Virus record (IMG/VR): IMGVR_UViG_3300046557_000852
Span: 1-38,067 of that record
DNA length: 38,067 bases
Strand: one strand, 5' to 3'
From: a virus
Shown: piece after piece, positions 1-38,067 of the stretch
Numbering within the stretch: the first letter of the stretch is position 1
How the letters are laid out: every line of letters begins with the position of its first letter
Program-made: the position numbers and the translations under genes
Notes under the pieces: generated by a model
Told to the model about the DNA's origin: nothing
The model's database searches: none
The model's input: only the letters and a program-made list of their open reading frames with translations

Positions 1-369
1 TTATGCAGCCCTCCGCTCAAGGAGCAGATCCAGTTCGATCTCCACCTTTTGCTTGCCATCCACCGACAGCTCTTTCTTCTCGCTATTTGCGATCTGAGCA
101 AGCAGAATTTTCTGTTCGGAGACGGCAAAGCGCTTCAAAGCTTCGCGCATCAGTGGTTGATAGCCCATGCCGTGAATTTTGGCGATAAGTTTAAATTGCT
201 CAATCAGATCTTTTGGAAGGCGGATAGAGATCGCCTGCAGTCCCATCGAGTCATCGATGCTGGTCTGAACTTCAGCGGAAACAGGTCGAACAAACGCCTC
301 GTCGTTTCCAAGTTGCCCGCTTTCCCAAGCTTCGATCGTGTCTTCAATCCTAATGTTGGTATCGGTCAT
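1..369 (-). CDS. BrnA/CopG-like ribbon-helix-helix antitoxin
   Basis: A 122-aa protein whose middle (about residues 44-82: LQAISIRLPKDLIEQFK followed by MGYQPLMREALKRFA) looks like a ribbon-helix-helix DNA-binding core of the kind used by BrnA/CopG antitoxins. It is the second gene of a two-gene operon, starting 12 nt after the stop of the toxin-like gene at 382-660, with a GGGAG ribosome binding site 7 nt before the ATG. In such pairs the antitoxin binds the toxin and autoregulates the operon. The family is inferred from motif and context. The stop codon is exactly at the window edge, so the gene is complete. Confidence 0.7.
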   Translation of the reverse strand: MTDTNIRIEDTIEAWESGQLGNDEAFVRPVSAEVQTSIDDSMGLQAISIRLPKDLIEQFKLIAKIHGMGYQPLMREALKRFAVSEQKILLAQIANSEKKELSVDGKQKVEIELDLLLERRAA

Positions 370-381
370 TTTATTACTCCC

Positions 382-660
382 TTAGCAGTGCGCGTACTTC
401 CTATAAATTCGGTAAATCTCTTCGGTGGCTTCATATGCCGACTTAATGTCGATGCCATCTTTTTCTGGGACAAACATAACCTTCAGCCTTCGTCCCTTAT
501 CGGTTTCGGATACAAACCATTTGGTAGTTGGGTTGGTCTTGTGCTCGGCCCGAATGTCCTCTAGGTACTTGCCTTCGATATTGCAAAAACATTGCTCAAG
601 CTCTAGGCGAGAAATGTTTCTTTCGGCAAGTTTTTGTTTGATCTTGTCGCTAATTCGCAT
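382..660 (-). CDS. BrnT-like toxin (family often labelled ADP-ribosyl-(dinitrogen reductase) hydrolase)
   Basis: A 92-aa protein beginning MRISDKIKQKLAERNIS and containing the pattern FVSETDKGRRLKVMFV and IKSAYEATEEI. This recalls short BrnT/RelE-fold proteins that are frequently mislabelled as dinitrogen-reductase hydrolases and sit directly upstream of CopG/BrnA proteins. The toxin-first order fits BrnTA-type type II systems, in which the toxin is an mRNA-cleaving RNase. A GGAG site lies 5 nt before the ATG. Toxicity is inferred from family and pairing, not visible directly. Lying outside the integrase gene, the pair may be host DNA flanking the prophage or cargo at its edge. Confidence 0.65.
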   Translation of the reverse strand: MRISDKIKQKLAERNISRLELEQCFCNIEGKYLEDIRAEHKTNPTTKWFVSETDKGRRLKVMFVPEKDGIDIKSAYEATEEIYRIYRKYAHC

Positions 661-936
661 CGTTACTCCGACTCTCGTATATACACTATGGCGGCTTTTT
701 GCCGTTCTTCAAAGCGGAAAAGGTAACATAATGTGTCATGGATCACACATAAGCGCCGTAGCACGAGCTCAAGCCCGGGCGGACAAGAACGATACCTCAT
801 TCTGCGCGTATATACAATGGTTTGGTTGTGACGGGCGTCACACATTACAAGTATATTGATGACTATCACCCGACTTTGATGGCTTTTTTACCAAAAACAA
901 CGTGGCGCGGGGTGCAAGTTCTGATAGGCCCATAAT
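661..936. other. Intergenic region between toxin-antitoxin pair and integrase; probable attachment-site region
   Basis: This 276-bp stretch has no convincing gene; the short ORFs here have poor composition and no ribosome binding site. It is richer in A/T than its surroundings and contains two similar segments with the core CGTATATACA (near 676 and 808), perhaps part of the toxin operon promoter. Integrase genes usually lie next to attP/attL, so one prophage end is expected here. Without the other prophage end the core cannot be defined, and no tRNA gene is visible. Confidence 0.35.
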
Positions 937-1968
937 TTATTTGGTAGACCCAACAATTTTCCCTCGTCGCAAGTAATGGCGCTGCGTCGTCTTGACGCTG
1001 TCATGCCCTAGTAGATCACTCGCTGCCTGGTCGCCGCGCATGTCACTCGTGTCATCAGCTGCCTTGGCGCGTAGATCGTAGAAGTGGAATCCCTCGATCG
1101 CTTTCTTCATCGCCGGCGAGGCTTTGGCTGCCGCCTTGCGCGCAGCGTCGAAGTGATTGCGCAGCACGGGTGCCGTAAGGCGCTTTCCGTTGGTGTTCGT
1201 CAGCAGCGCGCCGGTGACGATCTTGTGTGTCGCTTTGCGCGCGCGGATGCGCTCGACCAGCTCGGCCAGCTTGCCGGCAAGGATAATTCGCAGCGGCTGT
1301 TGCGTCTTCGCCTGGGTCACAATGAGGTGCCCGTCGATGATGTCGTGCTCGGTCATGCGCAGCGTGTCGGCGGGCCGCTGGCCGGTGAGGTAGGCCAGAT
1401 CCATGGCGTCGCGCAGCGGCGCGCTGGCCTGCGCATAGACGGCCGCGTACATCGCGTCCGTGATGTAGACCGTGCGCTTGGCGAGCGCATGCCCCCTGAT
1501 ACCCTCGCAGGGGTTGGGAAGATCGGTATAGCCCCAGCCGCGCGCCTGGTTCCACATGGTCGAGAACAGGCGCTTGCACCTGTTGGCGGTAGTCGGCTTG
1601 TCGGCGTGATCGTCGAGGAACATTCTGATGTTCATCGGCTTGATCTGGTCCAGCGGCGCGTCCTGGAAAGACGCCATCAGGTGCTTGATGTCGGATGCAT
1701 ACATGCGCGCCGTGCTGCTGGCCAGCTTCGGCACCGCATCGGTCATGTATTTCTTCTGGACGTCGGCGAAGGTGGCGCACCGGTGGGGCGCATCTATGAC
1801 ATTCAGATCGGCGTACTTGCGCAGCGCCAGAATGAAGTCGCTGCCCAATGGCACCTCCTTGCGCTTCCCGTCCACCGTGCTGCGCAGGTAGTAGTAGGTC
1901 TTCCCGCCAAAGATGCGTTTGCGCATGTGGGGCGGGAGATTCAAATTAACGGTTGGCTTTCGACCCAT
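937..1968 (-). CDS. int: Phage integrase, tyrosine recombinase
   Basis: A 343-aa site-specific recombinase that would integrate and excise the prophage. Catalytic residues visible are Arg198 in TGQRPADTLR, Lys221 in QAKTQQPL, Arg300 in FYDLR, His322 in LLGHDS and the nucleophile Tyr332 in RHYLR. The usual His of the HxxR box is replaced by Tyr (YDLR), a substitution seen in some phage integrases. An N-terminal AP2/DUF3596-like segment (about residues 15-45) and a SAM-like core-binding domain (about 65-155) precede the catalytic domain. It is the last gene of the leftward operon and its start overlaps the DUF4224 gene by 23 nt, suggesting coupled translation. Transcription from PL would place it under CI control. 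Confidence 0.93.
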   Translation of the reverse strand: MGRKPTVNLNLPPHMRKRIFGGKTYYYLRSTVDGKRKEVPLGSDFILALRKYADLNVIDAPHRCATFADVQKKYMTDAVPKLASSTARMYASDIKHLMASFQDAPLDQIKPMNIRMFLDDHADKPTTANRCKRLFSTMWNQARGWGYTDLPNPCEGIRGHALAKRTVYITDAMYAAVYAQASAPLRDAMDLAYLTGQRPADTLRMTEHDIIDGHLIVTQAKTQQPLRIILAGKLAELVERIRARKATHKIVTGALLTNTNGKRLTAPVLRNHFDAARKAAAKASPAMKKAIEGFHFYDLRAKAADDTSDMRGDQAASDLLGHDSVKTTQRHYLRRGKIVGSTK

Positions 1969-2167
1969 GATTCACTCTCGGCTGTACCCATGTTTTTGGC
2001 GGCGGCGCTTCACGGCGACCCTCGACGGCCGCCACGGTCACCACCGGCCGCCCGATCGCATTCACCCAGAAGGCTATCCCCATTGTACGCAGTTGCTCAA
2101 CCTGCTTTGATTTGACGCGGCGCCCGGTCAGGGTAGCCACTTCGTCGAGCGTTAAAAAGGTACTCAT
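1946..2167 (-). CDS. DUF4224 domain protein, integrase-associated (possible excisionase-like)
   Basis: A 73-aa protein, MSTFLTLDEVATLTGRRV followed by KQVEQLRTMGIAFWVNAIGRPVV, matching the DUF4224 pattern. It is a short predicted winged-helix-like module usually found just upstream of phage tyrosine integrases. The position, overlapping the integrase start, suggests a recombination directionality or integrase-regulatory role; this is inference. I chose the ATG at 2167 because AAAGG lies 5 nt upstream. The alternative ATG six codons earlier has no such site. Confidence 0.75.
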   Translation of the reverse strand: MSTFLTLDEVATLTGRRVKSKQVEQLRTMGIAFWVNAIGRPVVTVAAVEGRREAPPPKTWVQPRVNHGSKANR

Positions 2168-2185
2168 ATGTGCCTTTGCTGACAA

Positions 2186-2431
2186 CTAGTTGATTTCAGG
2201 CGCCAGCGTGATCGCGCTGGCCGGCACCGGCTCGGGGCTGCCGGCGAGATAAACCGTGGTCTCCACGCCGCCGCCGGACAGGCCGACCCGCATCAGCTGG
2301 ACGAAGCAATACTTCCCGTTGTAGAGCACGCGCTGCGCCTTGTAGATGGCCCGCAGCAGCATCTGGTCGTGCTTGAATGCCTCGGCCGTTGCATGCTCCG
2401 AGACGCTCATACGTGGTTCACTCGCTCCCAT
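2186..2431 (-). CDS. Small hypothetical protein coupled to the reverse transcriptase gene
   Basis: An 81-aa protein that I do not recognise. It is soluble, with a central predicted beta-rich segment (YNGKYCFVQLMRVGL, VETTVYLAG). The ATG overlaps the last 14 nt of the reverse transcriptase gene and is preceded by AGGAGG at 4 nt spacing, so it is very probably translated. It lies between the DGR reverse transcriptase and the DUF4224/integrase genes in the leftward operon. A role in the retroelement or in integration would both fit; nothing in the sequence decides. Confidence 0.6.
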   Translation of the reverse strand: MGASEPRMSVSEHATAEAFKHDQMLLRAIYKAQRVLYNGKYCFVQLMRVGLSGGGVETTVYLAGSPEPVPASAITLAPEIN

Positions 2432-3530
2432 TGCGCCTCCTATAGGTTTTCGTCAGCGCCTTGTTGACGCTGTGGCCGCGCCGCAGCACGGCGCGCGCCA
2501 GGCGGGCTCGGTCGTGATGACTGCTCCCGGACTGGCGCAGCAGGCCGAAGTAGCTGTTGGCCGAGGTGTAGACGTCAGCAGCATCGATGCCGGCGATACG
2601 GTTGACTGCTTCGTTGACGGTGCGGCGCCGGGTGCGTGTGTTCCAAGGCCGCACCACATGTCCAACGAAGTCAACTCCGCGCGCGACCGGCTGCAGAATC
2701 GTCTTGGATGGGTTCAGGCGGGCGTGTAGCCGATCAGGCAGAAAGGCATCGATGCGCGCCAGCGCGGCGCCCAGCCACTGCGGGGATTCGTGCAGCAGCA
2801 CGAAGTCGTCGACGTAGCGCACGTAGTGCCGCGCCCGCACCTGGTGCTTGGCAAACTGGTCGAGCGCGTCCAGGTAGATATTGGCGAAGAACTGCGACGA
2901 CAGGTTCCCGATGGGTAGGCCGCAGTGTGCCGGCTGGTTGGTCAGGCGTTTGTGGGCCGGCACGCGGTCGAGCAGTTCCGGTGCGCCACGCAGCTCGTAG
3001 TCCTGGCGCGGGTCGTGGTGCAGGATGGTGCTGGCCAGCTGCATCCACCACGGCTCATTGACGCGCGCTGCAATTTGGCGGTGCAGCACCTGCTTGTCGA
3101 TCGCAACGAAGAAGTTCGCCAAGTCGCACTTGAGGTACCACAGCGGCTTCGACCAGTTCTCGCTTGCGCTGCGGATTTTGGCCTCCAGCCGCTGGGCGGC
3201 GTACAGCGTGCCGCGGCCCGGGATGCAGGCACAAGTGTCGGCGATGAAGCTGCTGTAGAACCGCGGTGAAATGCGGTTGTACAGCAGGTGGTGCACCACA
3301 CGGTCGCGGAAGTCCGCCGCCCAGACTTCGCGCGCCTTGGGGCGCGTGACGACGAAGCAGATAGATTTCCCGGGTTGGTACGAGCCGTCCGCCAGCTCGT
3401 CGTGCAGGTCGATCAGGTTGCGCTCAAGGCGCTCCTCGAACAGCAAGGCGCTCCTGGAGTTGCGTTTGTTGCGCCGGCAGTCGAAATACGCGACCACCAG
3501 CTCCTGCAGATCAAATTCCGCAGGGATCAC
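2418..3530 (-). CDS. Diversity-generating retroelement reverse transcriptase
   Basis: A 370-aa reverse transcriptase that should copy the template-repeat RNA with adenine-specific errors. From the GTG start at 3530, the motifs are: catalytic Asp136 in LKCDLANFF, the DGR-typical GLPIGNLSSQ at 204-213 (the SQ box that marks DGR enzymes), the active site YVDDF at 239-243, and a thumb-like C-terminus with GVDFVGHVVRPW. I preferred GTG 3530 because GAAAG lies 4 nt upstream and it starts just after the template repeat. An in-frame ATG at 3599 would add 23 residues encoded by the template repeat itself and has no evident Shine-Dalgarno. The order variable gene, avd, template repeat, RT is the canonical Bordetella-phage arrangement. 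Confidence 0.93.
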   Translation of the reverse strand: MIPAEFDLQELVVAYFDCRRNKRNSRSALLFEERLERNLIDLHDELADGSYQPGKSICFVVTRPKAREVWAADFRDRVVHHLLYNRISPRFYSSFIADTCACIPGRGTLYAAQRLEAKIRSASENWSKPLWYLKCDLANFFVAIDKQVLHRQIAARVNEPWWMQLASTILHHDPRQDYELRGAPELLDRVPAHKRLTNQPAHCGLPIGNLSSQFFANIYLDALDQFAKHQVRARHYVRYVDDFVLLHESPQWLGAALARIDAFLPDRLHARLNPSKTILQPVARGVDFVGHVVRPWNTRTRRRTVNEAVNRIAGIDAADVYTSANSYFGLLRQSGSSHHDRARLARAVLRRGHSVNKALTKTYRRRNGSE

Positions 3531-3539
3531 ATCGCTTTC

Positions 3540-3648
3540 ATCTGCGGACAGCGCGCGCCCGGCCTTCGTTCGACTTGTGGTTGTAGTTCTGGTTGCCATC
3601 GTTGAAGTTCTGGTTCCACGCGTTAGAGGGGTTGGAGGCGTGCTGCGT
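3540..3648 (-). repeat. DGR template repeat (TR)
   Basis: A 109-bp segment whose minus-strand sense is the source copy for three variable repeats (offsets of 665, 3139 and 3845 bp, no gaps). In the sense frame used by the variable genes it is rich in AAC codons (reading N-Q-N-F-N-D-G-N-Q-N-Y-N-H), the signature of templates built for adenine mutagenesis. Against all three VRs I count 39 mismatches at template adenines and one elsewhere. The 3' (sense) end, from about 3577 down to 3540, contains adenines but is invariant in the VRs apart from one G to T, as expected for the region where cDNA priming/homing starts (IMH-like, GC-rich). Confidence 0.95.
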
Positions 3649-3820
3649 CTATTCGTGCTATCTACGTCATCCCGCCGAAGGCATCGGCCGATCAGCGGGA
3701 AAACTGCGCCAGGCCTGGCCGGACACCGCCGGCTGGTTCCTGTGGTGCGCATGGCGGTGGCCTTGTGAGCCAGCGGCACGACCAGATTTAAAAATCGCTC
3801 AGACATGACGGCCTTGACGG
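3649..3820 (-). other. Spacer between avd and the template repeat (5' part of TR RNA)
   Basis: This 172-bp stretch between the avd stop and the template repeat shows no credible gene. In Bordetella-type DGRs the RNA flanking TR is structured and is needed for cDNA synthesis, so this segment may form the 5' part of the template RNA. That role is inference from the family. The long upstream extension of the RT reading frame that crosses it has no supporting start signal. Confidence 0.4.
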
Positions 3821-4177
3821 TCACATAGCGGGCGACGATGCGGAGTGCTTGCGCCATCCACCGGCCTGCCGCCCGATCTTTGCTGTGATGCCGATGGCCT
3901 GGGCGTACTGCGTCTTCGAGATCAGCCCCAAGTCCACCGCGAGCCGGAACAGCAACTCGGTGACCTGCAGGCGCTCCAGCAGCATGTCCAGGTGCGGCAC
4001 CTTGTCCCGCGCACAGTTCGCCTTGTAGACGAGCAGCGATAGGTCCAGGCATTCAGCGTTGATCTTCTGGCCGACCGTGGTCTTGTAGTCGCGGCGCATG
4101 TTCTTGATCAGCTCCATGGCCAGCAACATCAATTCGTAGGTCAGCTTGTAGATCGGCAGTTCGGTATGGAGGGCCAT
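3821..4177 (-). CDS. avd: DGR accessory variability determinant (Avd), four-helix bundle protein
   Basis: A 118-aa, almost entirely helical protein (MALHTELPIYKLTYELMLLA, then long Leu-rich helices through residue ~95) with the size, composition and position of Avd/S23-like four-helix bundle proteins. Avd forms a positively charged pentamer that binds the DGR reverse transcriptase and template RNA and is required for retrohoming in the Bordetella system. It lies directly between variable gene 1 and the template repeat, 13 nt downstream of the former's stop. The C-terminus is basic (AKIGRQAGGWRKH). Identification rests on fold-type pattern and context. Confidence 0.88.
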   Translation of the reverse strand: MALHTELPIYKLTYELMLLAMELIKNMRRDYKTTVGQKINAECLDLSLLVYKANCARDKVPHLDMLLERLQVTELLFRLAVDLGLISKTQYAQAIGITAKIGRQAGGWRKHSASSPAM

Positions 4178-4190
4178 GAAAATTACTGAA

Positions 4191-4598
4191 TTACTGAATG
4201 ATTAATCTGCGGACAGCGCGCGCCCGGCCTTCGTTCGACTTGTGGTAGTAGCCCTGGGAGCCATCGTCGAAGTTCTGGCCCCACGCGTTAGAGGGGTCGG
4301 AGGCGCGCTGCTCGCCGGACCAGTACCAGCGCGGCTCGAACTCCTCCTTCAGGTTGGCGAACAACAGAGACTGCTCGCGGCGCGTCGGCAGGTCGCCGCC
4401 GGCGCCGACGGCGAATTTCTTCGCCTTGTCCCAGCTGACGCCTTCGACTTTGCCCGGCAGCAGGATCAGGTGGATGTCCGGCTCGCCGTTTTTGCCCAGC
4501 AGCAGGCCGGCGTACAACTCGCCCTCCCGCAGGTTTTGCGCCAAGAACTGCGCCTTGGCTTCGCGCACGCCCAGCGCTGCAATCGCTTCTTCGGTCAT
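4191..4598 (-). CDS. DGR variable protein 1 (DUF1566/C-type-lectin fold)
   Basis: A 135-aa protein ending in the variable repeat. The C-terminal part (about residues 70-133: DLPTRREQSLL, RWYWSGEQRASD, then KSNEGRARAVRR) is the DUF1566/Lcl-type C-type-lectin fold used by DGR targets to display variable residues. The N-terminal ~65 residues are a short domain that I do not recognise. There is no signal peptide or membrane segment, so the protein is predicted to be cytoplasmic. VR1 differs from the template at 10 adenines, the least diverged of the three. The start ATG has only a weak GAAAG upstream. It immediately precedes avd. Confidence 0.88.
   Translation of the reverse strand: MTEEAIAALGVREAKAQFLAQNLREGELYAGLLLGKNGEPDIHLILLPGKVEGVSWDKAKKFAVGAGGDLPTRREQSLLFANLKEEFEPRWYWSGEQRASDPSNAWGQNFDDGSQGYYHKSNEGRARAVRRLIIQ
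4205..4311 (-). repeat. DGR variable repeat VR1
   Basis: The segment aligns to template positions 3540-3646 without gaps. All 10 differences are at template adenines on the coding strand (7 to G, 2 to T, 1 to C). Homology ends two bases before that of VR2/VR3. It lies at the 3' end of variable gene 1; downstream (sense) is a direct repeat of TTCAGTAA instead of the hairpin seen after VR2 and VR3. Confidence 0.95.
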
Positions 4599-4673
4599 GA
4601 TTTACTTTCGTGTTGTAAGTGGGCCGCCGGCCTGGGGCGCGGCGGTGTTGGGTGCTGCAACTTCAAAATCGGT

Positions 4674-4784
4674 CTACCACCAGTTCCAGATTGCCAGCGC
4701 AATGAACAGGCCGTAGGTCAGCACAATCTCGATCCACACGGTTCGGCGGGAGTTGTGGTCCTTTTCCACGTTCGGCTTAGTCAC
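4674..4784 (-). CDS. Small single-span membrane protein
   Basis: A 36-aa peptide with a charged N-terminus ([13 protein letters not shown]) and a C-terminal hydrophobic span (about residues 16-36, ending AIWNWW). The GTG start at 4784 overlaps the stop of the HD-domain gene and has GGAGG 5 nt upstream, which makes translation credible despite the size. A topology with the N-terminus inside is predicted from the basic residues. The function is unknown. In early-left phage operons such small membrane proteins sometimes act in exclusion, but nothing here demonstrates that. Confidence 0.6.
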
Positions 4785-5373
4785 AATCGCCTCCTTCGGT
4801 TTCGTGAATCCCGGCATAGCGCTGGGATACCAGTTCGTAATAGCGGCGCAGGAAGGCGGCTTTCGCCGCCGGCGGCGCCAGCGGGACGATCTGGTCCGGC
4901 AGCGGCTCGATACCAACCAAGCACGCCCACTGGCCGGCGCCTGCCGGCATCAAGTCGCGCTGCTCGGTGGCGAGGAGAACCATGTCGGCCCGCTTGATTT
5001 CGGAGGGCATGATCGGGTTGACGCCGAAGCGGGTCAGCACGGCGTGCTCGACGGCCTTCTCGATCACCTTGTAGTCGGGGAGCAGCGCCTTCAAGGGCCG
5101 CGAGACGTCGCCGATGAAGGCCTCGGCCGCATCGTGCAGCAAGCCCGCCAGCGCGTGCTCAGGCGCCACCGCGTAGCTGACCAGCACGGAGTGCTGGGCT
5201 ACCGAGTAAAACTCGCGCACATGGCCTGTGAAGCGACACACGTGCGCCAGCGCGTGCGCCACATCCTCGATATCGAAGATGGATTCAGCCGGCGTCACGA
5301 AGTTGAAGTAGTTGCCGGACTGCGTGAAGATGTCCGGGCGCATTGGCGCGCCGATGAAGGTTGCGTGGTTCAT
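4777..5373 (-). CDS. HD-domain phosphohydrolase (YfbR/5'-nucleotidase-like)
   Basis: A 198-aa HD-superfamily metal-dependent phosphohydrolase. Metal ligands are seen in the order H ([10 protein letters not shown]), HD ([17 protein letters not shown]) and a later Asp in [12 protein letters not shown]. It resembles the YfbR-like/phage HD proteins that remove phosphate from deoxynucleoside monophosphates; the substrate is inferred. I chose the ATG at 5373 because it overlaps the rdgC stop in an ATGA junction and has a purine-rich site (GGGAGG...AAAGG) before it. The longer frame upstream is a shadow of rdgC. A nucleotide-pool role during phage DNA (or cDNA) synthesis is plausible. Confidence 0.85.
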
Positions 5374-6269
5374 GCCTTTGCCTCCCCGCCCAGGGCTTCG
5401 ACCACGCCGGCCATCAGCTTGGCCAGTTCGCCGGTCATCAGCATGAAGTCGCCGTCGAAACGCTCGTCGTCGTTCCTGGTGCTTGATTCCTTCTCGCTGA
5501 TGACGTCCAGCGGCTTGATGCCCTTGATCGCCAGCGATTCGGTGAGGACGAAGGAAATCTTGCTGTCCCAGGTCATGGCCAGGCGGGTGCACTGCTTGCC
5601 GGCGGCGATGTGGCGGCGCACTTCGTCCGCCTCCAGCGTGTGGCGCACGTAGCGCACGGCCGCCTTGCTCTCGCCGGTGGCGCGCAGCTCGGTGTCCATG
5701 TCGACCGTGAAGCCGGCCGGCGCGTCGTCGGCCTGCAGCCATTCGGTCATCACGCCCACCGGCGAGCGTTGCACGCGCAGGCTTTCCAGCGGCAGCTTGT
5801 CGACCGCCTTCAGCAGCAGCTTGATGACGTCGTCGGCCTTGGCCGGGCTGGCGGCATCGACCACCAGCCAGCCGTTGACCGGGTCGATCCAGACATCCGT
5901 CGACACGGCGATGCTCAGCGCGCGCGGCAGCAGCTCGTCAGCGATGCGCTCCTTCAGCTCCTTCATCGCCTTCTTTCCCGGCATGAAGCCCTGGGCCTCT
6001 TTCATTTCCTCTGCGCGCTTGCTTGTCAGCTGATTGATCGCCTTCGCCGGCATCAGCTTCTTCTCGGTTTTCAGGCGCAGCAACATCTGTCGGTTGACCG
6101 CGTGCACCAGGTCGCCACCGTCGCGCGGCGGGACCCACCCCTGGCGCATCAGGTCATTACTTTCCGCCGGCACGAACCAGTGTGGCGCCAGCACGTCGAT
6201 CAGGTCGGCGGCGGTCATCGCCCAGTTTTTCGGCAGGCAGTAAATCTGAAGATTTTTGAACCACGACAT
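5370..6269 (-). CDS. rdgC: Recombination-associated protein RdgC
   Basis: A 299-aa protein of normal RdgC length, with the family's N-terminal [12 protein letters not shown] and internal features such as [21 protein letters not shown], and [23 protein letters not shown]. RdgC forms a ring dimer around double-stranded DNA and limits RecA loading. Phage copies may protect or steer recombination on the phage genome. It sits in the middle of the DGR operon, between variable genes 2 and 1, and ends in an ATGA overlap with the HD gene. Whether it influences DGR retrohoming is an open question raised by the location. Confidence 0.93.
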
Positions 6270-6284
6270 GGCGTGTCCTTTTCA

Positions 6285-6476
6285 TTATTGTTGGCTGATA
6301 ATTTGACGCATGCGCTGCTCGGCGACGACCTGGGCCCGCAGCGCGTGAAGCAATTCGGCGCCGATGCTGTCGTACTCGGCCCGCAGCTGGCTGCTGCGCT
6401 GCACGCTAGCGCGGTACGACTGGCGCGCGAGCTGGCGCCGCGCCGCGCGGTACAGCAGATAGATCCAGCAAATCAC
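6285..6476 (-). CDS. Small hypothetical protein with N-terminal hydrophobic segment and coiled-coil-like tail
   Basis: A 63-aa protein starting at a GTG that overlaps the TGA stop of the upstream small gene (GTGA junction), which suggests coupled translation. Residues 1-9 (MICWIYLLY) are hydrophobic, followed by a basic, Arg/Gln-rich helical region (RRQLARQSYRASVQRSSQLR) and a predicted helix to the end. It may be membrane-anchored by the short N-terminus. I do not recognise a family. Its stop lies 15 nt before the rdgC start. Confidence 0.5.
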   Translation of the reverse strand: MICWIYLLYRAARRQLARQSYRASVQRSSQLRAEYDSIGAELLHALRAQVVAEQRMRQIISQQ

Positions 6477-6604
6477 GGCTGCACCATTGCGGTCACGCCC
6501 AGCGCGCCCGCGTCGTAGGCCGCATCGATCAACAGACCGATGTCGCCGATTGCCGCGTAGGTGCGCATGCCGTCGGCGGTGCGCTCGGTGATGAGATATT
6601 TCAT
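6473..6604 (-). CDS. Small hypothetical protein (43 aa)
   Basis: A 43-aa protein beginning MKYLITERTADGMRTYAA. The ATG has GGAG 6 nt upstream, and the stop overlaps the next GTG start, both signs of a real translated gene in the compact leftward operon. The sequence suggests a small beta-then-helix fold. I do not recognise the family and assign no function. Confidence 0.5.
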   Translation of the reverse strand: MKYLITERTADGMRTYAAIGDIGLLIDAAYDAGALGVTAMVQP

Positions 6605-6628
6605 GAACGTCTCCATCAGGTGGCAGAT

Positions 6629-6644
6629 GCGCCGCGGGCGGCGC
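6629..6644 (-). other. Hairpin downstream of VR2
   Basis: A perfect 6-bp GC stem (GCGCCG/CGGCGC) with a 4-nt loop lies 34 nt beyond the sense 3' end of VR2, outside the coding sequence of variable protein 2. An analogous hairpin lies 33 nt beyond VR3. In Bordetella phage, a hairpin/cruciform just downstream of VR increases retrohoming to that target, so these are candidate homing elements. There is no T-tract, so a terminator is less likely. Confidence 0.5.
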
Positions 6645-6667
6645 CGGGGAATCAAATTGATGAAAGA

Positions 6668-7309
6668 CTAAATGGGCAATCTGCGGACAGCGCGCGCCCG
6701 GCCTTCGTTCGACTTGCGGCCGTAGCCCTGGCCGCCAACGTCGAAGCCCTGGACCCACGCGACAGAGGGGTAGGAGGCGTGCTGCGTGCTGGACCAGTAC
6801 CACCAGTCTTCGAACGCATCGGCCCCGCCTTCGCGGAAGTTATCCAGCGTGGTCTGTGCGGGGATCTCGTCGGCATAGGCCACGCCTACCGGCACGCTGC
6901 TCGGGTTGATGCCGTCTTCACCGTCGGCGTAATTTTCGTCATCGGTCGGCTTGAAGGCGCGGTACTGCAGCTCCTGCTCGTCGCGGCTTGGGATGTACCA
7001 GTCGCTATAGCCGTTGATGGTCAGCGCCATCGCCGCGCGCGCCAGCTCGCTGCCGGCGCCGGCCAGCGCTTCAGTGTTGGCCTGGCCGTCAGCGCGGTGC
7101 TGCGCGCCCTCGACCATCGAGGTTGGCGCCTGGAGCTTGCCGCGCAGCTCGCCGGCGGCGCCGGCCGTGATCAGGGCGAAGCGCTTTCCGCCGATCTGGA
7201 AGACGCCGGTGAAGAAGCCGCCTGCGAACGGCGCGCCGATCTCGGCCGGGATCGCCACGGCGGATGCCGGGGCAGGGGATGCGATTGCAGCAGCGACAGC
7301 AGTGCTCAT
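6668..7309 (-). CDS. DGR variable protein 2 (DUF1566/C-type-lectin fold)
   Basis: A 213-aa protein, paralogous to variable protein 3 over nearly its whole length (shared FTG, GKRFALITAGA, DWYIPSRDE, YRAFKPTD, NYADGEDG and YWSSTQHAS). The C-terminal half is a DUF1566/Lcl-type lectin fold carrying VR2, which differs from the template at 16 adenines. The N-terminus is Ala-rich but has no basic segment or clear hydrophobic core of a signal peptide, so a cytoplasmic location is predicted. I chose the ATG at 7309 because GGAG lies 6 nt upstream. It is the second gene behind PL. Confidence 0.88.
   Translation of the reverse strand: MSTAVAAAIASPAPASAVAIPAEIGAPFAGGFFTGVFQIGGKRFALITAGAAGELRGKLQAPTSMVEGAQHRADGQANTEALAGAGSELARAAMALTINGYSDWYIPSRDEQELQYRAFKPTDDENYADGEDGINPSSVPVGVAYADEIPAQTTLDNFREGGADAFEDWWYWSSTQHASYPSVAWVQGFDVGGQGYGRKSNEGRARAVRRLPI
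6679..6787 (-). repeat. DGR variable repeat VR2
   Basis: The segment aligns to the full template 3540-3648 without gaps. All 16 differences fall at template adenines (12 to G, 4 to T), making it the most diverged of the three copies. Nine template AAC codons are hit, changing N to V, G, D or other residues. The 3' flank is shared with VR3 (TGCCCATTTAGTC then TTCATCAATT), so the two targets descend from a duplication that included flanking DNA. Confidence 0.95.
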
Positions 7310-7338
7310 GGTGTGCTCCATTGGTGGTTAAGGGGATC

Positions 7339-7351
7339 GGCGCGGCGCGCC
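7339..7351 (-). other. Hairpin downstream of VR3
   Basis: A 5-bp GC stem (GGCGC/GCGCC) with a 3-nt loop lies 33 nt past the sense 3' end of VR3, almost the same distance as the hairpin after VR2 although the stem sequences differ. Conserved position with changed sequence suggests the structure matters. It lies in the gap between variable genes 3 and 2 and has no T-tract. It may be a retrohoming-enhancing element or simply an intergenic structure. Confidence 0.45.
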
Positions 7352-7373
7352 TGCTTACTGAATTGATGAAGGA

Positions 7374-8198
7374 CTAAATGGGCAATCTGCGGACAGCGCG
7401 CGCCCGGACTTCGTTCGACTTGCGGATGAAGCCCTGGATGCCATCGCCGAAGTACTGGCCCCACGCGAGAGAGGGGTTGGAGGCGTGCTGCGTGCTGGAC
7501 CAGTACCAGGCGGGCGACAGTGCGTCGGCGCCGCCGGCGCGGAAGTTCTCGACCGTGGTCTGCAGCGGGAATTCCTTTGCGTACGCCAGGCCGACCGGAT
7601 CGCTGTTGGGATTGAGCCCGTCCTCGCCGTCGGCGTAGTTGCGCTGGTCGGTAGGCTTGAAGGCGCGGTACATCATTTCCAACTCGTCGCGGCTCGGGAT
7701 GTACCAATCGGTGAAGCCGCCGATGGTCAGTGCGGCAGCCTGGTTAGCCAGCGGACTATCGCTTTCTTCCATGTCCAGCGTATTGTCCTTGCCGTCGCAT
7801 CGACTGAGCGCGCCTTCGAGGCGCGGCGCCTCGGGATGCCAGGCGCCGCGCAGTTCGCCCTCGGCGCCGGCCGTGATCAGCGCGTAGCGCTTGCCCTCGA
7901 CGACGATGATGCCGGTGAAGTAGCCGCCGCCATACGGCGCGCCGATGGCTCCGGAGAAGTTGCACTCGGGGCGCAGCGCGAACGCGCTCAGGCCCAGCTG
8001 GGCAATCAGATCGGGGGATGCGGTGACGATGCGCTGGTCGGCATCGAGCACGATCAAGTGCTGGCCGGCGCGGTCGGTGTATTTGGTGAAGCCTTCCCAC
8101 GCCGACGAGACGGCCAGGCCGGTGATGGTGCGGTCACCCAGCTTGGCGCTGTAGGTGCGTTCTTCGGTGATGCTCAGGACTGCGGCGGCAGGTGCCAT
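7374..8198 (-). CDS. DGR variable protein 3 (DUF1566/C-type-lectin fold)
   Basis: A 274-aa protein, the first gene after the PL-like promoter. Residues ~85-274 are paralogous to variable protein 2 and end in the DUF1566 lectin fold with VR3. An extra N-terminal ~80-residue domain (SITEERTYSAKLGDRTITGL..., VLDADQRIVTASPDLIAQLG) is absent from the other two targets; I do not recognise it. No signal peptide or membrane span is seen. I chose the ATG at 8198 because GGAG lies 6 nt upstream. VR3 differs from the template at 13 adenines, plus one G to T change that makes Val instead of Gly in the otherwise fixed tail. Confidence 0.88.
   Translation of the reverse strand: MAPAAAVLSITEERTYSAKLGDRTITGLAVSSAWEGFTKYTDRAGQHLIVLDADQRIVTASPDLIAQLGLSAFALRPECNFSGAIGAPYGGGYFTGIIVVEGKRYALITAGAEGELRGAWHPEAPRLEGALSRCDGKDNTLDMEESDSPLANQAAALTIGGFTDWYIPSRDELEMMYRAFKPTDQRNYADGEDGLNPNSDPVGLAYAKEFPLQTTVENFRAGGADALSPAWYWSSTQHASNPSLAWGQYFGDGIQGFIRKSNEVRARAVRRLPI
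7385..7493 (-). repeat. DGR variable repeat VR3
   Basis: The segment aligns to the full template without gaps. Thirteen differences are at template adenines (7 to G, 5 to T, 1 to C). The only non-adenine difference found among the three VRs lies here, at plus-strand position 7408 or within a base of it (C in TR, A in VR3), inside the otherwise invariant priming-side segment; it is best explained as an ordinary point mutation. Confidence 0.95.
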
Positions 8199-8231
8199 CT
8201 TGTTCTCCATCGGTTGGTGAGTCGATGGAGT

Positions 8232-8260
8232 ATCTTAGGCATGCCTAAATTTAAAGTCAA
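8232..8260 (-). promoter_or_regulatory. PL-like promoter of the DGR/integrase operon
   Basis: On the minus strand a -35 TTGACT (8260-8255), a 17-bp spacer and a -10 TAAGAT (8237-8232) precede variable gene 3 by about 34 nt. The 14-bp operator palindrome at 8235-8248 fills part of the spacer and supplies the first bases of the -10. This is the same geometry as at the rightward promoter at 9436-9465, so one repressor should shut both. This is promoter prediction from sequence only. Confidence 0.75.
8235..8248. promoter_or_regulatory. Operator OL1 (perfect 14-bp palindrome)
   Basis: TTAGGCATGCCTAA is a perfect palindrome and the best match to the consensus TTAGGCNNGCCTAA deduced from five sites around the repressor gene. 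It overlaps the -10 of PL, so bound CI or Cro would block transcription of the DGR operon. Confidence 0.8.
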
Positions 8261-8268
8261 TAAAAATG

Positions 8269-8282
8269 TTCGGCTTGCCTAA
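8269..8282. promoter_or_regulatory. Operator OL2
   Basis: TTCGGCTTGCCTAA matches the operator consensus with one change and lies just upstream of the PL -35, centred 34 bp from OL1. Paired sites at PL are typical of lambda-type immunity regions. Confidence 0.65.
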
Positions 8283-8329
8283 TTAATTTTTAGGTGCGGG
8301 GCGTTTATTCGAGATTTTTTGAGGTGCGA

Positions 8330-8695
8330 CTAAAAGCGAGTGTTGTATTTTTTCGTGAACTCGTCTTCTAGGTTCTTGCATGTGGCCTGGTCGTACTGGA
8401 GTGTGGATATGGGGGCATGGGCTGCATCTTGCCAGCACTGGTCAACCTTTGCGTGGTCAACCAGCCGCTGCATTTCACCAGAGGATCCTGGCGGTGCATT
8501 TTTGTTAGGGGATGCGGCATCCAGGAGAGGCGCAGCACGCTTGGATAGGGCGCCGAACGCGATGAACGCCGCTAGTAAAGCAAGCACGCACCACATCCAC
8601 ACTTTGGACTTCAAGGGGCGGGCGCCGCAGGTAGGGCATGCCTTTGCAGTATCGCTGTGTTCTTTGCCGCAGTCGCGGCAAATAATAAGGCTCAT
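8330..8695 (-). CDS. Zinc-ribbon single-span membrane protein, co-transcribed with the repressor
   Basis: A 121-aa protein. An N-terminal zinc ribbon (ICRDCGKEHSDTAKACPTCG, two CxxC knuckles) is followed by one hydrophobic span (about residues 31-48, WMWCVLALLAAFIAFGAL) and a soluble C-terminal domain with two Cys. The ATG at 8695 has AGGA 5 nt upstream and starts 7 nt after the repressor stop, so the gene should be expressed with cI in the lysogen. Lysogen-expressed membrane proteins often serve in superinfection exclusion; here this is only an inference from position. Confidence 0.7.
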   Translation of the reverse strand: MSLIICRDCGKEHSDTAKACPTCGARPLKSKVWMWCVLALLAAFIAFGALSKRAAPLLDAASPNKNAPPGSSGEMQRLVDHAKVDQCWQDAAHAPISTLQYDQATCKNLEDEFTKKYNTRF

Positions 8696-8702
8696 ACAGA
8701 TC

Positions 8703-9389
8703 CTAAAAATGGTCGCCTTCGCGCCTGACAACGCGGCCAATTATTATGCATTCAGTCTCTTTACACGCGCGCCTGTAAAACTTACGTTGGTCGGCATTGT
8801 CAGACATGAGCCACCATTGCCCCATATCCCTCGACATCCTTTTAACTACGGCTTCGCCGTCATAGTTCACTGCGAAAATTCCGTTGTCTACCGGGCTTTT
8901 GGCATCGAGATTTATCACGACTGTGTCGCCTTCATATAGGGTCGGCTCCATACTTTCCCCCTTGACCCTGATTGCAATGAGCCTGGCAGGATTGTATTCC
9001 TTCCTGTCTGCCCAATTCTTTGATATCCCCATTGTGCCACCGTCCCGACGATCTGGTTCGGTCTGAAATCCTGTTACACCTGCCTGCAATCTAAGCTGAA
9101 CCATCGGGATCTTATATTCGAATTCATTACTCTCGGCCTCATCGCTCACAACGACCCGCATTGCACCTGGAATGAGATCAGTGATTGATTCGGCACCATG
9201 TAAAAGCCATTCTGGCGTAACTCCAAGAGCGGAGCAGACCTTCATCAGGTTTGAGCCCTCGATCATCTTCGTGTTGCCATTTTCCCAATCTGTGACAGTG
9301 GGTGGGGATACGCCAATCAGCTTTGCAAAAGCTGATTTCTTGATGTCTTTAGCCTCTCGGGCCAAGGTTAGTCGTTTGTGCCAGTTCAT
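8703..9389 (-). CDS. CI-type repressor, HTH plus S24 self-cleaving peptidase
   Basis: A 228-aa repressor with an N-terminal helix-turn-helix (about residues 15-60, FAKLIGVSPPTVTDWENGNT) and a C-terminal LexA/CI S24 domain. The serine is Ser146 in VKGESMEPTL, the lysine is Lys183 in EAVVKRM, and a candidate Ala103-Gly104 cleavage bond (LQAGVTG) lies at the expected distance. It should maintain lysogeny and be inactivated through RecA after DNA damage. An operator covers its own start codon (9389-9402), suggesting autoregulation. By operator geometry it controls PL and PR. Confidence 0.92.
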   Translation of the reverse strand: MNWHKRLTLAREAKDIKKSAFAKLIGVSPPTVTDWENGNTKMIEGSNLMKVCSALGVTPEWLLHGAESITDLIPGAMRVVVSDEAESNEFEYKIPMVQLRLQAGVTGFQTEPDRRDGGTMGISKNWADRKEYNPARLIAIRVKGESMEPTLYEGDTVVINLDAKSPVDNGIFAVNYDGEAVVKRMSRDMGQWWLMSDNADQRKFYRRACKETECIIIGRVVRREGDHF

Positions 9390-9402
9390 TAGGCAATCCT
9401 AA
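9389..9402. promoter_or_regulatory. Operator at the cI start (OR3-like)
   Basis: TTAGGCAATCCTAA matches the operator consensus with one change. It begins at the first base of the repressor start codon, so binding would block cI expression itself. A much weaker candidate (TTCGGCATGGGTAA, three changes) lies at 9414-9427. Confidence 0.65.
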
Positions 9403-9435
9403 CAGTTGTTCAATTCGGCATGGGTAAAAATCAGC

Positions 9436-9465
9436 TTGCAAAAATCCGTTAGGTAAGCCTAAAAT
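9436..9465 (+). promoter_or_regulatory. PR-like promoter for the Cro-like gene and rightward operon
   Basis: A -35 TTGCAA (9436-9441), an 18-bp spacer and a -10 TAAAAT (9460-9465) precede the ATG at 9471. The operator at 9449-9462 occupies the spacer and the start of the -10, exactly as at PL. The expected transcription start (about 9471-9473) falls on the start codon, so the cro transcript may be leaderless. This is a sequence-based prediction. Confidence 0.7.
9449..9462. promoter_or_regulatory. Operator OR1
   Basis: TTAGGTAAGCCTAA matches the operator consensus with one change and overlaps the PR -10, so repressor binding would occlude RNA polymerase. Confidence 0.75.
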
Positions 9466-9478
9466 AAGGCATGCCTAA
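9465..9478. promoter_or_regulatory. Operator covering the cro start codon
   Basis: TAAGGCATGCCTAA matches the operator consensus with one change and contains the ATG of the Cro-like gene, only 16 bp centre to centre from OR1. Cooperative occupancy with OR1 is plausible, although the spacing differs from the usual two helical turns. Confidence 0.6.
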
Positions 9479-9776
9479 AGAAATCACTCCCGGTCAGATA
9501 ATCGATGCCCTCGGTGGTACGAACGAGGTGGCGAGGCTTTGCGAAATACAGCCGCCTTCAGTGTCGGACTGGCGCCACCTCGGAATTCCGAAGGCACGAC
9601 TTATGTTCTTGCGTCTGGCAAAACCAGATGTGTTTGCTTCTTTAGATTGCGAAAGTCAAGCCGCACCTGAAGAACACATAGAAAGAGGGCATGGGGGGCG
9701 TCAGCCGGCGTCCCCTTGTCACATCCTCGACACCGTCCCCGACGGCTCCGTCGTAATTCCCCGACCGCCCAGCTGA
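9471..9776 (+). CDS. Cro-like / YdaS-type helix-turn-helix protein
   Basis: A 101-aa protein with an N-terminal helix-turn-helix (IIDALGGTNEVARLCEIQPPSVSDW, about residues 9-35) of the Cro/YdaS kind and a Pro/Ser-rich tail. Its position divergent from cI and directly behind PR gives it the Cro role: repression of cI and of early promoters during lytic growth. The predicted PR start coincides with the ATG and no good ribosome site precedes it, so translation may be leaderless. Beyond about residue 60 the sequence looks low in structure. Confidence 0.8.
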   Translation: MPKEITPGQIIDALGGTNEVARLCEIQPPSVSDWRHLGIPKARLMFLRLAKPDVFASLDCESQAAPEEHIERGHGGRQPASPCHILDTVPDGSVVIPRPPS

Positions 9777-9920
9777 TCTGGCGCCCCAGGAAGCCCGGCG
9801 CTTCGTCGCGCCCGTGCTGTTGCATTTAGGAATTAATTTCATATCAGCACTCCAGATTACGTTTCAACAAGTATCACATTTCTTTTTATCAATAACCTCA
9901 TTTGTTTTAAGGGCTCGCCA

Positions 9921-10364
9921 ATGAACCTCCTCGACACCTTGTACAAGACGGCTCACGACTTCGCCGGCGGCTGCGAAGCGCTGGCCCAGCGCCTTGGCAT
10001 GTCCGCGCAGGTCCTGCGTAACAAGGTCAATCCGAATAACGCTTCGAACACTGCGTCGCTCGAAGACACGGACCGGATCATGGCCATCACCGGCGACCAC
10101 GCCGTCCTGCACGCCCTGGCGCGCAGCCACGGCTTCGTGTGCGTGCGCGTCGACGACGGCACCGTCGCATCCGACATGGCCGTGCTGGAGCTGGTGATGC
10201 AGGTCTGGTCCGCCAGCGGCGACGTCGGCGCCGAGGTGCACGCCACGCTGGCCGATGGCGTCGTCGAGCGGCACGAGATCGAGCGCGTGAAGGCCGCTGT
10301 GTACCGCGTCAACCGCTCGCTGAGCGAAATGGTCGGCCGCCTGGAAGGCATGGTCCAAAAATAA
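9921..10364 (+). CDS. Phage regulatory protein CII (Phage_CII family)
   Basis: A 147-aa protein matching the phage CII/CP76-type family: MNLLDTLYKTAHDFAGGCEALAQRLGMS is followed by LRNKVNP and a C-terminal helical domain (VVERHEIERVKAAVYRVNRSLSEMVGRLEG). Such proteins activate lysogeny promoters. It follows the Cro-like gene after a 144-bp A/T-rich leader in which I could not place a confident promoter; AAGGG precedes the ATG. Confidence 0.8.
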   Translation: MNLLDTLYKTAHDFAGGCEALAQRLGMSAQVLRNKVNPNNASNTASLEDTDRIMAITGDHAVLHALARSHGFVCVRVDDGTVASDMAVLELVMQVWSASGDVGAEVHATLADGVVERHEIERVKAAVYRVNRSLSEMVGRLEGMVQK

Positions 10365-10388
10365 TTCACCCACCGAAAGGAGAAAAGC

Positions 10389-10625
10389 ATGAGCACTACT
10401 GCACCACCGCTGGACCAGAACCGGCTGATCGACTACCTGCTGGAGAAGTGCGGGCTGAAGAACGATGCCGCGCTGTCGCGCCACTTGGAAGTGGCGCCGC
10501 CGGTCATCAGCAAGATCCGTCACCACCGCCTGCCAGTTGGCGCGTCGCTGACGATTCGCATCATGGAAAACTGCGGCGTCTCGCTGCAGGAGATCAAGGC
10601 CTTGCTGGCGGCGCCGACTGCATGA
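10389..10625 (+). CDS. Small helix-turn-helix DNA-binding protein
   Basis: A 78-aa protein with an XRE/Cro-like helix-turn-helix (LKNDAALSRHLEVAPPVISKIRHHRLPV, about residues 22-50) and a C-terminal helix. A strong AAAGGAG site precedes the ATG. It would act as an additional early regulator beside CII; no target is visible. Its TGA overlaps the start of the next small gene. Confidence 0.72.
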   Translation: MSTTAPPLDQNRLIDYLLEKCGLKNDAALSRHLEVAPPVISKIRHHRLPVGASLTIRIMENCGVSLQEIKALLAAPTA

Positions 10626-10747
10626 GCCAGCTGCCGCAAAACCAACCGACGCAGTCCGCGCCCATCGACCGGACGTTTGACCCGGGCCACGTGATGACCC
10701 GGGAGCACTACGAGCGCCTGGCCCGCGAAGCGGCTGGCCAGAAATAG
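10622..10747 (+). CDS. Small hypothetical protein (41 aa)
   Basis: A 41-aa protein translated from an ATGA overlap with the preceding helix-turn-helix gene. The N-terminal half is Pro/Gln-rich (MSQLPQNQPTQSAP) and the C-terminal half is a charged helix (TREHYERLAREAAG). There is no recognised family. The evidence for it is the coupled start and the hairpin that directly follows its stop. Confidence 0.5.
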   Translation: MSQLPQNQPTQSAPIDRTFDPGHVMTREHYERLAREAAGQK

Positions 10748-10749
10748 GA

Positions 10750-10772
10750 AAGGCCCGCGTGGGGCGGGCCTT
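10750..10772 (+). terminator. Strong GC hairpin after early regulatory genes
   Basis: A perfect 9-bp stem AAGGCCCGC/GCGGGCCTT with a 5-nt loop begins three bases after the stop at 10747. No T-tract follows, so it may be an inefficient (antitermination-sensitive) terminator or an attenuator between the CII-region genes and the replication operon. Confidence 0.5.
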
Positions 10773-10798
10773 AGGTACAACTTCAAACAGAGGACACA

Positions 10799-11305
10799 AT
10801 GTTATCACACTCGATATCCAACTTCCGCACTGGCCGCAACGAGCTCCGGCGCGACGAGCAAAGCGAAGCCGTTTGGGCCGCGATTACTGCTGATCTGACC
10901 GAGCACCGCGGCGCTACCACACGTGAGGTCGCAGACCGTATCGGTTTGTCACCTGCAGCAACACAGGCGCGCCTGTATGAATTGCGCGAACTGGGCGAGG
11001 TGCGCTTTGGCCCGAACAAGCATGGCTCGCGCGGCCGTACCTGGATTCTGGGCGCCGAAGACTTTGCCGCGCGCGCCGAACAGTTGACGCCGACGATCAT
11101 CAAGGCGACTCAGCTGGGCATCTTCCAGCGCGACCCGCTGGTCGCCGCATTGTTCGGTGACGTCGAGGCGCGCTGCGTCAGCTGCGCACGGCCGCAGGGT
11201 TCACCGCATGCTGACGGCTGCGTGTTTGATGGCGTCAACATCGATGCAACCCATCAGCGCGACCTGTCGAATCTGGCTGCCGCCTCAGCACCAGTAGGAG
11301 GCTGA
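10799..11305 (+). CDS. Winged-helix protein with C-terminal Cys cluster
   Basis: A 168-aa protein. Residues ~22-75 (AAITADLTEHRGATTREVADRIGLSPAATQARLYELRELGEV) form a MarR/IclR-like winged helix. The C-terminal half has a CVSC...C pattern (RCVSCARPQGSPHADGC) that may bind zinc. AGAGGA precedes the ATG. It starts the rightward block that leads into the methyltransferase and is likely a phage regulator or DNA-metabolism accessory protein. Exact function unknown. Confidence 0.65.
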   Translation: MLSHSISNFRTGRNELRRDEQSEAVWAAITADLTEHRGATTREVADRIGLSPAATQARLYELRELGEVRFGPNKHGSRGRTWILGAEDFAARAEQLTPTIIKATQLGIFQRDPLVAALFGDVEARCVSCARPQGSPHADGCVFDGVNIDATHQRDLSNLAAASAPVGG

Positions 11306-11306
11306 C

Positions 11307-11690
11307 ATGGGCGCCTTCTGTGTATTCGGCATCAGTAAAGCGGCATGCAAGGCCGCCGCCGAGCGCGCGCTGCCGAGCTATGAGATCTACGGCAAGGTCC
11401 GACGCGAGCTGACGATGGAAGAGTGGCGCGTCAAGCGAGACGCCATGGCCGCGCAGTTATTCGAAGAAGGTACGCGGCCAATCCGCATCAGCCCGGAATT
11501 CGATGCGCCGCAATTTTGCTACGACCGGATGGCCGCCGGCACGGCCGAGATCAAGCTGACGAAGGTGATGGTGCGCGGCCCGAAACGGGACAAGGGGGGG
11601 GCGCTCATAAAGCGCAACGGCGTAACGGTGATGACATGGCACGAGTTCACCGGCATCAACCAGTTCAAAGGAGTAGCCAATGAAGCGTGA
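11307..11690 (+). CDS. Hypothetical phage protein preceding the methyltransferase
   Basis: A 127-aa protein that I do not recognise. An N-terminal helical part contains MEEWRVKRDAMAAQLFEEGTRP and a later basic segment contains VMVRGPKRDKGG and KRNGVTVMTWHEFTG. GGAGG precedes the ATG. Its last 11 nt overlap the methyltransferase start, so the two are translationally coupled. Confidence 0.6.
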   Translation: MGAFCVFGISKAACKAAAERALPSYEIYGKVRRELTMEEWRVKRDAMAAQLFEEGTRPIRISPEFDAPQFCYDRMAAGTAEIKLTKVMVRGPKRDKGGALIKRNGVTVMTWHEFTGINQFKGVANEA

Positions 11691-13746
11691 CTTCGCAACC
11701 CTCCCTCTCGACCTGGGCCACGAGCTGATCATCGACAACTTCGCCGGCGGCGGCGGGACCAGCACCGGGCTGGAAGAGGCTTTCGGGCGTCCGGTGGACA
11801 TCGCGATCAACCACGACCCGGAAGCGCTGGCGCTGCACGCCATGAACCACCCGCACACGAAGCACCTGTGCGAGAGCGTCTGGGACGTCGATCCGATCAA
11901 GGTGACGAACAACCAACCTGTTGGTCTGGTCTGGCTGTCGCCGGACTGCAAGCATTTCAGCAAGGCCAAGGGCGGCACGCCGGTGGCGAAGAACATTCGC
12001 GGTCTGGCCTGGGTGACGCTGCGCTGGGCGGCGAAGTGCAAGCCGCGAGTGATCATGCTGGAGAACGTGGAGGAGTTCAAGACTTGGGGGCCGCTGCTGG
12101 TGGACGACGAGGGCAACTTCCGCCCGGATCCGGCCAAGAAGGGCAAGACGTTCGAGAGCTTCCTCCGCCAGCTGCGCGGCCATGGCTACACGGTCGATCA
12201 CAAGGAGCTGCGAGCCAGCGACTACGACACCCCAACGATCAGAAAGCGCTTCTTCCTGGTCGCGCGCCGCGATGGCCTGCCGATCCGCTGGCCGGCGCCG
12301 ACGAACGGCGCGCCAACGTCGGCCGGCGTGCTGGCCGGGAACCTGGCGCCGTGGCGTACGGCCGCTGAGTGCATCGACTGGTCCATCCCGTGCCCGAGCA
12401 TCTTCGAGCGCAAGCGGCCACTGGCCGAGGCCACGATGCGCCGGATCGCCAAGGGCATCATGCGCTATGTAGTGGACTCGGCCGCGCCGTTCATCGTGGG
12501 GCAGGGCGGCCCGATCTATTCCGGCAAGCCGGTTTCATCGGCGCAGCCGTTCGGCACCCTGACGACCGAGAACCATCGCGCCGTTGTCGTTCCGAGCATC
12601 GTCCCGGTCACCCACCAGGGTGGTGACCGCAGCGAATCCGTGAACGAGCCGTTCCGCACCATCACCAGCGCGCAGCGCGGCGAGAAGGCGCTGGCCGTTG
12701 CCACGCTGGTGCAGTCCGGCTATGGCGAGCGTGATGGCCAGGCGCCGCGTGCACTCGACATCGAGAAGCCGCTGGGCACAGTGGTGGCCGGTGCCAGCAA
12801 GGCGGCGCTGGTGACCGCATTCCTGAACGAGCATGCCAACGGCAGTAATCAGCGCGTGATGCCGGCGGACGAGCCGCTGCGCACGATCTGCGCCCAGGTC
12901 AAGGGTGGCCACTTCAGCGCCGTCTCCGCGACCCTGGTGGGCGTCGGTGGCCGCGCCGGCGAGAGCCGTCCGCGCGGCGCCGATGAGCCGGCCGCAACGA
13001 TCACTGCAAAGGGCGACACGGCGCTGGTCACGGCTCACATAACCAAATTCCGCACCGGCGCCACCGGCAGCGACATGAACCTGCCCATGCCGACTATCAC
13101 GGCTGGGCCTAAGGAGAACCCAGCGGGCGCTCCGCATGCGCTGGGCATCGTGACTGCGCACATCCAGCGGGACATGGGGCAAAGCATCGGGCACGCTGTC
13201 GACGCGCCGCTTGCCACTACGACTGCCGGTGGGGCAGGGAAATCAGCCTTGGTTGCAAGCAGCCTTGTCAAGCTGCGCGGCACGAGCAGCACGGCCAGCA
13301 TGGACGAGCCCCTGCACACGGTAAGCGCTGGCGGGCAACACCACGCAGAGGTGCGCGCCTTCCTGGTCAAGTACTACGGCTCCGATCAGGATCCTCGCCT
13401 CGAAGAGCCGCTGCACACCGTCACCACGAAGGATCGATTCGGTCTCGTGACCATCCAGGGCGTGGACTACCAGATAGTCGATATCGGCCTGCGCATGTTG
13501 GAGCCGGCCGAACTTTACCGCGCCCAGGGCTTTCCGGCTGAATACGTCATCCGCGAAATCCCTGATCCTGAGCTGTTATTCAAGGATGGCCACCAGGCTG
13601 AGGGCAACCCTCTGGCGCTGCCGCGCGTGCCGCTGACGAAATCCGCCCAAGTGCGCATGTGCGGGAACAGCGTCTGCCCGCCGATGGCCCGCGCGCTGAT
13701 CCAGGCGAACTTCCGGCACGAGCTCGAGATTGCGAGGGCTGCGTGA
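11680..13746 (+). CDS. Phage C5 cytosine DNA methyltransferase with internal repeats
   Basis: A 688-aa enzyme that would transfer a methyl group to cytosine C5 in phage DNA, probably to evade restriction. Motif I is FAGGGGTSTG (21-30), motif IV is SPDCKHFS with catalytic Cys90 (Asp instead of the usual second Pro), motif VI is ENV at 128-130, motif VIII-like is TPTIRKRFFLVA, and the C-terminal motif X region is RMCGNSVCPP. Between about residues 285 and 595, in place of a normal target-recognition domain, there are about nine degenerate repeats built on (D)EPL.T(I/V)TA followed by an ALVTAFLVK-like strand. The insert makes the protein longer than most monospecific C5 enzymes. Confidence 0.88.
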   Translation: MKRDFATLPLDLGHELIIDNFAGGGGTSTGLEEAFGRPVDIAINHDPEALALHAMNHPHTKHLCESVWDVDPIKVTNNQPVGLVWLSPDCKHFSKAKGGTPVAKNIRGLAWVTLRWAAKCKPRVIMLENVEEFKTWGPLLVDDEGNFRPDPAKKGKTFESFLRQLRGHGYTVDHKELRASDYDTPTIRKRFFLVARRDGLPIRWPAPTNGAPTSAGVLAGNLAPWRTAAECIDWSIPCPSIFERKRPLAEATMRRIAKGIMRYVVDSAAPFIVGQGGPIYSGKPVSSAQPFGTLTTENHRAVVVPSIVPVTHQGGDRSESVNEPFRTITSAQRGEKALAVATLVQSGYGERDGQAPRALDIEKPLGTVVAGASKAALVTAFLNEHANGSNQRVMPADEPLRTICAQVKGGHFSAVSATLVGVGGRAGESRPRGADEPAATITAKGDTALVTAHITKFRTGATGSDMNLPMPTITAGPKENPAGAPHALGIVTAHIQRDMGQSIGHAVDAPLATTTAGGAGKSALVASSLVKLRGTSSTASMDEPLHTVSAGGQHHAEVRAFLVKYYGSDQDPRLEEPLHTVTTKDRFGLVTIQGVDYQIVDIGLRMLEPAELYRAQGFPAEYVIREIPDPELLFKDGHQAEGNPLALPRVPLTKSAQVRMCGNSVCPPMARALIQANFRHELEIARAA

Positions 13747-14546
13747 TGGACTGGTTCCGCATGTATGGGGAGTTCGCATCAGATGCCAAAGTGCAAAGTA
13801 TGAGCGAGGCAATGCAGCGCCGCCTTGTGATGCTTTTCTGCCTCCGTTGCAGTAACAGCCTTGAAACGTTACAGGATGATGAGATTGCTTTCGCGTTGCG
13901 TATCGATGATGCCGCCTTGGCGGAAACCAAGGCACTGTTTCTGCGGAAAAGGTTCATCGACGAGGCCTGGAATATCGTGCGCTGGGATACCCGCCAATAT
14001 GCCTCGGACTCAAGCGCGGCGCGGGTTGCGAGGCATCGAGCCAATAAAAAAGCAACCGTGAAACAGGCATGTAACGTTACTGTATCGGTGCAGAACAGAG
14101 CAGATACAGAACAGAACAGAACAGAAGCAGAACAGAAAGAGCAGCACAGCGCCGCGCGCTCGACCAATGCCGTCGACCTCAGCGTCGCGATGCGCAAAGC
14201 CGGCGTTGCGACGCAACCTGCCGACCCGCGTTTGATCGCATTGGCCGCCCAAGGCGTCGAGCCGGAGACCGCTACAGCTGCCTGCGAGGAGGCGAAGCGC
14301 GCCAAGCCGAACGAGCGAATCGGCTCCGGCTACGTGTTCGCGATTCTGGAGCGCTGGGCGGCCGACGCCGCGGCACTGCGCGTGGCCGGCGCCAGGCCAC
14401 CGCCATCCCGAGCCTCCCCTGGCTTCCAAAACGCCGCCGCCCAAAGCCGCACCATCGCCGACCGCCTGACCCGGAGAACCGCAAATGCAAGACCTGACGA
14501 CAACATCATCGACCTCAACGCCCCTCCAGCATCGGCCTCTGCCTGA
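13746..14546 (+). CDS. Replication initiator-like protein (O-type position)
   Basis: A 266-aa protein starting at a TGATG junction with the methyltransferase. The N-terminus (MDWFRMYGEFASDAKVQSMS, then LVMLFCLRCSN and DDEIAFALRID) resembles the winged-helix domain of phage replisome-organiser proteins. The middle (QNRADTEQNRTEAEQKEQ) is low complexity and comes from a purine-rich ACAGA-type tandem repeat at 14086-14146. The C-terminus is a helical domain followed by a disordered tail. Position before the P-like gene supports the O role. The family call is tentative. Confidence 0.65.
   Translation: MDWFRMYGEFASDAKVQSMSEAMQRRLVMLFCLRCSNSLETLQDDEIAFALRIDDAALAETKALFLRKRFIDEAWNIVRWDTRQYASDSSAARVARHRANKKATVKQACNVTVSVQNRADTEQNRTEAEQKEQHSAARSTNAVDLSVAMRKAGVATQPADPRLIALAAQGVEPETATAACEEAKRAKPNERIGSGYVFAILERWAADAAALRVAGARPPPSRASPGFQNAAAQSRTIADRLTRRTANARPDDNIIDLNAPPASASA
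14086..14146 (+). repeat. ACAGA-type short tandem repeats inside the O-like gene, candidate origin element
   Basis: About ten copies of CAGA/ACAGA units, several in tight tandem (ACAGAACAGAACAGAACAG), make a thymine-poor, purine-biased strand within the coding sequence. In lambda, the replication origin lies inside gene O as iterons plus an unwinding element, so this is a candidate origin. The units are shorter than known iterons, and it could equally be simple low-complexity coding. Confidence 0.35.
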
Positions 14547-15198
14547 AAGCTGGGTCGAGAAGCTGTTCGAGAAAATGCTCTTCGACTACGGCAAGAAATT
14601 CACCGACCAGTGGGGCGCCGCCGACTCCGATGGGCTCATCGCCTACTGGTCGGCCTCGCTGGCCGGCTTCACTGGCGCCGAGCTCGATCGCGGCGTCGCG
14701 GCGATGGAGGACCTGGACTGGCCACCGACGCTGCCACAGTTCAAAAAACTCTGCCGCCCGCCCATGGACCCGATGGTGGCGTTCTACGAGGCCCAGGCCG
14801 GCATGCTGGCGCGCGCGGCGGGCCGCATGGGCGAGTGGTCGCACCGCGCCGTATTCTGGGCCGCGATGCAGCTGGGCCCGGCCGTGACCGAACAGCAATA
14901 CGCGACAATTCGTCCGCGCTGGGAAAGGGCCCTAGGAGACGCGCTAGCGCTTGGCAGCTGGGCTGCTATTCCCAATCCTGCGATCGCCTTGCCAGCGCCC
15001 GGCAGGACGCTCCTGGCGGTATCCGTGGCCAAGGAACGCCTCGGCAATCTGCAGGCGTCGGGCATTTTGAAGCGGGAGCCGGATCCGGACAAGCGTTTGG
15101 AGTGGGCGCGCAAGATCATCGCCCGCGAGGCCGCCGGTGACAAGACCGTCGAATTGCATTCGCTGAAGCTGGCCAAGGCCGCCCTGGAGCGCGGGTGA
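14485..15198 (+). CDS. Replication protein P-like (helicase loader)
   Basis: A 237-aa protein resembling lambda P-type replication proteins: WVEKLFEKMLFDYGKKFTDQWG, LIAYWSASLAGFTGAELDRG and DWPPTLPQFKKLC are the recognisable stretches. P-type proteins bring the host DnaB helicase to the origin-bound O protein. The gene overlaps the O-like gene by 62 nt and the following recombinase start by 4 nt (GTGA). The N-terminal ~18 residues are Ser/Thr-rich and may be unstructured. Confidence 0.7.
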   Translation: MQDLTTTSSTSTPLQHRPLPESWVEKLFEKMLFDYGKKFTDQWGAADSDGLIAYWSASLAGFTGAELDRGVAAMEDLDWPPTLPQFKKLCRPPMDPMVAFYEAQAGMLARAAGRMGEWSHRAVFWAAMQLGPAVTEQQYATIRPRWERALGDALALGSWAAIPNPAIALPAPGRTLLAVSVAKERLGNLQASGILKREPDPDKRLEWARKIIAREAAGDKTVELHSLKLAKAALERG

Positions 15199-16262
15199 GC
15201 GCTGAGGTCTTCAAGGTCGGCGCCGTCTGGCACTACCGGTTCCAGGTGAAGCCGTTCCCGCGTGTGCAGCGCAGCACCCGCCTGCGCGACCGCACGGCCG
15301 CCGGCCAGGTTGCGGCGCGAGCCTACGCCGACGCCGTCGCGCGCGCCAACGGCGGCGACCCGGTGCCGACGCTGCAGCAGCTGCTGGCCGACTGGATCCT
15401 GGTGCGCGGCCAGCACTCCAGCGCGCACCACATCCGTAGTGTGGAGACGTTCGGCCGCCTGCACACCTACGGCATGGACGCGCTGCTGGTCACCCAGCTG
15501 GACACCGACACCGTCGAGCGCGCGCGCAGCAAGCACCTGGCCACGCACAGCCACGCCTCGGCTAACCACTGGCTGCGCGTGCTCAAGCTGCTGGTGCGCT
15601 GGGCAGTGCGGCGCGAGATCCTGCCGCGCCTACCCTGGGCGGTGACGATGCTGCCGGTGCAAAAGCGCGTGCGCGCCATCCTGCCGCTGTCGGCCGCGAT
15701 GGCCTGGTTCGCCGCGGTCGACCGCGCCTCTACCCGCGCGCCCAACATCGGCGTGGCGGTGCGGTTGATGCTGTGGCTGGGCCTGCGCGAGTCGGAGGCG
15801 ATCACCGCGCGCTGGGAATGGATCGACTGGGAGCGCGGCACCTACACGCCCGGCAAGACGAAGGGCAAAGAAGCCGACGCGCTCAAGATGATGCCCTGGC
15901 TGATCGACTACCTGCAGCCGCTGCGCCAGGCGGAAGGCCTGATCGTTCGCCGGCTCGACGGCAGCCCCTACGGCGCCGGCCTGGCGCGCGGCGCGATCCG
16001 GGCGGCCAATGCCACCTGCTCGACCAAGGGCATCACCCCGCACCGCCTGCGCGGCACCATCGCCACCGTGATGAGCGAGAACGGCGCGCCGATCCAGAGC
16101 ATCCAGGCCTACCTGCGCCACAAGGACGTGCGCACGACCATGGCCTATCTCGAAAAGAACACCGAGCTGATCGCCACCGCACAGGCCAAAATCGCCGAAA
16201 AAGCGGGTTTAACATGGCGGAAAAATGGCGAAGACCTTGAAAGCGCGCCTTATGGAACCTGA
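15195..16262 (+). CDS. Second tyrosine recombinase, coupled to the replication genes
   Basis: A 355-aa tyrosine recombinase with a complete catalytic set: Arg198 in LGLRESEA, Lys221/223 in PGKTKGK, His283 and Arg286 in TPHRLRG, His309 in LRHKD and nucleophile Tyr318 in MAYLEK. A core-binding SAM-like domain spans about residues 58-150. It begins with GTG overlapping the stop of the P-like gene and so is part of the replication operon, not adjacent to the left attachment region. Unlike the first integrase it has an intact HxxR box. It may resolve phage multimers or mediate another site-specific event. Confidence 0.88.
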   Translation: MSAEVFKVGAVWHYRFQVKPFPRVQRSTRLRDRTAAGQVAARAYADAVARANGGDPVPTLQQLLADWILVRGQHSSAHHIRSVETFGRLHTYGMDALLVTQLDTDTVERARSKHLATHSHASANHWLRVLKLLVRWAVRREILPRLPWAVTMLPVQKRVRAILPLSAAMAWFAAVDRASTRAPNIGVAVRLMLWLGLRESEAITARWEWIDWERGTYTPGKTKGKEADALKMMPWLIDYLQPLRQAEGLIVRRLDGSPYGAGLARGAIRAANATCSTKGITPHRLRGTIATVMSENGAPIQSIQAYLRHKDVRTTMAYLEKNTELIATAQAKIAEKAGLTWRKNGEDLESAPYGT

Positions 16263-16360
16263 ATGTGCAGATTATTGAGGATCATCAGAAACAACCCAGC
16301 CCGACGCCGCCAAAAAGCCGGGCGCAACAACCGCAAGACAGTCCAAACGAGGGGAACACC

Positions 16361-16756
16361 ATGCTGGCAAGAGTAAGAAAACAAGATGTGCAGGTCGATT
16401 CGTGGGTGCGTCCCGATCCGCTGGACTACTGCCTGGCCGTCTGGAAGGACTGGATGGCGAGCACCGGCCAGCGCAACCTCGGCGCCCGCATCATGGGCGG
16501 CCTGGTCGGCGAGACGGACGGCCACGGCCAAGACCTGCACGAGGCCCAGCACAGCCACGATATGCAGGTCGCCGCCGCGACCGATGCGATGATCGATAGC
16601 CTGGACCGCATCCACGTGTGGGCCATCTACGCCAGCTGCAGGATCGCCACCGCGTGGCGCTTCCCGAATGCCGACCTGGTCGTTACCGCCGCCGCCGCTC
16701 GCGCCGAGTTGGTGGTGAAGCTGAAAAAAAATGAGTGCACGCGCAATCTTTTCTGA
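16361..16756 (+). CDS. Putative Q-like late antiterminator / hypothetical phage protein
   Basis: A 131-aa protein. I chose the ATG at 16361 because GAGGGG lies 6 nt upstream; the frame extension before it is poor. The C-terminal half (AAATDAMIDSLDRIHVWAIYASCRIATAW... ARAELVVKLKKN) resembles small betaproteobacterial phage proteins found at the Q position, with helices and a basic end. A promoter-like element begins at its stop codon and a terminator follows, the layout of lambda Q, PR' and tR'. The Q role is inferred from that layout. Confidence 0.5.
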   Translation: MLARVRKQDVQVDSWVRPDPLDYCLAVWKDWMASTGQRNLGARIMGGLVGETDGHGQDLHEAQHSHDMQVAAATDAMIDSLDRIHVWAIYASCRIATAWRFPNADLVVTAAAARAELVVKLKKNECTRNLF

Positions 16757-16768
16757 TATAGTGCACGC
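16735..16768 (+). promoter_or_regulatory. Candidate late promoter PR' with flanking direct repeats
   Basis: TGATATAGT (16754-16762) is an extended -10 (TGN plus TATAGT) that begins at the stop codon of the Q-like gene. A direct repeat of GTGCACGC occurs at 16735-16742 and 16761-16768, 26 bp apart, on either side of it. No good -35 is present, as expected where an activator or antiterminator such as Q acts. Confidence 0.45.
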
Positions 16769-16790
16769 ACACGGGGATTCGCTCGTCCAG

Positions 16791-16826
16791 AAAAAAGCTC
16801 GCCACCAATCGGTCGCGGGCTTTTTT
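16791..16826 (+). terminator. Rho-independent terminator (tR'-like)
   Basis: AAAAAAGC pairs with GCTTTTTT (8 bp), continued by a wobble pair and a CGC/GCG extension, with a 12-nt loop. The run of T on the plus strand and A on the other could terminate in both directions. It lies about 30 bp past the candidate late promoter, where a Q-dependent terminator would be expected. Confidence 0.75.
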
Positions 16827-16847
16827 GCTTTTTACCGCGAGGCAGCC

Positions 16848-17006
16848 ATGACGCAGGTAACGCAGCCCAGCAAGGCCAAGGTGCGAGAGTGGTTGGATCA
16901 GCGCACCCATTCGCACGAACCGCCGCCCACATCAGAAGAAATTCGCGAGCAGTTGGGCTGGAACCTGATCCCCGAGAACCGTAGGCCACCGCAGCCAACC
17001 GACTGA
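16848..17006 (+). CDS. Small hypothetical protein (52 aa)
   Basis: A 52-aa protein starting MTQVTQPSKAKVREWLDQR and containing PPTSEEIREQLGW, suggesting a short helix-turn-helix-like helical pair. GAGG precedes the ATG. It is the first gene after the terminator at 16791-16826 and so the first late gene. No family is recognised. Confidence 0.5.
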   Translation: MTQVTQPSKAKVREWLDQRTHSHEPPPTSEEIREQLGWNLIPENRRPPQPTD

Positions 17007-17011
17007 ACACC

Positions 17012-17203
17012 ATGCAGACCATCCACCGACGCGACCTGATCATCAGGGCTGTGCGAAGTGGCGATCGCGTGCGCATCGATCAGCTGGTCGAGCGGCTGGC
17101 CGATGCTGAACGCGCGCTCCAGATCCTGCACGCCAAGGGTTATGGCGCCACGGGTATGACCGCCAGCGCTACAGCCGCACAGGTTCCTGAAGTGGCGCGT
17201 TGA
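17012..17203 (+). CDS. Small hypothetical protein (63 aa)
   Basis: A 63-aa protein with a basic N-terminal half (MQTIHRRDLIIRAVRSGDRVR) and a helix (IDQLVERLADAERALQILHAKGYG). It begins 5 nt after the previous gene, and its TGA forms a TGATG junction with the HNH endonuclease. No function can be assigned. Confidence 0.5.
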   Translation: MQTIHRRDLIIRAVRSGDRVRIDQLVERLADAERALQILHAKGYGATGMTASATAAQVPEVAR

Positions 17204-17598
17204 TGGCCCGCCTACAGACATTGAAAAGCCGGATCAGCTCAGCGCCGGCCAGGTTGGCGACGATTCAGCCGGGCAGCTGGCGTACCGACAAGACAAGCAG
17301 CACCGCACGCGGCTATGGGTACAAATGGCAACAGGCTCGCGCTGGTTATCTGGTGCTGCACCCATTCTGCGCCTACTGCTTGCGCGAGGCCGGCATCAGC
17401 TACGACCAAGAGGCCGTCGCGATCGGCCTGCAATGCACCAAGGCCGGTATCGGCCTGCCGTACGCAAGCGTGGTCGACCACATCGAACCGCACCGTGGTG
17501 ACATGAAGCTGTTCTGGGACTCGACCAGGTGGCAGTCGCTGTGCGCGACGCACCACAGCCGCGATAAGCAGCGCGAGGAAGCGCTGATTCAACCGTAG
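17203..17598 (+). CDS. Phage HNH endonuclease (packaging-associated)
   Basis: A 131-aa HNH nuclease: a zinc pair CAYC (about residues 57-60), the catalytic VVDHIEPHRGD, and LCATHHSRDKQ supplying the last His and Cys. HNH proteins encoded next to the terminase genes, as HK97 gp74, are required with TerS/TerL for cos cleavage in that phage group. I start at the ATG in the TGATG overlap. Position two genes before terS supports the packaging role. Confidence 0.85.
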   Translation: MARLQTLKSRISSAPARLATIQPGSWRTDKTSSTARGYGYKWQQARAGYLVLHPFCAYCLREAGISYDQEAVAIGLQCTKAGIGLPYASVVDHIEPHRGDMKLFWDSTRWQSLCATHHSRDKQREEALIQP

Positions 17599-17617
17599 TA
17601 GACGAACAGGCGACATC

Positions 17618-17992
17618 ATGATCCGGACACTCCTTTGCCAGCTGGTTGGCCACCGTCGCGCAGTAGCGCGTGAGTTCCGATTGGTCGCGCCAAATACAAC
17701 CGTGGCGTGGGAGAAGTGCCCACGCTGCGAGAGGCAGCACCGCATCGACACGCCGTCGGCGCTGCTGGTGCGCAGCGTGGCTGCCGCCAACTTGATCCCG
17801 CCAGGCTACGGCGTAGCTTGGGTCCGCTGGCAGAGCGGCGACGCGGTCTGCATGCCGGTGCCACTCAACATCGTTGCCGCAGGCGCGCGTCGCGGCTGGT
17901 ACTGGTGTCGGTGCCCAAGGGCGTTGGTCAATGACCCTCGTCAGGCGTTCCAGCAGGGCTACGAGGTGGGTCGCGGCGATCACGAGGACTGA
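17618..17992 (+). CDS. Hypothetical protein with CPRC motif
   Basis: A 124-aa protein. It contains KCPRCERQHRID, which resembles half of a zinc ribbon, and a second Cys pair near the C-terminus (YWCRCPRALV), so a single zinc site is possible. Between them is a beta-rich stretch. I do not recognise it. It lies between the HNH nuclease and the small terminase gene. Confidence 0.55.
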   Translation: MIRTLLCQLVGHRRAVAREFRLVAPNTTVAWEKCPRCERQHRIDTPSALLVRSVAAANLIPPGYGVAWVRWQSGDAVCMPVPLNIVAAGARRGWYWCRCPRALVNDPRQAFQQGYEVGRGDHED

Positions 17993-18004
17993 TAGCCCTG
18001 AGAA

Positions 18005-18038
18005 GGGAGGGGGCGGTCGGAAGTCTGGCCGCCCCCTC
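18005..18038 (+). terminator. Very strong GC hairpin upstream of terS
   Basis: A perfect 11-bp stem GGAGGGGGCGG/CCGCCCCCTCC with a 12-nt loop follows the preceding gene by a few bases. No T-tract follows. It may be a terminator-like attenuator, or part of the cos/packaging region that is expected near terS. Confidence 0.5.
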
Positions 18039-18097
18039 CGTCTAGACCGCATGGTCTCTCACGTACAGATTATTTCCCTCGATAGGAGGTCGTGTTA

Positions 18098-18559
18098 ATG
18101 GAGTTAACTGGCAAACACCGGGCGTTCGCGGTCGCTCGCCTTGCCGGGAAGTCCAAAAAGGACGCGGCAATCGCGGCCGGGTACAGCGCGAAGACAGCCG
18201 GGCCGGCAGGCACCAGGCTGGCCAAGATTCCGCAGATCGCTGAATTCATCGCGAAGTACCAGAAGCCGGATGCCGGGCCGCTGCCGCCCCCTCCGCCGGC
18301 GAAACCGGTCCCAAAGTTCGACGTCAATACCGCGATCATGTTCTCGGACCCCAAGCAGTTTCTGCTGGCGGCCATGAACGATCCGGCTGCGCCGGGCGCG
18401 CTTCGCGTGGACGCGGCCAAGGCGCTGATGCCATTCGTGCACAAGAAGGTCGGCGAAGTCGGCAAGAAGGAAGAGGCGGCCGCCGCGGCGAAGAAGGCGG
18501 CGAACAAATTCGCGGTGAGCGCGCCGCCCAAGCTCGTCGTCAACAACGGGAAGAAGTAA
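18098..18559 (+). CDS. Terminase small subunit
   Basis: A 153-aa protein with the N-terminal helix-turn-helix of small terminases (LTGKHRAFAVARLAGKSKKDAAIAAGYSAKTA, about residues 3-34), a Pro-rich linker, and a Lys/Ala-rich C-terminus. Small terminases bind the packaging site and load the large subunit. The ATG at 18098 is preferred over a GTG 6 nt upstream because TAGGAGGT then has proper 7-nt spacing. The large subunit starts directly after its stop. Confidence 0.85.
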   Translation: MELTGKHRAFAVARLAGKSKKDAAIAAGYSAKTAGPAGTRLAKIPQIAEFIAKYQKPDAGPLPPPPPAKPVPKFDVNTAIMFSDPKQFLLAAMNDPAAPGALRVDAAKALMPFVHKKVGEVGKKEEAAAAAKKAANKFAVSAPPKLVVNNGKK

Positions 18560-20233
18560 ATGGAATGGTCGACGGCCTGTCCGGATTGGGAGGACAGGTT
18601 GCTGGCGCGCGCGTCGATCATTCCGGCGCCGATTTACCCGGCGGAGGCTGAGCGCGCGCTGAACATCTTCAAGCAGCTGCGCATCGTCGACGCGCCGGGC
18701 AGCCCAACCTTCGGCGAGGCCTGCGAGACCTGGGTGTTCGACTTCGTGGCCGCGATCTTCGGCTCGTACGACGCGGAGAATGGCCGCCGGCTGATCAAGG
18801 AGGCCTTCCTCCTGATCCCGAAGAAGAACAGCAAGTCCACCATCGCCGCCGGCATCATGGTCACGGCGCTGATCCTGAACTGGCGCGAACTGGCGGAGCT
18901 GATCATCCTGGCGCCGACCATCGAGATCGCGAACAACGCCTTTGCGCCGGCGCGCGGCATGATCCGGGCCGACGAGGACCTGCAAGAGCTGCTGCAGGTG
19001 CAGGAGCACATCCGCACGATCACGCACCGCACCACCGGCGCCACGCTGAAGGTGGTGGCGGCCGACAACGACACCGTGGGAGGCAAGAAGGCCTCGTGGG
19101 TGCTGATCGACGAGGAATGGATTTTCGGCAAGCGGGCCAACGCGGAGAACATGTTTCGCGAGGCCATCGGCGGCCTGGCGTCGCGCCCGGAGGGCATCGT
19201 CATCAAGCTGAGCACGCAGTCGGACGAGCCGCCGGCCGGTATTTTCAAGCAGGACCTGCAGTATGCCCGCGACGTCCGCGACGGCAAGGTGGCCGACAAG
19301 AATTTCCTGCCGGTGATCTACGAGTACCCCAAGGCGATGGTGCAGAGCAAGGCCTACCTCGAACAGCGCAATTTCGGTGTGGTCAACCCGAACCTAGGCT
19401 ACTCGGTCGACGTCGAGTTCCTGATTCGCGAGCTGGCAAAGGCCCGTCTGGCCGGCGAGGAGTCGCTGCGCGGCTTCCTGGCCAAGCACTTCAACATCGA
19501 GATCGGCCTGAACCTCCGGTCGGATCGTTGGGCCGGCGCCGATTTCTGGGAAGCCCAGAGCCGGAAGCTTACGCTGGAGTCGCTGCTTCAGCGCTGCGAA
19601 GTCGCGGTGGTCGGTATCGACGGCGGTGGCCTGGACGACTTACTGGGCCTGGCAGTAATGGGCCGGGAGCGCGGCACGCGGCGCTGGTTGCTGTGGACGC
19701 ATGCCTGGGCGCATAAGATCGTGCTCACGCGCCGCACCGAGATCGCCTCGATGCTGCTGGGATTCCAGAAAGATGGCGACCTGACCATCGTCGAGCAGCC
19801 TGGCCAGGATGTGGTCGAGGTAGCCGATATTGTGTGCCAAATTCGCGATTCCGGCCTGTTGCCCGAGGAGCACCCGATTGGCGTTGATGCCGCCGGCATT
19901 GGCGACATCGTCGACGAATTGACCTCGACAGAGCGGGGATTCACAACTGAACAAATCGTCGGCGTGTCGCAGGGCTGGCGACTCGGCGGCGCAATCAAGA
20001 CCACGGAGCGCAAGGTCGCCGGCGGCGAGCTGGAGCACGCGGGCACTCCGTTGATGGCCTGGTGCGTCGGTAATGCCAAGATCGAGCCGAAAGGCAACGC
20101 GATGCTGATCACCAAGCAGGCCTCCGGGACCGCAAAGATCGACCCGCTGATGGCTACCTTCAATGCTGTGTCGCTGATGTCGCTGAACCCCGTCGGGATG
20201 GTAATGCCAGAAATTCACATATTGGATCTTTGA
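18560..20233 (+). CDS. Terminase large subunit (HK97-type)
   Basis: A 557-aa ATP-driven DNA packaging motor. The Walker A variant is IPKKNSKST (86-94), Walker B is WVLIDEEW (180-187), and the C-terminal RNase-H-like nuclease shows Asp clusters in VGIDGGGLDDLLG (about 352) and IGVDAAGIGDIVDE (about 437). The length is normal for the HK97/Terminase_1 family. It ends in a TGATG junction with the portal gene. Confidence 0.93.
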   Translation: MEWSTACPDWEDRLLARASIIPAPIYPAEAERALNIFKQLRIVDAPGSPTFGEACETWVFDFVAAIFGSYDAENGRRLIKEAFLLIPKKNSKSTIAAGIMVTALILNWRELAELIILAPTIEIANNAFAPARGMIRADEDLQELLQVQEHIRTITHRTTGATLKVVAADNDTVGGKKASWVLIDEEWIFGKRANAENMFREAIGGLASRPEGIVIKLSTQSDEPPAGIFKQDLQYARDVRDGKVADKNFLPVIYEYPKAMVQSKAYLEQRNFGVVNPNLGYSVDVEFLIRELAKARLAGEESLRGFLAKHFNIEIGLNLRSDRWAGADFWEAQSRKLTLESLLQRCEVAVVGIDGGGLDDLLGLAVMGRERGTRRWLLWTHAWAHKIVLTRRTEIASMLLGFQKDGDLTIVEQPGQDVVEVADIVCQIRDSGLLPEEHPIGVDAAGIGDIVDELTSTERGFTTEQIVGVSQGWRLGGAIKTTERKVAGGELEHAGTPLMAWCVGNAKIEPKGNAMLITKQASGTAKIDPLMATFNAVSLMSLNPVGMVMPEIHILDL

Positions 20234-21522
20234 TGACCGGACAACTTTTGAACTTGGAGGCGACGCCGCACACTTCGCGCGTGCTCGGCTCCTGGATAGC
20301 CGGTCGTGAAGGGGCTGCGAACCGCGCCGGCGTAGTTGCGCTGGGCGAGAATTCCAGTGGAGGTATGAGCATGGACGAGCTGGCAAATCTGCTTGGCGCC
20401 GCGCATCGCTCGTCGTCTGGTGCAGCAGTCACGGCAGACACAGGAATGCGCGTGTCGGCCGCGTACGGCTGCATGTCCCTCATTGCTGGGGCGATCGCTA
20501 CATTGCCTATGGGAATTTTTGAGCGAAAGGGCAATGATCGGGACTCGGCTGACCATGAGTATTGGTGGATGCTCAACGAGCTGGCCAGCGACGGTTGGAC
20601 GTCGGCCGCCGCGTGGGAGGCCATCATCTTGTCAAAACTGTCGCACGGCGACGGTTTCGGCGAATGGATCCGCCCGAGCTTTTACAGCAATCGCGTTATC
20701 GGCTGGAAGCCGCTGTTGCGCCACACCGTATTCCCGTTCAAGGACGGCGATGTGGTGCGCTATCGAGTCAGCCCCGGCGACAAGCCGTCGTATGTACTCG
20801 ACCGAGCTGACATCATTCACCTGCCGAGCTTGGGCTTCGATGGCCTGACCAGCCCAAGCCCGTTGACATACGCAGCGCTTGAGGCGATCGGCACCGCGTT
20901 GGCGGCACAGGAATACACCGGCCGCTTCCTTGCTGGGGGCGGAAACTTCGATTACGCGCTGAAGACCACGTCGAAGCTCGACAAGCCGCAGCTGGAACAA
21001 CTTAAGGCGTCTCTTATCGCGCGGGCGCAGAACGGCGGACGTGGCCCGTTGATCCTCTCTGGTGGCCTGGAGCCCGCGCAGATCAGTGTGAATTCGAAGG
21101 ATGCGGAGATCCTGGCCACCCGCCTGTTCACGGTGGAGGAAATCTGCCGAATCTTCGGCGTGCCACCGACGATGGTTGGTCACGGCGGCGCCGTCTCGAA
21201 TTGGGGCACCGGGGTTGCGCAGCAGGGTATGGGCTTTGTCCGGTACACGTTGCAGCGGCACCTGACGCCTATTCAACAGGAACTGAATAGCAAGCTCTGG
21301 CCGGTACGTCAGCGCTTCTTTGTGGAGTACATCACCGCCGCGCTTGAGCGGGGCGACCTCAAGGCTCGATACGACGCATACCGCACGGCAATGGGTCGCG
21401 CTGGCGAGATGCCTTTCATGGATGCGGATGAAGTCCGTCGGCTAGAGAATATGCCTCCGAATGCGAAACTTAAAATGAATGGAGGCACGAGTGCCCAAGA
21501 ACCTACTTCAGCTGCTCAATGA
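20233..21522 (+). CDS. Portal protein (HK97 family)
   Basis: A 429-aa portal protein; a ring of 12 forms the DNA gate at the capsid vertex. Recognisable HK97-portal stretches are VSAAYGCMSLIAGAIATLPM, SPLTYAALEAIG, FTVEEICRIFGVPPTMVG and WGTGVAQQGMGFVRYTL. It directly follows terL. I start at the ATG 20233 in the overlap with the terL stop. The last 32 nt overlap the protease gene. Confidence 0.93.
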   Translation: MTGQLLNLEATPHTSRVLGSWIAGREGAANRAGVVALGENSSGGMSMDELANLLGAAHRSSSGAAVTADTGMRVSAAYGCMSLIAGAIATLPMGIFERKGNDRDSADHEYWWMLNELASDGWTSAAAWEAIILSKLSHGDGFGEWIRPSFYSNRVIGWKPLLRHTVFPFKDGDVVRYRVSPGDKPSYVLDRADIIHLPSLGFDGLTSPSPLTYAALEAIGTALAAQEYTGRFLAGGGNFDYALKTTSKLDKPQLEQLKASLIARAQNGGRGPLILSGGLEPAQISVNSKDAEILATRLFTVEEICRIFGVPPTMVGHGGAVSNWGTGVAQQGMGFVRYTLQRHLTPIQQELNSKLWPVRQRFFVEYITAALERGDLKARYDAYRTAMGRAGEMPFMDADEVRRLENMPPNAKLKMNGGTSAQEPTSAAQ

Positions 21523-22285
21523 AAATCGTCGGCCGTTCGCGCCGATCGAGTCCCGCATCGTAGCCAAGGACAAGACCGCCACAATCTACCTGTACGACCC
21601 GATCGTCGGAGACCGGGCCACGGCCGAGTGGTGGGGAGGCGTCTGCCCGCAGGATTTCGTCCCGGCGGTGCGGGCGTTGGATGCCAATGAGATCACGATC
21701 TACACCAACTGCCCTGGCGGCGACGTATTCGCAGCGGAGGCCATGTGCCAGGCGCTCCGCGAGCACCCAGCCAAGGTCACGATGCAGATCGAAGGCTACG
21801 CGGCCAGCGCCGCGACCGCGATCGCCTGCGCATGCGACGAGGTGGTGATGACAGCCGCCTCCAAATACATGATCCACAAGACGTGGACCTTCGCCATGGG
21901 CAACGACGACGACATGATGGCGGCGGTCGAGCTGCTGCGCAAATGCGACCAGACGATGTACGACGAGTATGTGCGCCGAACCGGCAATACGCTGGAGCAG
22001 GTGAGCGCCTGGTGCGCTGCTGAGACCTGGTTCACCGCCGAGGATGCGGTGAAGTTCGGGTTCGCCGACAGTGTCATTGCTGCGCCGACAACTGTCGCCA
22101 CCGCGCGCGCCCATCAGAAGTGGAATTTGAGCGCCTACAAGAATGCGCCGGCAACTGCGGAAGAGCCAGCTCCAGCCCCAGCTCCAGCTCCAGCCACCCC
22201 ATCGCCAGCGCCAAGCGCATCCGAAGACCATCGCGCGCGCCAGCAGCAACGCCTGTCAATGCTGACGCGCTTACAAATTAGCTGA
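21491..22285 (+). CDS. Head maturation protease, ClpP/S14 type
   Basis: A 264-aa ClpP-like serine protease that would process the capsid scaffold. The features are NCPGGDVFAAEAM (oxyanion region), the catalytic Ser in GYAASAATAIACA, His in MIHKTWTFAMGN and an Asp further on (DEYVRRTG region). The GTG at 21491 is chosen because GGAGG lies 5 nt upstream. The C-terminal ~60 residues are an Ala-Pro repeat (PAPAPAPAP) linker and a short tail. The downstream capsid protein has an N-terminal coiled-coil delta-like domain that is the likely substrate. Confidence 0.9.
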   Translation: MPKNLLQLLNENRRPFAPIESRIVAKDKTATIYLYDPIVGDRATAEWWGGVCPQDFVPAVRALDANEITIYTNCPGGDVFAAEAMCQALREHPAKVTMQIEGYAASAATAIACACDEVVMTAASKYMIHKTWTFAMGNDDDMMAAVELLRKCDQTMYDEYVRRTGNTLEQVSAWCAAETWFTAEDAVKFGFADSVIAAPTTVATARAHQKWNLSAYKNAPATAEEPAPAPAPAPATPSPAPSASEDHRARQQQRLSMLTRLQIS

Positions 22286-22306
22286 CGCTCTCGCGCCACT
22301 AAGCAG

Positions 22307-22328
22307 CCGCCTCCGGGCGGTTTTTTTT
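22307..22328 (+). terminator. Terminator between protease and major capsid genes
   Basis: CCGCC/GGCGG stem with a 4-nt loop, then eight T. The sequence GCGGTTTTTTTTCGTCCAA (22317-22335) recurs identically before the major tail gene at 28096-28114. The strong T-tract suggests true termination or 3'-end formation just ahead of the capsid gene. Confidence 0.7.
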
Positions 22329-22376
22329 CGTCCAAACCCAGCCGCGAGAGCGGATTTCTACCGAAAGGCATAAAAC

Positions 22377-23630
22377 ATGAGCAAGCTCGCCCAGCTGCGC
22401 GAACAGCGCAACACCGCCGCCAAACAAGCCAACGAACTGAGCAATAAATACCCTGCGGACCAGCGCATGCCGGCGGCCGAGGCCGAGAAACTGGATGCGA
22501 TCCTGGCGCAGGTCGAAGCCATCGACAGCGATATCGCCCGCGAAGCACGCATGGCGCAGCTGGCCCTGGATACCCCGGACGCGCAGCACCAAGCGGCGTT
22601 GAACGCCGCCACCCGCGATCCGGCCAAGCATGGTGAAGAATCGACCGCGCTGCGCGCCTTCCTGGCCGGCGGCGTGCTGAACATGACCGACGCCGATCGC
22701 AGTCGCATGCTGGCTCGACAAACCCCGGACATCCGCGCGGCCATGTCCACGACGACGCAATCGGAAGGTGGCTACACGACCTCGCCCGAGTATCAAAAAA
22801 AGCTTGAGGCGGCTATCAAGGCTTTTGGCGGCATGCGTGCCGTGGCCTCGGTCATTCGCACTGCCAGTGGTACGCAGATGAACTTTCCGACCACCGATGC
22901 AACTGCGGAAGAGGGTGAAATCATCGGTCAAAACTCGCAAACCAGTACCGGCGACACGATCTTCGGCAATGCCACGATGGACGTGTACAAATACTCGTCC
23001 AAGGACATCGCCTTGCCGTTTGAACTGGTACAGGACTCGTTCATCGACATCGAGGCCTATATTCAGGAGCTGCTGGCGCTGCGCCTTGGCCGGATCCGCA
23101 ATCGCCATCACACCGTGGGCTCCGGTACCGGTCAGCCGATGGGTATCGTGACGGCCGCAGCGTCGGGGAAGGTCGGCGCCACCGGTAGCACGGTGCTGGT
23201 CGGCTATGACGACCTCGTCGATCTGGAGCATTCGGTCGATCCAGCATATCGCGATCAGCCTGGTGTTGGTTACATGATGCACGACTCGTCGATGAAGGTT
23301 GTTCGAAAAATCAAGGACTCCCAGAATCGTCCGATCTTCGTTCCTGGCTACGAGACCGGTAACCCCGGTGGCGCCCCTGATCGTCTGATGGGGCGTCAGA
23401 TCACCATCAACCAGCACATGCCGGTAATGGCTGCCAATGCGAAGTCCATTCTGTTCGGTCAGATGAGTAAATACGTGATCCGCGATGTGATGGACCTGAC
23501 CTTGTTCCGCATGACGGACTCGGCATATACGCGCAAAGGTCAGATTGGCTTCCTCGCTTTCCAGCGCGGCGGCGGCAACCTGATCGACGTTGGCGGTGCG
23601 GTCAAGTACTACCAGAACTCGGCCACCTAA
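22377..23630 (+). CDS. Major capsid protein (HK97 fold)
   Basis: A 417-aa capsid protein. Residues ~1-70 are a coiled-coil delta/scaffold-like domain (LREQRNTAAKQANELS...) normally removed by the protease. The HK97 core follows with GGYTTSPEYQKKLEAAIKAFGG, FPTTDATAEEGEIIGQN, YSSKDIALPFELVQDSFIDIE and the C-terminal DLTLFRMTDSAYTRKGQIGFLAF. The length is typical for the family. A terminator-like element precedes it and a strong hairpin follows its stop. Confidence 0.95.
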   Translation: MSKLAQLREQRNTAAKQANELSNKYPADQRMPAAEAEKLDAILAQVEAIDSDIAREARMAQLALDTPDAQHQAALNAATRDPAKHGEESTALRAFLAGGVLNMTDADRSRMLARQTPDIRAAMSTTTQSEGGYTTSPEYQKKLEAAIKAFGGMRAVASVIRTASGTQMNFPTTDATAEEGEIIGQNSQTSTGDTIFGNATMDVYKYSSKDIALPFELVQDSFIDIEAYIQELLALRLGRIRNRHHTVGSGTGQPMGIVTAAASGKVGATGSTVLVGYDDLVDLEHSVDPAYRDQPGVGYMMHDSSMKVVRKIKDSQNRPIFVPGYETGNPGGAPDRLMGRQITINQHMPVMAANAKSILFGQMSKYVIRDVMDLTLFRMTDSAYTRKGQIGFLAFQRGGGNLIDVGGAVKYYQNSAT

Positions 23631-23640
23631 TTGTCGCGCG

Positions 23641-23660
23641 CGGCGGGCGCCGGCCCGCCG
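23641..23660 (+). other. Perfect hairpin after the major capsid gene
   Basis: An 8-bp stem CGGCGGGC/GCCCGCCG with a GCCG loop begins 10 nt after the capsid stop. There is no T-tract. It may stabilise the 3' end of the capsid mRNA or attenuate downstream expression. Confidence 0.5.
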
Positions 23661-23681
23661 CTCAATCATCCGGAGAAGAAT

Positions 23682-23882
23682 ATGACGAAGATTCAACAGA
23701 AGGCGAGCCGCGGCGCCGCACCCCAGGAGGGTGAAATCAAAGCGCGACTGCTGGTGGATAGCGACCTGGGCAAGTGCAACGACGTGGTGCTGATCGATGC
23801 CGGCCTGGCCGAAACGATGGCGGGCATGGTCGACACCGATCCAGCCGCCGTCGAGTACGCCGAATCCATCGCGAAAGAATAA
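23682..23882 (+). CDS. Small head-region protein (66 aa)
   Basis: A 66-aa acidic protein starting MTKIQQKASRGAAPQEGEIK, with beta-like ARLLVDSDLGKCNDVVLID and a helical acidic tail. GGAG lies 6 nt before the ATG. Small proteins of this composition directly after the capsid gene occur in many HK97-like phages, but the function is not known. Four nucleotides separate its frame end from the next start. Confidence 0.6.
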   Translation: MTKIQQKASRGAAPQEGEIKARLLVDSDLGKCNDVVLIDAGLAETMAGMVDTDPAAVEYAESIAKE

Positions 23883-23884
23883 CC

Positions 23885-24601
23885 ATGACCATTCGCCTGC
23901 TGTGCGCGTACGAGCGCTACCCCGTAAATGCGATCGTGTCCCTGGACGCCGGCACCGAGGCGGGACTGATCGCCAGCAAACAGGCGCTCGCCGACACAAC
24001 CGGGGGCGTACTTTTTGTCCCTGCACCGGGTCCAATTCAATCGCGCAGCGGCGCCTTTTCCGTGGATGGCGGCCGCGCCCGGCTCATCTTGCTGCTTGAG
24101 GGGCTGGCCTTGCTTGTATCGGGTTCCACAGGGACGGCGGGCTCTGTAGCTCGCCTGGACGCTACGGGCTCCGTCATTGGATCGCCTACATCGGTTGGTC
24201 CAGGCGCCACTCCGCAAATCGGTCCATATTCCGGCAGCCAGACGATCCTCATCACCTGTACCGCCGGCCGCATCGACGCGACGGTAACAGATGCAGCGGT
24301 TAATGCCGCCCAAATCTCAACCAGCGCACCCGGCATCGTTGCTGGACTTTCGGGGCCGGAGGGCTTCATCCCATTGTCTGGCGTGCCGGTGACCAGCACG
24401 TCGAGCACTACGAACGATGCCAGCGGCCGGCCTCAGCTGACGACCAAGGTCATCGGGGGCGTGACACTGACCTGGACGCGCACGTACGACGCGCAAGGGC
24501 GCCCCGCAACCGTTGCCTTCAATAACGGTACTACCATCAAAACCACGACCTACGCTTACGACGCGGCGAGCGGGGCATACACTGGCGAAACGGTAAGCTG
24601 A
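23885..24601 (+). CDS. Head-associated structural protein with YD-like C-terminus
   Basis: A 238-aa protein. Residues 1-60 resemble a short head-region domain (MTIRLLCAYERYPVNAIVSLDAG). The middle is Gly/Ser/Thr-rich and beta-like. The C-terminus has a YD-repeat flavour (TRTYDAQGRPATVAF, TYAYDAASGAYTG). It looks like an exposed beta-structured head decoration or spike component. Its stop is one base from the next gene, the beta-helix protein, and the two may function together. Identity is tentative. Confidence 0.55.
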   Translation: MTIRLLCAYERYPVNAIVSLDAGTEAGLIASKQALADTTGGVLFVPAPGPIQSRSGAFSVDGGRARLILLLEGLALLVSGSTGTAGSVARLDATGSVIGSPTSVGPGATPQIGPYSGSQTILITCTAGRIDATVTDAAVNAAQISTSAPGIVAGLSGPEGFIPLSGVPVTSTSSTTNDASGRPQLTTKVIGGVTLTWTRTYDAQGRPATVAFNNGTTIKTTTYAYDAASGAYTGETVS

Positions 24602-24602
24602 C

Positions 24603-26210
24603 ATGGCGACCTATCAAGTTTCTACCGCTCAGGTGAATGGCCGTGGTCCGGCCAGCGACTCCTACTCTACCGCGCAAGCGCAGAACATCGCTACACCGTA
24701 CGCAACTTTGGACAAGGCGTTGTCCGTCATGGTCAACGGTGACAACATCGTACTGAACGGGCAAGCGATCAGCCCGCAGATTTACAACGCCACCACCGTT
24801 TTCGCAATCACGCGCGGCAACAGCGTTATCAGCTGTGTGGAGCCAGCCGGCGCGATCCTTCGCGCCAATGGAGCGCAGGCCCGCGTCGCCAATATCGCCA
24901 TTCCTGCCGCGCAGCAAATCGTCCTGCAGAACTTGGTTTTCGATGCGCAAAACCTGTCGACGCGCTGCGTTGACACTGGCAACAACAACTCGCACATCAT
25001 TTATCAAGATTGCACGTTCAAGGACGGCGTCACGGACCTGGCCAAGGGTAATTCTGACGTCGCATTTTACGAATACCGCAATCCCATCCTCAGCGGATCG
25101 CCGACGACGGCTGGCATCACACATGCGTCCATGGGCAACGGCGGGATCCTCCATGTCGATAATGTAAGTGGCAACCTGACTATGCCAGCCAACCTGGGCG
25201 GCGCAGTTTATGCGCAAGCCACGACCCAGAACGCAACCGTTCGAGTCAAGATAGGTGCGCTGCATCAGACCAATGGCGCTACAGCGCGCGCGGGCTTGGT
25301 GACCCTCGTCGGTATCGAGCATCATGAAGTGCTGATGATGGGGAAAAACGGACCTGAAGCGATCCTGGATGGCGCGGCCAATGCGGGTCCGGCGGCGGTC
25401 AATATCCGGGGCAACGGTTCTATCACCCAGCGCGGCGGCCAAATCCACGACTTGAACATCGCGAACCTTTGCGGCGTGGGTGGCTATGACGTGCTGGTCG
25501 GCTCGGATTCCAGTGCTGGCGCCGGATCGGACTACACCATTTCCCAGACTGTTATCAAGCGATGCAAGTCCCGGGGGTTGGCATCAAATCCGACTCGTCA
25601 CGGCTACATCGTGGGCTGGCAAAATGGCAGCGTGATCGACGAGGTCGAGGCCACCGAGGCCTATATCAACGCCATTCAGAAGGAGTGCCACGGTGATCTG
25701 TACATCATCGAGCCGACAGTCAACATGGGCGTCAACAATGGCAGCGCCGGCGGCGTGTACTCGAAGGGGAACCAGAACGGCTCGGTCGTGTGCCTTGCCA
25801 AGGTTCTGCTGACGACGGGGAATCTTAACCGTGCCTTCTATTCCGGCTACAACGATGTCAGTGGCACGCCTGATGGCGGCTCCAAGTTCATTGCCAATAG
25901 CGTCTGGTCGAACGATGTCGTAAGCAAGATCGCTGCGGTTGGCACCCCTGGCGTCCCAGCAGATACCTCGACCGCAAAATTCGTGTTGAACAACTACGCC
26001 TTGGCCGGGGTGACCGGCACCCCATGGACGGTCGGTTCCAGCACCAGCTATGCGGACTTGGCGTCGTGGAGTGTGGGCCAAGAGCTGAGCGCAACAGCAG
26101 ACGTACCAACGAAGCGCACACCCGCATTCCATGCCAGCCGCTTCCGCGCTTCTGCCGTTGCAAAAATCTCAGAAATCGATCCATGCTTGGCAGTAGCGAT
26201 GGGCCTGTGA
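24603..26210 (+). CDS. Right-handed beta-helix protein in the head module
   Basis: A 535-aa protein whose sequence shows the regular short-strand, Asn/Gly-turn pattern of parallel beta-helices (IVLQNLVFDAQN, SHIIYQDCTFKDG, SGNLTMPANLGG, SQTVIKRCKSRG), as in pectate-lyase-like folds. Such proteins usually serve as tail spikes that bind or cut polysaccharide. This one lies between the capsid gene and the first connector gene, so a head fibre or capsid decoration is possible. No catalytic residues can be assigned from sequence. No strong ribosome site precedes the ATG. Confidence 0.7.
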   Translation: MATYQVSTAQVNGRGPASDSYSTAQAQNIATPYATLDKALSVMVNGDNIVLNGQAISPQIYNATTVFAITRGNSVISCVEPAGAILRANGAQARVANIAIPAAQQIVLQNLVFDAQNLSTRCVDTGNNNSHIIYQDCTFKDGVTDLAKGNSDVAFYEYRNPILSGSPTTAGITHASMGNGGILHVDNVSGNLTMPANLGGAVYAQATTQNATVRVKIGALHQTNGATARAGLVTLVGIEHHEVLMMGKNGPEAILDGAANAGPAAVNIRGNGSITQRGGQIHDLNIANLCGVGGYDVLVGSDSSAGAGSDYTISQTVIKRCKSRGLASNPTRHGYIVGWQNGSVIDEVEATEAYINAIQKECHGDLYIIEPTVNMGVNNGSAGGVYSKGNQNGSVVCLAKVLLTTGNLNRAFYSGYNDVSGTPDGGSKFIANSVWSNDVVSKIAAVGTPGVPADTSTAKFVLNNYALAGVTGTPWTVGSSTSYADLASWSVGQELSATADVPTKRTPAFHASRFRASAVAKISEIDPCLAVAMGL

Positions 26211-26217
26211 GCGCGCC

Positions 26218-26823
26218 ATGACCAAAATTCGCACCGTGGCGCCAACCGTGCTCGCCGTCGATCTGGCCGTCGCGAAAGCCAACCTGCGCATCGATGGCAG
26301 CGATATGGACGCGCTGGTCACGCTCTGGCTGAGGGGCATCATTGCGAGTCTGGAGCACGAAATCGGTCAGTGCCTCATGGAGCAGACGTGGGAGGTCCGG
26401 TTGCCGGGCTTCCCATCCATTCCATGCTGGCGCGTCGGCCAGCGCGTCGCCAGCTCCGTGGCGGACGAGATCCGTCTACCCCACCCGGTGATGGCCGTCA
26501 CCTCAGTGAAATACCTGGGCACCGATGGCGCCGAGCAGGTGCTGGGCGAAGGCGCCTACCGGCTCAATGCCAGCCGCTTCGCTAGCACGCTGTCGCCTGC
26601 GCGCGGCGCCAGCTGGCCGGCAACCGCCGAGGATGATGCGGCTGTGGTGATCGAGGTGCAGTGCGGCTATGGCGACACGCCGGATAAGACTCCGGAGAAC
26701 GTCCAGCTCTACATCCTGGCGAAGCTGGTGGAGCAGTTCGACCCAGCCACACGTACGGAGCGTGACACCGTGCAGAGCGCGTTCATCGACGGCTTGCTGG
26801 ATGCCTGCAGGAGCCACTCATGA
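26218..26823 (+). CDS. Head-tail connector protein (gp6-like)
   Basis: A 201-aa protein with the connector pattern: VDLAVAKANLRIDGSDMDALVTLWLRGIIASLEHEIG, then WEVRLPGFP and LPHPVMAVTSVKYLGTDG, and a helical end (ENVQLYILAKLVEQFDP). HK97 gp6-like proteins form a ring under the portal. It overlaps the following head-closure gene by 4 nt. Length is typical. Confidence 0.88.
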   Translation: MTKIRTVAPTVLAVDLAVAKANLRIDGSDMDALVTLWLRGIIASLEHEIGQCLMEQTWEVRLPGFPSIPCWRVGQRVASSVADEIRLPHPVMAVTSVKYLGTDGAEQVLGEGAYRLNASRFASTLSPARGASWPATAEDDAAVVIEVQCGYGDTPDKTPENVQLYILAKLVEQFDPATRTERDTVQSAFIDGLLDACRSHS

Positions 26824-27140
26824 GTGCCGTTTCTTACACGCTGGATCGCCGCGTTTCTGTCCAATTTAAGGCTGCTGGCAGCGACGACCAGGGCCAGCCA
26901 ACCGAGGATTGGACCGAACTGCGCAAGGCATGGGTGAGTATCCGTGGCCTGAACGGCAGCCAGGCCATCAAGGCCGGCGCCGTAGCCTCGGTGGTGCAGG
27001 CTTCAATTCGCACCCGCGCTTGCGCCGACCTGGTGGCCGGACAGCGCATCGTCGACGGTGCAACCGCATATTCGGTTCAGGCTGTGATGCCGGTGATAAA
27101 TCGCCGCTTCATCGATCTGGTGTGCGAGGTGGTGAAATGA
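26820..27140 (+). CDS. Head closure / head-tail adaptor protein
   Basis: A 106-aa beta-rich protein: LDRRVSVQFKAAGSDDQGQPTEDWTELRKAWVSI is the signature opening of the SPP1 gp16-like/HK97 head-tail joining family. It seals the filled head and offers the tail docking face. It ends in an ATGA junction with the next gene. Confidence 0.88.
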   Translation: MSAVSYTLDRRVSVQFKAAGSDDQGQPTEDWTELRKAWVSIRGLNGSQAIKAGAVASVVQASIRTRACADLVAGQRIVDGATAYSVQAVMPVINRRFIDLVCEVVK

Positions 27141-27667
27141 GCATGTTGAGCGTCAACTTGTCCAGTTTGAATGCCATGCTCGGCGAGATGGGGGACTTGG
27201 CAGAGGAGGCGGCGCGTCCAGCAGCACAGGCTGCTGCCCAGGTGTTGGCCGATGAGATGTTGAGCAATGTGCAGCGAATCCGCCGGGTAACGGGAAACCT
27301 CGAAAGTGCGATCTACCAGGTCTATTCGAAGGATCACAGCGGCCCAGGTCACGCGACCTACCATGTCAGCTGGAACCATCGGAAGGCGCCTCACGGCGGC
27401 CTGGTCGAATTCGGCCACATCCAGCGGTACGTCTCATTCGTCGGCAGTGATGGCAAGTGGTACACGGCCATCCGATCTGGCATGCGCGGCAAACGAAGGC
27501 CGGCGCGCGGCGCCAGCCAGGCGGCCAAAGACGCCTACTACGTGACACTACCAGAGCCGAAACAGATTGCGGCCCAGCCGTTTGCACGGCCAGCGGCCGG
27601 CAAGTTTCCGGAGGCTACCGCCGCCGCCGAGGAGAAGCTGCTGGAATACTTTGTTTGGGGCAGTTGA
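27137..27667 (+). CDS. HK97 gp10-like tail component
   Basis: A 176-aa protein with the N-terminal helix LNAMLGEMGDLAEEAARPAAQAAAQVLADEM, then VTGNLESAIYQVY, SWNHRKAPHGGLVEFG and IAAQPFARPA. This is the gp10-like tail-completion family. I start at the ATG at 27137 in the ATGA overlap with the head-closure gene; the longer frame upstream is a shadow. It ends in a TGATG junction. Confidence 0.87.
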   Translation: MSMLSVNLSSLNAMLGEMGDLAEEAARPAAQAAAQVLADEMLSNVQRIRRVTGNLESAIYQVYSKDHSGPGHATYHVSWNHRKAPHGGLVEFGHIQRYVSFVGSDGKWYTAIRSGMRGKRRPARGASQAAKDAYYVTLPEPKQIAAQPFARPAAGKFPEATAAAEEKLLEYFVWGS

Positions 27668-28020
27668 TGACACTCGAATCCAAACTGGTGGCGATCCTGA
27701 AGACGGTGTCGCCTCGCACCTTCACCGATTTCGCGCCCGTAGATACCCAGCGTCCGTACATCACATTTCAGCAGATCGGCGGCGCCGTGATCCGCCCGCT
27801 GGCAAATGTGGTGCCGCAGAAGGAAAACGCCGAGTTGCAAATCAACGTCTGGGCCGACACACGGCCGGCGGCCAAGGCGGCGATCAAGCAGATCGAGGCG
27901 GCGCTGATCGAGTCGGTTGAGTTCCAGGCGCGCCCGCTGGCGGCGCCGGCGTCGGATTTCGACGCTGACATGGAGCGGTATTGCAGCCGCCAGGACTTCT
28001 CGATCTGGTGTGACAGGTAG
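27667..28020 (+). CDS. Tail terminator/completion protein (DUF3168)
   Basis: A 117-aa protein: LESKLVAILKTVSPRTFTDFAPVDTQRPYITFQQIGG and NAELQINVWADTRPAAKAAIKQIE fit the DUF3168/lambda gpU-like tail terminator family that caps the tail tube. It starts in a TGATG overlap and is followed by two tandem terminators before the tail tube gene. Confidence 0.87.
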   Translation: MTLESKLVAILKTVSPRTFTDFAPVDTQRPYITFQQIGGAVIRPLANVVPQKENAELQINVWADTRPAAKAAIKQIEAALIESVEFQARPLAAPASDFDADMERYCSRQDFSIWCDR

Positions 28021-28038
28021 AACAGATTCACGAACACA

Positions 28039-28061
28039 GGCTCGCTCAGGCGGGCCTTTTT
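28039..28061 (+). terminator. Terminator upstream of the tail tube gene (first of two)
   Basis: GGCTCGC/GCGGGCC (7 bp including one T-G pair), 4-nt loop, then TTTTTC. It lies 18 nt after the tail-completion stop. Confidence 0.65.
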
Positions 28062-28085
28062 CTTGCCCGAACAGGGCGTCACCAG

Positions 28086-28107
28086 CCGCTGAGAAGCGGT
28101 TTTTTTT
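28086..28107 (+). terminator. Terminator upstream of the tail tube gene (second of two)
   Basis: CCGCT/AGCGG stem, GAGA loop, then eight T. Its 3' part (GCGGTTTTTTTTCGTCCAA) is identical to that at 22317-22335 before the capsid gene, and the tail tube ATG follows 21 nt after the T-run. Confidence 0.7.
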
Positions 28108-28128
28108 CGTCCAATAGAAAGGGCCGCC

Positions 28129-28770
28129 ATGGCTTATTACTTCCCCGAAGGCTCCAGCCAGCAGTTTTCCCAGACCTTCGCCGCAGCGAAGACCATCACT
28201 GCGATCACCAACGCCGATCCGGCCGTCGCAACGAGCGTGGGTCACGGCTACACCACAGGCGACGAGCTGCTGCTCAGCTCCGGCTGGGAGGACGTGAGCG
28301 ACACCGTGTTCAAGATCACCGTCCTGACTGCTGACACCTACAGCATCGATGGCCTGGACACGAGCGACACCAACTTCTTCCCGTCCGGCTCTGGCGTGGG
28401 CACGTCGCAAAAGATCAGTACCTGGGTCGCTATCCCACAAGTGCTGACCATCGGCGGCTCCGGCGGTGATCCGAAGTTCACCGACGTGGCGCCGCTGGCC
28501 AAGCGCAACGCAATCAAGATCCCGACCGGCTTCAACGCCACCAGCGTGACCCTCAGCCTGGGCCACGACGCATCGAACGCAAACTACAAGACGATGGTGA
28601 AGATCAGCCGTCGTCTGTCCAAGGTTGCGTTCAAGCAGGTCATTTCCGGCGGCGCCGTGACCTACGGCTACGGCTACATGGCCGTGTCCGAAATGCCGAA
28701 GCTGAACAGCAACCAGGTCAACACCGTCGACGCCGCCCTGGCGTTGCTGGGCCGCGCGATCTCGTACTAA
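28129..28770 (+). CDS. Major tail tube protein
   Basis: A 213-aa beta-rich protein of the lambda gpV-like tail tube family: SSQQFSQTFAAAKTITAITNADPAVATSVGHGYTTGDELLL is an Ig-like start with the typical G-H-G-Y-x-x-G-D-E loop, followed by WVAIPQVLTIGGSGGDPKF and VAFKQVISGGAVTYGYGYMAV. It stacks in hexameric rings to make the tail tube. Its location before the G/GT chaperone pair fits exactly. Confidence 0.87.
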   Translation: MAYYFPEGSSQQFSQTFAAAKTITAITNADPAVATSVGHGYTTGDELLLSSGWEDVSDTVFKITVLTADTYSIDGLDTSDTNFFPSGSGVGTSQKISTWVAIPQVLTIGGSGGDPKFTDVAPLAKRNAIKIPTGFNATSVTLSLGHDASNANYKTMVKISRRLSKVAFKQVISGGAVTYGYGYMAVSEMPKLNSNQVNTVDAALALLGRAISY

Positions 28771-28868
28771 TCCCTGGCGCAAGCCACCACCGAGCACCGA
28801 CCAGTCGCTGTCGCCTTCGCGGGCGCGGCGGCTGGCACGGGCATTTACCCATCCCGCGAAAGAACATC

Positions 28869-29312
28869 ATGGCAAAAATCCAACTTGGCAAACCGCCAAA
28901 AAGCTTCACGAAAGAACTGTCCTTCCCCATGCTCGACGGCACGGTAGGCACCATCAAGGTCGACTACATCTACCGCTCCCGCAAGGACTTCGCCGCCTTC
29001 GTCGACGGCAAGCTGGACGCAATCAAAGTCGCCGCGGAGGCCGAGATCGCGGCCAGCCGCGAAAAGATCGCTGCGGAGAAGGATGCCGGCGCCGAAGCCG
29101 CGATGAGCTTCGGCATTTCGGAGACCGAGACCAATCTGAAGCGCGCCTCCAGCCAGGTGGATTACATCATGGACTGCGTGCAGGGCTGGAACCTCGATGT
29201 GCCGTTCGACCGGGAAGCGATCGAGCAGCTGGTCGACGAGCTGCCGCTGGCCGCTTCTACGATCATCCAGTCCTACCGCGAGGCGATGACCGAGGGTCGG
29301 CTGGGAAACTAA
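28869..29312 (+). CDS. Tail assembly chaperone (gpG-like)
   Basis: A 147-aa, largely helical acidic protein (MAKIQLGKPPKSFTKELSFPMLDG, long helix KVAAEAEIAASREKIAAEKDAGAEAA, C-terminal SQVDYIMDCVQGW). This matches gpG-type chaperones that coat the tape measure protein during tail assembly. The last codons contain a slippery heptamer GGGAAAC immediately before the TAA stop, giving a -1 frameshift into the GT frame. Confidence 0.85.
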   Translation: MAKIQLGKPPKSFTKELSFPMLDGTVGTIKVDYIYRSRKDFAAFVDGKLDAIKVAAEAEIAASREKIAAEKDAGAEAAMSFGISETETNLKRASSQVDYIMDCVQGWNLDVPFDREAIEQLVDELPLAASTIIQSYREAMTEGRLGN

Positions 29313-29331
29313 GGGCCGCCGCGGCGGCCTT
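29303..29331 (+). promoter_or_regulatory. Programmed -1 frameshift signal (GGGAAAC plus hairpin)
   Basis: G GGA AAC in the gpG frame (29303-29309) can slip to GGG AAA C. It sits directly before the TAA at 29310-29312 and, 4 nt further, a GGCCGCC/GGCGGCC hairpin (29314-29329). The -1 frame is open from here without a stop through 29390 to 29629. This is the lambda G-GT arrangement. Confidence 0.88.
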
Positions 29332-29629
29332 CTACGAGCCGAAAGACAAACCGCCGGAGACCAACCCGTTTCTGGCGGGGATCGCGGCGATGGACAGCTC
29401 GCGCAGCATCGAAGTCTGGCCGGAGAACTGGCCAGCTTTCCAGCTGTTCTGCCAGCTGCAGACTCAGTGGCGCGCCGGCGCCGCCGGCCTTATCGGCCTT
29501 GACTACAACACCTTGTACCGAAAACTGGACCGTCTACACCTCACCGATCAGCAATACGAGGATTGGGAGGCTGACATTCAGACCATGGAATACGCCGCGC
29601 TGGCCGTGATGAACGAAGAGAAAGACTGA
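29313..29629 (+). CDS. Tail assembly chaperone T extension (gpGT frame; DUF1799-like)
   Basis: The -1 frame read after the slippery site continues the gpG product with LRAAAAFYEPKDKPPETNPF and then MDSSRSIEVWPENWPAFQLFCQLQTQWRAGAAGLIGLDYNTLYRKL, a DUF1799-like domain that binds the tail tube protein in gpGT. A separate internal ATG at 29390 exists, but the frame is open back to the slippery site, so expression as a G-T fusion is more likely. It ends 7 nt before the tape measure gene. Confidence 0.82.
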
Positions 29630-29636
29630 GGAACCC

Positions 29637-32600
29637 ATGACGGAAGAACGGCGCATCCAGCTTGTAGCCGAGGTCGATACGACCCGCACGCGGGCCGGGT
29701 TCAGCGAGATCGGCCAGCAGGCAAGTACAATGGCCTCCAGCGTCGAGCGCTCGGGCGACCAGGCGCAGCGCGCTGTTTCCGACATCGGCTCCGGTGCCGA
29801 CCGTTCCGCCCGCCAGGTGGAGGCTGCGCAGCGAAATCTGATCGGGTCTATCCAGCGTACGACGGCCGCGATGGAGGCCGGCAGCCGCACTGGTGCCGGC
29901 TATTACGAGGTGCTAGCGCGGCAGCGTGGGGTGGATCCGGCGGTGCTGGCGCCGTACCTCGCACAGTTGCGTGCCGTCGAAGCGGCGCAGGTGGCTGCCA
30001 ACAACGCGCTGGGGTCGGCGGCGCCGGCGCTCGGGCGCGTCGGTGTATCGGCCGCTCAGACCGCCGCAGCCCTGCGCGGTGTGCCGGCGCAGCTCACCGA
30101 CATCGTCACATCTATCCAGGGTGGCCAGGCGCCGCTGACGGTCTTCCTGCAGCAGGGCGGACAGTTGCGCGATATGTTCGGCAGCGCTGGCGCCGCTGCG
30201 CGCGCACTTGGCGGCTACGTGGTGAGCCTGGTTACCCCGTTCACGATCGCGGCTGGTGCAGCAGGTGTACTGGTGTATGCGTACAGCGAAGGGTCAAAGG
30301 AAGCCCAGGAATTCAATCGCGCGCTGATCGTCTCCGGTAATGCTGCGGGCACCACGGCAGATCAACTATCAGATATGGCGCGTGCAATTCGCCAGTCCAG
30401 CGGCGGCACCCAGGGCGCTGCCGCGGCAGCATTGGCGGCACTGGCAAGTACCGGCCGAGTAAGTGTCGAAAACCTACGCGCGTTCGGTGCCGCTGCTACT
30501 CAGGCTCAGAAGGCCGCAGTTCAGGGCGTTGACGAGACCGCCAAGGCGTTCGCTGATCTAGGCAAGACCCCATTGCAAACCAGCCTGCGGCTGAATGAGC
30601 AATACCGGTTCCTGACCGGGGCACTATATGCGCAGATCAAGGCGCTGCAGGATCAAGGGCGTGAAGAAGAGGCGGGCGAAGCAGCGCAGAAGGCTTATTC
30701 CAGCGCGCTTACTGACCGCTCGGCGAAGATGGTCGCAAATCTAGGCATCGCAGAAAAGGCATGGCAAGGCGTTAAGGGGGCGGCAAAAGGAGCATGGGAT
30801 GCGATGCTTGATGTAGGTCGCGTCGAAACACCGGAGGCGGAGATATCGCGACTGCAAGCGAAGATCTTGAAGGCATCAAAGCCAGCACCGGTAGTCGCCG
30901 ATAAGGATGTTGGATCGGTCCTCTTCGCGCAGCAGCAAGAGCGCTTTAGTGGACGAGAGGAAGCGCGCGGAAATCTGGATGCCGATAAGGCCCGCGTGGC
31001 GGTACTGCAAGCACAGGTTGATGCGAAGCTGCGCATCGCCGCGATCGATGCCGGCCGCAATAAACTTGATGAAGCCGATCTTGAGTGGTCGAAACAGGTC
31101 ACCTCCAATCTCGATCGCCAAGAGCAACTAAAAAGCGAGCTCAAAGCGAATCAAGCGCGCGGTCTTGCGGCCGGCGCCTCTGATAAGGCGATCAATGATG
31201 AAGCGATCAAGATCCAGAAAAAATACTCGGACATCTACAACGACGGCATCAACTCCCAGATCGAGGCCATCAAGCGCCGCGGCGCAGTGGAAGATATTGT
31301 CTCGAAGCGGTCGCTTGACCTGCTGAACGCCAACAAGGCAGCCGGCATCGTCAGCGAGCAGGCCTACATCGAGCAGGTCGCGGCGCTGGAGCTGGCCGAG
31401 TTTGCAAAGCGGAAGGATCGGCTGCAACAGGAGCTGGAGCTGACCAAGGGAAAGCAAAATAGTCAGCAGGCGCAAAAGGCATTGAGCGGACAAATCGCCG
31501 AGGAGGAGGCGCGCGCCACGAGCCGCCAGATTCAGCTGACGAACGATTTGTACGTGCTGCAGACGAAGGCCAATCAGGACGTCTTCAGGCAGGTGCTAGC
31601 CAGCACCGCTCAACGCCAGTCGCTGAACGCTGCGCTGGAGGTGGAGTACCAGTTGTACGGAAAGAGCTCCGACGCCCGCGAGCAGGCAATGGTCTCGGTG
31701 AAGTCCGAGCTGGAGTTGCGGAAGAAAATCACCGATGCGATTGCGGCAAACAAGCCGCTGACGGACGAGCACATCGCCCAGCTGCGTGCCGAGAAGGGGA
31801 TGCTCGACGAAGTGACCCGGTCGACCATCGCGCAGACCAAGGCCCTGGGATACGCCCAGCAACTGCATGATACGAACGAACGCTTCGCAGCGGAATCCAT
31901 CGCGGATGAGAAGCAGCGTGCGGCAGCCATTCTGGAGATCGACGCCAAGGTATGGCGTGAGCGAATCGAACTGGCCGGCGAGGGCACCGAGGCGCAGAAG
32001 AAGCTGCAGCAGGAATTCGACACGTGGTATGCGAATCGCCAGTTGGCGCCCGTTATCGACCAATGGAAAAAAGTCATCAGCAACTTGGATGACAACTTCC
32101 AAACTGGATTCCGGGACATGTTGACCAGCGGCCAGAGCACCTGGTCATCGTTCGCAAAGTCCATCTCGAACACACTCAAGACCGCACTGGCGGATGCTCT
32201 CTACCAGACCTTCATCAAGAAATACGTGCTGCAGGTGGTTACCGGCCTTGCCGGGGCCATTTCGGGCGGCGACGTGGCGGCCGCATTGGGCGGTGGCTCT
32301 TCGAGCGGTTCAGCTTTGGGTGCCTTCAGCACCGCTGCGAGCCTGTTCTCCGCAGGAAAGACCATCTATTCTGGCTTCTCGTCCGGTATTGCAACCACGC
32401 TCGGGACGCAGATGGCATCGCTGGGCACGACGTTTGGTTCGTCGGCGGTGCAAGGTTTCGGCATGGGACTCTCCAGCGCCGGCACGAGTGCGGTCGGCAA
32501 GGAATACCTGGCCCAGAACGTGGCTGGCTATTCGGCCGGATCCAGCGCCGCCGCAGCCATTCCGATCATCGGCTGGATTATTGCGGGCATGCAGGCCGCC

Positions 32601-34607
32601 GCCGGCTTCCGTGCCCAAGGATTCGATCCCAACAACGGAACGACCAGCAACACTGGCAAAGTGGTAGGCGCGGTCCCGCTGTTGCTGAATAAGCAGCTTC
32701 AGCAATTGGGCGTCGGCTCGGCGCTGGCCAATATTTTGACCGGCGCCAGCATTAATACAAGGCTGTTCGGCCGTGCCAACCCTGTGATTGAAAGCCAGGG
32801 TCTGCAGGGCACTATCAACACCAGCGGGATTACTGCCACGGGGTATGCCAACATCCTGGAGAAGGGTGGATTCTTCCGCAGTGACAAGCGTTACACGAAC
32901 ACAGCGGCGATTGATAGCACCACGGACGCTTCGTTCGACAGCACCATCCAGGCGATGGTGGCTGCCGTCAAGGGGTTCGGCAAGGCGATGGGTGAAGAAA
33001 CTAGCCGCATCGATGGCTATACGAAATCCTTCAAGTTCGATCTCACCGGCGATGCGACCAAAGATCAGCAACTGATCAACGACCTCTTCACCGGAATCGG
33101 AAACGACCTTTCGAATCTACTGGTGCCGGCGATTGCCGCGCTTACCAAGGAAGGGGAGAATTCCTCCACCGCGCTGCAGCGTCTCGCCGGGGACTACACC
33201 GCCATCGATGCGGTGCTCGGTGCCATTGGCATGCAATTCGGGGCTGTCGGCATCGGGTCGCTGCAGGCGCGTGAAAACCTACTCACCCTGTCCGGTGGGT
33301 TGGATAAATTCGCCAGCCAGGCTGACTATTTCTCCCAAAACTACCTCAGCGAGTCCGAGCGCGTTGCTCAGGTGGTAAAAGCGCTGAACACCTCATTTGC
33401 CGACCTGGGCGTCACGGCTATTCCGAAGACGCGCGATGAGTTCAAGGCATTGGTTCTGGGCCTGGACCTGACTACGGAATCGGGCCAGAAGATGTATGCA
33501 GGCCTGATGGGGCTGGCGAGTGGCTTCACGATCGCTGCGGATGCAACGGCAGCAGCCATCACCAAGGCCCAGGACGCTGCCAAGGTGACGGCCGGACTCA
33601 ACGACCAGATCTACGATTTGAGCCACAGCGATGCGGAAGCGCTGGCGCGTCAGCGCGCGGCGGAGCTCGGCGCCATGTCTGCCACCGATGCCGAACTGCA
33701 GAAGCGTATCTACGCCCTCACCGATGAGAAGACTGCCCTGCAAGCTGCCAAGGACGCGGCCGATGCCCTTGCCAGTATCAACGCGGGCTACCAGCAACAG
33801 ATCGATGCTTTGCTGAAGGCGAATATGTCGGCGGCACAGGTGCGGGAGATGGAAATCAAGGGGATGAATGCCAGTACGGTGGCGCTGTATGACCAGCTGG
33901 CCGGATTGAAGGCGAAGGCGGCGGCGGAGCAGGCTGCCGCCGCTGCAATTAAGCAGGCGCAGGAGTCAGCGGCGGTCGCAACACAGAGCTTGGGTAACGC
34001 CCTGGTGAGTAGCATCACCGCCGCACAGAACGCTGCCAAGGCCTTCCGGGATCTGAATGATTCGCTGCTGGTCGGCGAGAACTCAACGCTGTCGCCTGAG
34101 CAGCGGTATGCCGAGGCAAAGCGCCAGTTCGCTACCGCTGATAGCAGTCACCTACAGGCAGCCGAGAAGGCATTCCTCGATGCGTCGAAGGCACTGGGGC
34201 GCAGCGAGTTGGACTATCAGCGCGACTTCGCTGCCGTCATCGCCCGTAACAGCGGCGAAGCCTCCGCTCAAGATGCTGCCGTGGCGGGGATTGTCAATTT
34301 CTGGCGCTCCTACGTGACCGGAAACCGCATCGACGGCTCGCACTTGAATGGCTTGGAAAAAGTTCCATTCGACGGGTATATCGCCAAGACCCACAAGGAC
34401 GAGGCGATCCTTACCGCGCCGCAGGCCAGGGCGTGGCGCGCCGGTGGCGACGCCGCGCTGATCTCTGAAGTAAAACGGTTGGGAGATAAATTGGACAGGT
34501 TGCATGCTGCCACGGAGGCCACCGCGTTGAATACCAGTGGCACAACGAGAATTCTCAAGGGCGCAGTGATTAACGGTGTGCTGCAGACGGAGGCAGCTGA
34601 ATCATGA
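29637..34607 (+). CDS. Tail tape measure protein
   Basis: A 1656-aa protein, by far the largest gene. The N-terminal region (QLVAEVDTTRTRAGFSEIGQ, then LRGVPAQLTDIVTSIQGGQAPL and FLQQGGQLRDMFG) is the lambda-type tape measure signature. A hydrophobic patch follows near residues 190-215. Long Ala/Gln/Lys-rich coiled-coil segments fill the middle, a Gly/Ser/Ala stretch is near 870-970, and a second hydrophobic segment (AAIPIIGWIIAGMQAA) near 965-985. Length sets tail length: about 1650 residues predicts a tail of roughly 240-250 nm by the usual 0.15 nm per residue rule. Confidence 0.92.
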   Translation: MTEERRIQLVAEVDTTRTRAGFSEIGQQASTMASSVERSGDQAQRAVSDIGSGADRSARQVEAAQRNLIGSIQRTTAAMEAGSRTGAGYYEVLARQRGVDPAVLAPYLAQLRAVEAAQVAANNALGSAAPALGRVGVSAAQTAAALRGVPAQLTDIVTSIQGGQAPLTVFLQQGGQLRDMFGSAGAAARALGGYVVSLVTPFTIAAGAAGVLVYAYSEGSKEAQEFNRALIVSGNAAGTTADQLSDMARAIRQSSGGTQGAAAAALAALASTGRVSVENLRAFGAAATQAQKAAVQGVDETAKAFADLGKTPLQTSLRLNEQYRFLTGALYAQIKALQDQGREEEAGEAAQKAYSSALTDRSAKMVANLGIAEKAWQGVKGAAKGAWDAMLDVGRVETPEAEISRLQAKILKASKPAPVVADKDVGSVLFAQQQERFSGREEARGNLDADKARVAVLQAQVDAKLRIAAIDAGRNKLDEADLEWSKQVTSNLDRQEQLKSELKANQARGLAAGASDKAINDEAIKIQKKYSDIYNDGINSQIEAIKRRGAVEDIVSKRSLDLLNANKAAGIVSEQAYIEQVAALELAEFAKRKDRLQQELELTKGKQNSQQAQKALSGQIAEEEARATSRQIQLTNDLYVLQTKANQDVFRQVLASTAQRQSLNAALEVEYQLYGKSSDAREQAMVSVKSELELRKKITDAIAANKPLTDEHIAQLRAEKGMLDEVTRSTIAQTKALGYAQQLHDTNERFAAESIADEKQRAAAILEIDAKVWRERIELAGEGTEAQKKLQQEFDTWYANRQLAPVIDQWKKVISNLDDNFQTGFRDMLTSGQSTWSSFAKSISNTLKTALADALYQTFIKKYVLQVVTGLAGAISGGDVAAALGGGSSSGSALGAFSTAASLFSAGKTIYSGFSSGIATTLGTQMASLGTTFGSSAVQGFGMGLSSAGTSAVGKEYLAQNVAGYSAGSSAAAAIPIIGWIIAGMQAAAGFRAQGFDPNNGTTSNTGKVVGAVPLLLNKQLQQLGVGSALANILTGASINTRLFGRANPVIESQGLQGTINTSGITATGYANILEKGGFFRSDKRYTNTAAIDSTTDASFDSTIQAMVAAVKGFGKAMGEETSRIDGYTKSFKFDLTGDATKDQQLINDLFTGIGNDLSNLLVPAIAALTKEGENSSTALQRLAGDYTAIDAVLGAIGMQFGAVGIGSLQARENLLTLSGGLDKFASQADYFSQNYLSESERVAQVVKALNTSFADLGVTAIPKTRDEFKALVLGLDLTTESGQKMYAGLMGLASGFTIAADATAAAITKAQDAAKVTAGLNDQIYDLSHSDAEALARQRAAELGAMSATDAELQKRIYALTDEKTALQAAKDAADALASINAGYQQQIDALLKANMSAAQVREMEIKGMNASTVALYDQLAGLKAKAAAEQAAAAAIKQAQESAAVATQSLGNALVSSITAAQNAAKAFRDLNDSLLVGENSTLSPEQRYAEAKRQFATADSSHLQAAEKAFLDASKALGRSELDYQRDFAAVIARNSGEASAQDAAVAGIVNFWRSYVTGNRIDGSHLNGLEKVPFDGYIAKTHKDEAILTAPQARAWRAGGDAALISEVKRLGDKLDRLHAATEATALNTSGTTRILKGAVINGVLQTEAAES

Positions 34608-36397
34608 GCAACATCATCCGCCCAGCGCAAATCGCTGACACCGGCGCGTTCGCGCGCTCCAGCATCAAGCTGTACTTTGGCGCCGACGGCTCGCTGACCA
34701 TCGCGCCGGTGGACACTCCGGCGTTTCAATATGACGTGTCGAACCTGGGCGCGGCGCCGGCGGCGCTGCTGGAATTCGCCGCGACCAACTACATCCAGAA
34801 CAGCGTGGCGGCCGGCGCCGCCGCCGGCACCCCTGGAACGGCGCCGTCGAACTGGCAGCTGGGAACCGTAGCCGGAATCAGCACCTCGATCATCGGCAGC
34901 GGCGTCGATCACGGCATCGACTACGTGGACGTGCGCTGGTTCGGTACCGCCTCGGCGGCCGGCCTGCTCACCGCGGCATTCGAACGCGCCGCGCCGATTG
35001 CCGCGCTGGTCGGCCAGGCTTGGACCGTCTCGATGTTTCAGCGCCTGGTCGGCGGCTCGACCGGCGGTCTGTCGGCGATTCAGCTCAACATCGACGAGAT
35101 CGACGCGTCGGCGGCCACCGTCAGCGCCGGTGTATATGCGCAGGCCGCGCCGACGGTGGGCGGCCTCAACGGCCAGCTGATCCAGGCATCGCGTACGCTG
35201 GCCAGCGTCACCACCGCATCGGCGCTGCCGTACTGGTCGGCGGCAGTGTCGGCCGGCGCGGTCGTCGACATCGCGCTGCGCATCGGCCTGCCGCAGTTTG
35301 AGCGCTCGGCTAAGGCGACCTCGCGAATCCGGACGACCGGTGCCGTGGCAACGCGCGCGGCCGACGTCATCACCGGCAAGGGCATGGTCTACTGCAATGC
35401 GGTCGAGGTCGCGCCGGCTGCCTACGTCCCCGGCACCACCTACGCCTTCGGCGTGCTGGCCAGCGTGCCGGTGGCTATGGGGCTGATCCGGGTCTACCGC
35501 TCGCTGCAGGACCCGAATATCGGCCACGCGCCGGCCAGCTCGCCCACCTGGTGGGAGGCCGTCTGCGACACGTACGAGGTCTACTCGCCGACGGCAACCT
35601 ACGCGAAGGACTACCGCGTGCTGGACCTGGCCGCGCATATGGTGCGCGAGTCGCTGGTCAGCAGCAACAATGGCCAGTCGCTGACCGATACCACGAAATG
35701 GGGCAAGGTCGGCGCGACAAACCGCTGGGCCGCGTTCGACGATGTCGTGGGTACCTCGGTGATGATGCCGAAGGCGGTGCTCATGCTGGTGATCCCCGGC
35801 GCAGTCGACAGCCTGGGCCTGCTCAACATCGCCGCCCGCGCCAGCACCATCGCCATGATCGACCCATCGCGCATGGAGATGGTCTTTAGCAAGTCCGCAG
35901 ACCTCTCTAACGATTCCTCCATCCTCGACTACGACCAATACTTCTTCGAGCCCGAGGATCTAATCAGTGATCTCTACACCGATGGTCTTCCGCCGTATTA
36001 CAGCGGCGTGCTGAGCATCGCGCTGACTAGCACCACCACAGCAAGCCTGGGTGTCTTCAAATCAGGTATGTCCTTCGACTTGGGTGGCGCGCAGTCTGGC
36101 CTGCGAGTCGGCTTCATCAGTTATTCGAAGAAGGATACGAACACCAGCACCGGTGCAACATCGGTAGCCAAAGGCCCCAACAGCAAGCGCATGACCGTCA
36201 CCACCATGATCGACAACGCCAACCTGGACAAGACCCAGCGTGTGATGGCGGAGCTCGACAGCGTGCCCACGGTCATCGTCGGCGCCGGGAATCTCTTCAC
36301 CTCGCTGATCCAGTTCGGATTCGTGAAATCGTTCGAGACGGAGATCGCCTACGTCGACAACAGTCTTTGCAGTTTTGAAACGGAGGGTCTCATCTAA
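34604..36397 (+). CDS. Tail tip/fibre protein with carbohydrate-binding-like modules
   Basis: A 597-aa protein overlapping the tape measure stop by 4 nt. Residues ~55-260 look like the phage spike/fibre jelly-roll domain that ends in the hallmark pattern QFERSAKATSRIRTTGAVATRAADVI. Residues ~275-375 contain two chitin-binding-type-3-like modules (each with a TYAxxxxV stretch, an N-x-G-x-x/xS motif and a closing WWEAV or KWGKVG). The rest is a beta-rich phage-specific domain. It is the prime receptor-binding candidate. It has no template-like repeat, so it is not a DGR target. Confidence 0.65.
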   Translation: MSNIIRPAQIADTGAFARSSIKLYFGADGSLTIAPVDTPAFQYDVSNLGAAPAALLEFAATNYIQNSVAAGAAAGTPGTAPSNWQLGTVAGISTSIIGSGVDHGIDYVDVRWFGTASAAGLLTAAFERAAPIAALVGQAWTVSMFQRLVGGSTGGLSAIQLNIDEIDASAATVSAGVYAQAAPTVGGLNGQLIQASRTLASVTTASALPYWSAAVSAGAVVDIALRIGLPQFERSAKATSRIRTTGAVATRAADVITGKGMVYCNAVEVAPAAYVPGTTYAFGVLASVPVAMGLIRVYRSLQDPNIGHAPASSPTWWEAVCDTYEVYSPTATYAKDYRVLDLAAHMVRESLVSSNNGQSLTDTTKWGKVGATNRWAAFDDVVGTSVMMPKAVLMLVIPGAVDSLGLLNIAARASTIAMIDPSRMEMVFSKSADLSNDSSILDYDQYFFEPEDLISDLYTDGLPPYYSGVLSIALTSTTTASLGVFKSGMSFDLGGAQSGLRVGFISYSKKDTNTSTGATSVAKGPNSKRMTVTTMIDNANLDKTQRVMAELDSVPTVIVGAGNLFTSLIQFGFVKSFETEIAYVDNSLCSFETEGLI

Positions 36398-37269
36398 TGT
36401 CGCAAGTTCAACCACCAACCATCGATCCAGCACCACCGGTGCCGATCCGCGGCACGCCGACGTTCAAGGACTACGTCGACGCATTCTTGACCTGGATGGC
36501 ATTGGTAGTGACCCAGTTCCAAGCACTTGCCACGAACTGCTACAACAACGCGGTCGACTGCTATAACAACGCGGTGGCAGCGGTAGGTGCGGCAGCTGCT
36601 GCGCTCAACTCAGCGAGCCAGGCTGCGGCGTCAGCCGTTGCTGCTGCTACCGCTGCAGGCGCCCCAGTTTGGGTAAGCGGTGCAACTATTGCGCAGTACT
36701 CACCGGTTTTGAGTCCACTGGACCTTCGCATTTACCGGCGCACTTCCGCCACTGGGTCCGGGACAACGGATCCTAAACTCGATACGTCGAATTATGCGGC
36801 GGTGCCCACCGGCGCGCTGCTGTTTCTGCATGTTCGGGAGCAATATTCGAGTGGAACGAATGGGGGCACCAGTACCAGCCTGACTGCCTACACGCGCAAC
36901 CTGAACACCACTGTGGGCGCCAATACAATCCCGGGGTCCTCGCTTTCGAGCAGCCTGGTCTCGTTGCCAGCGGGGACCTATGATTTTGAGGGCTATGCGG
37001 TATCAAGCAATAGCGCCGGCGGCCCAACTCGCCTGAGTCTGTACAACAGCACCGACAGCACCGAAGTGTTGCTGGGACCTGTAGTCGGAGCGTCCTCAGG
37101 CAACGTCGAGGCAGTCGTATCTGGCCGGTTCACGATCTCTGCAACTAAAAATATCAGCCTGAGCCACTACATAGGAAATGGCCAGGCATCGACAGGCCTT
37201 GGCTATCCTGGCAGCTTTGCGGGCAAGGCCGAAATTTACTCGGAACTCAAACTGTGGAAGGTTGCGTAA
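36397..37269 (+). CDS. Putative tail fibre protein
   Basis: A 290-aa protein starting at a TAATG junction. Residues 1-30 are a Pro-rich anchor, 25-95 a helical Asn/Ala-rich coiled region (NNAVDCYNNAVAAVGAAAAALNSASQAAASAV), and 95-290 a beta-rich C-terminal domain ending KAEIYSELKLWKVA. This is the layout of a trimeric tail fibre with an N-terminal attachment stalk and a C-terminal tip. There is no sequence family that I can name. Confidence 0.6.
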   Translation: MSQVQPPTIDPAPPVPIRGTPTFKDYVDAFLTWMALVVTQFQALATNCYNNAVDCYNNAVAAVGAAAAALNSASQAAASAVAAATAAGAPVWVSGATIAQYSPVLSPLDLRIYRRTSATGSGTTDPKLDTSNYAAVPTGALLFLHVREQYSSGTNGGTSTSLTAYTRNLNTTVGANTIPGSSLSSSLVSLPAGTYDFEGYAVSSNSAGGPTRLSLYNSTDSTEVLLGPVVGASSGNVEAVVSGRFTISATKNISLSHYIGNGQASTGLGYPGSFAGKAEIYSELKLWKVA

Positions 37270-37835
37270 TGGACTATGTCACATACTCGCCAGACGGCGC
37301 AATCACCGGCGGTTACAGTCAAGAACTCCAGCCGGAACACGCCGGGTGCTACATCGAAGTGACTTCCGCCCAGCGCGAAGACTGGACCAGCTACCGGGCA
37401 AACGTGGCGCGGACCGGCGTGGAACTGATCGTCGTTGGCGCGCCGCCCGTCATGACACTTGAATCGGTCATCGCCGCCCGCCGCGCTGAGTCGGATCGTC
37501 TTGCCGCATCGATCCGCGACGCAGTGGTCGCGGGAACCTCGGCGGCGGAAATGGCTTCGTGGGCGATCAAGCTGGCCGAAGCGAAAAAGTTTGCCGCGAG
37601 CGAAGACCCTGCAGACGCACCGTGTCTTGTCGCCGAAGCGGGCTTCCGCGAAATCACGGTCGCGGCGTTGGTGGACAAGGTGCAGGCCAACGGTGTAGTG
37701 CTGGCCGGGCTGGAGGCGCAGATCGCCGGCATCAACGGCAAACATCGCGATGCGCTGGCGGCCATGACGGATGTCGCTGACGTCGTTGCGTACGACATCA
37801 CCGCCGGCTACCCGGAATTGCCGTTCCAATACTAA
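37269..37835 (+). CDS. Tail fibre assembly-like protein
   Basis: A 188-aa protein starting in a TAATG overlap with the fibre gene. Residues 1-60 (MDYVTYSPDGAITGGYSQELQPEHAG, VTSAQREDWTSYRAN) resemble short fibre-associated/assembly proteins. The central part has the helical MTLESVIAARRAESDRLAASIRDAV typical of DUF4376-like fibre assembly proteins. The location directly after the fibre gene supports an assembly chaperone role. Confidence 0.6.
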   Translation: MDYVTYSPDGAITGGYSQELQPEHAGCYIEVTSAQREDWTSYRANVARTGVELIVVGAPPVMTLESVIAARRAESDRLAASIRDAVVAGTSAAEMASWAIKLAEAKKFAASEDPADAPCLVAEAGFREITVAALVDKVQANGVVLAGLEAQIAGINGKHRDALAAMTDVADVVAYDITAGYPELPFQY

Positions 37836-37840
37836 ACCAT

Positions 37841-37858
37841 CCCGCGCGATCGGGCTTT
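37841..37858 (+). terminator. Weak terminator-like hairpin after the fibre assembly gene
   Basis: CCCG/CGGG (4 bp, 6-nt loop) followed by CTTTTA lies between the fibre assembly stop and the small membrane protein. The stem is short, so only weak termination or pausing is likely. Confidence 0.3.
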
Positions 37859-37881
37859 TATCCTTGCCAAGAAAGGGCGCC

Positions 37882-38067
37882 ATGCCAGAACAAGAACGCA
37901 ATCTGACGGACGACGACGTGAAGGCCATCGTCGACCAGCTGGAGAATCGCTGGATTGAGCGATTTTATGGAGACCTCGGGCGTGGCGTCTGGGGCGTGAT
38001 CTGGAAAGCAATCGTCGTCGCCCTGGTTGGTTTGGCGGCATATGGCTCTGTGAAAGGCATCAAATGA
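37882..38067 (+). CDS. Small membrane protein, holin-like
   Basis: A 61-aa protein with an acidic N-terminal helix (MPEQERNLTDDDVKAIVDQLENRW) and one C-terminal hydrophobic span (VWGVIWKAIVVALVGLAAYGSV, about residues 36-57), ending in a basic residue. Its location after the fibre genes, where the lysis cassette usually begins, suggests a holin or holin-associated protein; this is inference. AAAGG lies before the ATG. The stop codon is the last codon of the window. Confidence 0.55.
   Translation: MPEQERNLTDDDVKAIVDQLENRWIERFYGDLGRGVWGVIWKAIVVALVGLAAYGSVKGIK

Follow-up and report, generated by a model that had tools for sequence, protein, structure and literature searches.

The window analysed here, i.e. 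the whole 38-kb IMG/VR contig, contains a diversity-generating retroelement (DGR) in which one template serves three target genes of a temperate phage. The targets appear, from their positions, to be non-tail genes of the region between cI and int, rather than the tail or receptor-binding gene that characterizes DGRs of the BPP-1 type. The contig encodes a terminase, a portal protein, a capsid protein, a tape measure protein, and a tail-fibre-like protein on the plus strand, where the tail genes occupy 28–37 kb. A CI-like repressor, a Cro-like gene, and a CII-like regulator together constitute, by gene content, a lambda-like immunity region. The source is probably a temperate siphophage, and because close relatives were found in genomes of Rugamonas, Duganella, Massilia, and Janthinobacterium, the host probably belongs to the Oxalobacteraceae. 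The DGR lies in a minus-strand run of genes from 8210 down to 937, in the order target 3, target 2, RdgC, dNMP phosphatase, target 1, avd, RT-15 and the template repeat (TR), reverse transcriptase (RT), and integrase. The features of this region are as follows (VR, variable repeat).

937–1968 (-), tyrosine integrase (PF00589, E 3e-14), at the far end of the leftward gene run
2418–8210 (-), whole DGR: RT, TR, Avd, and three VRs at the 3' ends of three Lcl_C genes
2418–3530 (-), DGR reverse transcriptase (PF00078, E 3e-14; phrog_1423, E 3e-120)
3540–3648 (-), TR, 109 nt with 32 A (29% A)
3646–3837 (-), RT-15 structured RNA (Rfam RF03018; 187.2 bits, E 5e-46)
3821–4177 (-), Avd (bAvd-like), 118 aa (PF22296, above cut-off; phrog_3206, E 4e-32)
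4191–4598 (-), target 1, 135 aa, an N-terminal helix and a small Lcl_C/CLec domain
4205–4313 (-), VR1, 11 of 12 mismatches at TR A
4777–5373 (-), dNMP phosphatase (HD superfamily; nucleotidase; phrog_318, E 3e-73), between targets 1 and 2
5370–6269 (-), RdgC recombination-associated protein (PF04381, E 3e-106), between targets 1 and 2
6629–6644 (-), GC hairpin, 6-bp stem, 34 nt past VR2
6668–7321 (-), target 2, Lcl_C, 217 aa (PF07603, E 3e-9; phrog_4245, unknown function, E 6e-30)
6679–6787 (-), VR2, 16 of 16 mismatches at TR A
7339–7351 (-), short GC hairpin, 5-bp stem, 33 nt past VR3
7374–8210 (-), target 3, Lcl_C, 278 aa (PF07603, E 2e-11)
7385–7493 (-), VR3, 13 of 14 mismatches at TR A
8232–8260 (-), promoter-like site TTGACT-17-TAAGAT before target 3, the proposed pL-like operon promoter
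8235–8248 (unstranded), CI-operator-like palindrome TTAGGCATGCCTAA, within the promoter-like site
8269–8282 (unstranded), second operator-like site TTAGGCAAGCCGAA
8703–9389 (-), CI-like repressor, HTH and S24 (PF00717, PF01381, phrog_4)
9389–9402, 9449–9462, and 9465–9478 (unstranded), three operator-like sites at cI/cro
9471–9776 (+), Cro-like gene (PF14549 P22_Cro, weak, E 4e-4, below cut-off)
9921–10364 (+), CII-like regulator (PF06892, E 6e-41)

The components named in the original prediction were all recovered. The DGR-type RT is identified by PF00078 and phrog_1423 and, on inspection, carries both the SQ box and YVDDF; Avd matches bAvd in Pfam and 'Avd protein of DGR' in PHROGs; and the 109-nt TR with gapless copies at the 3' ends of three genes lies at the positions first read. 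The RT gene starts with a GTG codon 10 nt beyond the TR end. All three VRs are read in the same frame as the 3'-terminal parts of their ORFs, with the stop codon 11–14 nt past the VR in each target. Over the 109 nt, the three VRs show 42 mismatches to the TR, comprising 27 A>G, 11 A>T, and 2 A>C changes and two non-adenine mismatches (C>A at TR base 2 in VR1 and G>T in VR3). The mismatches tabulated by template base are therefore overwhelmingly at adenine (40/42), for which the probability by chance is ~5e-20 given the 29% A content of the TR. The earlier count of 39 of 40 (26, 11, and 2, respectively) is reproduced exactly when the first two bases of VR1, which are the repeat edge, are left out. 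Each pair of VRs differs at 13–15 sites, all but one or two of them at template adenines, indicating that the three copies were rewritten separately. No further VR was detected in a scan of the whole window.

The altered adenines are confined to codon positions 1 and 2. In the target frame, the TR contains 10 AAC codons, from which 15 amino acids and no stop codon can arise, and the theoretical number of protein variants is ~8e17. At the 3' end of the VRs, 38 nt are nearly constant (a candidate IMH region). Short GC hairpins follow VR2 and VR3, and only an AT-type hairpin follows VR1; family-wide, stems of at least 7 bp occur after 20% of VRs versus 1.6% of shuffles. Directly 5' of the TR lies the RT-15 RNA, which scores far above its gathering score of 82, ends at the first TR bases, and overlaps the avd stop codon. 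It is placed identically against the TR in all nine relatives tested, and this position makes RT-15 the probable leader of the template RNA. A literature search, mostly of open-access papers, found nothing tying RT-15 to DGRs.

Two scans of sequence collections yielded 160 loci with RTs 49–94% identical to the window RT, and a TR/VR set was obtained for 142 distinct loci (named phages and the window included). The RT of a relative in Rugamonas aquatica FT29W is 94% identical. At least two VRs are present in 126 of these 142 loci, and in 114 of the 121 loci with ≥7 kb of sequence before the TR. Each of the 321 VRs shares the strand of its TR and is located upstream of it. An Avd gene was found in 44 of 45 related records. 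When VRs were called solely on identity, TR adenines account for 94.7% of the mismatches across the 142 loci; the rate is 0.428 per template A versus 0.006–0.025 for C, G, and T, far from the equal spread that would have spoken against a DGR, and the bias disappears when the VR is treated as the template. A first mismatch table (98.7% at A) was dropped as partly circular because its VRs had been filtered for A bias; the identity-only scan replaced that set but reuses the TRs found through it. By tblastn, the window RT is 62–71% identical to nine isolated-phage records and 30% identical to BPP-1 brt, and among the phage records listed the identity drops from 62.6% (LPPA56) to ≤36%. These data point to a coherent phage RT clade that appears to direct mutagenesis at non-tail, repressor-linked early genes. 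Three targets for one template, as first described, was upheld; its exceptional standing among known phage DGRs was not, since multi-VR DGRs have been published and 126 of the 142 clade loci have at least two VRs.

The past activity first deduced from the adenine pattern is supported by relatives that have an identical TR with differing VRs. The sequence around the RT gene is 95.3% identical between loci L021 and L022, which have the same TR, and their VRs differ at TR adenines in 16/16, 15/15, and 13/13 cases. The codon changes between them are 30 nonsynonymous and 0 synonymous within the VRs, versus 24 nonsynonymous and 42 synonymous outside. A degenerate RT with invariant VRs, the outcome that would have contradicted activity, is not what was found: the window RT is intact. 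Two isolated Pseudomonas syringae phages, Aurca01 and Medea1, are ~93–99.9% identical to phage Cruim01 in long aligned stretches, and the clade RT was not found in the regions of them that were read. Relative to the Cruim01 TR, the differences are at A in 14/14 and 18/20 cases in the Aurca01 VRs and in 18/18 and 14/17 cases in the Medea1 VRs. Both phages look like natural deletions of the cassette that have retained the targets.

In the whole-window scan, VRs were absent from the tail genes, including the tail-fibre-like gene. Likewise, none was found beyond the early region in nine relatives for which most or all of each record was scanned. The tape-measure family was matched in 16 of 45 records, one match being too weak to use, so that the tail-distance argument rests on 15 records; in 14 of these relatives, the tape-measure gene and the DGR are on opposite strands. 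No copy of the DGR region was found among plasmid records. The neighbouring genes in the operons of annotated relatives include recombination, nuclease, and methyltransferase genes and a 'host nuclease inhibitor' gene, and phage D3 has a Lar-type restriction-alleviation gene. The location of the targets, i.e. as non-tail genes between cI and the integrase gene, had been missed in the first reading of the sequence.

The target products are mostly 120–280 aa in length across the family and have a C-type-lectin fold, as shown by Lcl_C matches and, for targets 1 and 3 of the window, by structural models. Target 1 matches PF07603 with an E-value of 3e-7, slightly under the curated cut-off; its AF2 model has a pLDDT of 95.4, and the best Foldseek match is 8q4e, an Lcl C-terminal domain, with C-type lectins also matching. 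Target 3 (pLDDT 80.6) has the same best match, contains an additional N-terminal region of ~88 aa, and starts with the ATG at 8210, a further in-frame ATG being present at 8198. A hydropathy heuristic revealed no convincing export signal in 352 targets, with three weak candidates and some hydrophobic core strands; phage virion proteins likewise lack signal peptides. No tail family in Pfam or PHROGs was matched by the window targets, and PADLOC returned no defence family for them, only generic RT matches. The targets are thus probably small, cytosolic, early-expressed binding proteins, as far as sequence features indicate.

They lie in what seems to be a leftward early operon, CI-repressed in a lambda pL-like manner. 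The promoter-like site before target 3 is the only minus-strand sigma70-like site between 2000 and 9800, in a promoter scan whose total was no higher than in shuffles. Allowing up to one mismatch, TTAGGYAWRCCTAA occurs in the whole window only at cI/cro or in the stretch directly before target 3, and two of the three operator-like sites at cI/cro adjoin a cro promoter-like site. A CI homologue was recognized at 32 loci, always upstream of the targets and on the same strand (32/32). Using half-sites at a spacing of 13–18 nt with shuffle controls, operator-like palindromes occurring both upstream of cI and between cI and the targets were detected at 17 of 26 testable loci (shuffle expectation, ~0.4 of 26) and at none of the other 9. 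These sequences are of several different kinds across the 17 loci. Where the cI-target gap is short, the shared sites lie ≤450 nt from the first target (7/11 loci), whereas with a longer gap they lie further up (10/15 loci). A near-exact search for 14-nt palindromes shared by cI/cro and the distal target was clear in the window only and was replaced by the half-site search. In phage D3, an operator-like site with two mismatches is located between cI and the target-like orf68. The RT and the template RNA could also have their own promoters.

Taken as a whole, the best reading, and one that we consider likely, is that of a complete DGR diversifying early-operon, probably intracellular binding proteins via mutagenic retrohoming. 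The targets, Avd, template, and RT would form a single leftward operon behind the promoter-like site with its CI-operator-like palindromes. An RNA comprising the RT-15 leader and the TR would be converted by RT and Avd into cDNA carrying random bases opposite template adenines. This cDNA would then take the place of the VR in any one of the three Lcl_C genes, guided by their matching 3' ends and the downstream hairpins; this homing step is inferred by homology to BPP-1, and its sequence signature is seen here. The layout of the promoter would keep the targets mostly off in the lysogen and turn them on early in infection or upon induction, so that every lytic round would seed new target versions in the progeny. 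The proteins would act within the newly infected cell on a partner that varies, e.g. a host defence or take-over factor. Intracellular binding is the most likely role of the targets and the weakest step of the scheme; the lack of export signals and of tail or defence matches, together with the operon neighbours, favours early intracellular binding proteins. The broader proposal that a widespread clade of temperate phages hypermutates such proteins to bind a varying host factor (e.g. a defence component) for counter-defence or take-over is tentative, and we hold it to be somewhat doubtful.

The targets might instead be virion tail-tip adhesins as in BPP-1, encoded apart from the tail genes, with the DGR switching tropism. 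In its favour, attachment is the role of the well-characterized phage DGR target, most DGR lineages of phages have been assigned targets of this kind (PMC8144416), and the C-type-lectin-like fold is that of known DGR variable proteins (PMC5006420, PMC6328139). However, the tail module and its VR-less tail-fibre-like gene lie on the opposite strand at a distance of 20 kb, the early-region layout is kept in relatives, the small proteins match no tail family, and the operon bears CI-operator-like sites, which makes this explanation unlikely. We regard with similar scepticism the idea that the targets are prophage-made lysogenic-conversion or superinfection-exclusion proteins whose variation alters immunity to other phages: the target genes, which follow cI in the same orientation, could use its promoter, and in D3 the target-like gene directly follows cI, but the operator-like sites in the promoter-like site of target 3 predict silence in the lysogen, and no export signal was found.

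A decayed DGR, in which the VRs are relics and the targets are now ordinary genes, would resemble the state of Aurca01 and Medea1, which have, in the regions read, targets without TR, Avd, and RT. In the window, however, RT, Avd, RT-15, TR, and the three reading frames are intact, just 2 of 42 substitutions are off template A, and close relatives with the same TR have many different VRs; decay is accordingly improbable. Ordinary gene-family duplication with biased drift has in its favour that targets 2 and 3 are paralogous (64% identity over 190 aa), but target–TR similarity ends sharply at the repeat edge, target 1 has the same VR despite a different architecture, and the mismatch rate at template A exceeds that at the other bases 17- to 70-fold, with a strong TR/VR asymmetry. 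This origin is refuted by the adenine mismatches in the window and the rate table for the 142 loci, leaving it a negligible probability.

The element of BPP-1 (brt, avd, and mtd) shares with the window an RT and Avd. Like that of the window, its DGR shows adenine-specific changes from TR to VR and places the VR 3'-terminally in a gene of CLec fold; the BPP-1 VR is followed by a hairpin, and there is a single target, the tail receptor protein. The window differs in that its RT is very distant and its three targets are non-tail genes preceded by CI-operator-like sites, and the real contrast is the kind of targets rather than their number. Closer is Burkholderia phage Magia (CPT_Magia_044-047, 057), with an RT of the same clade (66%), RT-15, the TR between avd and RT, and three VRs (15/15, 8/8, and 11/11 at A), each lying between the integrase and repressor genes; its record annotates two lectin-fold genes as 'potential DGR target'. 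Magia has RecT/nuclease genes where the window has RdgC, and its third VR is 7 kb from the TR, near the repressor region. Pseudomonas phages Cruim01, SC_8_H2H8, LPPA56, and Haboob and Shewanella phage QDWS belong to the same clade (RT, 63–71%) and have two early-region VRs each, compared with three in the window.

Multi-target DGRs and DUF1566/Lcl_C targets are already published: DiGReF lists multi-VR DGRs, which it could not link to prophages (PMC3521204), Stenotrophomonas SKA14 has several DUF1566/Lcl_C targets but two TRs (PMC6642488), and the nd4/nd12 phage DGRs have several targets described as receptor-binding (PMC10743442). Unlike the arrangement proposed for the window, none of these was described as a repressor-controlled early operon. 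The global DGR survey left viral targets other than attachment proteins unknown (PMC8144416). A search of the literature, again mostly of open-access papers, found nothing relevant on phage DGRs with non-structural or early targets. As far as found, a phage DGR clade with apparently non-tail targets in a CI-linked early operon is new.

Phage DGRs are taught as receptor-switching devices. The same layout as in the window occurs in ~140 related phages, and Cruim01, with the cassette, and Aurca01 and Medea1, with none, provide ready natural pairs for study. Recognition of RT-15 as the probable leader of the DGR template makes the role of this RNA testable. The RT clade raises two further testable questions, namely what the variable proteins bind within the cell and whether the prophage couples hypermutation to induction through its own repressor.

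The diversity-generating retroelement (DGR) appears to be incomplete in several relatives of the window phage. Both target genes, with variable repeats (VRs) derived from the template repeat (TR), are kept in the isolated Pseudomonas phages Aurca01 and Medea1 (loci L011 and L012), and the clade reverse transcriptase (RT) was not found within the stretches read of either phage; these two phages are apparent natural DGR deletions. Another clade member, L062 (G025), is possibly an Avd-less version of the DGR, because no Avd was detected at this locus and its VR lies just 220 nt from the TR. At eight further loci (L043, L079, L080, L105, L131, L144, L165, and L171), the clade RT is present and a TR/VR pair was not found; some of these loci are contig ends, and others may be decayed.

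'Hujiaoplasma phage zrk29-1' and Shewanella phage QDWS (records OP650936.1 and OK094664.1, the latter being locus L007) are equal in length (47,902) and their RT matches are identical. The former is labelled with a Tenericutes host, and this label looks doubtful.

Outside the DGR, the following genes were identified in the window:

1-660, minus strand: CopG-type antitoxin and weakly DUF4258/BrnT-like toxin pair, beyond the integrase
11680-13746, plus strand: DNA methyltransferase gene (688 aa), early rightward region
15195-16262, plus strand: second tyrosine recombinase, rightward early region

The antitoxin/toxin pair could be a phage moron, or it could lie in host DNA that flanks the phage. 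The methyltransferase gene is unusually long. The second tyrosine recombinase is encoded in addition to the integrase (937-1968), and such a pair is also present in several relatives.

Target-like Lcl_C genes (about 27-30% identical) occur in several jumbo phages of Pseudomonas, among them PA5oct, MIJ3, and Callisto, as well as in phage D3. The clade RT was not found beside D3 orf68, the target-like gene located just after cI, and therefore proteins of this family may serve a function in their own right even where they are not diversified.
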